NCBI GenBank assembly: GCA_007136405.1
Contig: SLHA01000087.1
Span: 1 to 64,000 of the forward strand
DNA length: 64,000 nucleotides
From: Candidatus Latescibacterota bacterium
Lineage (GTDB): Bacteria; Latescibacterota; UBA2968; UBA8231
Reading direction: 5' to 3'
This document shows, in pieces, positions 1 through 64,000 of the stretch. Each line of letters begins with the position of its first letter. Position 1 is the stretch's first letter. Made by a program: the position numbers and the translations under genes. The notes below the pieces were generated by a model, which was not told the DNA's origin, searched no databases, and saw only the letters and a program-made list of their open reading frames with translations.

Positions 1-48
1 AAGAAACACGGGCGTATCAGCGCTACGCTGACGCAGTTGCAACTGCAC

Positions 49-116
49 GCGGCCGTGGTGATCCAGGCGTAGGTGACGGCGGCTGTGTGTATGCGGCCGC
101 GGTGATCCAGGCGTAG
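49..116. repeat. Two copies of a 24-bp direct repeat GCGGCC(G)YGGTGATCCAGGCGTAG, 44-bp period
   Basis: gcggccgtggtgatccaggcgtag at 49-72 and gcggccgcggtgatccaggcgtag at 93-116 (1 mismatch). Confidence 0.8.
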
Positions 117-388
117 ACGCCCGTGCCCTGACCCGCGTCAGTGCCGTGCCTGCGTTCCCCAGCATGCAGATACTCCGGCAGCGTGTCAGGCAGCGTCCGG
201 GCGGCGCGCCGCCGGAGATGGCGCCACGCTGCCCGGACTATTCGGTTGCCGGCCATGGGCGACCGGCAACACCGGCCGATGCTGGATGATGGCGATACGC
301 CGCCTGGACGATGGCCAGATGGTGGTGCGTTCGACCGGTGCCTCTGCCGGTCCGGGTAAACCTGGTAACGGCTGGCGACGATCCAGTA

Positions 389-1483
389 TCACTGCCGGGA
401 AGCGATCCGCGGAAAATAGATCCACAGATGGCCCAGCGAATCGTTTTCGCCGAAGACGATCTCTCCGTCGCGGCCGACCACGGCGGCGGCGTATTGATAC
501 CCGTAACGACGTCTTTCGAACACCGCGGCCGCCGCTCCCAGCGGCCGGACACCACCGGCTTCCAGCGTGAAGAAACGGGCGATGCCGTCGCCGCAGAACC
601 CGAACAGGCGCCCGTCGAACGTGACCGCCATGCAGGTTACCGGTGCTACCGGCGTCCGGCCCAGGCCATCGCTGAAGCCTGCTGATGGGCTGTACGAGAA
701 CAACTGGCCATCGGCGTCCGCCGTGTACAGCGTACCGGTCGCAGGATCACGAGCCCAGCCCAGATCCACCTCCCAGTTACCGCCGGACGGCAGCTTCACC
801 GCCGCACGCTCCAGCTTACCGCCGGATTCCAGCCGCCACAGCGTCGCTCCTTCGTCCCGGCCCAGGAAACCGCCGTCCGCATCCAGGCCCACCTGGCCTC
901 TTGCCGCGACCGCACCGATCTCCTGCACGCTGCCTTCGGCCAGATCCACGCTGAATACGTGACCGCTGCTGACCCCTGCGGCGCAAGCGCGTTTGGCGTC
1001 AGCGGTCATATGGACGATCGGCTCTCCCCCGCCGACACTACCCAGCTCATCGAAGGGAGTGCGACTGAACCCCCACTCCTGAATCAGATCGAAAGGCAGG
1101 GGCTGCAGCTTGCGCCCCACCAGACGGCCGCCGTCGGGTCCGTTGACCCCAGCCACGAACCGCTGTCTCCCGCAGACCATGCCCGCACACCCGGTGGCCC
1201 CGTCGACCGTTCCCAGATCCAGGACCGCCCCGGTTACGCCGTGGAACATGCCCACGAACAGATGGCTGGCGTATCCGCTGGTGCCGCCGTACACCGCGCC
1301 CTCCGGGGTGGCGTCGAGCGCCGTGATGTAACTCTCGTCGGCACGAATCGGCTCGCTCATCCCCGGAAAGCAGGTGGGGAATGCCAGCAGTGTGCCCTCC
1401 TTCACGAAGGTTCCGTGGACGATCTCTTCACGCAGTTCCCGGGTGCCGGGGCTGCGCAGATCGTACTTCTGTCGCTTTGCCAT
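389..1483 (-). CDS. Beta-propeller-like protein, function unknown
   Basis: 364 aa ORF; repeated G/D-rich strands; adjacent to a second propeller-like ORF and an AOR gene in the same orientation. Confidence 0.6.
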   Translation of the reverse strand: MAKRQKYDLRSPGTRELREEIVHGTFVKEGTLLAFPTCFPGMSEPIRADESYITALDATPEGAVYGGTSGYASHLFVGMFHGVTGAVLDLGTVDGATGCAGMVCGRQRFVAGVNGPDGGRLVGRKLQPLPFDLIQEWGFSRTPFDELGSVGGGEPIVHMTADAKRACAAGVSSGHVFSVDLAEGSVQEIGAVAARGQVGLDADGGFLGRDEGATLWRLESGGKLERAAVKLPSGGNWEVDLGWARDPATGTLYTADADGQLFSYSPSAGFSDGLGRTPVAPVTCMAVTFDGRLFGFCGDGIARFFTLEAGGVRPLGAAAAVFERRRYGYQYAAAVVGRDGEIVFGENDSLGHLWIYFPRIASRQ

Positions 1484-1492
1484 GATAGCCTC

Positions 1493-2734
1493 CTAGCCCC
1501 AGATCCGGATGGGCAGATGAGCGTCTTTTCGCTTGCGTTCCGCGGGCATCCAGACTTTGAAGATCCCGACAGGTTTCGGGCCCACATGCGCGAAGTACAG
1601 ATCGCCAGCCGCATCGACCGCGCCGCGGGACACGTACTGAGCGAATTCGTCCGGCCGTTCGAGCACGGCTACTTCCTCCCGTTCGAGCGTGTCCGGATCC
1701 AGCCGCCAGATGACGCCCTCGCGTTCCTTGTGTTCCGGACCGAGAGGATTGTACTCGGGATCGCGCCAGCGAGCGGCGCCATAATACAGCTTGCCGTCCC
1801 CGGCAAAGACCAGCCCGCCGCAGTGATCCAGGAACATGCTGTGCGGCAGCGTGGGGTCCCGCTTCTGGGTAGCCGGTCCCAAATCCTCCACCCGTCCCCA
1901 TTCGCCTTCTTCCGGATAGATGCGCATGAGCCACGGCGGCGAGATCCAGGTGCTGGCATACACGCAGGAGCGATCCGGAGCGGCGGCCACATCGTAGAAG
2001 ACCGAATGCCAGCCATTGTGGACCTGAGGATCATGCGGCAGCCGGTAGGGCGACCATTCCAGTCGCCCATGGGCCGGATCGTAACGCACCAGGTGGCCGT
2101 AGTCGCTGGTGGTCCAGACGCGATGCCGGCTGTCCAGGAACAGGGTTTGGGCGTTGATGGAGCCAATGCGTCCCAGATCCCTGCGTTGGCGCGTTTCCAG
2201 ATCGTAGATGATAAAATGGTCGCGCGGATACGACAGCGCGTACAGCAAGCCTCGCTCTTCGTCGAGCAGCAGACAGCGGCAGCCCTCTCTGGGAATGAGC
2301 GTGTCCCACCATGCCACCTGGTCCGTCTTCGTGTCGAAGGCCAGCAGCGCCGCCCCCCGAAAGCAGCGCTCTTCGTCATGCCAGAAGCGCCAGGGCGAAT
2401 AAGCGGGCAGATCGATGGGAGGACCGGAGAGGTGCGTGGCCATGTACATGATGCCGTCGTGCATGGAGGGAGCGAAGCTGTAGTGGATCTTGCACTGGGT
2501 GGCCCGGCCCGAATCCCGCGGATCATCCACCATTTCGTCCAGGTCGAAGAGATAGTCCAGCTTGTCCTCAGGCGCGTTGTAGCGAACCAGTTTGACGATA
2601 CCACCCGGTTCGCCCTCGGCGCACGAGGCCGCGTAGATGCGTCCGTCCGGACCCACCGAAAGCGACCAGCACGAGTCCGCTTCCGGATGCTCGGTGAACT
2701 GGTACCACGTCGTCTTGTACCGTTCCATGGTCAT
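1493..2734 (-). CDS. Beta-propeller-like protein, function unknown
   Basis: 413 aa ORF; repeats of type DxxGRIYAAS, HRVWTTSDYGHLVRYDP, DAAGDLYFAHVG. Confidence 0.65.
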   Translation of the reverse strand: MTMERYKTTWYQFTEHPEADSCWSLSVGPDGRIYAASCAEGEPGGIVKLVRYNAPEDKLDYLFDLDEMVDDPRDSGRATQCKIHYSFAPSMHDGIMYMATHLSGPPIDLPAYSPWRFWHDEERCFRGAALLAFDTKTDQVAWWDTLIPREGCRCLLLDEERGLLYALSYPRDHFIIYDLETRQRRDLGRIGSINAQTLFLDSRHRVWTTSDYGHLVRYDPAHGRLEWSPYRLPHDPQVHNGWHSVFYDVAAAPDRSCVYASTWISPPWLMRIYPEEGEWGRVEDLGPATQKRDPTLPHSMFLDHCGGLVFAGDGKLYYGAARWRDPEYNPLGPEHKEREGVIWRLDPDTLEREEVAVLERPDEFAQYVSRGAVDAAGDLYFAHVGPKPVGIFKVWMPAERKRKDAHLPIRIWG

Positions 2735-2752
2735 TGCCGTCCTTGATGGGGT

Positions 2753-4645
2753 TCAACCCACGTCAGCCAACTCGGCCTGAAACCAGTCCAGATCGAGTTC
2801 AGCCAGCTTGGCAGGCGTCGGGGCGCCGGTCTGCTTATCCCAGCCTGCCATCTCATAATACAGTTCCAGCATGCGAGCGAAATCGGCGCGATCCAGGGCC
2901 GTTCCCTGCAACGCGCCGTTTTCCAGCGGCTCGAACAGACGATCCGGTAACGTGTCGTCGGCCATGGTGAAGCCCTCGCGCACGTTGAAAGCGCGTTTCA
3001 TGTTGTTGGCCCGTTCGGAAACCTTGATCAATTCGAACAGACTCACCGGCCAGCCGGTCACCGCGCGCACCGCGTCCGTCAGCTTGTCCACCGTCAGCAC
3101 ATTGATCGGCTCGCCGACAAAATCGCACATACCGATGGTGTCGTACAATCCCCACACCAGTTGCGCGTAATAGTAGACCTTGACCTTCTTCGGACCGGTA
3201 TCCAGCATCTCGACCGGTTCGATCAGGCCCAGTGCGGACAGGGCACTGGTGCCGTGCGCATCCAGCGATTGGAAGAAGGGGTCGTGCGGCGCTTCCATAT
3301 GATCCGCCCCCGTAGCCGACGTGGCGTATGCCAGCGCCAGGCTGCGTTTACCGCGGGGCTCGTGCATGGGCAGTTCCTGCCCTTTCACGTGCAGCGCGAA
3401 CGACTCCGCTCCCTGACCCAGCTTTGCGGCGGCGACTTTGACTCCATCTGCCAGCAGATCGCCGATGCCTTCCCGCCGGGCGATCAGGTCGATGAGCCGC
3501 AAAGCGCCCTCCTGACTGCCATATGGTAAGTCGAAACCCAGATCATCACGGCTGAGGATGCCCTTCTCGTAGCACTCCATGGCGAAGCCGATCACCACGC
3601 CCGTGCTGATCGAATCCAACACGTACTGATTGCATTTCAAGTTGGCCCCGGCGAGCTGTTTGAGATCCCCGACGCCCAGCAGCGAACCATGAGCGGCGAT
3701 GGTCTCGTACTCCGGTCCGCCGTGCTCGGCACGGACGCCGTACTCGGGAACCTCTACTTCCCTTTTACAGGCCACCGCGCATCCGTGGCAGGTACCGCGG
3801 TTCACCAGGATGGTGTCACGCAAGGCTTCCCCACTGATCGCTGCGGCCTGTTCGAAGCTGCCGTCGCGAAAATTGCGGGTGGGCAGCATGCCCCCCGCAT
3901 CCAGGCTGCGCACGATACCGGCCGTGCCCAGCAGGTGGCGCGGATCCGCATCCCGGTCGTAGGCCGCGCGAAACCAGCGCAATACCGCCTTGAAACCATC
4001 AGGATCGGCCGGCTCCACTGCTTTGCGTCCACGGCAGACGATGGCCTTGAGCTTCTTGGCGCCCATCACCGCCCCGAGCCCGGCCCGGCCGTTGAAGTGT
4101 TTCTGCTGGTTGACGATGGCGGCGTAGCGGACACCGTTTTCCCCGGCTATACCGGTCTGCAGCACGCGTATGCGCTGGTCACCGAGTTCCTCCTCCAGTC
4201 CATGCTGGACGCTGTCGGCCAACTGTCCCCAGTAGGCTGTGGCATCGCGCAACTCGGCTTCCCCGTCGTGAACGTACAGGTACACCGGTGACGAGGCCGT
4301 CCCCTGGATGATGATACCGTCGAAACCGGCCATCTTGAGCTCAGGGCCCCAGAAGCCGCCGGCCTCCGCTTCACCGTATCCGCCGGTCAGCGGCGATTTC
4401 GCCACAGCCGAGAACCGGTTGACGCCTGACAGGGGCAGACCGTTGAGCGGGCTGGTCATGAAGATCAGCCTGTTGTCCGGACCCAGCGGGTCCGCTCCTC
4501 GGGGCACCTCCTTCAGCAGGTAATAGGCCCCCAGGCCGCCGCCGCCCAGATAGCGCCGGTACAGCGCCTCGTCAGGTGCTTCCACGCCAGTCGTGCCACG
4601 CGTCAGATCGACGCGCAGAATCCTGCCGTTGTATCCGTTTGGCAT
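2753..4645 (-). CDS. Aldehyde:ferredoxin oxidoreductase family protein (tungstopterin/4Fe-4S)
   Basis: 630 aa; N-terminus GYNGRILRVDLTRG..YLGGGGLGAYYLLKE; CHGCAVACKREVEVP; typical AOR-family features. Confidence 0.92.
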   Translation of the reverse strand: MPNGYNGRILRVDLTRGTTGVEAPDEALYRRYLGGGGLGAYYLLKEVPRGADPLGPDNRLIFMTSPLNGLPLSGVNRFSAVAKSPLTGGYGEAEAGGFWGPELKMAGFDGIIIQGTASSPVYLYVHDGEAELRDATAYWGQLADSVQHGLEEELGDQRIRVLQTGIAGENGVRYAAIVNQQKHFNGRAGLGAVMGAKKLKAIVCRGRKAVEPADPDGFKAVLRWFRAAYDRDADPRHLLGTAGIVRSLDAGGMLPTRNFRDGSFEQAAAISGEALRDTILVNRGTCHGCAVACKREVEVPEYGVRAEHGGPEYETIAAHGSLLGVGDLKQLAGANLKCNQYVLDSISTGVVIGFAMECYEKGILSRDDLGFDLPYGSQEGALRLIDLIARREGIGDLLADGVKVAAAKLGQGAESFALHVKGQELPMHEPRGKRSLALAYATSATGADHMEAPHDPFFQSLDAHGTSALSALGLIEPVEMLDTGPKKVKVYYYAQLVWGLYDTIGMCDFVGEPINVLTVDKLTDAVRAVTGWPVSLFELIKVSERANNMKRAFNVREGFTMADDTLPDRLFEPLENGALQGTALDRADFARMLELYYEMAGWDKQTGAPTPAKLAELDLDWFQAELADVG

Positions 4646-4896
4646 GCCCTCCTCCTTACCTCCGTGCTGCCCGGAAAATGTGGCTCCGTCTATACCGCCG
4701 CCGGGCCGCGGCGCGTGCCTGCGGAGCTATTGCGTCGATCTAGCTATGAATCTGCTACATCCACCGGCGCACGCAACAGCGCCGCTTGACACTCCGGCGC
4801 CGAGCGACGTTTCTTCATAGCATCACATCCCCCGTCGACCCGCCGCGTGGCTGCAGCGCCGGTCCCGGCATCCCCGTCTTGCAGGAGGAGATCGTC

Positions 4897-5586
4897 ATGG
4901 CCCAATATGACAGGATGGCCGTGCTCAACGCCATCTACGACATCGGCATCATCCCCGTTTTCTACCACAAGGATCCGGAAACCACCATCAATATCGTCGA
5001 GGCCTGCGCCAAGGGTGGCGCACGTGTCTGCGAATTCACCAACCGCGGCGACCTGGCCTACCACGTGTTCACCGACACCGTCAAGCATGTCGTGAGTTCG
5101 GGCAGCGACGTGATCATGGGAGTGGGCTCCGTGGTCGACGCCCCGACGGCGGCGCTGTACATCGCCAACGGCGCCAATTTCGTCGTCGGTCCCTTGCTGA
5201 ATCCGGAGATCGCTCGCGTCTGCAACCGCCGCAAGATCCCCTACTCGCCGGGATGCGGCAGCGTGAGCGAAATCGCCCAGGCCGAGGAGCTGGGCGTTGA
5301 AATCGTCAAGGTCTTTCCCGGAAGCGAGGTGGGCGGCCCCAAATTCGTCAAAGCCGTGCTGGGCCCCTGTCCGTGGACGCGCATCATGCCCACCGGCGGT
5401 GTGGATGCCACCAGGGAAAGCCTGGAGGGCTGGTTCAAGGCCGGCGTGGCCGCGGTGGGTGCCGGCTCCAACCTGGTGACCAAGGAACTGGTAGCCGCCG
5501 GGGACTGGGATGGGATCACGGCCAAAGTGCAGCAGTGCATCGGCTGGATCAAGGAGATACGCGCGGAGATGGCGACGGAGAAGTAG
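4897..5586 (+). CDS. KDPG/KHG aldolase family protein
   Basis: MAQYDRMAVLNAIYDIGIIPVFYHKD; CEFTNRG; VKVFPGSEVGGPKFVKAV; MPTGGVD; GGAGGAG RBS before ATG 4897. Confidence 0.88.
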   Translation: MAQYDRMAVLNAIYDIGIIPVFYHKDPETTINIVEACAKGGARVCEFTNRGDLAYHVFTDTVKHVVSSGSDVIMGVGSVVDAPTAALYIANGANFVVGPLLNPEIARVCNRRKIPYSPGCGSVSEIAQAEELGVEIVKVFPGSEVGGPKFVKAVLGPCPWTRIMPTGGVDATRESLEGWFKAGVAAVGAGSNLVTKELVAAGDWDGITAKVQQCIGWIKEIRAEMATEK

Positions 5587-5593
5587 CCACGCC

Positions 5594-5647
5594 AGCGGAC
5601 GCCCGGAGGCCGGATAATGGGCCGCCAGGCGTCCGCTATCCGGCGTT
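5594..5647. terminator. Long hairpin between convergent genes (candidate bidirectional terminator without U-tract)
   Basis: AGCGGACGCC (5594-5603) ... GGCGTCCGCT (5638-5647), perfect 10-bp outer stem. Confidence 0.55.
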
Positions 5648-5750
5648 ATGCCGCTGCGGTATCGGTTCACCGGTAGGTCTGCGGGCAGCTGCGTCAGGGC
5701 AAAGGGCCGTGAATCAGGCCGGCACCCTTGCCCATACGGTTCAAACGGCG

Positions 5751-6332
5751 TTACCCGCCAGTGTTCGCGCTACCGTTCCTGCATTCCATGACATGAATGA
5801 CCTCCGGTGGCACATTCCACCATACCAGCTCACGGCCATGGTATTGGAAGGAACTGTTTTTCAATTCACGGGAACACCACAGGCCTATCTGCACGTAGCG
5901 CCCCCCAGGCTCCAACGCCGCCGCCGCAGCGTCCAGCATTTGCCCGGCATCCTCCCCGCGTATAGGGATGGTGGAGATGATGTGGGAGGCCTTGGGCAAG
6001 CCCCGTTGCCGCAGATATTCGGGGGTTTTGCTGGCGTCTTCGGCGACAACTTCCAACTGTGGCCCACTGAGTTTTCTCTTCAACTCACGGGCGTATTGTG
6101 GATGGTTCTCAAAAGAGAGCAGATATCCATCCGGCGGTATCACCTGCAGCAGCCTTCTGGTCAAAACTCCCAATCCTGCTCCCCACTCAACCACGACTCC
6201 ACCGTTCATGGCTCCGGCATGGTACAGAATACGGTCAGTCATATGACGGGTACTCTGCGACACCGAACGTACAGTGGCTGGCCGCACGAAGAACCCGCTC
6301 AGGAAGATCAAGCGTTCACGCAGAGAGTTCAC
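5751..6332 (-). CDS. SAM-dependent methyltransferase, phospholipid N-methyltransferase/rRNA dimethylase-like
   Basis: VVVEWGAGLGVLTRRLL, SFENHPQYARELKRK, IISTIPI motifs. Confidence 0.75.
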   Translation of the reverse strand: MNSLRERLIFLSGFFVRPATVRSVSQSTRHMTDRILYHAGAMNGGVVVEWGAGLGVLTRRLLQVIPPDGYLLSFENHPQYARELKRKLSGPQLEVVAEDASKTPEYLRQRGLPKASHIISTIPIRGEDAGQMLDAAAAALEPGGRYVQIGLWCSRELKNSSFQYHGRELVWWNVPPEVIHVMECRNGSANTGG

Positions 6333-6778
6333 CCTGTTCCAGCTCCTTGTTCTAGGCGCACCGAGCTGTCGGACACCATAGATCCGCCAGCATCAGGACA
6401 ATTTGGTCAATTTGTGAAACCTGGTCGAGTATATCGCGGCGCGTCTGTGGCCTGGTGGCCTGTCCGACAAATACGTTTGATTCGAGCGCCGATGCACTCC
6501 GGGTCCATGTGTTATCCTGCGATGCGGTTGGACACCGCAGCAGACTGCCGCATTTGCGGGCGCACGGTAATATTGTCCACCCGTATGCCGGAAAATCAGT
6601 TCAGGCCGTACTCTGAGGATGGCACTGCTCACCCGTTTTGTCAACTGTCCCAACGGACTAAAGCACTCTTCGAACGCCCCCGGAGACAAACCAGACTGTG
6701 TTGTCATCGCCTCGATGCATTGGCGCCTGAAAAAACCCGAGTGTGAGTCTGCCGGCTCCCCTTTGTCCGCGGGCTCTT

Positions 6779-8077
6779 TCAGGCCAGCATCCTGCGGATC
6801 GTGTCGACGACGTGTTCTACCTGCGCTGCATCATTGTAAACATGAGTCGAAAAACGCAGCGCATTGTGATCGACTGGATTGGCTTCAGCGGCAGGCACGA
6901 AGGCATAAGTGGACTGCGCCGTCTTCACGGTTATTCTGTGATCCTGGTACAACCGGCTGGCCAGATCGGCGGCGCTGGCCTTTTGCGGGTCCACCGCCAG
7001 CGTGCACATTCCGGACGCCATCTCCGGCGGCTCGGGTGATATGCAGGTCATCCCCGGTATCAGGCTGAGCTGTTCACGCAGACCCCAACTGAGCCGGCGA
7101 CAGTGCTGTTCGATCCGGTCGCGACCGATGGCATTGTGAAAATCCATGGCCACGCCGTGAGCCAGAATGGTGGGCACATTGCGCGTACCACCGGAAGCGG
7201 AGTAGACCCGGTACCCGCTGTGCAGCGACAACGGCCGGATACGGTCCTGGGCCTCCTTGCGGATATACAGCAGGCCGGATCCCTTGGGGGCGAGCATCCA
7301 CTTGTGGCTACTGCTGCAGTACATGTCGACGTCCAGTTTCTTGACGTCCACGTTCAGCATGCCCGGCCCCTGCGCCCCGTCACAAACCAGCATGATGCCG
7401 CGCGGGCGCGTGATGCGAGCCACCTGGGCCATGGGGAAGATCATGCCGGTGATGGTGCATACGTGGCTGAAGCTGCACACCCGCGTGCGCGGCGTGAGGT
7501 GTCGCTCCACCAGTTCCACGATCTGCCCGGGACTCTGGACCGGATCCGTGATCTCGATGTACCGGACCCGGATGCCGCGGTGCCGGGCCAGGTACTGCCA
7601 GCAGACCATGCCGCCGCCGTGCTCGTGGTCCGAGGTGAGCACCTCGTCACCGGGCTCCAGATGCAATCCTTCCGCCGTCATGTTCATGGCTTCGGTGGTA
7701 TTCCGCGTGATGGCCACCTCGTCGGTCTCGGCGCCGAGAAATTCGGCTGCCCGGGCGCGCACCGCCTCCATCCCGTCTCCGATCCCCCCCCAGACATTGT
7801 TCAACGGATCGCCTTCCAGCTGGCGGGCATAGTTGCACAGGGCATCGACGACCAGTCCCGGCGCCGCGCCGATACTGCCTGTATTCATGTGGATCAGGCC
7901 TGGATTCAGAGCGAATTCCGCGCTCATTCGACGCCGGAACTCAGCTCCTTCCTCATGCCCGGCAAGGTCGGACCGGAGATTCTCCAGTCTGGAAGCCAGC
8001 GCCTGGCCGGCTCCGGGCATGACCGGCAGCGCCATCATTCCGGCCGCTATTCCCTTTACAAAAACCCTGCGTTGCAT
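6779..8077 (-). CDS. Class V aminotransferase-fold PLP enzyme with Tat-type signal peptide
   Basis: N-term MQRRVFVKGIAAGMMALPVMPGAGQALA; NTTEAMN; VCDGAQGPGMLNVDV; SSSHKWMLAPKGSG (PLP Lys). Confidence 0.85.
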   Translation of the reverse strand: MQRRVFVKGIAAGMMALPVMPGAGQALASRLENLRSDLAGHEEGAEFRRRMSAEFALNPGLIHMNTGSIGAAPGLVVDALCNYARQLEGDPLNNVWGGIGDGMEAVRARAAEFLGAETDEVAITRNTTEAMNMTAEGLHLEPGDEVLTSDHEHGGGMVCWQYLARHRGIRVRYIEITDPVQSPGQIVELVERHLTPRTRVCSFSHVCTITGMIFPMAQVARITRPRGIMLVCDGAQGPGMLNVDVKKLDVDMYCSSSHKWMLAPKGSGLLYIRKEAQDRIRPLSLHSGYRVYSASGGTRNVPTILAHGVAMDFHNAIGRDRIEQHCRRLSWGLREQLSLIPGMTCISPEPPEMASGMCTLAVDPQKASAADLASRLYQDHRITVKTAQSTYAFVPAAEANPVDHNALRFSTHVYNDAAQVEHVVDTIRRMLA

Positions 8078-8229
8078 ATCCCGATCTCCTGCATCGTCAA
8101 TGAGGATACTTCTCAAGAAACGCGGACCCGCGCCTCCGGTCAATGCGGAACCCAAGGTACCTGCTCCGTTCCTGCCAGAGCGCAGTGTATGGTCCGTCGA
8201 TCGGCAGACCGGCGTTGAAGATACGGAGC

Positions 8230-8310
8230 GCCGGCAGGCCGTGCATCAAACGCGGATTCATGCCGGCAGGCCGTGCATTAAACGCTCATTCGTGCCGGCA
8301 GGCCGACCGT
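8230..8310. repeat. Tandem repeat, 32-bp unit, about 2.5 copies
   Basis: GCCGGCAGGCCGTGCATYAAACGC.. starts at 8230, 8262 and 8294 (period exactly 32). Confidence 0.85.
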
Positions 8311-8321
8311 CGCGCCACGCA

Positions 8322-8403
8322 GGACCGCACCGGACACCACGACGCCGCAGGGTCAGCGCTAGGCGGGACCGCACCGGACACCACGACGCCGCAGGGTCAG
8401 CGC
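8322..8403. repeat. Direct repeat: 38-bp identical copies, 44-bp period
   Basis: GGACCGCACCGGACACCACGACGCCGCAGGGTCAGCGC at 8322-8359 and 8366-8403. Confidence 0.9.
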
Positions 8404-8532
8404 CACACCGGTCTCCCAGACGCTGTTGACGTGCCGTTACACATTGCTACAGAATCACCATGGTCACCTCGTCCGGACGTGACGATATTCGGTGCATCGG
8501 TCGATGACACCTTTGAAGGAGGAACAGCCACG

Positions 8533-9249
8533 ATGGCCGCCGACGCCGCCGAGGCCCACCGCATCATTCTGGTCGAAGACGACACCGGGCTGGCGGAGTT
8601 GATCGCCGAACGCCTGCGCACCGAAGGCTACCATGTACTCACGGAAGTGGACGGCCGCCGCGCCTGCGAGTTGATCCGTAAGGAACAGCCGGACCTCGTG
8701 GTGCTGGACATCATGCTCCCTGGAATGGACGGCTTCCAGGTATGCCGGGAAGTCCAGCCGCATTACTCGGGCCCTATTCTGATTCTGACAGCCCGCGATG
8801 ACGACCTGGATGAAATCCTGGGCCTGGAGCTGGGAGCTGACGACTACGTTACCAAGCCCGTCAAGCCGCGGGTGTTGCTGGCGCGTATTCGCGCCTTGCT
8901 GCGGCGCTCCAACCCACCACCGATGGACGCGGGAGCACCCGTTCGGATCACCCTGGGCCAAGTGCGCATAGACGCCAGCCGGCGCGAGGTTACACTGGGT
9001 TCCAACCTGGTCAACCTGACCACCGTTGAGTTCGATCTCTTCTGGTACCTGGCCACCCGCGCCGGCCAGGTGGTCAGCCGCCAGGAGCTTTACCAGGCCA
9101 TCTATCACTACGACTACGACGGTCTGGACCGCAGCATCGACGTGTATGTCTCACGGCTGCGGCAGAAACTGGGTGATGACTCGTCGTCGCCGCAGCTCAT
9201 CAAGACCGTCCGCGGTGTCGGTTACCTGCTGGCCGGTGACAAGGCATGA
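8533..9249 (+). CDS. OmpR/RstA-like response regulator
   Basis: Receiver (VEDDTGLAELIAERL, VLDIMLPGMDGF, TKPVKP) plus winged-helix C-terminus (DRSIDVYVSRLRQKLGDD); ATG 8533 after AGGAGGAAC. Confidence 0.9.
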   Translation: MAADAAEAHRIILVEDDTGLAELIAERLRTEGYHVLTEVDGRRACELIRKEQPDLVVLDIMLPGMDGFQVCREVQPHYSGPILILTARDDDLDEILGLELGADDYVTKPVKPRVLLARIRALLRRSNPPPMDAGAPVRITLGQVRIDASRREVTLGSNLVNLTTVEFDLFWYLATRAGQVVSRQELYQAIYHYDYDGLDRSIDVYVSRLRQKLGDDSSSPQLIKTVRGVGYLLAGDKA

Positions 9250-10955
9250 GACGGCAATTTCTCCGGGTCTACATCGGCATTGCCCTGGTGTTGATCGCCG
9301 CGGCGCTGGTGACGCTTTTTCTGGTGGACCGGGAGGTCCGGCGCGTGGTTGATGACCGCCTGGAGGAAACGATGATTCCCTGGGTACGGCGCATCCGGCA
9401 ACGGCTGGCGCGCGCCGGCACCGATCCCCAGGCGGAAAAGGCCGCCCTGCTCGAACTGGACGCCACGTTACCCTTCCCGGTGGAGCTGGTCGAGGCAGTG
9501 CACGTTTCGTTGCCGGCAGTGGCACAGGACAAACTTGACGCCGGGCGCCCCGCGCTGGTAGCACAGGACACATTAAGGGTGTTGTATGCCCCCTTCCAGG
9601 ATGGACGGCTTATCAAGCTGGGCCCTCTGGATACCGATGCCGATCCCTACGCCGGATTCTGGCGCGGCCCGGTTCCCGAGGCTGCCCCCGCCTGGGTACC
9701 GCGCTTCCGTGATATCATCCGGACAGCACGCCAGGACACTCTGAGCTGCCGGCAGTTGCTGGAACGGCTGGAGAGCACGGTACCCTATGAGGCTGCCATC
9801 GTGCAACACGGCAGCCTGGCCCTGACCGATGCCGCCAACCGTCGACTGGACGCCGGTTTTCCTCACATGGAATCCCACCAGGATGGCCTGTTGCTGTACC
9901 TGTCCTGCGGACCGGACAGCCTGCTCGCCGTGGGGCCCATGGAACGCCGTCCGGAGGGCCGTTGGGGCCGTCGCGAGAGCAGCGCCCCGGGCGGAGTACG
10001 CCGGCCGCCTCCGCACCAGACGCTGCCGCTGCTGCACCGTCCCCCGGTGCAGGGAACCTACCTGTTGATCGGTGTCCTGCTCGGTCTTCTGGTGGTGATC
10101 GGTGCTGCCGTGTACTGGCTGCTTCGTCCTTTCGAGAAGCGAATCTATGCGCTGGCCGACATAGCCCAGGATCTGGGTCAGGGACAGCTGGACCGCCGGG
10201 CCCTGACCGCAGGTACGGATGCGATCGCCGTTCTTGCGGTCCGGTTCAACGAGATGGCGGAGCGTCTCTCGGGCCTGATCCAGAGCCAGCAGGATATGCT
10301 ACGCGCCGTGTCGCATGAACTGCGAACCCCCATGGCGCGGCTGTTCTTCCTGCTCGACGACGCCCAGAGCAATCCGGACGCGGCGCGAAAAGATGCCGTC
10401 CTGCGGCGGATAGAAACGTCGCTGCACGAACTGAACAGCCTGGTCGAAGAGTTGCTGACGTTCGTTCGCCTGGAAGGTCAGGCGGGTGATCAGGAGCGCA
10501 CCCGGGTGGAATTGAACACGTTGTTCGCAGATGTCGCCGCCATCGTGAGCGACCTGCGGCCCGGGATCAGTACACAGACGGATGGCGGAGGCCACCAGCT
10601 GGAGGCTGTTCCACGCCTGCTCCGACGGGCTGTGCTCAACCTGGCCACCAATGCCGTGCGTCACGCCCGAAGCTCGGTCCGGATCACCGCCGAACACCGT
10701 GAGGGCCGTGTTCTGATCCACGTGGACGACGACGGTCCGGGCGTGCCGGTAGAGGCCCGGCAGCGCATCTTCGAACCCTTCTTCCGGCTGGACACCAGTC
10801 GCTCGGCAGACGGTGGCGGCACGGGACTGGGGCTGGCCATCGTGCAGCGCGTGGTACGGCTGCACGGGGGTTCCGTCAGCGTGCGGGACAACCCCTGCGG
10901 CGGTGCCCGCTTGACGATGCAGCTGCCGCCGGTACCCCCAACGCCTGGCGGGTGA
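9246..10955 (+). CDS. RstB-like sensor histidine kinase
   Basis: ATGA overlap with regulator; N-term TM, HAMP, SHELRTPMARL H-box, HATPase GGGTGLGLAIV. Confidence 0.9.
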   Translation: MRRQFLRVYIGIALVLIAAALVTLFLVDREVRRVVDDRLEETMIPWVRRIRQRLARAGTDPQAEKAALLELDATLPFPVELVEAVHVSLPAVAQDKLDAGRPALVAQDTLRVLYAPFQDGRLIKLGPLDTDADPYAGFWRGPVPEAAPAWVPRFRDIIRTARQDTLSCRQLLERLESTVPYEAAIVQHGSLALTDAANRRLDAGFPHMESHQDGLLLYLSCGPDSLLAVGPMERRPEGRWGRRESSAPGGVRRPPPHQTLPLLHRPPVQGTYLLIGVLLGLLVVIGAAVYWLLRPFEKRIYALADIAQDLGQGQLDRRALTAGTDAIAVLAVRFNEMAERLSGLIQSQQDMLRAVSHELRTPMARLFFLLDDAQSNPDAARKDAVLRRIETSLHELNSLVEELLTFVRLEGQAGDQERTRVELNTLFADVAAIVSDLRPGISTQTDGGGHQLEAVPRLLRRAVLNLATNAVRHARSSVRITAEHREGRVLIHVDDDGPGVPVEARQRIFEPFFRLDTSRSADGGGTGLGLAIVQRVVRLHGGSVSVRDNPCGGARLTMQLPPVPPTPGG

Positions 10956-11191
10956 ATGCTGCTGCACGAAAACATGCGTATACATCCTCACAGAAACGGT
11001 GATTGTCCGTCTGATCCCGTTTCCTTCCTGGAGCCAGCCAGCATACCAGGCTTCGAGCCACAGCACTGCGACCCGCCGCAACGGGTAATCCCGAATGACA
11101 GCAGCCATTCTCCAACAGACGGTGCTGGTGGTTCGACGGCGTGGCAACGGCATTGTGCGCCAGGCGCCCCATTCCAGCCTGATCCACCTGG

Positions 11192-11221
11192 TTGCCGGTA
11201 TGGCGGAGTCTGACTAGACTC
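11192..11221 (+). promoter_or_regulatory. Candidate aceE promoter with overlapping inverted repeat
   Basis: TTGCCG (11192-11197) N17 TAGACT (11215-11220); inverted repeat GAGTCT-GACT-AGACTC 11206-11221. Confidence 0.45.
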
Positions 11222-11281
11222 TGGTCCGGTGTACCGGAAGGACGTGTATACACCTGCCGCCAACCTGCCTCGAGGACCGTG

Positions 11282-13966
11282 ATGAACGACATGCAGACCG
11301 ACACTGCACATGATCCTGACATTCGCTCCCTGGAAACCCGGGAATGGCTGGAATCGCTGGAATATGTCCATGCAACCTCCGGCCCGGAGCGCGTTCGCGA
11401 ACTGCTGGAACAGTTACAGAACCACGCCCGGCAGCAGGGTGTGAGCCTGCCGTTCACCCACAACACACCTTACGTCAACACCATCCCGGCAGACCGTCAG
11501 CCGCCGTATCCCGGCAGTCAGGATCTCGAGCGCCGCCTCCGTAACATCATGCGGTGGAATGCCATGATTCTGGTAGTGCGGGCCAATCAACAGGACCCGA
11601 CCATCGGCGGCCATATTGCCACATATGCTTCGGCGACTACGTTGTACGAGGTGGCTCTCAATCATTTCATCCGCGGCCGCACGCCCGGCTTTGAAGGAGA
11701 CCATGTCTTCTTCCAGCCTCATTCTTCGCCGGGCATCTACGCTCGCGCCTTCCTGGAAGGCCGCCTGAGCGAGGAACAGCTGAACAACTTTCGCCGCGAA
11801 CTGCAACCGGGCGGCGGCCTGCCGTCGTATCCCCACCCCCGGCTCATGCCGGATTTCTGGCAGTTTCCCTCCGCCTCCATGGGACTGAGCGCGGTGATGG
11901 CCATCTACCAGGCGCGGTTCAACCGGTATCTGGAGGATCGTGGCCTCAAACCTCCATCCGATGCTCGTGTCTGGGCCTTCATCGGCGACGGCGAAACCGA
12001 CGAACCCGAGTGCCTGGGAGCCATCTCGCTGGCCGCCCGGGAGAAGCTGGACAACTTGCTCTTCGTCATCAACTGCAATTTGCAGCGTCTGGACGGTCCG
12101 GTACGGGGCAATGGCAAGATCATTCAGGAACTGGAGACCGTGTTCAGCGGCGCCGGCTGGAACGTGATCAAGGTCATCTGGGGAAGCGACTGGGACCCGC
12201 TGCTGACCCAGGACCACCAGGGTCTGCTGGCGCGTCGCATGGGGGAACTGGTCGACGGTCAATACCAGAAATACAGCGTCTCGGACGGCCGGTACCAACG
12301 CCAGCACTTCTTCGGAGTGGATCCCCGGCTCATGGAGATGTCGCGGCAGCTCACGGACGAGCAGATTCGGACCATTCGCCGTGGCGGGCATGATCCGGAT
12401 AAAGTGTACGCCGCCTTCGATGCGGCGGTGAAATACCGCGGCGCTCCATCGGTGGTGCTCGCCAAGACCATCAAGGGGTACGGCATGGGGGAAGTAGGCG
12501 AAGGGCGCATGACCGCGCACACGCAGAAACAACTCGACATCGGTGCGCTCAAGCAAATTCGCAGCCGTTTCGGCATTCCTCTGTCCGACGCCCAGGTAGA
12601 GACTCTGTCCTTTTACCGGCCGCCGGAGGACAGCCCTGAGCTGCGCTATCTGTGCGAACGCCGCGAAGCGCTGGGCGGTTTCGTACCGCGGCGCATCACC
12701 TCCTCCGTCCAATGGCGCAGTCCCGAACCGGAAGCGTTCACCGAGTTCCTCCGCTCGTCCTCCAACCGGCAGGCATCGACCACCATGGTCTTCGTGCGCA
12801 TCCTGGCCAAGCTGCTCGGTGACCGGAATCTGGGGCGACATGTGGTACCCATCGTACCGGACGAAGCCCGTACGTTCGGGATGGAGGCCCTCTTCCGGCA
12901 ATACGGCATCTATTCTCATATCGGACAACTGTATGAACCCGTGGACAGCGAGAGTCTGACCTACTACCGGGAGGCGCGCGACGGCCAGCTCATCGAGGAA
13001 GGTATCACCGAAGCCGGTGCGCTCTCTTCTTTCATCGCTGCCGGTACCGCCTACGCCACCCATGGCGTGCCCACGCTGCCGTTCTTCGTCTTCTACTCCA
13101 TGTTCGGCTTCCAGCGCGTCGGCGATCTCATCTACGCGGCCGGAGACCAGCGCGCTCGCGGATTCCTGATCGGCGCCACCGCAGGCCGCACCACCCTCAA
13201 CGGCGAAGGACTACAGCATCAGGATGGCCACAGCCATCTCACCGCTTACACCTGCCCGCATGTCGTCGCCTATGACCCGGCCTATGGGTACGAGCTGGCC
13301 GTCATCGTGCGCGAGGGTATCCGCCGCATGTATGGTCTGGACGAGGATCTGGTGTACTACCTGACCGTCCACAACGAGACCTATACCATGCTCAGCATGC
13401 CCGACGATGCCGAGGAGGGCATTCTGCGCGGACTCTACCGGCTTCGACCGGGTAGCTGCCGGCAGCCACTCGGCCAGGCGCATCTGCTGGCCAGCGGCAG
13501 CATCGTGCCTCAGGCCCTGCGGGCACAGGAGATGCTGGAGCATGACTTTCGGATCGCCGCGGATGTGTGGAGCGTGACCAGTTTCCGCCAGCTCCATCAG
13601 GATGGCTTGAAGGCGGAGCGGCACAACTGGCTCCACCCGGACGCCGACCCGGTCCAACCCTGGATCCGTCAGTGCCTGGGGAACGAGCAGGGCGCCTTCG
13701 TGGTGGCTTCGGACTATCTGAAAGCCCTTCCGGACAGCATAGCCCGCTGGTTTCCGCGACCGCCCGTGTCTCTCGGCACCGATGGCTTCGGGCGCAGTGA
13801 CAGCCGGCCCGCGCTCCGCCGTTTTTTCGAGATCGATGCGGAGTGCATCGCCTTTGCGGCTTTGGCCGACCTGGTCCGGCAAGGCCAGCTGAGCCCAGCT
13901 GTTGCCAAGCGCGCACGCCAGCGCCTGGGCCTCGATCCGCGCAAAGAGGACCCGCTGGCCATTTGA
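11282..13966 (+). CDS. aceE: Pyruvate dehydrogenase E1 component, homodimeric type
   Basis: 894 aa; NTIPADRQPPYPG, AFIGDGETDEPECLGAI, NCNLQRLDGPVRGNGKIIQELE characteristic of AceE. Confidence 0.95.
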   Translation: MNDMQTDTAHDPDIRSLETREWLESLEYVHATSGPERVRELLEQLQNHARQQGVSLPFTHNTPYVNTIPADRQPPYPGSQDLERRLRNIMRWNAMILVVRANQQDPTIGGHIATYASATTLYEVALNHFIRGRTPGFEGDHVFFQPHSSPGIYARAFLEGRLSEEQLNNFRRELQPGGGLPSYPHPRLMPDFWQFPSASMGLSAVMAIYQARFNRYLEDRGLKPPSDARVWAFIGDGETDEPECLGAISLAAREKLDNLLFVINCNLQRLDGPVRGNGKIIQELETVFSGAGWNVIKVIWGSDWDPLLTQDHQGLLARRMGELVDGQYQKYSVSDGRYQRQHFFGVDPRLMEMSRQLTDEQIRTIRRGGHDPDKVYAAFDAAVKYRGAPSVVLAKTIKGYGMGEVGEGRMTAHTQKQLDIGALKQIRSRFGIPLSDAQVETLSFYRPPEDSPELRYLCERREALGGFVPRRITSSVQWRSPEPEAFTEFLRSSSNRQASTTMVFVRILAKLLGDRNLGRHVVPIVPDEARTFGMEALFRQYGIYSHIGQLYEPVDSESLTYYREARDGQLIEEGITEAGALSSFIAAGTAYATHGVPTLPFFVFYSMFGFQRVGDLIYAAGDQRARGFLIGATAGRTTLNGEGLQHQDGHSHLTAYTCPHVVAYDPAYGYELAVIVREGIRRMYGLDEDLVYYLTVHNETYTMLSMPDDAEEGILRGLYRLRPGSCRQPLGQAHLLASGSIVPQALRAQEMLEHDFRIAADVWSVTSFRQLHQDGLKAERHNWLHPDADPVQPWIRQCLGNEQGAFVVASDYLKALPDSIARWFPRPPVSLGTDGFGRSDSRPALRRFFEIDAECIAFAALADLVRQGQLSPAVAKRARQRLGLDPRKEDPLAI

Positions 13967-14256
13967 ATACCGTTCGCATGATGTCATACTGGACCAGCGG
14001 TATAACTGGACCGGCAGTGGTCTGCTTCGTCGCCGGCGTCCAGCCGGAGCCATGACGGCATCATGGGTAACCATATACGGACATGGAACGCCGCTGGTGC
14101 GGTGTCCCCCAAAACCGATCGGCCAGATGGACGACGTTCTCAGCGGCAACGAGCCCGGCTGGCGCTTTCGGACGATCGCCAGGTCTTGTTACCGCCGGCT
14201 ACCGGGCCGATATTTGCACCGGGTTCCGGATATTCCCGCTCTTCCCCGTCCTGACC

Positions 14257-15939
14257 ATGCCTGACCGGCACAGAACCAAAGCGCAGCTGATCCAGGAGCT
14301 GGAGACTCAACGCCGGGAAGTACGACGCCTGCACAAAGAGCTGGCCCGGCCGCGACAACAGGATGACACCGTCGCAGCCGCACCGGCAGACCCTGTTTCC
14401 CAGGCCAGCGCCGTGCGTTACCGTTCGGTCGTCGATCATATCGTCGACGGCGTCATCACCATCGACAGCCAGGGCGTCATCGAATCGATCAACCCGGCGG
14501 CCGAACAGATGTTCGGCTACCGAGAAGGTGAATGTCGGGGGCAGAATGTGGGCATGCTGATTCCCGCGGCCTGCCGCAACGGGAAGGAAGACTACTTCCA
14601 GCGATACCGGAGTCAGGGCACGCAGTCTATCAGCAGGGTCGGACAGGAAGTCGAGGGACGACGGAAGGACGGCTCGGTATTTCCGCTCGAACTATCGGTC
14701 AGCCAGTTCGAACTCGGCTCGCGCCGCATGTTCACGGGCATCATACGGGACATCACCCGGCGCAAGGAGCTGGAAACCCAGTTGCTTCAGGCTCAGAAGA
14801 TGGAATCCATCGGTCAGCTGGCCGGAGGCGTCGCCCATGACTTCAATAACCAGCTAGGTATCATCCTGTTCGACGTGGATCTGCTGCTGGCCGGCACACA
14901 GGAGCATACCGAGCTGCGCGAGGACCTGCTCAAGATCCGCAAGGTGGTACTTCGCAGCGCTAACCTGGCCCGCCAGCTGCTGCTGTTCAGCCGGCGTCAG
15001 CAGCTGGAGCCACGGCCGACCGACCTGAATCACCACGTCCGCGAGCTACGCAAAATGCTGGGCCGCTTGCTGGGCCGCCCGATCGAGATTCAGCTGGATC
15101 TAACCGATGCGCTATGGCGGGTCAATGCGGATCCAAGCACCCTGGACCAGGTCATATTGAATCTGGCCATCAACAGCCGCGATGCCATGCCGGACGGCGG
15201 CCTGCTGCGGTTTGAGACCAGCAACGTGGTGATGGACGAGAGGGATGGCGCCCGGCACGCTCAGGCCCGGCCGGGCCGGTATGCCTGCCTTCGAGTGATC
15301 GACAACGGAGTGGGTATGGGGGAAGACGTGCGTCTGCGCGTCTTCGAGCCCTTCTTTACCACCAAGGCAGAGGGCAGAGGTACGGGCCTGGGCCTGTCCG
15401 TGGTATATGGAATCGTGCAGGCCCACGATGGTTGGATCCAGGTGACCAGTACGCCGGACCAGGGCAGCTGCTTCACGGTCTTTCTGCCGGCACTGCAGGA
15501 GGGCGTTGCCGGCGCTGCTCAGCCGGACAACCCGGCGCCCGGGCAACATCGATCCGGCCAAGGCGAACACATTCTGCTGCTGGAAGACGAGGCCGAGTTG
15601 CGCGAACGGGCCCGGATTGCCCTGCGCGAGCATCACTATGCGGTCAGTGCCTGTGGGTCGATCGCCGACGCACGCGCCGCTCTGGAACAATCCGGCCATG
15701 CCTATGATCTGATCATCAGCGATGTTTTTCTTCCCGACGGACGTGGCACCGAGCTGATCTTCCAGCTCCATGACCGGCAACCTGAACTACCGGCTTTGCT
15801 GACCACCGGATACGTGGATGATCACCCGGACTGGGACAGGGTCAGAAAGCAGCGCATCGCCGTCCTGCAGAAACCGTTTTCGCTGGACGCGTTGCTGGAG
15901 CGGGTGCGCCAAGCGCTGGAGACAGGCGGCATCGGCTGA
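14257..15939 (+). CDS. PAS-domain hybrid histidine kinase with C-terminal receiver
   Basis: PAS (VVDHIVDGVITIDSQGVIESINPAAEQMFGY), GGVAHDFNNQLGII, HATPase, receiver DVFLPDGRG. Confidence 0.88.
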   Translation: MPDRHRTKAQLIQELETQRREVRRLHKELARPRQQDDTVAAAPADPVSQASAVRYRSVVDHIVDGVITIDSQGVIESINPAAEQMFGYREGECRGQNVGMLIPAACRNGKEDYFQRYRSQGTQSISRVGQEVEGRRKDGSVFPLELSVSQFELGSRRMFTGIIRDITRRKELETQLLQAQKMESIGQLAGGVAHDFNNQLGIILFDVDLLLAGTQEHTELREDLLKIRKVVLRSANLARQLLLFSRRQQLEPRPTDLNHHVRELRKMLGRLLGRPIEIQLDLTDALWRVNADPSTLDQVILNLAINSRDAMPDGGLLRFETSNVVMDERDGARHAQARPGRYACLRVIDNGVGMGEDVRLRVFEPFFTTKAEGRGTGLGLSVVYGIVQAHDGWIQVTSTPDQGSCFTVFLPALQEGVAGAAQPDNPAPGQHRSGQGEHILLLEDEAELRERARIALREHHYAVSACGSIADARAALEQSGHAYDLIISDVFLPDGRGTELIFQLHDRQPELPALLTTGYVDDHPDWDRVRKQRIAVLQKPFSLDALLERVRQALETGGIG

Positions 15940-15982
15940 AGGCGGCGCCGGGCACCCGGTCAGATCCGGCATTAGCGCGCGT

Positions 15983-16342
15983 TCATGATGCCGAGTGGCC
16001 GCTGCCGGAAGCGCGTTTTCCATGGGCCAGAAGCCAGTCAATGGCCCCCTGCAGCTTCTCGCGCGACGCAAACCCGACGAACTGGTCGACCAACTGGCCG
16101 TCCTCCACCAGAGCCAGGGTAGGCACGGCGTGGACATGGTACCGCGCGGCCAGCACGGGGTATTCCTCCACATTGATCCTCTGCGTTCGCAGCTTGCCCC
16201 GGTATTCTTCCGCCAGTTCCTCCGCCAGTAGAGCCAGGGCCTGCGGCGCATCGCACCACGGAGCCCAGAATTCGACCAGCACGACACCTGAGCCGACAAG
16301 CGCCAGCTGTTGTTCGTCCGAGCCCGTGTCGGTCATCTCCAT
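15983..16342 (-). CDS. Thioredoxin-fold protein with atypical active site WCDAP
   Basis: VLVEFWAPWCDAPQALALLAEELAEEY; VPTLALVEDGQLVDQFVGF; second active-site Cys absent. Confidence 0.85.
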   Translation of the reverse strand: MEMTDTGSDEQQLALVGSGVVLVEFWAPWCDAPQALALLAEELAEEYRGKLRTQRINVEEYPVLAARYHVHAVPTLALVEDGQLVDQFVGFASREKLQGAIDWLLAHGKRASGSGHSAS

Positions 16343-16580
16343 GATACTCTCTCTCTGCATCCGAACAGGCTTGAGCATAGGGTTCAACACTATGTCGTCT
16401 CAATCAATTTCCGTGCCATTCCTTCCAGGCGTTTTCCAGCCCGTGCCTGAAGCCATCCGGTCACGACAGGCACGCGTGGAGTGCGCCGGCAATCATCGAA
16501 AATCACGCGATTCGGACTGGAAACCGGCCGGGAAGTCACCGGGATGGGATGCGAACAGGGTATCGCGGCCGGATCTGCCC

Positions 16581-16600
16581 GTGCAGTCCACAGACTGCAC
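16581..16600. other. Perfect 8-bp hairpin between hypE and the thioredoxin-like gene
   Basis: GTGCAGTC-CACA-GACTGCAC. Confidence 0.6.
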
Positions 16601-16711
16601 AGATGAGCAAAACCCGCCGTTGCCATACCGGCGAGCTGCAAAGGTGTGGGACACGGCTGTCCGCATCGCCGTCAGAGCTGAGGCTTTAGTGTCACGCTAG
16701 GGCGCGCCCGG

Positions 16712-17890
16712 TCAGCAGATCCGGGGCAGTTGCTCCCCGCTCAGACGATCGACCACGCGTTGGCCGCCGATCGCACTCCGCAGGATCACCCGGCCCCGCT
16801 CACCGGAGCCCACAGTACCGATACGTTCAGCGGCGTGGCTGACCGGATGGTGGCGGAGCACGGACAGGGCCAGGTCCACGTCGGACTGGGGCACAAAAGC
16901 GACGAAACACCCCTCGTTAGCCACGTACAGCGGATCCAGACCAAGTATCTCACAGGCTCCGCGCACCTCATCCACCACCGCAATGCGGCATTCCTCCACG
17001 ATCATCTCCTTGGCGGACTGAACGGCAAGCTCCACCAAGGCGCTGGCCAGACCGCCCCGGGTGAGATCCCGCAGGCAATGCACCGTCACTCCGCTGCGCA
17101 CCAGATCCAGCACCGGCGCGGCCACCGATGCGCAGTCGCTCTCGATCGTGGTCTCGAACGCCAGCGACTCGCGCTGCGCCATGATGGTCAGTCCATGGCG
17201 CCCGACATCGCCGCTGATGAGGATCGCGTCTCCGGACCCGATCTGTTCCGGGCCGACCTGGACGTCATCCTCGACCCGGCCGATCCCCGCGGTGTTGATG
17301 AACAATTTGTCGCCTTTGCCCCGATCCACCACCTTGGTATCACCGGTTACCAGCTGTACCTGGGCCTGACGGGCGGCCATCTGCATCGAACCGGCGACGC
17401 GCTGCAGAGTAGCCATTTCCAGCCCTTCCTCGATGATGAAACCGGCGCTCAGGTACAACGGCCGGGCACCGCACATGGCCAGGTCGTTCACCGTACCGTT
17501 CACCGCCAGAGTGCCGATGTCGCCGCCCGGGAAGAAGAGCGGATCCACCACGTAGGAGTCGGTGGTGAAAGCCAGACGCGTGCCATCCACCTGGAAAACA
17601 GCGCCGTCATGCTGCTGCGCGAGCAAGGGATTGGAAAACGCCGGCATGAACAGGCGCTCGATCAGCTGGCTCATCAGCTTGCCGCCGCCGCCATGGGCCA
17701 TCAGGACGTGCGGATACTCCGTCAGGGGCAGAGGGCAGGCCGCGGGATTCTGATCGTTGGATGTCACGCTCGCTTCTCCGTTCCGGCCGCACCTCGGTAC
17801 CGGAAGTAGGCCGCACAGGCACCCTCGGAAGAAACCATGGTGGCTCCAAGAGGATGTTCGGGCGTGCACCGGGTACCAAACGCCGGACAT
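16712..17890 (-). CDS. hypE: Hydrogenase maturation protein HypE (true start probably internal)
   Basis: [30 protein letters not shown]-terminal PRIC cyanide-carrying tail. Confidence 0.95.
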
Positions 17891-18870
17891 TGGGGTGGTT
17901 TACGCAGCCCCTGCAGGATGAGGCCGCTGATGCAGGTGGGGTCTTCTGCCGCCGTGATGTCCTGGATGGAGAATCGCAGGTTGGCATCGAAATGTTCATA
18001 TTCAGGACGCAGGTTCAACCCGCTGCGCCGAATCTCGCCCACTCCCCTCCAGGTCCGCGGCACTACCTGGAATACGGACTGCATGATCTGACGCGCCTGC
18101 GGATTACCTTCACGCCGCACCGTGCGCACGTACTGGTTCTCTACGCGGGCCTGCCCCTGTTCCAGCTGGCGGATGCACATATACAAGCCTTGCAGTATAT
18201 CCAGCGGTTCGAAGCCGGTGACCACGATGGGCACCGCATAACGGGCGGCCAAATGCTCGTAATCCTCATATCCCATCACCATGCATACGTGTCCCGCGGC
18301 CAGCATGCCCTGTACCTGGCAACCGGAGGCGGACAGGATAGCCTCAGCGGCCGGCGGCACCAGCACATGCGAGACCAGGAGCGTGAAGTTGTCCAGGTCT
18401 TCCCGGGCCGCCTGGTAGACTGCCATGGCATTGGCTGGCGCCGTGGTTTCGAACCCCACGGCAAAGAAAACCACCTGGCGTCCGGGATGCCGCCTGGCCA
18501 GTTCCAGCGCGTCCATGGGCGAATAGACGATCCGCACGTCACCGCCGGCGGCCTTGACCGACAGCAGGTCACCCTGGCTGCCTGGTACGCGCAGCATATC
18601 CCCGAAGGAACAGAATATGACCTCCGGACGGGCGGCCAGAGCCAGGGCTTTGTCGATCAATTCCACGGGCGTCACGCACACCGGGCAACCGGGCCCATGC
18701 ACCAGCTCGACGCCCGGAGGCAGCATCTGATCCAGGCCATAACGCACGATGGCATGGGTCTGGCCGCCGCAGATCTCCATGATCACCCAAGGCCGTGTGG
18801 TGACGCGCCGCAGCGCTGACACATAGCGTTCAGCCTGTGCGGCGTCACGGTACTCGTCCACATATTTCAC
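17764..18870 (-). CDS. hypD: Hydrogenase maturation protein HypD
   Basis: [35 protein letters not shown]. Confidence 0.95.
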
Positions 18871-19124
18871 CCGCTCGCCTCCGTCGAAGGCGGTTCGCCA
18901 TCTTGTTCGGCGAGGAACTGGAAGACCAGAGCGGCATCTTCCTTGTCGACCACGCTCAAGGCGAAACCCACGTGCACCGTGACGAAGTCACCCGGACGGG
19001 CTTCCGGAACGTAGGCCAGGTTGACCTCCTTGACCACGCCAGCGAAGCTCACTCTGCCGCGGCGCATCATGGGATCGTCGTCTGCGATGATTTCCATCAG
19101 TTCACCCGGAACGGCCAGACACAT
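18867..19124 (-). CDS. hypC: Hydrogenase maturation chaperone HypC
   Basis: [27 protein letters not shown]. Confidence 0.93.
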
Positions 19125-19195
19125 AGTGCTGCTCCTCGCTGAAATGCCCTCCATGGCAGCGTTCAGTCGATGCCTGAAACGCTCTGTGGGCGAAT

Positions 19196-21508
19196 TTACG
19201 CAGGATCCGCTTGCGGCCAAGGGAGACGGGCCCGCGCCGCGACGACCTGCCCCAGGCTGATGCCGCCATCATTGGGCGGAATCCGCTGATGCCAATACGG
19301 CCGGAAACCCTCTTCCTGCAGGCGATCGATGGCGCGTTCAATCAGATACTTGTTCTGCATGCACCCGCCCGTCAACACGACCCGTTCCAGGCCGGTGCGC
19401 TGAGCAACCAGTACGATGCCCTCGACAAGGGCATGGTGGAAACGGGCCGCCACGCGGCCCACCGCGATCCCGGCGGCAAGGTCGGCCAGCAACTGTCGCA
19501 CCAGTTCCCGCCAGTCCAGCACCCATGGACCGCCGGCGGGCTCTTCCGTCAGCGTCACGCCATACGCCGACGAGTCCGGTTGCACGACGTACTCGAGCGC
19601 CATCGCGGCCTGTCCTTCATGGCGCAGGCGTTGCCGCAGACCGCACAGCGACGCCACGGCATCGAACAGCCGGCCGACGCTGGAGGTCCGCGGCGCATTG
19701 AGCTGCCGTCGGAGCATCCGGCCGATCACCCGCAGTTCCTGTGCCGTGCACGCCTGAACCGGTGGCAGATGGTGCTGGTGCAGCGCAGCCTCTCCGTCCA
19801 GTTCGTACAGCAGTCCCAAAGCACACCGCCGCGGCTCGCGTACCGCCGCCTCTCCGCCCGGAAGGCAGAACGTGCGCATATGGGCCAACCGCTGGTAGTG
19901 CGGCGCCGAGGCCCGCATGAACTCTCCGCCCCAGATCGTCCCGTCCGGACCGTATCCCGTTCCGTCCCAGGACACCCCCAGGACCTCGCCATCCAGCTCG
20001 TTGTCAGCCATACAGGCCAGTACATGCGCATGGTGATGCTGCACGCGCAGGTGTGGACACGCGGGTCCGGCCAGCTCTTCGGCGGCATGCGTGGAGGCGT
20101 AGTCAGGATGCAGATCGGAAACCACTGCCGCAGCGGTGGCACCATAGAGCTTCTGCAGATCGGCAAGCGACCTTCGCAACGCCGCTTGCGCCTGAGGGGT
20201 CTCCAGATCGCCGACATGCTGGCCGACGAAGATACGGCGCCCCACCGACAGCGCCGCGGTGTTCTTCAGATGCGCGCCCAGCGCGGCAACGGACGGTCCT
20301 GCCAGTCCTGAGACCACGGGCAACGGCGCATATCCCCTGGCGCGGCGAAGGACCAGTTCCCTTCCGGCTATCACCCGGACGATGGAGTCGTCCACATGGC
20401 GGCAGATGGGACGGTCGTGTACCAGGAACAGATCCGCGATGCCGCCCAGACGTTCCAGGGCTTCGCGCTCGCCGGTGCAGATGGGCTCGTCGACGCGGTT
20501 ACCACTGGTGGCCACGACCGCGGCACGGAGGTCGTGCATGAGCAGATGGTGCAGAGGGGTATACGGCAGCATGACCCCCAGATGCGGGTTGCCCGGAGCC
20601 ACGGCGGGGGCCGGTCCCGCGGCACCCTGCTGCCGTTCCAGCAGTACGATCGGCGCTTCCGGCGCACACAGCAGGCGTTCCTCCAGCACGGACACCCGGC
20701 ACACGGCCCGTACCGCGGGCAGATCCGGGTACATCAGGGCGAAGGGTTTTTCTTCCCGGTGTTTGGCGACGCGCAGGCGTTGCACGGCGGCCTGATTGGA
20801 GGCATCGACCAGCAGCTGGAATCCACCCAGTCCCTTGAGTGCCACCACCGCCCCGGCGGACAACGCGGCTTCAGCCCGGCACAACGCCTCGTCTCCGGCG
20901 GCCAGGACGGTTCCATCCGCGTCCCACAAACCCAGACCAGGCCCGCACCGTGGACAGGCCGTGGGCTGGGCGTGGAAGCGACGGTCTGCGGGATCCTCGT
21001 ATTCGCGGCGGCAGACCGGGCACAGTTCGAAGGCAGCCATGCTCGTATTGTCCCGGTCATACGGTAGACGCTGGATGATGCTGAAGCGGGGTCCGCAGTG
21101 CGTGCAGTTGATGAACGGGTAACGGTAGCGGCGATCGCCAGGATCCAGCAGTTCGTCAAGGCACGCTGCGCAGGTACCGATATCCGGCAGGACCAGCGCT
21201 TCGGCAGCGCCGTGGGAGTTACTCGGTCGAATCCTGAAGTCCGCGTAGCCGCGGGGATCCAGATACACCGGCTCCAGGCTGTGGATGGCCGCCCGGGGTG
21301 GTTTGTCCGTGTCCAGGCGCAGGAGAAAGGCCGCCACGGCATCGGCCTCTCCTTCCACCTCGACCGTGACTCCCGTCGTCGAATTCATCACCCATCCAGA
21401 CAGGTGCAGCTCCTGCGCCAGGCCATACACGAAGGGCCGAAATCCCACCCCCTGCACCAAGCCCTGGATGATGGCGCGCATGCGTCGGACGGACGTGCCT
21501 GGCGTCAT
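19196..21508 (-). CDS. hypF: Carbamoyltransferase HypF
   Basis: acylphosphatase domain IQGLVQGVGFRPFVYGLA; CxxC zinc fingers; VQHHHAHVLACMADN. Confidence 0.95.
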   Translation of the reverse strand: MTPGTSVRRMRAIIQGLVQGVGFRPFVYGLAQELHLSGWVMNSTTGVTVEVEGEADAVAAFLLRLDTDKPPRAAIHSLEPVYLDPRGYADFRIRPSNSHGAAEALVLPDIGTCAACLDELLDPGDRRYRYPFINCTHCGPRFSIIQRLPYDRDNTSMAAFELCPVCRREYEDPADRRFHAQPTACPRCGPGLGLWDADGTVLAAGDEALCRAEAALSAGAVVALKGLGGFQLLVDASNQAAVQRLRVAKHREEKPFALMYPDLPAVRAVCRVSVLEERLLCAPEAPIVLLERQQGAAGPAPAVAPGNPHLGVMLPYTPLHHLLMHDLRAAVVATSGNRVDEPICTGEREALERLGGIADLFLVHDRPICRHVDDSIVRVIAGRELVLRRARGYAPLPVVSGLAGPSVAALGAHLKNTAALSVGRRIFVGQHVGDLETPQAQAALRRSLADLQKLYGATAAAVVSDLHPDYASTHAAEELAGPACPHLRVQHHHAHVLACMADNELDGEVLGVSWDGTGYGPDGTIWGGEFMRASAPHYQRLAHMRTFCLPGGEAAVREPRRCALGLLYELDGEAALHQHHLPPVQACTAQELRVIGRMLRRQLNAPRTSSVGRLFDAVASLCGLRQRLRHEGQAAMALEYVVQPDSSAYGVTLTEEPAGGPWVLDWRELVRQLLADLAAGIAVGRVAARFHHALVEGIVLVAQRTGLERVVLTGGCMQNKYLIERAIDRLQEEGFRPYWHQRIPPNDGGISLGQVVAARARLPWPQADPA

Positions 21509-21545
21509 GGTTCTCCCCGTTCGCCCGGGTGCAGGCGGTAGCCGC

Positions 21546-23441
21546 TCAGGAAGCGGCTGGCAACCGGACGGTAAAGCGGCTCCCCTGTCCGGGCTCGCTC
21601 TCCAGGGTCAGCTCTCCACTCCATCGCTGCACCAGGCGGGCGACGATGGACAGACCCATGCCGGTGCCCATCTCGCCCGTAGCCTTGGCTGCGTCCGTGC
21701 GGTAGAAACCCTGGAATACTCGCTCCTGGTCTTCCGGCTTGATGCCGATGCCCGAATCCTCTACCACTGTCACCACCTCCCGCGACCCGGACTCAACCCG
21801 CAGGATCACATGACCGCCGGGTGGAGTGTACTTGACCCCGTTGTCCAGCAGGTTGGCGTAGATACGCTCGATATCGTCCGCCTGAGCCATAACCGCTGCT
21901 TCCGGCGGTATTTCCACCCGCAACTCGACGCCTTTACCGGCGGCCCGGTCCGCAGCCGAGCTCAAGACGTCTGTCAGGCTTTCTTTCAGCCGCACCGGTT
22001 CGGCGTTTGTACCCGCCAACGGGCGCTGGGCCGCAGCCAGATCCAGCAGATCGCGAATCATGTCCAGCAACTCGTCGACTCGCTTTCTGCTGCGCTGCAC
22101 CAGGTCGGTCTGCTTGTCGTTCAACTCGCCCGCGTATCGCAGTGCATCGAGCATGCTCGTCATAGCCGCCAGGGGCGCTCTGAGCTGATGGTGCGTCACC
22201 CGGGCGAACCAGGCGCGCTCCTCGCTCAACGACTGTACCTCGGAGTATGCCTGGGCATTCTGAATGGCCACCGCGCCCAAGTTGGCCAGGTTGCGCAGGA
22301 AGCTGACCTCTTCCCGGCTGAATTCGCGTTCGTGATCCGCGTAGATCCGAATGCAACCGATGGCGCGCCCCTGGGACTGCAACGGTGCGCACAGGATGCC
22401 CCGGATACCCTCCCGGCGGGCTTCCGCGGCGTACTGTAGACGCGGATCCGTAGTGGCGTCACGCACCTGCACCGTCTGACCGCTCAGAGCCTCCGCGTCC
22501 ACACCGCTGCGCGCCACCTCCACCAGTCCCTTTTGCAGATACGTCTCGCTGAGTCCGTACGCCGCACCGATGCGCAGGTACTTGCCATCCTGTTCCAGCA
22601 GCCGGATGGAACAGGCTTTCATACCCATCAACTGAGCCCCGTACCGGGCGATGGTGCCCAGGATCTGTTCGACATCCAGCGTCGCGTTGACCACCTGGCC
22701 CAGCTCGTACAGCGCCTCCATCTCGGCATAGGCCTGTTCCAGCGCCTGTTGAGAAGCGAACAGCGACTCTTCCTTGCGACGCAGGGGTACCGTGATGGAG
22801 GTCGTCAGAAAGGCGGTCACCCCCCAGAAGACGGATAGCACCAGCCAGCGGAGCAGGTTGGCGGCGGAACCAACCGCAGGACCGACGAACACGACGCCGC
22901 TGCCGACAGGCTGCCACCAACCCGAGTGTTCCAGCACCGACAGCGCTCCGAGAAGAAGTACCGCCACAGCAGTCTGGACATAGCACGCGAACCGTGACAG
23001 GAGAATGGCAGCGATGATCAGGTGGAAGGTGAACGCCAGCGTGACCGGACTGTGCACTCCTCCGGTGAAATGGAGCAGCGCGATCAGAGCCATCCAGTCC
23101 AGGCCGATCTGCGCGTAGATCAGCCCCCGGTAGGCTCGGCTCCCGGGCTCTTGCACGGCCACGCGCTGGCTCAACGCCAGAAAAACCGCGTTGTACAGAG
23201 CTACCCACAGCCCAATAGCATACAGGGGGAGGGGCGCCAGGTCGACGACGAAAAACGTCGCCATACCCCACGCCCCGGCGAATATACCGGCAACAGCCAG
23301 CCAGCGGAGCCGGATGAACCACGTCAGCCGTTCCCGCAACTCCCGCTCGAGGGGAATGAGGGGTGGCCATGTACAGCTAGATCCCCGGTGCTCCACAGGC
23401 AGATGCCCCCGGGGCGGCTGCACCGGCGCGCCGCCGCCCAC
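21546..23441 (-). CDS. Membrane sensor histidine kinase with GAF domain (start uncertain)
   Basis: multi-TM N-terminus with LLHFTGGVHSPVTL, GAF region, THHQLRAPLAAM H-box, HATPase GTGMGLSIV. Confidence 0.85.
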   Translation of the reverse strand: MGGGAPVQPPRGHLPVEHRGSSCTWPPLIPLERELRERLTWFIRLRWLAVAGIFAGAWGMATFFVVDLAPLPLYAIGLWVALYNAVFLALSQRVAVQEPGSRAYRGLIYAQIGLDWMALIALLHFTGGVHSPVTLAFTFHLIIAAILLSRFACYVQTAVAVLLLGALSVLEHSGWWQPVGSGVVFVGPAVGSAANLLRWLVLSVFWGVTAFLTTSITVPLRRKEESLFASQQALEQAYAEMEALYELGQVVNATLDVEQILGTIARYGAQLMGMKACSIRLLEQDGKYLRIGAAYGLSETYLQKGLVEVARSGVDAEALSGQTVQVRDATTDPRLQYAAEARREGIRGILCAPLQSQGRAIGCIRIYADHEREFSREEVSFLRNLANLGAVAIQNAQAYSEVQSLSEERAWFARVTHHQLRAPLAAMTSMLDALRYAGELNDKQTDLVQRSRKRVDELLDMIRDLLDLAAAQRPLAGTNAEPVRLKESLTDVLSSAADRAAGKGVELRVEIPPEAAVMAQADDIERIYANLLDNGVKYTPPGGHVILRVESGSREVVTVVEDSGIGIKPEDQERVFQGFYRTDAAKATGEMGTGMGLSIVARLVQRWSGELTLESEPGQGSRFTVRLPAAS

Positions 23442-23449
23442 TGAATGGA

Positions 23450-23824
23450 TTACTTGAGTTTGGACTGCAGCAGGGACAGCAGCACATCGCTGTCCAGTGG
23501 TTTCTGCAGCACCCCGGACAGACCGAGCGATCGGGTATCGATCATGCGGCTCAGGTTGTCACCGGTGGAACTCAACATGAAAATCGGCGCGGTGTTGCCC
23601 ATGGCTTTGAGCTCGGTCACCAGCCCCGTTCCGGAGTCGATCTCCTCCATCATCAGGTCTACGATCAACGCGTCCGGGGAGGTCTCCACGTACCGGCGCT
23701 TGCCTTCCTCGGCGCTGCCGGCGGTCTTGACCACATAGTCGCTGGCCTCCAGCACCACCTTGAGGTACTCGAGGATGTCTGGATCGTCATCCACACACAG
23801 GATCACGTACTTTCCGTCTTGCAT
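23450..23824 (-). CDS. Single-domain response regulator
   Basis: ILCVDDDPDILEYLK; IVDLMMEEIDSG; LQKPLD. Confidence 0.88.
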   Translation of the reverse strand: MQDGKYVILCVDDDPDILEYLKVVLEASDYVVKTAGSAEEGKRRYVETSPDALIVDLMMEEIDSGTGLVTELKAMGNTAPIFMLSSTGDNLSRMIDTRSLGLSGVLQKPLDSDVLLSLLQSKLK

Positions 23825-24330
23825 TCTTTCTCTCCGTGCGATGCCACAGCGTGCAAACCGGCGGCAGCCTGGGCGAAACAGCGCTTCTCCAGCACCGGCA
23901 GCATGAACTGCAGCGCAGCCGTCAGATTGTCCCTCGCTCGCGGCGACAGTTGTTCTCCGAAATCATCGAACTCGTAGCCCCGTATGGCCAAGGCGTACGC
24001 CTCGACGACAGCACCGAAACATCCCCTGGCCAGAGCCAGCAGGCCATCCGGTTCCAGGCTGTGCGTACTGAACGTGGTGCGCGGACCCGGTAAAACCGGA
24101 CGAAAGGTGAAAGGCGCGCTCCCCCGCAACGTGGCATCCACGAATATCGCGTAGCGGTGCCGGGCCATGTCCGCGGCCAGCTCGACGTTCAACTGGTAGT
24201 CTACTTCCAACGTCACGCCGGGCAACTCCACGAACTGGATGTGTTCTGCAAAGGCGACACCCAGGCCGTCGTCCAGACGGCCCGGATTGCCGTAACAGAT
24301 CAGCAGCACATCGTTTGGGGCCGAAATCAT
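23803..24330 (-). CDS. Hydrogenase maturation protease (HoxW/HyaD family)
   Basis: LLICYGNPGRLDDGLGVAFAE; FVDATLRG; THSLEPDGLLAL; 4-bp overlap with hoxH. Confidence 0.85.
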   Translation of the reverse strand: MISAPNDVLLICYGNPGRLDDGLGVAFAEHIQFVELPGVTLEVDYQLNVELAADMARHRYAIFVDATLRGSAPFTFRPVLPGPRTTFSTHSLEPDGLLALARGCFGAVVEAYALAIRGYEFDDFGEQLSPRARDNLTAALQFMLPVLEKRCFAQAAAGLHAVASHGEKECKTEST

Positions 24331-25772
24331 CCCCGCGTCTTCCGATCTATCAATTGGCCGTCAGCGCCGACCATTTCCACGACCAGGGGCATCTGTCCCA
24401 TGGCATGAGTGGCACAGGAAAGACAGGGATCATACGCCCGGATCGCCACCTCCACGTGGTTCAGCATGCCCTCGGTGATCTCCGGTTTCCCACTGATGTG
24501 GTCCGCCGCGACCTTCTGCACCGCCCGGTTCATGGGCTCGTTGTTGCTTGTGGTGGAGACGATGAGGTTGGCCATCACCACCTGATCGTCCTCGTTGATA
24601 CGGTAATGATGGAACAAGGTGCCGCGGGGAGCCTCGATGATGCCCACCGCCTCGTCTCTCCGGTCTCCCTTGACCACCAGATCCTCGCCCTGCAGATCCG
24701 GGTCATGCAGGAGTTCCTGCATCTTCTCGCATGAGTGCAGCAATTCGATCATGCGAGCCCAGTGATAGGCCATGGTCACGTTGCACGGTTTACCGTCCGT
24801 AACCCCGGCGAATTCCTTGCGTTCGGCCTCCGCCAGCGGGGTGTCGAAGTAATCCGCGTTGTTGACCCGCGCCAGCGGCCCGACGCGGTACCACCCCGTC
24901 TCCGGTCCGAGCGACTTGATAAACGGGAACTTCATGTATGACCAGTCCCGCACCTCTTCCGCCAGATACTCAGTGTAAGCCTGATTGTCCACATGGTCGA
25001 AGATGATGTTTCCCTGCGCGTCCTGGGCCCGCAACCCCCCGTCGTAAATGTCGTAAGCCCCGTCCTGGCGAACCAGCGACAGATGGTTGGAGTCGAACGA
25101 GCCGAATCCGGCCAGGGTGTCCAGGTTTGCCAGGGTGTAATCCTTGGCCACTTTGACCGCTCCCTGGCTCCATTCCAGCATCTGGTCCATCTCCGCGAGC
25201 AGCGTGTCGCGCTCCTCGATGGTCAGATTCTTGTTGATGCCGCCGGGAATGGCGCCGGTGCCATGGATCTTCTTGCCGGCCGTGGCCTTGATCACTTCCT
25301 GTCCGTAACGCCGCATCATCACCCCCTGCACGGCCAGATCCGGGAACTTGGCCGCCACGCCGACGACGTTGCGCACGGCCACGTCGGCATCGAAGCCAAA
25401 GAGCAGGTCCGGCGACGAGAGATGGAAGAAGTGCAGGGCGTGGGACTGGAAAAACTGCCCGTGATGCATCAGCAGTCGCATTTTCAGGGCGGTCGGCGTC
25501 AGATTCTCTCCGCCTACCAGACGATCCACCGTCTTGGCCGCGGCCAGATGGTGGCTTACCGGACAGATACCACACAGGCGTTGCACCAGTACGGGCAGCT
25601 CCCAGTAGGGGCGCCCCTGAATGAACCGTTCGAAACCGCGGAACTCGACGATGTGCAGGCGCGCTTGCTTGACCCTGGACTCATCGTCGAGCAGGAGCGT
25701 GACCTTGCCGTGGCCTTCGACCCGGGTCACCGGTTCGATGACGATCTTCCTGCTTTCGGTTGTAGCTGTCAA
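24327..25772 (-). CDS. hoxH: NAD-reducing [NiFe]-hydrogenase large subunit (group 3d-like)
   Basis: L1 RLCGICPVSHH, L2 DPCLSCATHAMGQMPL with cleavable C-terminal extension. Confidence 0.93.
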   Translation of the reverse strand: MTATTESRKIVIEPVTRVEGHGKVTLLLDDESRVKQARLHIVEFRGFERFIQGRPYWELPVLVQRLCGICPVSHHLAAAKTVDRLVGGENLTPTALKMRLLMHHGQFFQSHALHFFHLSSPDLLFGFDADVAVRNVVGVAAKFPDLAVQGVMMRRYGQEVIKATAGKKIHGTGAIPGGINKNLTIEERDTLLAEMDQMLEWSQGAVKVAKDYTLANLDTLAGFGSFDSNHLSLVRQDGAYDIYDGGLRAQDAQGNIIFDHVDNQAYTEYLAEEVRDWSYMKFPFIKSLGPETGWYRVGPLARVNNADYFDTPLAEAERKEFAGVTDGKPCNVTMAYHWARMIELLHSCEKMQELLHDPDLQGEDLVVKGDRRDEAVGIIEAPRGTLFHHYRINEDDQVVMANLIVSTTSNNEPMNRAVQKVAADHISGKPEITEGMLNHVEVAIRAYDPCLSCATHAMGQMPLVVEMVGADGQLIDRKTRG

Positions 25773-25790
25773 AGCCGTCCTCCTGTCGGA

Positions 25791-26336
25791 TCAGTCGTAC
25801 TTGATGAGTTCATAGGGCAGTTCCAGCGGCTTGCCGTTCAAGAGCGCCACCAGCGCCTCCCAGATGGCGTCGGCCGGCGGCGGGCATCCCGGCAGGTGAT
25901 AGTCCATCTTCACTACCTCGTGGCACGGATACACCTTGTTCAACAACAACGGGATATCCTCGCTGTCCGGCACCTTGCCGGTGGCATTGAAGACCGTGGG
26001 CCCATTCAGGTAGGCTTCGTCCAGGCATTCCTTGAGGGAGATGGTGTTGCGCAGCGCGGGAATGCCTCCCATGGTGGCGCAGTCCCCCACGGACACCAGG
26101 ACGTCACAATTCTGCCGGAATTCCTGCAATACCACCACATTTTCCTCGTTGGCACACCCGCCCTCGACCAGCCCCACGGCGCACCGCTGGCTGATGTGCT
26201 TGATGTCGTTGATGGGGGAACGGTCGAAGTCGATCAGCTCGAAGAGTTTGAGGATCCTGTCATCGATGTCCAGGATGGACATGTGGCAGCCGAAGCAGCC
26301 AGCCAGGGATGTTGTCGCGATTATAGGTTTACCCAT
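25791..26336 (-). CDS. hoxY: NAD-reducing hydrogenase small subunit HoxY
   Basis: TTSLAGCFGCHMSILDID; VGDCATMGGIPALRN; HLPGCPPPADAI. Confidence 0.93.
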   Translation of the reverse strand: MGKPIIATTSLAGCFGCHMSILDIDDRILKLFELIDFDRSPINDIKHISQRCAVGLVEGGCANEENVVVLQEFRQNCDVLVSVGDCATMGGIPALRNTISLKECLDEAYLNGPTVFNATGKVPDSEDIPLLLNKVYPCHEVVKMDYHLPGCPPPADAIWEALVALLNGKPLELPYELIKYD

Positions 26337-26352
26337 TTCCGTTTCCTCTGTC

Positions 26353-27063
26353 TCACTTGGCTGCGGTGGTCTCGATGTCGGAACCGATCGGGACATGGTC
26401 GTAAGCCCGTCTGCCCACGGGAATGCGGAAGCCCTCGCGCTTGCGCAGGATGGCGCCCACGGGACACACGTCCACAGCCTTGTCCATCACGTCCAGGTTG
26501 GTTCCCGCCAGGTTGGCTTCCGAATTGAAGGCAATCCGTTTTTCCGGGCCACGGCCGACGAACTGGAAGACATTTTTGCCGTCCACATCGCGCGAAGCCC
26601 GCACGCAGCGGCCGCACAGCACACACCGGTTGCGATCGATGAATACGTCCGGGTGCGTGGCGTCCAGATCCCGATGCGGAAACAGATAGGGATAGCGTGG
26701 TGCGGTGATACCGAAGCGGTAAGCCAGAGCCTGCAGTTCGCAGTTGCCGCTCTTCTCGCAGAACATGCAGTAATGGTTGCCTTCCACGAACAGCATCTCG
26801 ATGATTTGCCGGCGTATCTCAGTCACCTTATCGGTGCCGCTTTCGACCACGGCGCCTGCTGCCACCGGCTGCGTGCAGGCCGACTGTGGCCGGCCGTCGA
26901 CCAGCACGGTACATACCCGGCAGCTGCCGTACGGTTGCAGATCCGGATGGGCACAGAGCCGCGGAATGTACATGTGGGCAGCTTCCGCCGCTTCCAGAAT
27001 GGTCTGCCCGGCGTCCGCCTCGATATCCTTGCCGTCGATCGTGAAAGTAATCTTGTCACCCAT
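26353..27063 (-). CDS. hoxU: NAD-reducing hydrogenase diaphorase subunit HoxU
   Basis: 2Fe-2S (CAHPDLQPYGSCRVC), HYCMFCEKSGNCELQ, 4Fe-4S CVLCGRCVRA. Confidence 0.93.
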   Translation of the reverse strand: MGDKITFTIDGKDIEADAGQTILEAAEAAHMYIPRLCAHPDLQPYGSCRVCTVLVDGRPQSACTQPVAAGAVVESGTDKVTEIRRQIIEMLFVEGNHYCMFCEKSGNCELQALAYRFGITAPRYPYLFPHRDLDATHPDVFIDRNRCVLCGRCVRASRDVDGKNVFQFVGRGPEKRIAFNSEANLAGTNLDVMDKAVDVCPVGAILRKREGFRIPVGRRAYDHVPIGSDIETTAAK

Positions 27064-27072
27064 GGTATTCCC

Positions 27073-28893
27073 CTATGCCTTGCTGAAATGGACCGAGGAC
27101 CGGCCGGTTATCGCTTCCGCTTCGGACATGGCGGACCGCACGTCGAAGGTCGACAGCAAGCCGTCGTCCTCCGCCTTCAACTTCGCCTCGTACAGCGGTC
27201 GGAATCTCTCCAGGGTTGTCAGGATGGGATTGGGAGATGTCTGTCCCAGGCCGCAGCGGCTGGCCAGCTTGACGGTCTCTCCCAGCTCCTGCAGGTACTG
27301 CAGATCCGCAGCGGTGCCCAATCCCTGGCGGACTGCGTTGAGACGCTTGCGCAACAGCACATTGCCGACGCGGCAGGGGGTACAGTAGCCGCAGCTCTCC
27401 TCGATGAAGAAGGCCATGAACTGGTCCACCACGTGGAGCAGGTCCCGGTCAGCACCGAAGATCATGATGGAGCCGCCCGTGGAGATGTCGTCGAAGCAGA
27501 TGCTACGGTCGAAATCCTCCGGCCCGACCATCTGGCCGCTGGGTCCCCCGATCTGCATGGCCGCAGTATCCACCGCTCCCGCCATACGCTGAACTTCCCG
27601 CAGGGAGATGCCGAACGGAACTTCGTATACACCCGGCCCCCGGCAATCCCCCGAAATGCTCAGCAGCTTGGTGCCGCTGCTGCCTTCCGAACCGATCTGC
27701 GCGAACCAGCCCGGCCCCTTCTCCAGGATGCGCGCCACACAACAGAAGGTCTCCACGTTGTTGACCGTGGTGGGTTTGCCCATGTAACCCTTCTCCGCCG
27801 GAAAAGGCGGCCGGTTCTTGGGATCGCCGCGCTCGCCCTCGCATGAGCTGAGCAGAGATGTCTCCTCCCCGCAGATGTAGGCACCGGCGCCCATCTGGAT
27901 CCGGATGTCGAAATCGAACCCCTGCTTGCCGCAGATGGACTTACCCAGGAGCCCCTGGCGGCGTCGCTCTTCCAGAGCGTGTTCCAGGTAGGCCCGCAGG
28001 TAGGCGTATTCGGCGCGCAGGTAGATGATCCCCGTGTTGGCACCGACAGCGTATCCGCCGATGGTCATGCCTTCGATCATCAGGTCGGTCGCTTCGGTCA
28101 GGATGACCCGGTCCTTGAAGGTCCCCGGTTCTCCCTCGTCCGCGTTGCAGACGACGTATCGATCCGTGCCCGCTGCGCGCCGGGTGAAGTTCCACTTCAT
28201 GCCGGTGGGAAAACCGGCACCGCCGCGCCCGCGCAGACGCGCCGTGTTGACATCCCGTATGACCTCTGCGGGACTCATGGCCAGCGCCTTGTTCAGGGCT
28301 TCTCCCGGCGTCATGTCCGCCAGAATGACCTGGTCACGGCGCCGGATGTGGTTGTGTACCATGGATTGGATCAGTTCATGGGCGTTGTTGCCGTCGCCGT
28401 ATTCCCGCACCAGTCGGTCAGGGTCCATGTACTCCAGCAGCGATCGGGCCACCTCACGGGCCTTGTCGCCGTTCAGTTCTGTCACCACCACATCGTTCAC
28501 CAGCGCTGCCGGCGCCTGGTCGCTCATACCGATGCAAGGGGTGTGCTCCAGGGTGATGCGGCCGTCCGCCGTGGTCTGTCCAACCCGTATACCCAGTTCC
28601 TCCTCGAACACCTGCCTCACCCGCTCTGCGCCTGCCATCTGGTCGATGATGTCGTCACACAGGCGGATGATCACCTTGCCTTTGGGGCGACTGGACAGGA
28701 AGGCATAAAAAGAGACCACGCTTTCCACTTCCACGCGGTGGCTTCCCGTTTCCGCCGCTATGACGTCCATCATCGCTGACGGGACGTAGCCGAATTCTTT
28801 CTGCACCGCCAGCACGATGTCCATCATGCGCGTACGATCACCACCGTGATCCTGGCAGATCCTCCTGACGGTTCCTGCTCGATTCTCGGTCAT
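27073..28893 (-). CDS. hoxF: NAD-reducing hydrogenase diaphorase subunit HoxF (NuoE-like N-terminus fused to NuoF-like domain)
   Basis: 606 aa; NuoE-like region then GRGGAGFPTGMKW, CNADEGEPGTFKDR, MGAGAYICGEETSLL, ESCGYCTPCR. Confidence 0.93.
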   Translation of the reverse strand: MTENRAGTVRRICQDHGGDRTRMMDIVLAVQKEFGYVPSAMMDVIAAETGSHRVEVESVVSFYAFLSSRPKGKVIIRLCDDIIDQMAGAERVRQVFEEELGIRVGQTTADGRITLEHTPCIGMSDQAPAALVNDVVVTELNGDKAREVARSLLEYMDPDRLVREYGDGNNAHELIQSMVHNHIRRRDQVILADMTPGEALNKALAMSPAEVIRDVNTARLRGRGGAGFPTGMKWNFTRRAAGTDRYVVCNADEGEPGTFKDRVILTEATDLMIEGMTIGGYAVGANTGIIYLRAEYAYLRAYLEHALEERRRQGLLGKSICGKQGFDFDIRIQMGAGAYICGEETSLLSSCEGERGDPKNRPPFPAEKGYMGKPTTVNNVETFCCVARILEKGPGWFAQIGSEGSSGTKLLSISGDCRGPGVYEVPFGISLREVQRMAGAVDTAAMQIGGPSGQMVGPEDFDRSICFDDISTGGSIMIFGADRDLLHVVDQFMAFFIEESCGYCTPCRVGNVLLRKRLNAVRQGLGTAADLQYLQELGETVKLASRCGLGQTSPNPILTTLERFRPLYEAKLKAEDDGLLSTFDVRSAMSEAEAITGRSSVHFSKA

Positions 28894-29047
28894 GTCAACC
28901 TCGTCTTCTCCGGACGCGGTGAGTAGAAAAAACGAACTGGCGTTGCACTGCTACACAATGAAAGAGCGCAACACTGCGGAAGCAAAAAAAGCTCCACATC
29001 GATGCTCAGTTGTGGTGGCCGGACCGCGATTCCGCCGGACCGGGTTA

Positions 29048-29092
29048 ACGTTATGAGTTTCACAATCTCGGAAATCATCTGCATCCCGGCAA
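29048..29092 (-). promoter_or_regulatory. Candidate hox promoter with single Rex-like box
   Basis: minus strand TTGCCG-N17-GAGATT with TTGTGA-AACTCA-TAACGT (29065-29048) sharing the last TT of the -10. Confidence 0.6.
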
Positions 29093-29345
29093 GGGGCGCG
29101 TCGACTGACAGCAACCCGGAGACGCCGCTGGCGACAGCCGCGCGCCAGTTTCTGCCTGCGATAACCGCGGCCAGGGGCCACAGCCTGTGCTGCCGGGAAA
29201 TACCACCGCCGCTTTTCTCTCAGGAGCAGTCTGGCCTACGGCCGGGAGAGCTTCCTACAACCATCCTACTCCGAAGTGAACCCATCAACGGCGCACTTAA
29301 GCGACGTTTCTTCCAGGTGCGGGCCGGCCACAGGCCGGGGGTTGC

Positions 29346-29407
29346 TTGACAGGCGAACAGACGGTGCTTAGCTTGTTAATCCTGTAACGTTGTGATTTTT
29401 TTCACAG
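29346..29407 (+). promoter_or_regulatory. Candidate promoter with 35-bp tandem Rex operator (orphan)
   Basis: TTGACA-N17-TAGCTT; operator TTGTTAATCCTGTAACGTTGTGATTTTTTTCACAG at 29373-29407. Confidence 0.75.
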
Positions 29408-29764
29408 ATACATAATAATACCATATACAGGCACCAAATACAGACGCCAACCCGAAAAGCAGGTCACCGCCTGCCCTGGCCGGCAGGCCGCATACGCCCA
29501 AACACGCCGGCCGACACGCCAGACAAAGAACCGCCATAATCCGCCCATGCATGCCTTGACATCCCAGACCGGACGCAGCCGACAGCTCGGACGCAGTCGC
29601 ACGCAGGCTCGACACCGGCCCACCACCCGATACGACCCGCCCCAGGACCCGGGTCAAGCATGATACATCCAACAAGAAGACGGGCTACACAAGAAACTTC
29701 CCGAGCACCATAGCCAGGAAACCCTCTGAGCATCCCAGCCAGCAACTCCCTGACCGAAACCCCC

Positions 29765-29826
29765 TTGACTGATGCCGTCATCCCCCATAGTTTGTTATGC
29801 AATTCACAACGTTACTGCTTTCACAA
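29765..29826 (+). promoter_or_regulatory. rex-hyd promoter with 35-bp tandem Rex operator
   Basis: TTGACT-N17-TAGTTT; operator TTGTTATGCAATTCACAACGTTACTGCTTTCACAA at 29792-29826. Confidence 0.8.
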
Positions 29827-29848
29827 ATCCCTCACGGGAGATTGTAGG

Positions 29849-30499
29849 GTGAGTCGCAGACAGGCGGTTTCTCCTAAATGCATCTCGCGCCTGAGTCTCT
29901 ATGGGCGGTTGCTGTCCACGGGCGTCGGCAGTACCAGCGGACGGGTCTATTCCCATGAACTCGCGCGCCTGGCCGGAGTTTCTGCCGCACAGGTCCGGCG
30001 GGATATCATGGGTCTGGGATGCTCCGGAACGCCCAATACGGGATACGATGTTCAGGCTCTGGGGTCGATCATCACGGAATACATCCATACACCGGAGGGC
30101 CAGCGGGTCGCCCTGGTCGGAGTCGGCAACCTCGGCAAGGCCATACTCACGTATTTCAGCCATGGCAGTAAGACCCGCCTGCGGCTGGTGGCCGCGTTCG
30201 ACACCGCCCGGGACAAAACCGGCCGCGTGCTGCACGGATGCCGATGTCACCCCATGGAGGAAATGAGCGACGTAATCCGCCGCGAAAACATCACGGTGGG
30301 CATCATCACCGTGCCGGCGGATGTCGCCCAACAGACCGCGGATGCGCTCATCAATGCCGGGGTAACCGGCATCCTGAACTGCGCGCCCGTGGCGCTCCAG
30401 GTTCCCGCCCGGGTATATGTGGAGAATCTGGACATCACCATCAAGCTGGAAACCGTCGCATTCTTTGCGCGTAGTGGCAGACCTCAGGCGGACGGTTGA
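29849..30499 (+). CDS. rex: Redox-sensing transcriptional repressor Rex
   Basis: RLSLYGRLL..VYSHELARLAGVSAAQVRRDIMGLG..GYDV; VALVGVGNLGKAIL Rossmann motif; GTG start at 29849. Confidence 0.92.
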   Translation: MSRRQAVSPKCISRLSLYGRLLSTGVGSTSGRVYSHELARLAGVSAAQVRRDIMGLGCSGTPNTGYDVQALGSIITEYIHTPEGQRVALVGVGNLGKAILTYFSHGSKTRLRLVAAFDTARDKTGRVLHGCRCHPMEEMSDVIRRENITVGIITVPADVAQQTADALINAGVTGILNCAPVALQVPARVYVENLDITIKLETVAFFARSGRPQADG

Positions 30500-30535
30500 T
30501 CCCGCACCCGCCACCTATCCTGTGGAGTGAGCGCC

Positions 30536-31027
30536 ATGGCACAAGTGACCAGTGAGAAGTACGAGGCCATCCTGGATCGGCATCAGGAGGCCGGACGCGA
30601 CCACCTCATCCCCCTGCTGCAGGAGTTGCAGGACATGGAGGGGTACGTGTCCCGGGAAGCGGTTCTTGCCATCGGTCAGCACCTGAAGTTGCCGGCAAGC
30701 AAGATCTACGGAGTAGCTACGTTCTACAACCAGTTCCGGTTCCAGCCCCAGGGGAAATACCATTTCATGGTATGCCGCGGCACGGCCTGCCATGTCAAGG
30801 GCTCTGACAAGGTGCTGGACATGCTGGTCAAGCAGCTGGGGATCGGACCCGGGGAAACCACACGCGACAGGCTGTTCAGCCTTCAGGTGGTCGCCTGCAT
30901 GGGTGCCTGCGGCCTGTCTCCGGTGGTCAACCTCAATGGTGAATTCTACGCCAAGGCAACCCCTGCCAAAGTCGCCAGCATCATCCATGAATGTCGGGAG
31001 AAGGAGTCGGTCCATGCAGCCGGGTGA
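30536..31027 (+). CDS. hydC: NuoE/HydC-like 2Fe-2S subunit of bifurcating hydrogenase
   Basis: YGVATFYNQFRFQPQGKYHFMVCRGTACHVKGS; VACMGACGLSPVV. Confidence 0.9.
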   Translation: MAQVTSEKYEAILDRHQEAGRDHLIPLLQELQDMEGYVSREAVLAIGQHLKLPASKIYGVATFYNQFRFQPQGKYHFMVCRGTACHVKGSDKVLDMLVKQLGIGPGETTRDRLFSLQVVACMGACGLSPVVNLNGEFYAKATPAKVASIIHECREKESVHAAG

Positions 31028-34000
31028 AAGGCAGAAAACGGGAAACGGCAGATCCAACCGGTGCTGGGATGTGCCCCAGGCACCGGATCTGGCCCTTCTG
31101 AAAATGCTCCGGACGGGCAGTCTGGCCGTGGCTACCAGCGAAGACGAGCAGACTCTGAATGAGCGCATCGCCGTCCTGCGGCGCCAGCAACTGGCGCAAC
31201 CGGTCGTCTATATCGGTGCCGGGACCTGCGGTCTGGGCGCGGGTGCGGCCAAAGTGATCGAGAGCGTCCACGCCTATCTGCGGGACCAGCAGGTAGAGGC
31301 GGAAGTAGTCGAAGTGGGCTGTGTGGGTCTGTGTTCCGAAGAACCCATACTGGACATTCAATTGCCGGGACGGCAACGCGTGTCCTTCGGCAACCTTACC
31401 GCCGAGGCGGTACCCGGCCTGCTCTCGCAGGTGCTGTCCGGCGTCATCCCGCCGGATCTGTTGCTGGGTCAGTTCCGGGACGAAAATCTGGTACCCTGGG
31501 AGGACGTTGCTTATCTGGACGAGCACCCCTTCATGGCGCCGCAGAAGCGCTGGGTCCTGGCCAACTGCGGTATCGTCGATCCGGCCAGCGCCGACGAATA
31601 CATCGCCCGGGGAGGCTTTGGTGCCATGGCCACGGCACTCTCCCAGTATACTCCGGACGAAGTCTGTGACATCGTCGAGAAAAGCGGCCTGCGCGGCCGC
31701 GGTGGCGCCGGGTTCTCCACCGGTACCAAGTGGCGTTTCGCGCGCCAGTCCGCCGCGGACCAGCGGTATCTGATCTGTAATGCCGACGAAGGCGATCCCG
31801 GGGCATTCATGGACCGGGCTGTGGCCGAAAGCGACCCGTACCGCCTCCTGGAAGGCATGGTAATCGCCGCCTATGCTATCGGCGCCACCAAGGCGTACAT
31901 CTACATCCGCGCGGAATACCCGCTGGCCATCAAGCGGCTCACGGATGCCATCGCCTGGGCTGAAAAGTGCGGCTTGCTGGGCGACAACATACTCGGCAGC
32001 GGCTTCAACCTGGACATCATCATCAAGATGGGTGCCGGTGCCTTCGTCTGCGGCGAGGAAACCGCCCTCATTCACTCCATAGAAGGTAAACGCGGCATGC
32101 CACGGCCGCGGCCACCATATCCCACCACCTCGGGCCTGTTCGGCAAACCTACCGTCATCAACAATGTCGAAACGCTGGCCAACATCGCCGCCCTGATGAC
32201 CATGGGCTGGGAACAGTTCAGTGCCATGGGAACGGCGAAGAGCAAAGGCACCAAGGTGTTCGCTCTGTCCGGCATGGTCAATCGCACCGGCCTGGTGGAA
32301 GTGCCGATGGGCACGGAGATCCGCCGCATCGTCTTCGAGATCGGTGGAGGCATTCCCAACAACAAACGATGCAAGGCGGTTCAAATCGGCGGTCCTTCCG
32401 GCGGTTGTATTCCGGAGGCGCACATGGAGCTGCGGTGCGACTACGAGGAACTCAGGGATTTCGGTGCCATCATGGGCTCAGGGGGGTTCGTCGTACTGGA
32501 CGAGACCACCTGCATGGTGGATCTGGCCAAGTATTTCATGGAGTTCATCCAGAGCGAAAGCTGCGGCAAGTGCATCCCCTGCCGTGAGGGCACGCGACGC
32601 ATGCTGGAGATCCTGCAGGCCATCACCCGATCGCGCCATCAGGAAGAAGGCATCGACGCGCTGATCCGTTTTCAGGGCGTGCTACAGCTTAGAGGCCTGG
32701 CCGATGTCATCCGTTCCACCTCGCTATGCGGTCTGGGCCAGACCGCGCCCAATCCGGTGCTCAGTACACTGCGCTGGTTCGCGGACGAATACGAAGCGCA
32801 TATCCAGGAAAGGCGCTGCCCATCGGGCACCTGCCGGGATCTGGCGGGAGCCCCCTGCCAGACCACCTGTCCGGTGGAAACCGAGGTGTGGCGCTACGTG
32901 GCTCATATCGGCCGCGGCGAGTATGAGGAAGCATATCGCGTCATTCGCCAGGCCAATCCCCTGCCATCGGTCTGTGCCCGCGTCTGCGACCATCCCTGCG
33001 AACAACTGTGCCGCGCCGGCAGCACCGGCGGCGAGCCTATCGCGGTTCGCAACCTCAAGCGCTTCGTCGTGGACAACGTGGATCCATCGGTATACAAGAC
33101 CATGGTCAAACCAGCGGCTCCAGATGCCCCACGGATTGCCGTGATCGGCTCCGGACCGGCCGGCCTGGCGGCAGCGCATTACCTTTCTGCGGATGGATAC
33201 CGCGTAACGCTCTTCGAGCGCGAGCAGATCCTCGGCGGCATGCTCACCAGTGCCATTCCGGAATACCGCCTCCCCCGGGAGGTCCTTGACCGGGAAATCG
33301 AGGCCCTGCTCAACGAGAACACCGAAGTCAAGCTCGGGACCGAGCTGGGCAGGGACTTCACCGTGAATTCCCTGCTGGCTGACGGGTACCGGGCCGTATA
33401 CGTAGCGCTCGGTTCACACCAGAGCCGCAAACTCGACGTTCCCGGCGAGGATGACATGGACGGCGTGTATCCCGGCATCGATTTCCTCAAGCGGTTCAAT
33501 CTCCACGGCGAACAGCTGGCCAAAGGGCGGGTCGGAATCGTCGGTGGCGGCAACTCGGCCATGGATGCGGCCCGCGTAGCGTTGCGTCAGGAAGGCGTGG
33601 ATTCGGTGACCGTGTACTATCGCCGTACCCGCAACGAGATGCCTGCATTCGAGGAAGAGGTAGAGGCTTGCCTGGAGGAAGGCATCGACATCCGGCCCCT
33701 GGTGGCTCCGGTACGGGTACTGTCCAGGGACGGCCGCCTTACCGGTCTGGAAATCATCCACAACCGTCTGGGCGAGCAGGACGAGAGCGGCCGGCGGCGG
33801 CCGGTGCCTGTCCCGGGAACGGAGGAGCAGATTCCTCTGGACACGCTTATCGTGGCTATCGGAGAGCAGCCGGAAGTAACCGTCCTGGATGGCTTGAACC
33901 TGTCCAGAAACGGCACGCTGTCCATCAACCAGGAGTCCTTCATCACCAACCGCGCCGGCGTCTTTGGCGGTGGTGATGTGGTAACCGGCTCCAACACGGT

Positions 34001-34292
34001 CATAGACGCCCTTGCCGCCGGCAAGAAGGCCGCCGTCATGATCGAACGCTACCTGACCGGCAGGCAGATGCGGGTGTTGCCCCGAACCGCACTTCCCAGC
34101 GTATACATCGAACCGGTGGCGTCCGGAGAGGACGGTGGGGAGATCGAGGCCCGCGTGGCGCCGCCCTGCCTGGCCCGCGACCAGCGGTGCACCAGTTTCG
34201 CCGAAGTCGAGCTGAGTATGAGCGAAGAGGACGCTGTCCGCGAGGCCAGAAGGTGCCTGCGGTGTGACTTGCATTTCACCCAGCCCAACTGA
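31014..34292 (+). CDS. HydB (NuoF-like, FMN/NADH) fused to GltD/NfnB-like FAD-NAD(P)H oxidoreductase
   Basis: 1092 aa uninterrupted; HydB motifs GRGGAGFSTGTKW, MGAGAFVCGEETALIHSIEG, ESCGKCIPCREGTRR; then PCQTTCPVETEV, GSGPAGLAAAHYLS, VGGGNSAMDAARVALR. Confidence 0.92.
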   Translation: MQPGERQKTGNGRSNRCWDVPQAPDLALLKMLRTGSLAVATSEDEQTLNERIAVLRRQQLAQPVVYIGAGTCGLGAGAAKVIESVHAYLRDQQVEAEVVEVGCVGLCSEEPILDIQLPGRQRVSFGNLTAEAVPGLLSQVLSGVIPPDLLLGQFRDENLVPWEDVAYLDEHPFMAPQKRWVLANCGIVDPASADEYIARGGFGAMATALSQYTPDEVCDIVEKSGLRGRGGAGFSTGTKWRFARQSAADQRYLICNADEGDPGAFMDRAVAESDPYRLLEGMVIAAYAIGATKAYIYIRAEYPLAIKRLTDAIAWAEKCGLLGDNILGSGFNLDIIIKMGAGAFVCGEETALIHSIEGKRGMPRPRPPYPTTSGLFGKPTVINNVETLANIAALMTMGWEQFSAMGTAKSKGTKVFALSGMVNRTGLVEVPMGTEIRRIVFEIGGGIPNNKRCKAVQIGGPSGGCIPEAHMELRCDYEELRDFGAIMGSGGFVVLDETTCMVDLAKYFMEFIQSESCGKCIPCREGTRRMLEILQAITRSRHQEEGIDALIRFQGVLQLRGLADVIRSTSLCGLGQTAPNPVLSTLRWFADEYEAHIQERRCPSGTCRDLAGAPCQTTCPVETEVWRYVAHIGRGEYEEAYRVIRQANPLPSVCARVCDHPCEQLCRAGSTGGEPIAVRNLKRFVVDNVDPSVYKTMVKPAAPDAPRIAVIGSGPAGLAAAHYLSADGYRVTLFEREQILGGMLTSAIPEYRLPREVLDREIEALLNENTEVKLGTELGRDFTVNSLLADGYRAVYVALGSHQSRKLDVPGEDDMDGVYPGIDFLKRFNLHGEQLAKGRVGIVGGGNSAMDAARVALRQEGVDSVTVYYRRTRNEMPAFEEEVEACLEEGIDIRPLVAPVRVLSRDGRLTGLEIIHNRLGEQDESGRRRPVPVPGTEEQIPLDTLIVAIGEQPEVTVLDGLNLSRNGTLSINQESFITNRAGVFGGGDVVTGSNTVIDALAAGKKAAVMIERYLTGRQMRVLPRTALPSVYIEPVASGEDGGEIEARVAPPCLARDQRCTSFAEVELSMSEEDAVREARRCLRCDLHFTQPN

Positions 34293-34324
34293 CCTTGGGG
34301 GCTGCATACAGTCGAGGATTAGAG

Positions 34325-36046
34325 ATGGTCAATATAGAAGTAAACAAACGCAAAGTGGAGGCCAAAGAAGGTGAGACTCTTCTCACCGCTCTGCGGCGCG
34401 AGGGCATTCACGTGCCCACGCTGTGTCATGTCGATGGCCTTACTCCCACCGGTGCGTGCCGGCTTTGCGCCGTGGAGGTGGAGGGAGCGCCGGCCCTGGT
34501 TCCCTCTTGTTCGTTTCCGGTGAGCGAGGGGATGAAGATCCAGACCCATTCCGCCCGCGCCCTGGAAGCTCGTCGCACCATAGTGCAACTGCTCCTGTCG
34601 AATCATCCGGACGACTGCCTGTATTGCATCCGCAATGGTGGCTGCGATCTGCAGCAACTGGCGCAGGAGCTGGGCGTCAGGCAGCGTCTGTTCAGCGGCA
34701 AACGCAGTGTGGGCAAGCTGGATGTGTCCAGCCCCTCCATCGTACGCGATCCGGACAAATGCATTCTGTGCGGCAAGTGCGTGCGGGTCTGCGAGGAAGT
34801 ACAGGGCGTGGCGGCCATCGACTTCGCCCGCCGCGGCAGCCAGGCCACGGTGGCCACCGCCTTCGACACCGGTCTCAATCTGTCCAGCTGCATCAACTGC
34901 GGCCAGTGCATCATCGCCTGCCCCACGGGCGCCCTGGCCGAACAGTCACACATCGACCGGGTGATGCGCGCTATCCGCGATCCGGAGAAAACCGTGGTGG
35001 TCCAGCATGCGCCTGCGGTATCGGTCACCATAGCCGAGGAGTTCGGCTTGAAGCGGGGCATCGACGCGAACGGGAGCATGGTCACCGCACTGCGGCGCCT
35101 GGGCTTCGACCGGGTCTTCGATACTTCGTTCACCGCCGATCTCACCATCATGGAGGAAGCCTCAGAGCTGGTGCAGCGTATTCAGACCGGCGGTGTGCTG
35201 CCCATGCTGACCAGTTGCTCCCCCGGCTGGATCAAGTTCGTCGAGCAGTTTTATCCGGATTTCGTTCCCAACCTGTCTACCTGCAAAAGCCCGCAGCAGA
35301 TGCTGGGCGCGCTGGCCAAGTCCTACTGGGCCGAACAGGAAGGCGTGGATCCGGCCAACGTATTCTCCGTCTCGATCATGCCCTGCGTGGCCAAGAAGTT
35401 CGAGATGGGCCGTCCGGAACACGGTCACGACGGCCAGGCCGACATCGACGCGGTATTGACTACGCGCGAGCTGGCCCGCATGATCAAGACTGCAGGGCTC
35501 AGCCTGGAAGACCTGCCGGCCGGCAAGGCCGATTCACCCCTGGGCGAACGCACTACGGCAGGCAAGATATTCGGTGCCACCGGCGGTGTCATGGAGGCAG
35601 CGGTACGTACCGCGCACTACCTGATCACCGGAGAAGACCTGCCGGATCTCAAAATCCAGCCCCTCCGGGGAACACAAGGCATCAAGGAGGCGGCAGTGGA
35701 GATCGCCGGTATTCGTGTCGGCGTAGCCGTGGCCAGCGGCCTGGGTAATGCGCGCCAGCTCATCGAACAGATCAGGAATGGCCGGCAGGATCTGCACTTT
35801 ATCGAGATCATGACCTGTCCCGGCGGATGTGTCGCCGGAGGCGGCCAGCCTCTGAACACAGACCAGGACATGGTCAAAGCTCGTTTGCAGGCCTTGTACT
35901 CCATCGATCGGGACGAGACGGTGCGCACCAGCCACGCCAACACCGAGGTCGCCAGGCTGTACGAGGTCTTCCTGGGCGAACCGCTGAGCCACAAGAGTCA
36001 CGAACTGCTGCATACGCACTACACCAAGCGCGAAGTCCTCATCTGA
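34325..36046 (+). CDS. hydA: [FeFe]-hydrogenase catalytic subunit HydA
   Basis: H-cluster motifs TSCSPGW, MPCVAKKFE, EIMTCPGGCVAGGGQP; N-term 2Fe-2S and His-ligated 4Fe-4S. Confidence 0.94.
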   Translation: MVNIEVNKRKVEAKEGETLLTALRREGIHVPTLCHVDGLTPTGACRLCAVEVEGAPALVPSCSFPVSEGMKIQTHSARALEARRTIVQLLLSNHPDDCLYCIRNGGCDLQQLAQELGVRQRLFSGKRSVGKLDVSSPSIVRDPDKCILCGKCVRVCEEVQGVAAIDFARRGSQATVATAFDTGLNLSSCINCGQCIIACPTGALAEQSHIDRVMRAIRDPEKTVVVQHAPAVSVTIAEEFGLKRGIDANGSMVTALRRLGFDRVFDTSFTADLTIMEEASELVQRIQTGGVLPMLTSCSPGWIKFVEQFYPDFVPNLSTCKSPQQMLGALAKSYWAEQEGVDPANVFSVSIMPCVAKKFEMGRPEHGHDGQADIDAVLTTRELARMIKTAGLSLEDLPAGKADSPLGERTTAGKIFGATGGVMEAAVRTAHYLITGEDLPDLKIQPLRGTQGIKEAAVEIAGIRVGVAVASGLGNARQLIEQIRNGRQDLHFIEIMTCPGGCVAGGGQPLNTDQDMVKARLQALYSIDRDETVRTSHANTEVARLYEVFLGEPLSHKSHELLHTHYTKREVLI

Positions 36047-36051
36047 CAGGT

Positions 36052-36450
36052 ATGAATATGAGCGACGACAAGAAGATCCTTATCGTAGACGACGACGCGG
36101 ACCAGCGCGAGATCCTGGCCATCGAACTCCAGAGTGCCGGTTACCAGGTGCTTACGGCCGAGGGCGAATCCGCGGCCGAAGACTTGCTGATGTCCACCCG
36201 GCCGGACCTGGCGGTGGTTGATCTGATGATGGACAACATGGACTCGGGTTTCGTCCTTTCGCATCGCATCAAGCAACTATACCCGGAAACCCCGGTCATC
36301 ATCCTTACCAGCGTGGCGGCGGAAACCCGGCTGGAATTCAACATCGATCCGGACGACAAACAGTCATGGATCAAGGCGGACGCCTGGATCGACAAACCGG
36401 TTCGTGCCGAACAGTTGTGCGGCGAGATAGAGCGGCTCCTCAACGCCTGA
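36052..36450 (+). CDS. Single-domain response regulator
   Basis: ILIVDDDADQREILAIEL; VVDLMMDNMDSGFVL; IDKPV. Confidence 0.9.
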   Translation: MNMSDDKKILIVDDDADQREILAIELQSAGYQVLTAEGESAAEDLLMSTRPDLAVVDLMMDNMDSGFVLSHRIKQLYPETPVIILTSVAAETRLEFNIDPDDKQSWIKADAWIDKPVRAEQLCGEIERLLNA

Positions 36451-36553
36451 GACCCGCTCCCGCCATCGCCTTCCAGCCGCGGCTACGACGGTCTGCCTGA
36501 ACCCGAGCAAACCGGCCGGCCGCCGTAGCCTGCGCCGCTCTACGGAGAAAGAC

Positions 36554-37417
36554 GTGTACGAAATCCTGCACAAGGAACGCCTGAACCCGACCTGCCACCT
36601 GATGGTCGTGGCCGCGCCGGGAGTGGCACGCAAAGCCCGGGCCGGACAGTTCGTCATCGTGCGCACGGACGAGTACGGTGAACGCATTCCGCTGACCATC
36701 GCCGACTTCGACCGCGATAAGGGCACCATCACCATCATCCTTCAGGAAGTGGGCAAATCCACCATGGAGATGGGTACCCTGCGTGTCGGAGACGGATTGG
36801 CCACCTTTGCCGGTCCGTTGGGCCATCCCACCGAAGTTCAGCAGTACGGAACCGTGGCCTGCGTGGGCGGCGGCGTGGGCATCGCTCCGCTGTTTCCCAT
36901 CACTCGAGCCCTGAAGGAGGCCGGCAACGAAGTCGTTTCCATCATCGGCGCCCGCTCCAGTGATCTGCTCTTCTGGGAAGAGCGCATGGAGTCGGTGAGT
37001 AACCGCCTGATCGTATGCACGGATGACGGCAGTCGCGGCAGGCAGGGAGTGGTGACCGAGCCGCTCACCGAGCTCCTCGAGGAGCGGCCGGGTCAGATAG
37101 CTCGCGTCTGGGCTATCGGACCGGCGATCATGATGAAATTCGCATCTCTGGCCACCCGCCCTTACAAGGTGCCGACGATCGTCAGCCTGAACACCATCAT
37201 GGTCGACGGCACCGGCATGTGCGGTGGCTGCCGGTGCCTGCTGGAAGACGGCGCCCGGTTCGTCTGCGTCGACGGCCCGGAATTCGACGGCCACAAGGTG
37301 GATTGGGACAACCTGCTTTCGCGCCAGCAGTTCTACCGGGAGGAAGAGCAGCAGGCCGTGGAGCGCTGGCAGCACCGCTGCCAGCTCGACGAAGCCGTGG
37401 CCAGGGGAGGGAGCTAA
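36554..37417 (+). CDS. nfnA: NfnA-like ferredoxin-NADP+ reductase subunit alpha
   Basis: GTG start; RAGQFVIVRTDEYGERIPLTIAD; GGGVGIAPLFPITRAL; GTGMCGGCRC. Confidence 0.88.
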   Translation: MYEILHKERLNPTCHLMVVAAPGVARKARAGQFVIVRTDEYGERIPLTIADFDRDKGTITIILQEVGKSTMEMGTLRVGDGLATFAGPLGHPTEVQQYGTVACVGGGVGIAPLFPITRALKEAGNEVVSIIGARSSDLLFWEERMESVSNRLIVCTDDGSRGRQGVVTEPLTELLEERPGQIARVWAIGPAIMMKFASLATRPYKVPTIVSLNTIMVDGTGMCGGCRCLLEDGARFVCVDGPEFDGHKVDWDNLLSRQQFYREEEQQAVERWQHRCQLDEAVARGGS

Positions 37418-38872
37418 GTGGCTGAACTCACGAACAAGGAACGGATGCGCATACCGCGGCAGGACATGCCGGTCCAGGATGCCGCCGCGCGTCGCGCCAA
37501 CTTCGACGAGGTGGCCCTGGGGCTGGAAACCGAAGCAGCCCGGCTGGAAGCTGAGCGGTGCCTGCAGTGCTCCAGGCCGCGGTGCGTCGAGGGATGTCCG
37601 GTGGATGTGGACATTCCCGGTTTCATCGAGGCTGTGCGCACCGGGAACCTGTCCGAGGCAGTGCGCATCATGAAAACCCGGAACAGCCTTCCGGCCATCT
37701 GCGGCCGCGTCTGCCCCCAGGAGACACAATGCGAACAGTTGTGCATCCTGGGCAAAAAGGGTGAACCCGTGGCCATCGGCCGGCTGGAACGGATCGTAGG
37801 AGACTGGGAACTGCGCGAGCGCACGCAGGCGCTGGAAAAAGCCCCATCCACCGGCAAGCGCGTCGCCGTCGTCGGTTCGGGGCCGGCGGGTCTCGTGTGC
37901 GCGGTGGATGTAGCTCGCCAGGGCCATGACGTCACCCTGCTGGAATCGCTGCACCTGCCGGGAGGGGTGTTGACCTACGGCATACCGGAGTTTCGGCTCC
38001 CCAAGAGCGTGGTCATGGGGGAGATCAACCATGCCATCGAGAACCTCGGGATCAGGCTGTGCGTCGACCATGTCATCGGGCGCATCGCCACGCTGGCTGA
38101 ACTGCTGGACGAATACGACGCGGTCTTTCTTGGCACCGGCGCCGGCTTGCCCTCGTTCATGGATATTCCGGGTGTCAACCTCAACGGCGTCATGTCGGCC
38201 AACGAGTTCCTCAGTCGCGTCAACCTGATGCGCGGATATGACTTCCCTCAGTACGACACCCCGGTCAAGATCGGCGAACGGGTGGTCGTCATCGGCGCCG
38301 GCAACGTGGCCATGGATGCAGCCCGTTGCAGCATTCGTCTGCAGGAACTGCACGGAAACGGCCGGGGAGAGGTGCATATCGTGTACCGCCGGTCGCGGGA
38401 GGAGGTACCAGCCCGTGCCGAAGAGGTGGATCATGCGGAGGAAGAAGGAGTCATTTTCGACTTCCTGACCAATCCCGTCGAAATCATGGGCGATGAGGCC
38501 GGCAAGGTCACCGGGATGCGATGCATCCGCATGCAGTTGGGTGAGCCGGACGACTCCGGGCGACGCCGGCCGGTACCCGTCGAAGGATCGGAATTCGACC
38601 TGCCGGTTGACACCGTCATCTTCGCTCTGGGCACAAGCCCCAATCCTCTGGTCTTCGTGGAGGCGGAGTCGTTGTCGCGCAGCAGATGGGGCACGGTGAT
38701 CGCCGACGAGGAGACGGGACGAACCACCACAGCACGGGTCTGGGCCGGCGGTGATGTTGTCACCGGAGCGGCAACGGTCGTCAGCGCCATGGGAGCCGGG
38801 CGGCGTGCCGCCGCCGACATCCACGCTTTCCTGGCCGGCGAACTGGAGCCATGGAGCGACTCCGAGACCTGA
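37418..38872 (+). CDS. nfnB: NfnB/GltD-like NADPH-dependent oxidoreductase
   Basis: CLQCSRPRCVEGCPVDVDIPGFI; GSGPAGLVCAVDVARQGHDV; GAGNVAMDAARCSIR. Confidence 0.9.
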   Translation: MAELTNKERMRIPRQDMPVQDAAARRANFDEVALGLETEAARLEAERCLQCSRPRCVEGCPVDVDIPGFIEAVRTGNLSEAVRIMKTRNSLPAICGRVCPQETQCEQLCILGKKGEPVAIGRLERIVGDWELRERTQALEKAPSTGKRVAVVGSGPAGLVCAVDVARQGHDVTLLESLHLPGGVLTYGIPEFRLPKSVVMGEINHAIENLGIRLCVDHVIGRIATLAELLDEYDAVFLGTGAGLPSFMDIPGVNLNGVMSANEFLSRVNLMRGYDFPQYDTPVKIGERVVVIGAGNVAMDAARCSIRLQELHGNGRGEVHIVYRRSREEVPARAEEVDHAEEEGVIFDFLTNPVEIMGDEAGKVTGMRCIRMQLGEPDDSGRRRPVPVEGSEFDLPVDTVIFALGTSPNPLVFVEAESLSRSRWGTVIADEETGRTTTARVWAGGDVVTGAATVVSAMGAGRRAAADIHAFLAGELEPWSDSET

Positions 38873-38888
38873 GACCGGATGCGGACTG

Positions 38889-38927
38889 TTGACATCACCC
38901 GCATGCGGTGTATCCCGCCGCATGCGG
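38889..38927 (+). promoter_or_regulatory. Candidate promoter of the hydrogenase-domain kinase with two palindromic operators
   Basis: TTGACA (38889-38894) N16 TATCCC (38911-38916); CCGCATGCGG at 38899-38908 and 38918-38927. Confidence 0.55.
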
Positions 38928-39051
38928 CAACCGTCACCTGGGTTGGTGGGTGCCGGGTTCGAATGTGGCCGGTTTGGTGCGGCAGTCTGCTCCTTCGTCG
39001 TGATCGAAAGGAGACCGCTAGCGTGCACATTCTTCCTGCGACCGTTGCCCT

Positions 39052-41049
39052 ATGAAAGGCTCCGCGACACTCGCTCTGATCAACACCGTGCGCGACCGCT
39101 GTAAGACGTGTTACCAGTGTGTGCGCGAGTGTCCGGCCAGAGCCATTCGCATCGTCGAAGGGCAGGCCGATGTCATCCCTGAGCGTTGCATCGGTTGCGG
39201 CAATTGCGTAAGGGTGTGCAACCAGCACGCCAAGATCGCCGTCAGCGCTGCGGATGAAGTCATGGCGCTGCTCCGGTCTCCGCACCGGACAGCTGCGATC
39301 GTGGCACCCAGCTTTCCCGCGGAGTTCGCCGAAATCGACGCCTCCGTCCTGGTCGGCATGCTGCGCTCCCTGGGCTTCGACATGGTCTGCGAGGTGGGCT
39401 ATGGCGCCGACCTGGTGGCGCTGGAGTACCGACGGCTACTGGATCGCAACGACGGCAGACGCTACATTGCCACCACCTGCCCCGCCATCGTCTGTTTCGT
39501 AGAGAAATACTATCCGGATCTGGTGCCGGCCCTGGCTCCCGTGATCTCACCTATGGTCGCCGCGGCGCGGGCGCTGCGCCAGGACCACGGTGACGCTCTG
39601 CACACCGTGTTCATCGGTCCATGCCTGGCCAAACGGCGCGAGGCTCTGAGCGAGGAACTACAGGGGGAAGTCACCCAGGCCATCACCTTTGCCGAGTTGC
39701 GCACCCTGTTCGACCTGGCCAGCCTGACACCGGTCCAGATCGTTCCCAGCGATTTCGATCCGCCACAGGCTCACATGGGCGCCGTGTTCGCCGTGAAGCG
39801 AGGTCTGCTCAAGACGGCCGCCATCGACGAGGATCTGATCACTAACGATGTGATCAGTGCCGGCGGCACCTATCAGTTCGAAGAGGCCATACGGGAATTC
39901 GCCGCGGAGGGCATGACGCCTCGCCTGTTGGAGGTGCTGTGCTGTAACGGCTGCATCATGGGAGCCGGCATGACCACCGAGGCCAGCATGCTGACGCGAC
40001 GCATCCGTGTGGCGCAGTTCGTCAAACAGCGCCTTCGCGACCTGGACTGCAGCCAGTGGAAGGACAGCATAGACCGCTTCTCGGCTCTGGACATGTCGCG
40101 CCGTTTCCTGGCACAGGACCAGCGCATGCCCATGCCATCCAGAGGGCAACTGGCGGAAATTCTGCAACGCATGGGTAAAACCAAACCCGAGGACGAGCTC
40201 AACTGCGGCGCCTGCGGCTACGCCACCTGCGACGAGCACGCCACGGCAGTGTATATGGGGCTGGCGGAAAACGAGATGTGCCTGCCGTACGCCATCGAGC
40301 AACTGCACACGACAGTTGACGAACTTAACTTATCCAACCAGGAGCTGGCCAGCGCCCAGGAGGCGCTCGTTCAAGCGGAAAAGCTGGCCAGCATGGGCCA
40401 ACTCGCTGCGGGTATCGCCCACGAGATCAACAACCCGTTGGGAGTTGTCCTGATGTACGCACACCTGTTGCTGGAGGATGCTGCCGACAACGAGCTGCGC
40501 GAGGATCTGCGCATGATCGCCGAGGAGGCGGATCGGTGCAAGAGCATCGTCTCCGGTCTGCTTGATTTCGCCCGGCAGAATCGCGTCATTCGCACGCCCG
40601 TGGACGTCAACGATCTGGTCGTCAAAACGCTCCGGGCCCTGCCTCCACCGGACGGGATCGAAGTCAGGACCGAATGCCACCTGGAAGATCCCATCGCCGA
40701 ACTGGACAAGGACCAGTTCATACAGGTCCTCAGCAACCTGATCACCAACGCCTACACGGCCATGCCCGAAGGAGGCACGGTTACCGCCAGCCTGGAAGGG
40801 GATTCCGACTCCATATCGTTGCGTCTCAGCGACACCGGAGTCGGGGTACCGGCGGAGAACCTGGAGAAAATATTCCACCCCTTCTTCACCACCAAACAGA
40901 TCGGCAAAGGCACGGGCCTGGGCCTTGCCGTCACGTACGGGATCGTCAAGATGCACCGGGGTACTATTCACTGCGAATCCAATGCTGACCCCGCCGCCGG
41001 GCCCACCGGCACCACGTTCACCGTGACCATGCCGCGCCAGGGCGAATAG
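39052..41049 (+). CDS. Sensor histidine kinase with N-terminal [FeFe]-hydrogenase-like domain and additional 4Fe-4S domain
   Basis: 2x4Fe-4S ([23 protein letters not shown]); H-cluster-like [72 protein letters not shown]. Confidence 0.92.
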
Positions 41050-41192
41050 GGCGGTCACGGACTGGCTGTTCGCTCGAGCTCCGGTGGACCGACCAGACGG
41101 TGCGGCTCTGGATGCCGGCAACCTGTCCGCTTGTCGCCCCGTGACGGTCTGTCAGAAATCCCGTTGGGGGTAACGCGAAGAGAAACCAAGCC

Positions 41193-42356
41193 ATGACGGA
41201 AACGCTCAATGTGCTCGTCTGCGATGATGAGCCGGGGATGCTCAAAGGTACCGAGAGGGCGCTGAGACGGCACCAGATCGAGCTAGTCGACTTGCAGACG
41301 ACCGTTGCCTTCAACGTCGTAATGGCGGATTCCGGCGAAAAGGCGCTGGAGCGAATCCAGGCGGAACGGCCGGACATACTCCTGCTCGACTACAAGCTGC
41401 CGGGTATCTCCGGACTCGAAGTGCAGGAACAGCTGGCGCAGCAGGGACTGGATATACTGACCGTGATGATCTCGGCGTACAGCTCCCTGCAGACCGTCAT
41501 CACAGCCACCAAGCGCGGCGCCTTCGACTTCGTGGTCAAACCGTTCACTCCGGACGAGTTGCGCACCACGGTCCAACGTGCAGCGCACCATCTCCTGCTT
41601 CACCGCCAGGCGTTACGGCTGGCGGAAGAACGCAAACAGATCCGTTTCGAGTTCATTCGTGTCCTGGGACACGAGCTCAAGGCGCCGCTGGCCGCGGTAG
41701 AGGGGTACATGCGGCTGTTGGAGAAACAGGCCCTGGGAGACCAGATCAGCCAGTACGGGCATATCGTCGAACGCAGCCTGATCCGTCTGGACGGCATGCG
41801 CAAGCTGATCTATGACCTGCTGGATCTGACCCGCATCGAGTCGGGCAAGAAGCAGCGGGATCTGGTGTCGGTCGATGTATGTGAAGCGGTGCGGATGGCT
41901 GTGGAGACAGCGTTGCCAGAGGCGCAGGAACGGCAGATCAGCATCCATGCCGACATTCCTGACGAGTTGACCATGCATGCGGACCGGGGTGAACTGGAGA
42001 TCATCCTCAACAATCTGCTGTCCAATGCCGTCAAGTACAACAAGGACGAGGGATCGGTTACCATCACGGTAGCAAACCAGGGCGATCAGGTCCGGATCGA
42101 CGTCGCCGACACCGGCATCGGCATGAGCCCGGAGGAATCGGCCAGACTGTTCAACGAGTTCGTCCGCATCAAAAACGAGAAGACCGCGTCCATACTGGGC
42201 AGCGGTCTGGGTCTGTCCATCGTCAAAAAACTGGTGGCGCTGTACGGGGGAACGATCTCCGTAGCCAGCGAGAAAGACGTCGGCACGACCTTCACCGTGG
42301 TATTGCACAAGGAGCCGCACGCGCAGGAGGCAACCGTACAGGCAGCCGGCGCCTGA
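41193..42356 (+). CDS. Receiver-histidine kinase hybrid
   Basis: receiver VLVCDDEPGM..LLLDYKLPGISGLE; GHELKAPLAAVEGYM; GSGLGLSIVKKLV. Confidence 0.88.
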   Translation: MTETLNVLVCDDEPGMLKGTERALRRHQIELVDLQTTVAFNVVMADSGEKALERIQAERPDILLLDYKLPGISGLEVQEQLAQQGLDILTVMISAYSSLQTVITATKRGAFDFVVKPFTPDELRTTVQRAAHHLLLHRQALRLAEERKQIRFEFIRVLGHELKAPLAAVEGYMRLLEKQALGDQISQYGHIVERSLIRLDGMRKLIYDLLDLTRIESGKKQRDLVSVDVCEAVRMAVETALPEAQERQISIHADIPDELTMHADRGELEIILNNLLSNAVKYNKDEGSVTITVANQGDQVRIDVADTGIGMSPEESARLFNEFVRIKNEKTASILGSGLGLSIVKKLVALYGGTISVASEKDVGTTFTVVLHKEPHAQEATVQAAGA

Positions 42357-42397
42357 ACGCATTACCTGCCGGTGCTTAATGTTTTCTGGCCAGCAGC

Positions 42398-42429
42398 CCG
42401 GCCGCCGGCGCCCTGACACCGGCGGCCGG
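42398..42429. terminator. Very stable hairpin after the hyd gene block (no U-tract)
   Basis: CCGGCCGCCGG-CGCCCTGACA-CCGGCGGCCGG, 11-bp perfect stem. Confidence 0.55.
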
Positions 42430-42519
42430 TACCGGTCACATTGTGTTTCCTGCCTGGCGCTCATTCAGTCGAATGCATACTCCCGATCCGTATACAGCCC
42501 GTACGTGCCCGTCCCATAG

Positions 42520-44046
42520 ATGAACAACATCGACTACGCCGTTTTCTTCGCCTACATCCTGTCGATCCTGACTCTAGGGTTCTATCATGCCAGGCGTAGC
42601 CAGGGGTTCCTTGAATTCTTCCTGGCCGGCCGGTCGATGCACTGGTTTCCCATCGGCATCTCCATCATGGTAACGGCGTTCAGCGCCATCAACTACACGG
42701 CTTTCTCCGGCGAAGTCTTCGCCAACGGCTCCTACGTACTGCTATCCCTGCCTGTTTTCGTCCTGGTGGCATGGCCCGTGACCCGCGTGATCATGCCCCT
42801 GTACCACAGCATGAATGTCAGCAGCGCCTACGAATACCTGGAGAGACGTTTCGACGTACGCGTCCGGCGCGTGGCCAGCGGTCTGTTCATCCTCTGGCGT
42901 CTGCTCTGGATGGCCACGCTGATCTACGTGCCCTGTACCGTCATGGCCCTGATCACCGGCATCGACACCAGCATTCTCATCCTGCTCGCCGGAGCGATCG
43001 CCACCGTATATACCCTGGCAGGCGGCATGCGAGCGGTCATGTGGACCGATGTCATCCAGTTTTTCGTCCTCTGCGGCGGTGTGATTCTCAGCATCGGCAT
43101 CGGCTCCTGGCGGCACCCAGACGGCCTGACCGGCATGCTGCAATCCGGCATCGATGCCGGTCTTGGGCGCCCCTTTCATCCGTTCGATGCGCGCATGTTC
43201 GCGCTGGATCCCACCATTCGCATCACCCTGTGGAGTAGCTGGATAGGCACCTTTGTCGCCTTTCTGGCCCGGTACGGGGCGGATCAGGTGGTCGTGCAGC
43301 GGTATTTCACCGCCCGCTCCCTGCACCATGCCCGGCGTGGCTTCCAGGTAAACTACATCAGCGCCATCTTCGCCCTGTTGTTGTTGGGATTGATGGGTTT
43401 CGCCATCCATAGCCACGCCGTGACCGCCATGCCGACGGCACACGGTGGCGCCCCGCCAGTATTTTTTTTCAGCCAGTTCGTCCGCTCCCTGCCTGTTGGT
43501 GCAACCGGACTGATCGTCGCCGGCCTCTTCGCTGCCACCATGTCGAGCATCGACTCCGGCATCAATTCATGCACCGCCGCACTGATCTCGGATTTCTACC
43601 GGCAGCGCCAGAACCCGGAAAAGGGGCCCGGCGAACTCTTCCTGAGCCGCGCCGGAGTGGTGCTCTTCGGCAGCCTGGCTACATTTCTCAGTCTTCATGT
43701 AGGACGGTTGGGCAGCATCTTCGAGATCGCCAACCGCATCATCAATGCCATGGGGAGTCCGCTGCTGGCTCTTTTTCTGCTGGGGCTTTTCTCGCGTCGC
43801 GTCAATCGCCTCGGTGCCGCCGCGGGCGGTCTGCTTGCCACTATCGCCAGCGCCTGGATCTGCTTCACCGTGGACCCGCTGGCCCTGCACTATTACGCCG
43901 TGGCCAACTTGCTGGTCTCGCTTGCGTTGATCTATGGTTGCAGTCTGATCGAAAACGCGTTCTATGCTCCCCCGTCACCGGCCCAACTGGGCTGGACATG
44001 GTATGGACGCGCCTGGAGCGAAGCCCCACCCGACAGGAGTGCGTAA
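42520..44046 (+). CDS. Sodium:solute symporter (SSS) family transporter
   Basis: 508 aa multi-TM; DYAVFFAYILSILTLGFYHARRSQGFLEFFLAGRSMHWFPIG. Confidence 0.88.
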   Translation: MNNIDYAVFFAYILSILTLGFYHARRSQGFLEFFLAGRSMHWFPIGISIMVTAFSAINYTAFSGEVFANGSYVLLSLPVFVLVAWPVTRVIMPLYHSMNVSSAYEYLERRFDVRVRRVASGLFILWRLLWMATLIYVPCTVMALITGIDTSILILLAGAIATVYTLAGGMRAVMWTDVIQFFVLCGGVILSIGIGSWRHPDGLTGMLQSGIDAGLGRPFHPFDARMFALDPTIRITLWSSWIGTFVAFLARYGADQVVVQRYFTARSLHHARRGFQVNYISAIFALLLLGLMGFAIHSHAVTAMPTAHGGAPPVFFFSQFVRSLPVGATGLIVAGLFAATMSSIDSGINSCTAALISDFYRQRQNPEKGPGELFLSRAGVVLFGSLATFLSLHVGRLGSIFEIANRIINAMGSPLLALFLLGLFSRRVNRLGAAAGGLLATIASAWICFTVDPLALHYYAVANLLVSLALIYGCSLIENAFYAPPSPAQLGWTWYGRAWSEAPPDRSA

Positions 44047-44136
44047 GAGTCGAAGCCACCCCCTGCAGGACCGCGCGAGATCCGAACCGTCAGGGCCCGA
44101 CGCCGATACGTACGTTGTCGAAGCCACCCAGTGCTC

Positions 44137-44197
44137 TTGACCGTTTCTGCTCCAAATCTATATTGTTATATATGTAACATTGTTATTTTTTTCACAA
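44137..44197 (+). promoter_or_regulatory. TonB-receptor promoter with 35-bp tandem Rex operator
   Basis: TTGACC-N16-TATATT; operator TTGTTATATATGTAACATTGTTATTTTTTTCACAA at 44163-44197. Confidence 0.78.
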
Positions 44198-44216
44198 ACA
44201 AAGGGGCATACCGGCA

Positions 44217-46562
44217 ATGAACCTGCGTCACTCGTTCCTCGTGCTGTACCTTGGCTTGTTGATTCCGGTCCAGGCGGCCGCGAACACGCTGCACGGCCTG
44301 GTAGTCGATGCCAGCGACAATCGCCCCCTGGCCGGAGCTCGCATCACCCTGGCGGGTACCAATCTCAGCACCACAGCCAACGCCGACGGCACGTTCTACT
44401 TCGCCTCAGTGCAACCCGACAGCCTCGTATTGACCATCACGCATGTAGGCTACGAAACACGCACTATCACCCTGTCGCTCTCCACCCTGGGAGACCGGGC
44501 CGTCCAGGTAGAGATGACCCCGGACCTCCGTCCGGTCGCCGGAGTCATCGTCACCGCGCGCAGTCGCCACGCCGCACCGGGCGATCTGGGCGGCTCTGCG
44601 GCTATACTATCCGGACCCGCGCTGATGGACGGGCAGCCCCTGTCCATTGCCCATTCAGCGAGCATCGTGCCAGGCGTCTCGCTGGGACAGGACATGCCGT
44701 GGAGTGCGCGGCCTCACGTGCGCGGTCTGAGCCGAGACCATGTGGCTTTCCTGGTGAACGGCAATCGTGTATCCACAACGACCGAACTCGCCGCCCAGTA
44801 CGGCACGGTACCACCCGCTGACGTCGAAAGGCTGGAGATCCTGAAAGGTCCCGTGTCGGTACTGTATGGCACCGGATCCACCGGCGGTGTGGTCAACGTT
44901 ATACCGCACAGCGGTAGATTCGCCCCCACCCCGCGCTGGTCCGGCGCCACGAACACCGGTTATGAATCCGGATCCGGCGGGCTCAGCGGCTACGCCCGGA
45001 TCGGCCTGGGGATGCCGAGGCTGTATCTCATGCTATCCCAGTCGTATCGCGACTATGGCCCGTATGTCGACGGCCGTGGAGACACCGTTCCCAACAGCCA
45101 ATTCCGGGACTATCAGACTCACCTCAACGCGGGGTACCAGGTGAGTGCGACACAGACGGTCGACGTGCGGTACCAGTGGTTCGAGGCACGGGATGTAGGC
45201 ATACCCGGTGCCGGCGGCATCTTCCCGGTCACCGCGAAGGTCTCCTATCCGCGCACACGGCGTCAATTGGCGGAAGCCACCTGGACATGGCGACCTGTCC
45301 ATCCGGTCTTGCAGCAGTCGGAGATTCGACTGTTCCGGCAGAGTGTCGACCGGCGCGTCGAAGTCGAACCCAACATCGTCAGCTATCTGCCGGCCACGGA
45401 TACGGCCCCGCTGCGGCGCGTTCGTCCTCAGCTGATCCAACCCGGCGCCGACCATGACACCCGCGGTTTCCGCTGGAACCACATGCTTGCCTTGGGAGAC
45501 CATGACCTGGTCGTGGGCCTGGAAGGCTGGGAGAAGGAACTGCAGTCTCTCCGGCGCCGCATCAACGATATCGACATCCTGGCGCCGGACAGCTCGCTGG
45601 TGACCACCAACCGGGTCATACTCGAAGATCGCAGTCTGCCCAACAGCACCTATCGTCCGCTAGGCGGCTACATCGAGCACGAGTTCACCCCCACGCCTCG
45701 ACTGACGCTCAACAGCGGTCTGCGACTGGACGTCATCCAGATCGACAGCGAGACCACGTACATCAGCTATACCCCCCCCAGTGATCGGGTTTTGTGGCAC
45801 GCAGAGACCGATCGGGACTACTCCTTCAGCGCCCAGTTCCGCGCCACCCATCGCCTCAGGTCGCACTGGAAAGCGCATCTCAACCTGGCACGCTCGTTCC
45901 GTTCGCCAGGCCTGGAAGAACGCTTTCTGTACGTTGATCTTGGGAGCCTGGTACGCATCGGTGATCCGGCGCTGGACAGCGAAAACGGGTATTTCGTGGA
46001 GGGTGGCCTGAGTGCGCGCACCAGCCACCTGGTGTGGAACGGCCAGGCCTATGTCAACCGCATCCGTAATATGGTGATCGAAACCCCGGCGGAATTCGAA
46101 GGACGCCCGGCTCGACGCAAGACCAATGCCGGCAACGCCCTGCTGCTGGGAGGCGAAACCGACCTTGCCGTAGTTCCGCACCGCGATGTGCTGCTGACCG
46201 CTACCGCCGCGTACGTGCGGGGCACGGACACCCTGGAAGACGATCCACTACCTGCTATTCCCCCCTTCAACGCACGGCTCGCCGTTCGTTACGGTCAGCG
46301 CGCATGGTACGAAGCCGCCTGGAACTGGAAAAGCGCCCAGAACCGGGTGGCTCCCGGAGAGCAGAAAACTCCTGGCTACAGGACGCTGTCCCTCACGGCC
46401 GGCCGCTCCGGTCTGCGGCTGGGTCCCGTTCAGCATCGGTTCACGTTGAGCGTGGAGAATCTTCTCGACCAAACGTATAGCGACCACCTCGCCACCTCCC
46501 GCGGATTCGAGCTCAATGCACCGGGCCGCTATTTTTCCATGTCATGGTCCACCGAGTTCTAG
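44217..46562 (+). CDS. TonB-dependent outer-membrane receptor with carboxypeptidase-regulatory-like N-terminal domain
   Basis: signal peptide; LHGLVVDASDNRPLAGARITL; plug VERLEILKGPVSVLYGTGSTGGVVNVI; C-terminal Phe. Confidence 0.9.
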   Translation: MNLRHSFLVLYLGLLIPVQAAANTLHGLVVDASDNRPLAGARITLAGTNLSTTANADGTFYFASVQPDSLVLTITHVGYETRTITLSLSTLGDRAVQVEMTPDLRPVAGVIVTARSRHAAPGDLGGSAAILSGPALMDGQPLSIAHSASIVPGVSLGQDMPWSARPHVRGLSRDHVAFLVNGNRVSTTTELAAQYGTVPPADVERLEILKGPVSVLYGTGSTGGVVNVIPHSGRFAPTPRWSGATNTGYESGSGGLSGYARIGLGMPRLYLMLSQSYRDYGPYVDGRGDTVPNSQFRDYQTHLNAGYQVSATQTVDVRYQWFEARDVGIPGAGGIFPVTAKVSYPRTRRQLAEATWTWRPVHPVLQQSEIRLFRQSVDRRVEVEPNIVSYLPATDTAPLRRVRPQLIQPGADHDTRGFRWNHMLALGDHDLVVGLEGWEKELQSLRRRINDIDILAPDSSLVTTNRVILEDRSLPNSTYRPLGGYIEHEFTPTPRLTLNSGLRLDVIQIDSETTYISYTPPSDRVLWHAETDRDYSFSAQFRATHRLRSHWKAHLNLARSFRSPGLEERFLYVDLGSLVRIGDPALDSENGYFVEGGLSARTSHLVWNGQAYVNRIRNMVIETPAEFEGRPARRKTNAGNALLLGGETDLAVVPHRDVLLTATAAYVRGTDTLEDDPLPAIPPFNARLAVRYGQRAWYEAAWNWKSAQNRVAPGEQKTPGYRTLSLTAGRSGLRLGPVQHRFTLSVENLLDQTYSDHLATSRGFELNAPGRYFSMSWSTEF

Positions 46563-46716
46563 CCCAGCCATCAGCGCGGACCAGCCACGCACCCCCGGCC
46601 CGTTGCCGGTCCACACCTCGGGCAACGCGGCGGCTTCGTTGGTAAGGAGGTACGAACACAAGCTGCTTTAATTCGGCAGGCACGAGGCCCAGCCGGTACC
46701 TTGCGCTACCTTGCGC

Positions 46717-46832
46717 TACATATAGACAGCCCCTTGGCGCGACGCGGCCGAGAGGCTGGAACATGATCGACGACTCGCCGGTATCGGACATTACATAGAA
46801 GCAGCCCCGCGGCCCTTGCGGCCACGAGGCTG
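46717..46832. repeat. Two diverged copies of a hairpin unit (TACATA-n-CAGCCCC-stem/loop-GAGGCTG), ~75-bp period
   Basis: copies at 46717-46758 and 46792-46832; also preceded by the direct repeat CTTGCGCTAC. Confidence 0.65.
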
Positions 46833-46926
46833 TGTCCTGTCCTCTGGTGCTGCATCCTCCTGGTGCTGCGCCATCGGGGTTCTCTTGCGGTGTCTGCTCC
46901 TCCCCCATGCGGCGCCGTCCCGTTTT

Positions 46927-47835
46927 CTAGCCGCGCCATTCGGTGTCGTCCACCGTAGTCTTGAAATCCGCCTCGATCCGGTCCGGCAGGTCCTGATCCG
47001 CTACGGCAGCCAGATCCTTCTCCGAGGGTTTGCCTACCAGAACGAGACTCTCCCGTGGACATTTGTCCAGCGCCGCACTGAAGTCCGCCGTTTCCGGCTG
47101 GTACTGGTCATAATCTATGCCGGCCAGGCCGTCCTCGATCTGGATGAGGTCATTGACCCTGGCACAGGCATTGCAGCCGATGCACCCCACCTTGCATACC
47201 GCGGTGACATCCTTGCCCGTGTCCTTGTTGGAACAGGAGACCACCATCATCTGTTCGGCCTTGAATGGGACCATGCTGATGATGTTACGCGGACAGATCC
47301 GGGCGCAGGCACCGCACCCCGTGCAGGCATCGTAGTCGATCAGTGCCACGCCGTCGATCACATGGATGGCGTCGTAGCTGCAGGCCCGAACACAGTCTCC
47401 CATACCGAGGCAGCCGTATATGCAACCTTGTATGCCAGTGACCAGATTGGCCGCCGAGCAGGTAGGCTCACCCCGATATTCGTGTTGTTGCAGACGGTCC
47501 GTCGTGGTGGCCCCACAGTGGACGACGGCGCGATAGGGCCAGGCTTCCTCCACCTCCACGCCGAGGAGTTCGCCCAGTTGCGCTGCGACACTGCCACCGC
47601 CTACGGTACACTTGGTCACCGATTCAGCTTCCAGCACCACTGCCTCTGCATACTCACGGCATCCCACATACCCGCATCCGCCGCAGTTGGCCCCGGGCAG
47701 AATATCTTCCGCTTTCTCGACCCGCGGATCCACCTCTACGTGAAAAGCCTTGTTGGCCCACCCCAGCACATAGCTCATGCCTACAGCCAGTACAGCCATG
47801 ACACCGCCGGCCAGGAACACTTCTCCCGATAGCAT
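46927..47835 (-). CDS. rnfB: Rnf complex subunit RnfB
   Basis: LPGANCGGCGYVGCREYAEAV; multiple CxxCxxC ferredoxin motifs. Confidence 0.94.
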   Translation of the reverse strand: MLSGEVFLAGGVMAVLAVGMSYVLGWANKAFHVEVDPRVEKAEDILPGANCGGCGYVGCREYAEAVVLEAESVTKCTVGGGSVAAQLGELLGVEVEEAWPYRAVVHCGATTTDRLQQHEYRGEPTCSAANLVTGIQGCIYGCLGMGDCVRACSYDAIHVIDGVALIDYDACTGCGACARICPRNIISMVPFKAEQMMVVSCSNKDTGKDVTAVCKVGCIGCNACARVNDLIQIEDGLAGIDYDQYQPETADFSAALDKCPRESLVLVGKPSEKDLAAVADQDLPDRIEADFKTTVDDTEWRG

Positions 47836-47846
47836 GACGTCCTCCT

Positions 47847-48539
47847 TTATCCCGTCAACAACCCTGACAGACTCTGGTCCATGCCGGTGAAGCCCATGAA
47901 TGCCATAGCCAGTATTCCCGCCACGATGAGCGTGATGCCGGCTCCCCGCAGCGCTTTGGGCACATCGCACAGATCCAGTTCCTCGCGCATGCCCGCCATG
48001 AGCACGATGGCGAGGGTGAATCCGATTCCGCCGAATATGGCCAGCGTCAAGGCGCGGCCCAGATCCCACATCTGTGCCGGTGGTACCCCGGAAACGTGTT
48101 TCATGATCTCCAGGCAAGCGAAGAGAATGGCACAGTTTGTGGTAATCAAGGGCAGGAATATACCAAACGACTTGTACAATGGAGGGTGAAACTTGCGTAC
48201 GTACATCTCCACGAACTGCACCGACGAGGCGATGACGAAGATATAGACCAGGTAGTTCAGTATGCTCAGATCGACCACGGTATCGGAACCGGGATTGACC
48301 AGGCTCCAGATCCAGTTGGACAGCGGTGCCCCGGGTCTGAGGATGAAGGTGGTGAACACCCAGCTCAGAAAGGCAGCGATGGATATCACAAAGGTCACGG
48401 CGCAGCCCATGCCGAAGGCCATGTCCACACGCCGGGACACACCGAGAAACGGGCAGATCCCGACGAAGTAGTAGAGCACGAAGTTGTTTATCAGCGCGGC
48501 TCCGAGCGCGATGAGAATCAGCGAACCGAGATATTCCAT
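47847..48539 (-). CDS. rnfA: Rnf complex subunit RnfA
   Basis: [29 protein letters not shown]. Confidence 0.93.
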
Positions 48540-48545
48540 GCCGTC

Positions 48546-49193
48546 CTATCTCCGTGAGGGCTGGCGCCGATCGACGTACCAGTTGACCAGTCCCATCAGC
48601 AGCCCCAGCGTGATGAAGGCTCCGGGCGGCAGAACCATGATGACCCATTCAGGCCAGGCTGCAGGCAGGACACGCATACCGAACCAGGTTCCCGATCCCA
48701 GGATCTCGCGCACGCTGGCGATACTGGCCAGCGCCAGGCCGAATCCGATGGACTGTCCCACGGCATCCGCCAAGGCGACCCGCACCGACTGCTTGGAGGC
48801 ACACACTTCGCAGCGGCTGATGATGAGACAGTTAACGATGATCAGCGGCACATACGGCCCCAGTTGCTTGCTCATCTGGTACATGTAGGCCGCCAGGAAC
48901 CGGTCCACGATGGTGACAAAGGTGGCGATGGTGAGCGTGAATACGAGTATGCGCAGATGCGGTTTGAGCAACCCGCGTATGAGACTGACGATGACGTTGG
49001 CACACACGAGCACGAACAGCACTCCGCCGGTCATGGTCATAGCGGGCTGCATCCCGCCGGTAACGGCCAGCGTGGGACACATGCCCAGGAGCTGGCGGTA
49101 AATCGGATTCTCCGGCAGGATGCCGTTGATGAACCGTTCGCCGGCGGTCGGGCCGCTGTCGACAGGCCCGGCGGCGGTTGCCGCTTCCGTCAT
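48546..49193 (-). CDS. rnfE: Rnf complex subunit RnfE
   Basis: NGILPENPIYRQLLGMCPTLAVT; INCLIISRCEVCASKQS. Confidence 0.92.
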   Translation of the reverse strand: MTEAATAAGPVDSGPTAGERFINGILPENPIYRQLLGMCPTLAVTGGMQPAMTMTGGVLFVLVCANVIVSLIRGLLKPHLRILVFTLTIATFVTIVDRFLAAYMYQMSKQLGPYVPLIIVNCLIISRCEVCASKQSVRVALADAVGQSIGFGLALASIASVREILGSGTWFGMRVLPAAWPEWVIMVLPPGAFITLGLLMGLVNWYVDRRQPSRR

Positions 49194-49200
49194 GGCCCGT

Positions 49201-49776
49201 TCACTCCTTGTCGAGCGCGGCAACCAGGTCTCCGCGCATTCTTTTCAGGGTTTGATTGATGATCCGGCATACGGCTTCCGACGATATGGTGGCTCCTGTG
49301 ATGGCATCGATTTCGTTGGCAGCCCTGGCACCGGTCTTGACGACGACCAGCTCTTTCTCGGCCGGTGAGCCGGCAAACTGGGACAGAAATCCTTCCTCTG
49401 TGATCCTGTTACCCAGCCCGGGAGTTTCTTTCTGCTCGAGAACGTACACACCAGTTATCTCCCGAACCCGGGCGTCCACACCCACCAGCAACTCGATGCG
49501 ATCGGCAAAGCCCTGGCCACCGCCGGATATCACCCAGCCCAACTGGCCTGCCGGATTTTCGGCGCGGAAAACCCGCTCCCCGTCGATCTCATCCTGCGTG
49601 CTTGCTTCTCTGGTGGCCCCTGGGACGAGTTTCGGTATCTGGTCTACGGTCTCGTCCAATCTGTTCTGAGCGATGCGTCCACTCAGAGTCGACTCTACCG
49701 CGGCCAGCATTCCCCCGAAGCACAGCCCCAGAAGAATCACCAGCCAGGCCTGGGCCAAATAGTTGTTGCGCATCAT
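49201..49776 (-). CDS. rnfG: Rnf complex subunit RnfG (covalent flavin)
   Basis: DAITGATISSEAV; ETPGLGNRI. Confidence 0.92.
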   Translation of the reverse strand: MMRNNYLAQAWLVILLGLCFGGMLAAVESTLSGRIAQNRLDETVDQIPKLVPGATREASTQDEIDGERVFRAENPAGQLGWVISGGGQGFADRIELLVGVDARVREITGVYVLEQKETPGLGNRITEEGFLSQFAGSPAEKELVVVKTGARAANEIDAITGATISSEAVCRIINQTLKRMRGDLVAALDKE

Positions 49777-49786
49777 ATCCCTCCGC

Positions 49787-50797
49787 TCAAACCTGGACAG
49801 GAGCCGGTCCGCCGACAGGACGCGGGATGGTCCAGCGGTTGATCAACGGCGTCGTCGCGTTCATGAGCAGGACGGCGAACATCACGCCTTCCGGGTAACC
49901 GCTGAACAGCCGCATGAGCATGACGAACAGGCCGATTCCAACACCGAAGATCCACTTGCCGGTGGGCGTCAACGGGCTGCTGACAGGATCCGTGGCGATG
50001 AAGAAGGCACCGAACAACAGCGCACCCGCCAGGATGTGGTGCAGCATGCTCAACACACCGTCACCGAGCAGCTGGGCGATCAGTGCAACGACAGCCGTCG
50101 ACAGAATGGTACCGGCCGCGATCTCCCAGGAAGCCGTCCGGCGCAGGCACAGGAAGATCCCCCCGGCGAGACAGGCCAATGCACTGGTTTCACCCAGAGA
50201 CCCGTTGACGTTGCCCAAGAACAGCGACCACAGCGACGCGCTCTCTCCATCCTGCACAGCCCGGGTCAATGGCGTGGCCGCCGTGACCGCGTCCAGCGCG
50301 CTCGTGTCACTCTGGTACGCGGTGGCTCCGAGGGCTACGGGAAAACAGACCAGCACGAAGGCCCTTCCGACCATGGCCGGGTTGAACAGATTCTGTCCCA
50401 GTCCGCCAAAGACGATCTTGCCCAGGCCTATGGCCACCGTTCCAGCAATCAGCCCCACGTACCAGGGAGCGCTCCATGGCAAGGACAGAGCCAGGATCAC
50501 CCCCGTGACTACGGCGGACAGGTCGTTCAGATTGGCGTGCCGTCCACGCCACCGGGTGAACAGCGCTTCAGCAACCACACAGGTCACCACGCAGATCGCC
50601 AGCTGCTTGACGGCGTAGAGGCGGAAAACCACCAGCGCGGCGACGATGAGCGGCACCAGCGCGATCAGCACGTCCAGCATCATCCAGCGAGTGGTACAGG
50701 CGCCACTGGTGCTGGCCAGATGCGGCGACGGCGCCACATTGATATGCGCCTCCGGACTGGCCTGCGCCTCGGCTTCTCTGGGTGTATCCTCTGCCAT
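49787..50797 (-). CDS. rnfD: Rnf complex subunit RnfD
   Basis: FNPAMVGRAFVLVCFP; DAVTAATPLTR flavinylation region. Confidence 0.92.
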   Translation of the reverse strand: MAEDTPREAEAQASPEAHINVAPSPHLASTSGACTTRWMMLDVLIALVPLIVAALVVFRLYAVKQLAICVVTCVVAEALFTRWRGRHANLNDLSAVVTGVILALSLPWSAPWYVGLIAGTVAIGLGKIVFGGLGQNLFNPAMVGRAFVLVCFPVALGATAYQSDTSALDAVTAATPLTRAVQDGESASLWSLFLGNVNGSLGETSALACLAGGIFLCLRRTASWEIAAGTILSTAVVALIAQLLGDGVLSMLHHILAGALLFGAFFIATDPVSSPLTPTGKWIFGVGIGLFVMLMRLFSGYPEGVMFAVLLMNATTPLINRWTIPRPVGGPAPVQV

Positions 50798-50926
50798 AAA
50801 GCTATGCTCTTTCCGTGGAGATTCTGCTTGACATCACGGCCTGTAGGCGGTTGCCGCCACCTGGACGGTCGCGCGCCGGTGTGCCGGACACACAGGTTGC
50901 CCCCAACCCGGTGCGTGCCGATCTCC

Positions 50927-52282
50927 TCATGGACGAGGCAGCAGAGCCTTGCCCATGCGGACGAGTTGAACCAGCGGAATCTGCGCCGGACAGGCATAAG
51001 CACAGCAGCCGCATTCCATGCAGGCGGTAATATGATACTGCCGGGCCAAGTCCCAGTCGCGGTGCCTGGCGGCCAGGGCGATCTTGGTAGGTACCAGGTT
51101 CAGGGGACACACGTCCACGCAACGACCGCAGCGAACGCAGGGGGTTTCCTCCTGGTCGATCAGATCATCCTGCGTCAGCACCGTGATCCCGCTGGTACCC
51201 TTGGTGACGGGCGCATCCAATTCACCCAGGGAAAATCCCATCATGGGACCGCCCGACAGCACTCGGGCCGCGCTGGAGCGCAATCCGCCGCAATGATCGA
51301 TCAGTTCTTGGTACGATATACCGATGGGCGCCAGCAGGTTTTTGGGGTATTCGATGCCGGAGCCTGACACCGTGACGATCCGGTGCGTCAACGCCTTGCC
51401 GCGCAACACCGCCCGGGCAACGGCCGCACAGGTCCCCACATTGAGCACTACCACCCCTACATCCAGCGGCAGTCCTCCAGTGGGCACTTCACGGTCCAGG
51501 ACGGCCGGAATCAACTGTCGCTCACCGCCCATGGGATACCTGGTGGTTACTCCGGCAATCTCCACGCCGGTGCCCGCGACCGCTTGCTCCATGGCGCCGA
51601 TGGCCCGCGGTTTGTTGTCCTCGATGGCGATGACGATGCGCTCCGCACCGATGGCCCGTGCAGCCAGTAGCGCACCGGTGATTATCGGCGCCGGGGCCTC
51701 CATCATGAGCCGGTAGTCCGCCGTCAGATAGGGCTCACACTCCGAACCGTTGATCAGCAGGACATCGATGGGCTTGTCCTTGTTGGGGGTCAGCTTGACA
51801 TGGGTTGGGAAGGCCGCCCCGCCCATACCCACGATTCCGGCGCGACGCACGGCATCCACAATCTGATCAGCGGAGTGACCGTCCAGATCCGTCACCGGCC
51901 AGTCTCCCCCGAACATATCCTCGAACAGGTCCTGTCCTTCGAGCTGGTCGCCGTCGGACCGGACCGGAACGGCTGCGACATGCCTACCATTGGGCAGCGT
52001 GACCACGCCGGTGCGCGCCACCTTGCCGGCTATGGGCGTGTGCACCGGCGCCGAGACAAAGGCCTCCGCTTCCCCCAGGACCTCCCCCATGGAAACCGAT
52101 TGCCTGTTCTTGACCACCACCTCACAGGGGGCGCCGGTATGCTGATGCAGGGGTACGATCACGTCCCTGGGGGTGGGTGCAACCTCGATGGCGGCATCGG
52201 CGGCAAAGATCTTCCGGTCCTCGGGATGTATCCCCCGGGCAAACGATCCGGTACCGGGAAGATCCTTCAGTGTCGCTGCCAT
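50927..52282 (-). CDS. rnfC: Rnf complex subunit RnfC
   Basis: GGIHPEDRK-like N-term; GMGGAAFPTHVKL; CVRCGRCVDVCPLNL, CMECGCCAYACPAQIP. Confidence 0.93.
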   Translation of the reverse strand: MAATLKDLPGTGSFARGIHPEDRKIFAADAAIEVAPTPRDVIVPLHQHTGAPCEVVVKNRQSVSMGEVLGEAEAFVSAPVHTPIAGKVARTGVVTLPNGRHVAAVPVRSDGDQLEGQDLFEDMFGGDWPVTDLDGHSADQIVDAVRRAGIVGMGGAAFPTHVKLTPNKDKPIDVLLINGSECEPYLTADYRLMMEAPAPIITGALLAARAIGAERIVIAIEDNKPRAIGAMEQAVAGTGVEIAGVTTRYPMGGERQLIPAVLDREVPTGGLPLDVGVVVLNVGTCAAVARAVLRGKALTHRIVTVSGSGIEYPKNLLAPIGISYQELIDHCGGLRSSAARVLSGGPMMGFSLGELDAPVTKGTSGITVLTQDDLIDQEETPCVRCGRCVDVCPLNLVPTKIALAARHRDWDLARQYHITACMECGCCAYACPAQIPLVQLVRMGKALLPRP

Positions 52283-52581
52283 ACTGTCTCCTCATTCGCT
52301 CGACGCCTTCTGGCCACCAACGTGCTGAGCAGCATACCGGCGCCGAGTCCGGCGACCGCGCCGATAAACTGTTCTCCATGGCTTTCGCCCAGCACCGCAC
52401 CGATGCAGGCCAGGAATACGGGAACAAGAAAATGTCCCGCCGAAGCCAGCGCAAAAGACCGCCCGGAGAGTGGCCCGGTCGCATGCCCGGCATCCTGACC
52501 GCGGTCCGTCGTTGCACAGTGGCGGCATCCGCCCGAACACGCCGTGCGCCGAAGACGCTCATCACAGTCTGTTCCGTTCAT
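52267..52581 (-). CDS. Small Cys-rich membrane protein, RseC/MucC-like (start uncertain)
   Basis: CSGGCRHC then two hydrophobic segments ALASAGHFLVPVFLACIGAVLG / FIGAVAGLGAGMLLSTLVARR; overlaps rnfC start. Confidence 0.6.
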   Translation of the reverse strand: MNGTDCDERLRRTACSGGCRHCATTDRGQDAGHATGPLSGRSFALASAGHFLVPVFLACIGAVLGESHGEQFIGAVAGLGAGMLLSTLVARRRRANEETVWQRH

Positions 52582-52601
52582 GTCATGGCTGGACTCGGTA
52601 A

Positions 52602-52639
52602 GGCAAGCGTGGACGCCAGGTCTGGCGTCCACGCTTGCC
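52602..52639. other. 17-bp perfect stem-loop between DHOD-like gene and the rnf operon
   Basis: GGCAAGCGTGGACGCCA-GGTC-TGGCGTCCACGCTTGCC. Confidence 0.85.
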
Positions 52640-52645
52640 CGCACG

Positions 52646-53647
52646 CTATGGCGCGTACTGTTGGAAGGTGTTCAGAGCCTTGATGTAGTTGGCCCGTTCC
52701 AGAGCCGCCGGATTGGGACAGTGTTCATGGCTCATGCTGCCGCGCAACTGTTCGAGAGACTGATAGTCCTGCTGTGTCACCCAGGTCTGCAGCCCGTCCA
52801 ACACCTCCTTGATATGCCCGATACCATGCTGCAGAAGGGCCGAACACATCATGGTGACGGTAGCGCCGGCCAGCAGCATTTTGACTACGTCAGCGCCCGA
52901 ATGGATGCCGCTGGTGGCAGCCATATCCGCCTCTATCTGGCCGTGCAGAATGGCGATCCAGCGCAGGGGCAGCCGCATGTCGTACGGCGTACTGAGCAGC
53001 ACGTTGGGTGTGACCTCGAGCGCGTCAAGATCGATGTCCGGTTGATAGAACCGGTTGAACAACACCAATCCGTCAGCACCGGCCCAGTCCAGTTGCCGAG
53101 CCACATGGGCCATGGAGCCGAAATACGGAGCGAGTTTCACCGCCACGGGTATGCTGATGTGTTTCTTGACCTCGGTCAGTATATTCAGATGGAGTTGTTC
53201 GACCTCCTGACCGCTGACACCGGCATCTGTGGGTATGTGGTAGATATTCAGTTCCAGCGCATCGGCACCCGCGGCCTCGATCTTGTGACTGTACTCTATC
53301 CAGCCCCCCATGGTGCTGCCGTTGAGGCTGGCGATAACCGGAATATCAACGGCTTTTTTCGCCTGCTGGATGTGTTCCAGGTATTTCTCCGGTCCGATGT
53401 TGTACTTTTCGTACTCGGGGAAGTAATCGAGCGCCTCGGCGAAACTGTTGGTACCGACATTCAGATAATGGTCCAGCTCCACGGATTCGTGGCGAATCTC
53501 CTCCTCGAACAGCGAAAAGAGGACCACGGCTGACGCTCCGGCATCCTCCATCTGCTTGATACTGGCCAGATCCCGCGCCAGCGGTGAAGCCGACACGACG
53601 AGCGGATTCTTCAGCTTCAGGCCCAGATACGTCGTCGACAGATCCAT
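52646..53647 (-). CDS. Dihydroorotate dehydrogenase-like protein
   Basis: MDLSTTYLGLKLKNPLVVSASPL; VIASLNGSTMGGW; ADALELNIYHIP. Confidence 0.85.
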   Translation of the reverse strand: MDLSTTYLGLKLKNPLVVSASPLARDLASIKQMEDAGASAVVLFSLFEEEIRHESVELDHYLNVGTNSFAEALDYFPEYEKYNIGPEKYLEHIQQAKKAVDIPVIASLNGSTMGGWIEYSHKIEAAGADALELNIYHIPTDAGVSGQEVEQLHLNILTEVKKHISIPVAVKLAPYFGSMAHVARQLDWAGADGLVLFNRFYQPDIDLDALEVTPNVLLSTPYDMRLPLRWIAILHGQIEADMAATSGIHSGADVVKMLLAGATVTMMCSALLQHGIGHIKEVLDGLQTWVTQQDYQSLEQLRGSMSHEHCPNPAALERANYIKALNTFQQYAP

Positions 53648-53692
53648 ATATGAGTTCTCCTTCTGGGTTGTGGCCTGTTGCGCTTAAGCCTG

Positions 53693-56600
53693 CTACTGGG
53701 CGGAATCACCGTTATAGGACATCTCGGCCAGGTGCTGATAGATGCTCCAGCGCAGCTTGATGTTGGCTTCCGCCTGTTGCAGCAATCGCGCCGCCACCTC
53801 CGGTTTGGCCTTGACAAGCATGTTGTAGCGGGTCTCCTTGTAAGCGTAGTCCTCGAAAGCGGCCTTCGGCGCCCGTGAATCCAGCTGCAGCGGGTTTTTG
53901 CCTTTCGCCGCCAGTTCGGGGTTGAACCGGAACAAGGGCCAGTACCCTGTATCCACCGCCATCTTCTGCTGCTCCAGACCCTGCTGCATGTTGATGCCGT
54001 GAGCGATGCAGTGGCTGTACGCGATGATCAGCGAAGGACCATCATAGCTTTCCGCCTCCAGCAGGGCACGCAAGGTCTGCGCATCATTGGCCCCCATGGC
54101 CACCTGCGCCACATAGACGTTGCCGTAGACCATCACCATCCGGGCAAGGTCCTTCTTGATCATGGGCTTGCCGCCAGCCGCGAACTTGGCCACCGCCCCC
54201 AGGGGCGTGGCTTTGGACATCTGGCCACCGGTGTTGGAGTACACTTCTGTGTCCATGACCAGCACGTTGACGTTGCGACCCGAGGCCAGAACGTGGTCCA
54301 GCCCGCCGTAACCGATGTCGTACGCCCAACCATCACCACCCATGATCCAGACACTCTTCTTCACCAGCGCGTCCGCCACGGTCCTGAGTTGCCGTACGGC
54401 GGGACCATCCAGACCGTCGAGCTTCTCCTTGAGGGCCGCGACCCGGTCCCGCTGGTTGAAGATCTCCGCCTCGTCCTTCTGGTTGCTGGTCAGAATGGCA
54501 TCCGCCAGCTCCGCGCCCACTTCATCCCGCAACTGGGTCAGCAGTTCACGGGCGTACTCGGTGTGCTTGTCCAGCGTCAACCGCATCCCCATGCCGAACT
54601 CGGCATTGTCCTCGAACAGCGAGTTCGACCATGTGGGCCCGCGGCCGTCCGCGTTGGTGGTCCATGGTGTGGTGGGTAGATTGCCGCCATAGATAGAGGA
54701 GCATCCCGTGGCATTGGCCACCAACATGCGGTCCCCGAACAACTGGCTGACGAGTTTCACATACGGAGTTTCACCACACCCGGCACACGCACCGGAAAAC
54801 TCGAACAGGGGCTCCAGGAACTGCGCTCCCTTGACCGTGTTGACCTTCAGTTCGCGCCGGTCCGGATTGGGTATCTGGTTGAGGAAGAACTCCCAATTCT
54901 CCCGCTCGGAGGCGCGCAGCGGCGGCTGCGGCGACAGGTTGATCGCCTTGAGCTTGGCCTCGGCCTTGTTCTTGGCGGGACAGGCCTGCACGCACAGACC
55001 ACAGCCGGTGCAGTCCTCCGGAGAAACCTGCATGGTGAAGACCGTACCTTCAGCGAATTCCCGGCCGCGCGCTTTGGTGGACTTGAACGTTGGCGGAGCA
55101 TTCTCCAACAGATCCGCATCGTACACCTTGGAGCGGATGACCGCGTGGGGGCACACCATGACACACTTGTTGCACTGGATGCAGGTATCCGGATCCCATA
55201 CGGGAATCTCCAGCGCAATGCTCCGCTTTTCCCACTTGGTGGTTCCGGTCGGGTAGGTTCCGTCCAGCGGCATGAGGCTCACGGGTATGTGGTCGGCAAC
55301 CAGATCGGCTGGACGCTCCAGCATCTTTGCCGTGACATTTTTGACGAAATCAGGCGCCTCGGCCGGCACCGCGGGCGGTCTCTCGACCGTGCTGGTGGCA
55401 GACTGGGGAACGGTTACTTCGATCATGTTGTCCACCGCCTGATCCACGGCAGCATAGTTGCGCTTGACGATTTCCTCGCCACGCTTGCCGTAGGTCTTGT
55501 AGATGGTCTCCTTGATCTTGCCGATGGCTTCATCTCTGGGCAGAATTCCCGAGATGGCGAAGAAGCACGTCTGCATCACCGTGTTGATGCGCTGGCCCAT
55601 ACCGGTCTCACGCGCCACCTTGTAGGCGTCCACGGCGTAGAATTTGATTTTCTTGCGAATGATCTCTTCCTGGATGTGCAGCGGCATGCTGTCCCACACT
55701 TCCTCGGCCGGGACATGGGTATTCAGCAGGAAGGTAGCTCCCTCCACTGCTTTCTCCAGCACGTTGATCCGCTCCAGGAACACAGCCTGGTGGCAGGCTA
55801 CGAAGTTCGCATGGTTGACCAGGTAGGTGGAATGTATGGGGCGCGGTCCGAAACGCAGGTGCGAGACCGTCATGGAGCCGGATTTGCGCGAGTCGTAGAC
55901 GAAATAACCCTGCGCGTAGTTGGGTGTCTCCTCGCCGATGATCTTGATGGAGTTCTTGTTGGCGCCCACCGTGCCGTCCGCGCCCAGACCGTAGAACACC
56001 GCGCGAGTGACATCGTCCTTCTCGATGTTGTAGTCCAGATCCCACTCCACGCTGGTGTGGGTGACGTCGTCCACGATGCCCACGGTAAAATGCTTTTTGG
56101 GCCGGTCCTTTCTCAGCTCGTCGAAGACGCCCTTCAGCATACCCGGATTCAGTTCCTTGGAACCCAGGCCGTAGCGGCCTCCCGTGATGTACTTGTCGGT
56201 GATGCCCTTGGTAGCCAGCGCCTCCACCACGTCCATGTACAACGGCTCGCCCGCGGCTCCCGGCTCCTTGGTCCTGTCCAGGACGGCGATCTGCTTGACC
56301 GTGTCCGGCAACGCGGCGACGAAGTGTTCGGCGGAGAACGGACGATACAACCTCACCTTGAGGACGCCGACCTTCTCACCGTCCTGGTTCAGGGCTTCCA
56401 CGGTCTCCTGGGCGGTTTCCGCCCCTGAAGCCATGATCACCACCACGCGGTCCGCATCCGGAGCACCGACGTAATCGAACAGACGGTACTGGCGCCCCGT
56501 CAGTTCGGCGAAACGGTCCATGGCTTTCTGGACGATGCCCGGGCACTTCTGATAGTGCGTATTGCCGGCCTCGCGACTCTGGAAGAAGACGTCCGGGTTC

Positions 56601-57259
56601 TGTGCGGTACCCCGCAGCACGGGCTTGTCCGGCGTCATGCGGTTGGCGCGGAAGCTCCACACCAGGTCATCATCGATCATGGCCCGCAGCGTGTCGTCAT
56701 CCAGTTCCTCGATCTTCTGGATCTCATGCGAGCTGCGAAAACCGTCGAAGAAATGCATGAACGGCACGCGCGACTCGAGTGTGGCCGCGTGGGCGATCAG
56801 CGCCAGATCATGGATCTCCTGGATGGAAGCCGAGGCCAGCATGGCGAAGCCGGTGGCGCGCGTGGTCATCACATCGCTGTGGTCGCCGAAAATGGACAAA
56901 GCGTGGGTTGCCAGCGCGCGCGCCGATACATGCATCACGAAGGGGGTCAACTCACCCGCAATCTTGTACATGTCCGGGATCATCAGGAGCAGCCCCTGAG
57001 ACGCAGTGAACGTGGTGGTCAGGGCGCCGGCCTGCTGGGCTCCGTGCAACGCCCCGGCAGCCCCGCCTTCGCTCTGCATCTCCACGACATGCGGCACCGT
57101 CCCCCAGATATTCTTGCGGCCTGCCGCCGACCAGGCGTCGGCGACCTCCCCCATATCGGACGAGGGCGTGATGGGGTAGATCGAAATCACTTCGCTCAGC
57201 CGGTGCGCGACCGAAGCCGCAGCCTCAGTGCCTTGAATGGTAGTTACCCGTTTGCTCAT
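53693..57259 (-). CDS. nifJ: Pyruvate:ferredoxin (flavodoxin) oxidoreductase
   Basis: 1188 aa single-chain PFOR; YPITPSSDMGEVADAW; GRYGLGSKE; 2x4Fe-4S; GDGWAYDIGYGGLDHVLASG. Confidence 0.96.
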   Translation of the reverse strand: MSKRVTTIQGTEAAASVAHRLSEVISIYPITPSSDMGEVADAWSAAGRKNIWGTVPHVVEMQSEGGAAGALHGAQQAGALTTTFTASQGLLLMIPDMYKIAGELTPFVMHVSARALATHALSIFGDHSDVMTTRATGFAMLASASIQEIHDLALIAHAATLESRVPFMHFFDGFRSSHEIQKIEELDDDTLRAMIDDDLVWSFRANRMTPDKPVLRGTAQNPDVFFQSREAGNTHYQKCPGIVQKAMDRFAELTGRQYRLFDYVGAPDADRVVVIMASGAETAQETVEALNQDGEKVGVLKVRLYRPFSAEHFVAALPDTVKQIAVLDRTKEPGAAGEPLYMDVVEALATKGITDKYITGGRYGLGSKELNPGMLKGVFDELRKDRPKKHFTVGIVDDVTHTSVEWDLDYNIEKDDVTRAVFYGLGADGTVGANKNSIKIIGEETPNYAQGYFVYDSRKSGSMTVSHLRFGPRPIHSTYLVNHANFVACHQAVFLERINVLEKAVEGATFLLNTHVPAEEVWDSMPLHIQEEIIRKKIKFYAVDAYKVARETGMGQRINTVMQTCFFAISGILPRDEAIGKIKETIYKTYGKRGEEIVKRNYAAVDQAVDNMIEVTVPQSATSTVERPPAVPAEAPDFVKNVTAKMLERPADLVADHIPVSLMPLDGTYPTGTTKWEKRSIALEIPVWDPDTCIQCNKCVMVCPHAVIRSKVYDADLLENAPPTFKSTKARGREFAEGTVFTMQVSPEDCTGCGLCVQACPAKNKAEAKLKAINLSPQPPLRASERENWEFFLNQIPNPDRRELKVNTVKGAQFLEPLFEFSGACAGCGETPYVKLVSQLFGDRMLVANATGCSSIYGGNLPTTPWTTNADGRGPTWSNSLFEDNAEFGMGMRLTLDKHTEYARELLTQLRDEVGAELADAILTSNQKDEAEIFNQRDRVAALKEKLDGLDGPAVRQLRTVADALVKKSVWIMGGDGWAYDIGYGGLDHVLASGRNVNVLVMDTEVYSNTGGQMSKATPLGAVAKFAAGGKPMIKKDLARMVMVYGNVYVAQVAMGANDAQTLRALLEAESYDGPSLIIAYSHCIAHGINMQQGLEQQKMAVDTGYWPLFRFNPELAAKGKNPLQLDSRAPKAAFEDYAYKETRYNMLVKAKPEVAARLLQQAEANIKLRWSIYQHLAEMSYNGDSAQ

Positions 57260-57779
57260 TCCTCACCTTTCTGCTATACACGACCAGGACGTGCTCGTGT
57301 TGTTGGTTAGAACTGGTGTTCGCATGGTCCCGACCCTGCTGGACTGCGCCGTGTTCACGGCCGCCGCCTGACGCCGGCGGCAAGCCGGCAGGCCGCCCGG
57401 ATGCGTGCGGGATGGTATCACGTGGATGTGATTTAATTTTTTTGCTACATGCCCGTGGACACGGCAATGGCGCGCCGCCTTGCGCGGCCCGAAGCACCGG
57501 ATGGACACCGGAGCGACGCATCCGTGCGAATCGAACCACGGCCACGCCCGCTACGGACCCATCTCCCCAACCCGCCGCGCAGTGGACTCCCCCGCAGAAC
57601 TCTCCGGCTAAGCAAACAGGATGCCACGATCGGCGCAAACCTGCCCATGCATGTATCCCCTGGCAGGCCGTGCGATTCGCTCCCCGGCACCTGAAACCGG
57701 CCGCGACGGCAACGTCACAGCTGGGCTGAACAGGTCCCAAACCGCCGCTCAACCGGATGGGGGGTGCGCAAGTCATGCC

Positions 57780-57823
57780 CATAGTCTATCTTAACAATCT
57801 CGGACATTTCTGGTTATCTGCAA
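57780..57823 (-). promoter_or_regulatory. Candidate nifJ promoter resembling the hox promoter, with a Rex half-site
   Basis: minus strand TTGCAG-N16-GAGATT-GTTA; shares 11-mer ACAATCTCGGA (plus strand) with the hox promoter. Confidence 0.4.
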
Positions 57824-57902
57824 CACCGCGCCCGTTGCGAGGGCACATCGGTTTTCACGTCGCCATACCGGCACGGTTTGCCCTTCACCCGAACCGCTCC
57901 CC

Positions 57903-59282
57903 ATGCCAGACCTCACCATCAGCGCCGAGCTGCTGCGGCGTTACGATCGCCCCGGTCCCCGGTATACTTCGTATCCCACTGCGGTCGAGTTCCATACTGA
58001 CCATACCGCCGCGGACCATGCTGAGCGGCTGCAAGGCGTAGAGCCGGGTACGAGCCTGTCGCTGTACGTGCATATACCCTTCTGCGAACGCCGCTGTCTG
58101 TACTGCGCCTGCAACGTCGTCGCCACCCGGAAGCGGGAAGTGGTGGACCGGTACCTGAGCTACCTGGAGCGTGAGATGGAGTTGCTGGCCGCTTACCTTC
58201 CGGCGCCAGCAGCCACCGTGCAGCTCCATCTGGGCGGAGGCACCCCCACCTGCCTGTCGCCCGCCCAGCTGCACCAGGTGCACAGAATGGTTACCCGTCG
58301 TTTCCCGTTGCGCCCGGATGCGGAGGTTGCGGTCGAGGTGGATCCGCGGGTAACCACCAGAGAGCATGTGGACCGGCTGGCAGCGCTCGGGTTCAACCGT
58401 TTGAGCCTGGGCGTGCAGGACCTCACCCCGGAGGTCCAGGAGGCCATAGGCCGGCATCAGGACGAATCTGACACCCGTGAGTTGTTTCATTACTGCCGCA
58501 AACAGGGTTTCGGGTCCATCAATCTTGACTTGATATACGGCCTGCCAGGGCAGAATACGGTTACGTTCGCCCGCAACCTGGCCGCTGTCATCGATCTGCG
58601 TCCGGACCGGATCGCCTTGTATTCATATGCCCATGTTCCCTGGGTCAAGGCGCATCAGAAACGCATCGATACCAGCCTGCTGCCGCAGGGTATGGCCAAG
58701 CTGGAACTGTTCGCTCAGGGCATTCAGGCGTTCCGGGAAGCGGGTTACCGGCAGATCGGCATGGATCACTTCGCACTCCCGGAGGACGAGTTGAGCCGGG
58801 CTCTGGCCGAACGCCGCCTGCACCGCAACTTCATGGGGTACACCGTACACCGCACGCCGGCCATGGTTGGCGCCGGGATCACCGCCATCAGTGACGTATG
58901 TGGTGCCTATGCTCAGAACCGGAAGAAGCTGACCGCCTACTACCATGATCTGGATGCAGGCCTTCTGCCCGTGGAGAGGGGCATCGGCCTTTCCCGGGAT
59001 GACCTCATCCGCCGGCACGTGATCACCCAGCTGATGTGCAACGGCGTCCTGCACTGCGAAGACGTGGAGCATCGGTTCGGGATAGGTTTCAACCAGTATT
59101 TCGCCCGGGAACTGGCCGAGCTTCGTTCCGGCCCTTGTGCGGACGGGCTGCTCCAACTGGCTCCGGGCATCATTGAAGCCACACCCCTGGGCCATCTGTT
59201 CATCCGCAACATCGCCATGGTGTTCGACTGTTATCTGCGCCGGAAGGACACCGGGCAACCGGCATTCTCGCGGACCGTATGA
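57903..59282 (+). CDS. hemN: Oxygen-independent coproporphyrinogen III oxidase
   Basis: RPGPRYTSYPTAVEF; YVHIPFCERRCLYCACN radical SAM; DLIYGLPGQ. Confidence 0.94.
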   Translation: MPDLTISAELLRRYDRPGPRYTSYPTAVEFHTDHTAADHAERLQGVEPGTSLSLYVHIPFCERRCLYCACNVVATRKREVVDRYLSYLEREMELLAAYLPAPAATVQLHLGGGTPTCLSPAQLHQVHRMVTRRFPLRPDAEVAVEVDPRVTTREHVDRLAALGFNRLSLGVQDLTPEVQEAIGRHQDESDTRELFHYCRKQGFGSINLDLIYGLPGQNTVTFARNLAAVIDLRPDRIALYSYAHVPWVKAHQKRIDTSLLPQGMAKLELFAQGIQAFREAGYRQIGMDHFALPEDELSRALAERRLHRNFMGYTVHRTPAMVGAGITAISDVCGAYAQNRKKLTAYYHDLDAGLLPVERGIGLSRDDLIRRHVITQLMCNGVLHCEDVEHRFGIGFNQYFARELAELRSGPCADGLLQLAPGIIEATPLGHLFIRNIAMVFDCYLRRKDTGQPAFSRTV

Positions 59283-59501
59283 CCGCGAGGTTCAATGTCA
59301 TCGGCTCCTCCCTTCCGGCGACCCGGCGCACCCGCCGGCCGTGACCGCAGTTCGGGGCACACACATCGCACCTTCAATGTGACCAAGGTGTCTCACAGGC
59401 AGGAGGGCAGGCGGCCGACAGCGTCCGGACACCGCGGCAGGCAGACGGACTGCCCCATCCTGGCAGCGGATGGAATGGCCAGGACATGGTACAGTTGTTG
59501 C

Positions 59502-59540
59502 TGGAAGATGCGACACTGGCGTTCCCGCCAGCATCTTCCA
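59502..59540. other. Long hairpin upstream of DapA-family gene
   Basis: TGGAAGATGC-GACAC-TGGCG-TTCC-CGCCA-GCATCTTCCA: 10+5 bp stem with 5-nt bulge. Confidence 0.75.
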
Positions 59541-59600
59541 CGTTCAATGGATCGCCCGCAGGACGCAGTGCTTCCCGTATGCCCAGGCAGAGGAGATATC

Positions 59601-60503
59601 ATGCAGAGCACCGACTTCATCAAAGGCATCATCCCGGCTGTCGTCACGCCGATGACCGAAGACCAGGAACTGGACCAGAAAGGGCTGGAGACGCTGCTGG
59701 ATCATCTGATCGCTGCGGGAGTGGATGGCGTCTTTACCGTGGGCACCGCAGGCGAGTTCTGGGCCTTGACGGTGGAGGAGAAAAAACGCGTCTTCGAGTG
59801 GACGGTCGGCGCGGCCCGGGGGCGCGTTCCGGTATACGTGGGCACCTGCGCCAACACCACGCGCGAAGCGGTGCTGCTGGCGGAGCTGGCCCACCAGGCG
59901 GGTGTCGACTGCATCTCGGTGCTGACTCCCGTGTTCATCACCCCGGACAAAGAGCAGATGTACCAGCACTACAAGGCTATCGCCGCAGCTGTCCCGGACA
60001 TGCCCGTCCTGTTGTACGGCAACCCTGACCGCACCAACAATCCGCTGCCGGTAGATCTGGTGGTCCGGCTGGCGGAGACGGTGGACAACATAGCCGGAAT
60101 CAAGGACAGTTCGGGCGACCTCACCACCACGGCGGAATACATCCGCCAGACACCGGACGATTTCCGTGTCCTCATGGGCCGGGATACGCTGATTTTCGCC
60201 GCGCTGCAGCACGGCGCCACTGGTGCCATCGCCGCCAGCGCCAACATCGCGCCTGAGCTCAGCGTGGACATCTACCGCCATTTCACCGCCGGCAGACTGC
60301 AGGAGGCCCTGGCCGCGCAGTATGCTCTGGCGCCGCTGCGGCTGGCCTTCGGACTGGGCACGTTTCCTGCCATGTTGAAGACCGGCGCCGAGCTCATGGG
60401 CCTGCCAGCAGGTCCCCCGCGCACACCGGTGGCACCGCTCAACCCGGAAGAGCGGGAAAAACTCCGTCAGGTGCTCGTCCAGATGGGCAAGCTGTCCGGT
60501 TGA
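59601..60503 (+). CDS. DapA/N-acetylneuraminate-lyase family aldolase
   Basis: GIIPAVVTPMTEDQELD; GTAGEFWALT; GIKDSSGD (Schiff-base Lys). Confidence 0.88.
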   Translation: MQSTDFIKGIIPAVVTPMTEDQELDQKGLETLLDHLIAAGVDGVFTVGTAGEFWALTVEEKKRVFEWTVGAARGRVPVYVGTCANTTREAVLLAELAHQAGVDCISVLTPVFITPDKEQMYQHYKAIAAAVPDMPVLLYGNPDRTNNPLPVDLVVRLAETVDNIAGIKDSSGDLTTTAEYIRQTPDDFRVLMGRDTLIFAALQHGATGAIAASANIAPELSVDIYRHFTAGRLQEALAAQYALAPLRLAFGLGTFPAMLKTGAELMGLPAGPPRTPVAPLNPEEREKLRQVLVQMGKLSG

Positions 60504-60530
60504 TGAGCGTCAGCCGGGGAGTTTGAGGCC

Positions 60531-61688
60531 ATGCGACTGCACGAATACGAAGCCAAGGAGCTGCTCGCGCGGTATGGCATCCGCATACCGCGCGGCACGG
60601 TGGCCGCCAATGCGGCAGATGCCGAAGCTGTGGCGGCGGATATGGCTGTTGCCGTGATGGTCAAAGCGCAGGTTCTCGCCGGCGGCCGCGGCAAGGCAGG
60701 CGGGATTCGCCGGGCGGGAAACGCGCGTTGCGCCGGGCAGCTGGCCGCCGGCATGCTGTCGGGCACGGTGCATGGTTTGCATCCTTCGGGTGTCCTGATC
60801 GAAGAACAACTGGACATCCATCGCGAACTGTACCTGGGCATAACCGTGGATACGGCCAGCGGTTGCCCGGTGATCATGCTGTCCGCCGCGGGCGGCGTGG
60901 ATATCGAATCCGTCGCCCGGGAGACCCCGGCAGCCATCGCCCGGCTGCCCGTGAACCCACTCGGCGCGCCCACCGCCCGACAGGCCGCCGTGCTGGCGCG
61001 GGACGCCGGTCTCGGGGACGCTGCCTGCCGTGAAGCCGCCCCCCTGGTGCTGCAGCTTTACCGCCTGTTCAGTGAAGAAGACGCGCTCATCGCGGAAATC
61101 AACCCGCTGGCGGAACTGGCGGACGGTTCCCTGGTGGCCGCTGATGCCGTCGTCGAGATCGATGCTGCCAGCTTGTTCCGGCATCCGGCCTGGGATGCGC
61201 TCACGCGCCTGCCCGGAAGGCGCGAACGGGCGGCCCAAGAGCGGGGCATGACCTTCGTGGACCTCGGTGGCGGTGAGATCGGACTGATCTGCAGCGGCGC
61301 CGGGCTGGGAATGGCCACGGTTGACCTGATTGCCGACCAGGCCGATGACTCCGGCAGGCCACGGGCGGCGAATTTCCTGGAAACCGGCGGCGGCATCACG
61401 CGCGAACTGATGGCCGAGGCCATGCGTCTGGTGCTCTCCCAGCCGGGCATACGCGGCCTGTTGATCAACGTGTACGGCGGCATCAACCCCATCCATGAAG
61501 GCGCTGCCGGGATTGCCGACGCCCTGGCCGACCATCCGGAAATCCCGGTGATAGCCAAAGCGCTGGGCAACCGCCAGGAAGAGACCTGGACCATTCTCCG
61601 GAACGCAGGCGTGGAGGTCGTCACGGACATGCGGACCGAAGCGGCAGTACAGGCCGTGTGCCGGCGCCTGGCGACACCGGAAACATGA
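60531..61688 (+). CDS. sucC: Succinyl-CoA synthetase beta subunit-like
   Basis: MRLHEYEAKELLARYGI; VKAQVLAGGRGKAGG; AEINPLAEL; VYGGINP. Confidence 0.88.
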   Translation: MRLHEYEAKELLARYGIRIPRGTVAANAADAEAVAADMAVAVMVKAQVLAGGRGKAGGIRRAGNARCAGQLAAGMLSGTVHGLHPSGVLIEEQLDIHRELYLGITVDTASGCPVIMLSAAGGVDIESVARETPAAIARLPVNPLGAPTARQAAVLARDAGLGDAACREAAPLVLQLYRLFSEEDALIAEINPLAELADGSLVAADAVVEIDAASLFRHPAWDALTRLPGRRERAAQERGMTFVDLGGGEIGLICSGAGLGMATVDLIADQADDSGRPRAANFLETGGGITRELMAEAMRLVLSQPGIRGLLINVYGGINPIHEGAAGIADALADHPEIPVIAKALGNRQEETWTILRNAGVEVVTDMRTEAAVQAVCRRLATPET

Positions 61689-61689
61689 C

Positions 61690-62556
61690 ATGGGCATACT
61701 GATCGACGCCGGGACAAGGGTGTGCATACAAGGGATAACCGGTCGCATCGGCAAGGTGCAGGCCCGGTACATGCGTGAGGCGGGGACCTGCATTGTAACC
61801 GGCGTCACCCCCGGTAAGGGCGGCCTTTCGGTCGATGGCGTTCCCGTGTTCGACACGGTCGGTGCCGCGCAGGAAGCGGAACCCGCCGACGCCTCTGTCC
61901 TCTTCGTTCCGCCGGCCGCCGCCGAAAACGCCGCGACAGAGGCCATCGAGGCCGGGGTCCGGCTGATCGTCCTGATCACCGAGGGTGTCCCGGTCCACAG
62001 CACCATGCGGCTGCGAGCCCGGGCCCGCGGCGCGGGGGCCCGGCTACTCGGACCGACCACACCGGGCATCATCGCTCCCGAACGCGCCAAACTCGGCATC
62101 ATGCCGGCCAGTCTGTTCAGACGCGGCCCTGTGGGAATCATTTCCCGCAGCGGCACGCTCAGTTACGAAATCGGCGGTCTGCTGACCGAAGCCGGCCTGG
62201 GACAGAGTACCGTGGTGGGCATGGGGGCGGATCCGGTAGTGGGAACGGACCTCGTGGAGTTGCTGGAGCTGTTCGCTGCGGATCCCGAGACCGGTGCCGT
62301 GGTGTTGATCGGCGAAGTGGGCGGCAACCAGGAGGAACGGGCCGCCGCCGCCATCGCATCCGGCTACGCCAGGCCCGTAGTCGCGTACATAGCCGGTCGT
62401 ACCGTACCGCCGGGCGTCCGCATGGGACATGCCGGTGCCATAGTGCAGGATGGTGCGGGGGACGCCGGACACAAGATCCGGGCCCTGGCCGATGCCGGCG
62501 TGCGAACGGCGCCGCGACCGGCGGATGTGGTCCGGCTGGTGCAGGAGTCTCTCTGA
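61690..62556 (+). CDS. sucD: Succinyl-CoA synthetase alpha subunit-like
   Basis: [31 protein letters not shown] phospho-His region. Confidence 0.9.
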
Positions 62557-62573
62557 CCCCCAAGCAGGTAAGG

Positions 62574-62822
62574 ATGAGAAAGAAAAAGACCCATATCGTC
62601 TCCATCGATGCGCGGCTCTGCAAGGGCACCGAGGGCTGCGGAATCTGTCTGTCGGTGTGCCCCGCCGACGTGCTCGCTCCGGCGCCGGAATTGTCTGACA
62701 AGGGCGTGCATCCCGCCCGGGTGATGCGTCCGGAGAACTGCACCGGGTGCGAGTTGTGCATGCTGTACTGCCCGGATCTGGCTGCGTCCGTGGAGCACCG
62801 GGAGGAGGATGGCCATGAGTGA
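62574..62822 (+). CDS. korD: 2-oxoacid:ferredoxin oxidoreductase ferredoxin-like (delta) subunit
   Basis: CKGTEGCGICLSVCPADVL; CTGCELCMLYCPD. Confidence 0.85.
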   Translation: MRKKKTHIVSIDARLCKGTEGCGICLSVCPADVLAPAPELSDKGVHPARVMRPENCTGCELCMLYCPDLAASVEHREEDGHE

Positions 62823-63972
62823 ACAGGGCGCGGTGCGCACCGGACGTTACTTCATGCAGGGCAATGAAGCCTGTGCCGAAGGCGCCCTGGCGGCCGGCTG
62901 CCGGTTTTTCGCCGGCTATCCCATCACGCCGGCCACGGAGATCGCCGAACACATGGCCGGGCGCCTCCCCGGAGTGGGAGGCGTCTTCATCCAGATGGAA
63001 GACGAGATCAGTTCCATGGCCTCTGTCATCGGAGCCTCGTGGACCGGGGTGCTGTCCATGACCGCTACATCGGGGCCCGGAATCAGCCTGATGCAGGAGA
63101 ATCTCGGCTACGCCGTGGCCACGGAGACGCCCTGTGTCATCGTCGACGTGCAGCGCGGCGGTCCATCCACCGGCATTCCGGCCGTCCCTTTCCAGGGAGA
63201 CATGGTGCAGGTGCGGCGCGGATCGCATGGCGAATACGAGGCCGTGGCTTTCGCGCCCGCCTCGGCCCAGGAAATGTTCGACCTGACCATCCTGGCCTTC
63301 AACACGGCTGAACGCCTGCGGACGCCAGTGTTTCTCCTGGCGGACGCCGCCGTAGGTCATATGCGTGAAATAGTCGAGATTCCCGCTGCGGACAGCATCG
63401 AACGGCTTCGGCGCACACTGCCGGACGCCGAAGCCGACCCGTATGCCATCAAGGGCTTCCTGGATCCGGATGTCGCCCCCATGCCCGTATTCGGCCGCGG
63501 ACACAAGGCGCACGTCACCGGCTCCTGCCATGATGCCTACGGCATGCGCAACGTGGTGGACGCCCAGGCGCTGGACACCTTCGTGCGGGTGCTCGCGGCC
63601 AAGATTCGCCGGCGCACCCGCGAACTCGCTGTCATCGAGACAGGGAACACGGCGGACGCTCAGGTCATCCTCGTCGGCTACGGACTGGTTGGGCGAGCCG
63701 CGCAGGCCATATCGCTGCAGGCGCGTGCTGCCGGTCTACCGGTGGGCTGGATCCGGCCTGTCACCGTCTGGCCCTTTCCGGACCAGGAATTGCGTGAACA
63801 CTGCGCCGCGGCCCGGAACGTCGTCATCATGGAAAACAACCTCGGGCAGATGGCGCCGTATTTCCAGGCTTTGCTGAAGGATCAGCTGGTCTGGTCGCTG
63901 CCGCCGCAAATCCTGGGGACCCTGCACCATCCGGACTACATCATGAGCCATATCGAAGAGATGCTGAAATGA
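62815..63972 (+). CDS. korA: 2-oxoglutarate:ferredoxin oxidoreductase alpha subunit
   Basis: YFMQGNEACAEGALAAGCRFFAGYPITPATEIAEHM; TSGPGISLMQENLGYA. Confidence 0.9.
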   Translation: MSEQGAVRTGRYFMQGNEACAEGALAAGCRFFAGYPITPATEIAEHMAGRLPGVGGVFIQMEDEISSMASVIGASWTGVLSMTATSGPGISLMQENLGYAVATETPCVIVDVQRGGPSTGIPAVPFQGDMVQVRRGSHGEYEAVAFAPASAQEMFDLTILAFNTAERLRTPVFLLADAAVGHMREIVEIPAADSIERLRRTLPDAEADPYAIKGFLDPDVAPMPVFGRGHKAHVTGSCHDAYGMRNVVDAQALDTFVRVLAAKIRRRTRELAVIETGNTADAQVILVGYGLVGRAAQAISLQARAAGLPVGWIRPVTVWPFPDQELREHCAAARNVVIMENNLGQMAPYFQALLKDQLVWSLPPQILGTLHHPDYIMSHIEEMLK

Positions 63973-64000
63973 ACCAGATTCACCATCCCATGGCCCGGTA
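63969..64000 (+). CDS. Start of a gene (probably korB), truncated by window end
   Basis: ATGA overlap with korA stop; MNQIHHPMAR; position typical of korB. Confidence 0.5.
   Translation, partial: MNQIHHPMAR

Follow-up and report, generated by a model that had tools for sequence, protein, structure and literature searches.

The kinase-linked class of sensory [FeFe]-hydrogenases is known in outline. HydDB already carries the label "histidine kinase-linked (putative)" for its group C1 (PMC5037454), in which the H-domain is linked to a histidine kinase and often adjoins a group A hydrogenase. Group C1 proteins with a HATPase_c domain have also been reported from Hydrogenedentota, where H-cluster motifs could hardly be found (PMC11406978). 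Sensory enzymes of groups C and D normally lack the residues C299, M353, and M497 (PMC8163306, PMC10055695), and the reported signature of the sensory M2e and M2f enzymes is Cx2Cx4Cx16C (PMC8163306). In Ruminococcus albus, growth at high H2 reportedly requires a related protein, HydS, which also appears to regulate HydA2 (PMC11837493). No experimental study of a kinase-fused protein of this kind was found in a search of the open-access literature.

The window (the whole analyzed stretch of 64,000 nucleotides, from a Candidatus Latescibacterota bacterium) encodes a protein that can be compared with these systems. Judged by its sequence, it has the group C1 features of an Fe_hyd_lg_C H-domain, a fused kinase, and four ligand cysteines, whereas the usual CxxxC spacing is absent. 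TmHydS of Thermotoga maritima (group C, M2f) likewise has two [4Fe-4S] sites, an H-domain, and a Cx2Cx4Cx16C domain, and it likewise has a small residue at C299, Gly at M353, and no M497 (PMC10055695). However, TmHydS, which was compared by description, contains a PAS domain, whereas the kinase of the window sensor is joined directly. TamHydS of Thermoanaerobacter mathranii (group D, M2e) has the same iron-sulfur layout and is likewise tied by its operon to a group A hydrogenase (PMC8163306). However, it lacks a fused output domain and, as a member of a type marked by Ser or Thr at M353, has Ser there, whereas the window sensor has a fused kinase and G189. A group C3-like (phosphatase-linked) sensor on contig C107 of the same genome (L004/L108) has the same sensory domains and is 34% identical over ~410 residues. 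Unlike the window sensor, it carries CEGGC (CxxxC) in L3 and no kinase, and a SpoIIE-like gene follows it. The kinase half is nearest to ZraS/AtoS-type kinase cores (ZraS, PDB 9jfj, 34% identity), whose input domain is unrelated. We give a probability of about two in three to the reading that the window protein is a cytoplasmic group C1-type histidine kinase that senses H2, has a complete H-cluster, and controls the adjacent operon through a phosphorelay.

The sensor gene and its hydrogenase operon

The sensor gene is a single intact ORF that starts with ATG, has no internal stops, and shows a coding-type GC3 of 0.78 (Table 1). An earlier note on this DNA had proposed a hydrogenase-derived sensor kinase within a hydrogenase operon, and this description is borne out by the Pfam domains found in one ORF and by the HydA gene upstream. 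Its account of the individual parts also holds. The N-terminal ferredoxin sites retain all eight cysteines (C17, C20, C23, C27 and C46, C49, C52, C56), which are invariant in 57 homologues, and the iron-sulfur domain behind the H-domain has exactly the Cx2Cx4Cx16C pattern, with its four cysteines invariant across an alignment of 108 homologues. The best Foldseek matches of the H-domain are the [FeFe]-hydrogenases CbA5H, DdHydAB, and TmHydABC. The kinase core is whole, with the H-box, N-box, and G1 and G2 boxes of two-component kinases all present, and H457, E458, N461, P462, N562/N566, D594-G596-G598, and G-T-G-x-G-L are invariant or nearly so in the 57 homologues. No PAS domain was detected between the iron-sulfur domain and the kinase in a Pfam scan. 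Similarly, the AlphaFold2 model (mean pLDDT 87.4, pTM 0.66) agrees with the proposed architecture, in that a hydrogenase fold and a ZraS-like kinase are joined by one helix, although this linker is the least certain region of the model (pLDDT 54-61 around residues 431-460).

Table 1. Positions of the sensor, its domains and motifs, and the surrounding operon in the window
Feature	Position	Strand	Basis
Rex redox-sensing repressor, upstream of hydCBA	29765..30499	+	NF003995, 188 bits
HydC, thioredoxin-like [2Fe-2S] ferredoxin	30527..31027	+	PF01257, 165 bits
HydB (NuoF-like) fused to GltD-like oxidoreductase	30792..34292	+	Pfam, NCBIfam
HydA, catalytic group A [FeFe]-hydrogenase	34295..36046	+	NF040763, 847 bits, over cut-off
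Single-domain response regulator, 132 aa, immediately after hydA	36052..36450	+	PF00072
Two FAD/NAD-binding subunits, NfnAB/SudAB-like, between hydA-response regulator and sensor	36554..38872	+	NF004862, 407.7 bits; TIGR01316, 584.7 bits
C1-type [FeFe]-hydrogenase-derived sensor histidine kinase, 665 aa	39052..41049	+	ORF, Pfam, full-length homologues
N-terminal 2x[4Fe-4S] ferredoxin sites	39100..39219	+	Fer4_10, residues 13-56
H-domain, Fe_hyd_lg_C, residues 80-305	39289..39966	+	PF02906, 140.8 bits, E 7.3e-41
A85-P86-S87, matching CpI A230-P231-S232	39304..39312	+	93/93 main-clade proteins with coverage
L1 ligand C143 (CpI C300); T142 in place of proton-relay C299	39478..39480	+	Alignment
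L2: C191 (CpI C355) and K194 (CpI K358); G189 replaces M353	39622..39633	+	Alignment; K194 in 94/94 main-clade proteins
L3, contracted: C298-N-G-C301 (CpI C499/C503), one residue deleted	39943..39954	+	Alignment, clade tree
C-terminal [4Fe-4S] domain, Cx2Cx4Cx16C: C385, C388, C393, C410	40204..40281	+	PF04060, residues 383-412
Single continuous helix, residues 411-476, from last Fe-S cysteine to DHp	40282..40479	+	AlphaFold2 model
HisKA, residues 448-509, phospho-acceptor H457	40393..40578	+	PF00512; H457 invariant
HATPase_c catalytic domain, residues 552-663	40705..41040	+	PF02518
REC-HisKA-HATPase hybrid kinase, 387 aa, after sensor	41193..42356	+	Pfam

The gene that follows the sensor encodes a receiver-kinase hybrid, as had been noted, and it is a probable phosphorelay partner; an SSF transporter and then a TonB receptor are encoded farther downstream. 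The gaps of ~140-180 bp on either side of the sensor gene make a single transcript plausible. The listed HydB ORF probably begins too far upstream. No Rfam elements were found in positions 28800-44300, and of the sigma54 sites matched in the window, none lies upstream of the sensor. Directly before the sensor, a GTG-started 10-codon ORF (39023-39055) lies behind a GAAAGGAG site and its TGA overlaps the sensor ATG, an arrangement that could possibly represent a leader or translational coupling. Elsewhere in the window (21546-23824, minus strand), a second kinase (GAF-HisKA-HATPase) and a single-domain response regulator are encoded among Hyp-like [NiFe]-hydrogenase maturation genes.

H-cluster motifs and the contracted L3 loop

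The three H-cluster motifs quoted in the earlier note are all present in the ORF (ATTCPAIV with C143, FIGPCLAKR with C191 and K194, and the L3 motif with C298 and C301). Its claim that four cluster cysteines are kept was correct, but the spacing in L3 was overlooked, which is CxxC and not CxxxC. Its emphasis on remodeled residues can be upheld only in part. The catalytic group A motifs TSC[CS]PGW, MPCxxKK, and ExMxCxGGCxxGGGQ are indeed unmatched, the M497 equivalent is also lost, and the protein scores 96.7 bits against the catalytic-class profile TIGR02512, for which the cut-off is 406 (NCBIfam). However, such differences are ordinary for the sensory groups C and D. The altered L1 and L2 motifs were rejected as a novelty, since they are the group C norm, and the unusual feature lies in L3.

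The spacing of L3 was judged from the alignment, in which every group A sequence has CxxxC, as do nearly all of the remaining group C sequences. When the sensor is set against LEMLACEGGCING, the two align unambiguously up to the first ligand cysteine, after which the sensor has one residue fewer. Each of the 94 main-clade proteins keeps all four cysteines (C143, C191, C298, and C301), whereas C297, the other half of "LCC", can be C, A, S, F, or Y. C298 is therefore the conserved ligand candidate, and the option that C297 is the canonical ligand throughout the clade, which would give CxxxC spacing, was discarded on the same grounds. This option is also countered by the stretch LE-x-L-A-C, in which the CxGC members can be aligned with the CxGGC members without a gap.

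A tree of 93 sequences (a quick search, with long branches present) places the CxGC proteins in one group with an SH-aLRT of 98, within which L137 is the lone CxGGC row. The one-residue contraction marks this clade and apparently has gone undescribed, as no description of a CxxC loop was found in the open-access literature. The scarcity of recognizable motifs in the group C1 proteins of Hydrogenedentota (PMC11406978) contrasts with the situation here, where a search that accepts CxGC in L3 shows all four ligand cysteines to be invariant. That study probably missed the motifs through the L3 contraction.

Relatives and conserved gene order

Full-length homologues with 40-59% identity occur in many phyla, which places the observation far beyond chance. 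A scan of GTDB contigs yielded at least 80 sensor loci, and those among the matches listed come from Planctomycetota, Lentisphaerae, Kiritimatiellota, Hydrogenedentota, Acidobacteria, Bacteroidetes, Marinimicrobia, Myxococcota, Deltaproteobacteria, Calditrichaeota, and others (about ten phyla overall). Several of the loci are from Hydrogenedentota MAGs, including CSSed162cmA_463 (L044), which is named in PMC11406978.

Classes of neighboring genes were set by sequence clustering, and representatives were checked. Among the matches listed, 74 loci extend far enough to show the upstream neighbor, and in 63 of them hydA is located just upstream of the sensor. Where enough downstream sequence is available (64 loci, again among the matches listed), a REC-HK follows the sensor in 50 and a response regulator adjoins it in 47. 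Rex is present in 36 and HydG in 28 of 79 such listed loci. The order HydA - sensor - RR - REC-HK is kept across phyla, and the recurrence of hydA, sensor, and REC-kinase therefore suggests a conserved hydrogenase-operon phosphorelay, which the earlier note had considered plausible.

The sensory module also swaps outputs. A kinase is present in most cases, but among sister proteins a sigma54 activator with a Fis HTH is found in L131 and L133, and a PAS-kinase-REC arrangement is found in L138. In L140 (5171-14903), hydG, hydE, and hydF are followed by a fusion of the sensor with a sigma54 activator and Fis HTH as the last gene of the operon, and then by a [NiFe] hydrogenase operon. An exact sigma54 consensus is located ~120 bp upstream of hydG, and the fused sensor is a probable one-component H2 regulator. 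Clade members in G103 and G108 lie beside genes for [NiFe]-hydrogenase maturation or membrane subunits, as recognized by sequence only.

Some relatives occur in more elaborate settings. Two tandem CxGC-clade sensors and several response regulators are encoded between Hyp-like genes and membrane hydrogenase-like subunits in G108 (L107:7761-12274, minus strand). Another sigma54-fused sensor (L145:6621-8897, minus strand), from a complete genome without HydA, HydF, and HydG (G420), adjoins chemotaxis genes that, as read from the starts of their sequences, are CheD-, CheB-, CheR-, and CheA-like. Bacteroidales paralogues (L073:3190-5127, minus strand, and 13 similar loci) are divergently oriented beside a SpoIIE-like gene and have lost K194, and the C298 ligand is lost in 4 of these 14. 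Because they are nested in the CxGC clade, linkage to a phosphatase seems to have arisen more than once.

The [2Fe] subsite, the signal, and its transfer

Residues A85-P86-S87 and K194 bear on whether a [2Fe] subsite is present, as their CpI equivalents A230-P231-S232 and K358 are located around its cyanide ligands. All 93 main-clade proteins with coverage have these residues and the four H-cluster cysteines unchanged. Five related CxGC or CxGGC sensors (L013, L134, L137, L138, and one in G258) keep the four cysteines, and the pocket is broken in every one of them. No group A HydA, HydG, or HydF was found in the genomes of these five (G121, G310, G420, G395, and G258), three of which are 98-100% complete, one 96%, and one 83%. 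Loss of the pocket coincides with absence of HydA and maturases at a Fisher p of 8e-8, a value that is uncorrected for phylogeny, the five sensors coming from no more than two or three lineages. The pocket is thus kept by selection where maturation is available, which favors a complete H-cluster in the window protein. Based on these sequence patterns, the H-cluster of the window sensor, held by a contracted CxxC loop, is most probably complete though catalytically detuned, and the conserved pocket favors H2 over general redox sensing.

The distribution of maturases must be read with care. HydG is over the cut-off in 43 of 57 clade genomes, but this co-occurrence was not accepted by itself as proof of a [2Fe] subsite because the HydA of the same genomes needs HydG too. 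Also, G388, in which HydG was found and HydA was not, was not relied on as a case where the sensor is the only client, given that this genome is 84% complete and HydF was not found in it. Neither HydF nor HydG was found over the cut-off in the window genome (87% complete) or in G048 and G052 of its phylum, and HydE is represented in all three only by a divergent HydE-like gene. That of the window genome, on contig C107 (L108:10674-12107), has a C-terminal thioredoxin-like ferredoxin extension. The window genome has five Fe_hyd_lg_C proteins and three canonical HydA, and G048 and G052 have several HydA each. Since the same puzzle holds for these catalytic enzymes, the missing HydF and HydG do not single out the sensor, and they may reflect either incompleteness or an alternative maturation route.

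An unlikely alternative is that the contracted loop holds a [4Fe-4S] cubane alone and that the protein senses redox state, O2, or NO. The residue deleted between the C499 and C503 equivalents might block [2Fe] binding, and the lack of detectable HydF and HydG in the window genome fits this proposal, as do the five sensors from genomes without HydA and HydF/HydG, which indicate that the fold can work without maturation. However, it is precisely in those five that the pocket, invariant in the main clade, has been lost, HydG is frequent in clade genomes, and one sensor (L140) is encoded within a hydGEF operon. The last point is no more than suggestive, because the HydF of that operon is the sole copy, and its hydGEF neighbors may serve a HydA on another contig.

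Other signals appear less probable still. The N-terminal ferredoxin sites could take electrons from HydABC or ferredoxin, such that the kinase reads reduced ferredoxin or NADH and the H-cluster is mainly an electron valve. The two [4Fe-4S] sites are intact and the operon includes HydABC, NfnAB-like subunits, and Rex, all of which suit this proposal, but relatives also lie beside [NiFe] hydrogenases without an adjacent HydABC. What these settings share seems to be H2, and the proposal is improbable. H-clusters bind CO, and the earlier note had listed CO as a candidate signal. This suggestion found no support and can be given very little credence, as both studied sensory enzymes are CO-tolerant (PMC8163306) and the constant neighbor is a hydrogenase. 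Overall, hydrogenases are the common thread in the neighborhoods of the relatives, which argues for H2 as the signal.

If the window protein is an H2 sensor with a complete H-cluster, then both the H-domain and the C-terminal [4Fe-4S] domain would change conformation in response to H2, or to the H2/H+ redox balance, at the cluster. In the model, a single helix leads from C410, the last cysteine of the C-terminal domain, into the DHp helix with H457, and through this helix the change would affect autophosphorylation or phosphatase activity. A conformational relay is preferred over a simple redox relay to the kinase, which is unlikely because the C-terminal cluster of TamHydS (group D) is not reduced by H2 (PMC13104023). 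Phosphate would then pass to the single-domain response regulator and the REC-kinase of the operon, and the output of this phosphorelay would adjust how strongly the adjacent HydABC operon is expressed or how active its products are. A broader picture can be offered tentatively, in which a large clade of H2-sensor kinases builds a full H-cluster on a CxxC loop, a departure from the [FeFe]-hydrogenases studied so far, with direct readout into the kinase along a single helix. Offshoots without maturases and the [2Fe] pocket would then have become [4Fe-4S]-only sensors, providing a natural comparison with and without [2Fe].

These proteins bear on the question of how sensory [FeFe]-hydrogenases convert H2 into a signal, for which the studied examples lack an output domain or use unknown partners. 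As the output is fused and probable receivers adjoin the sensor, H2-dependent autophosphorylation should be directly measurable in this clade. If the CxxC H-cluster assembles, the accepted minimal ligand motif would change, and the failure of motif searches to find these proteins would be explained. Furthermore, the conserved gene order suggests that this form of control over H2 metabolism is widespread among uncultured anaerobes.
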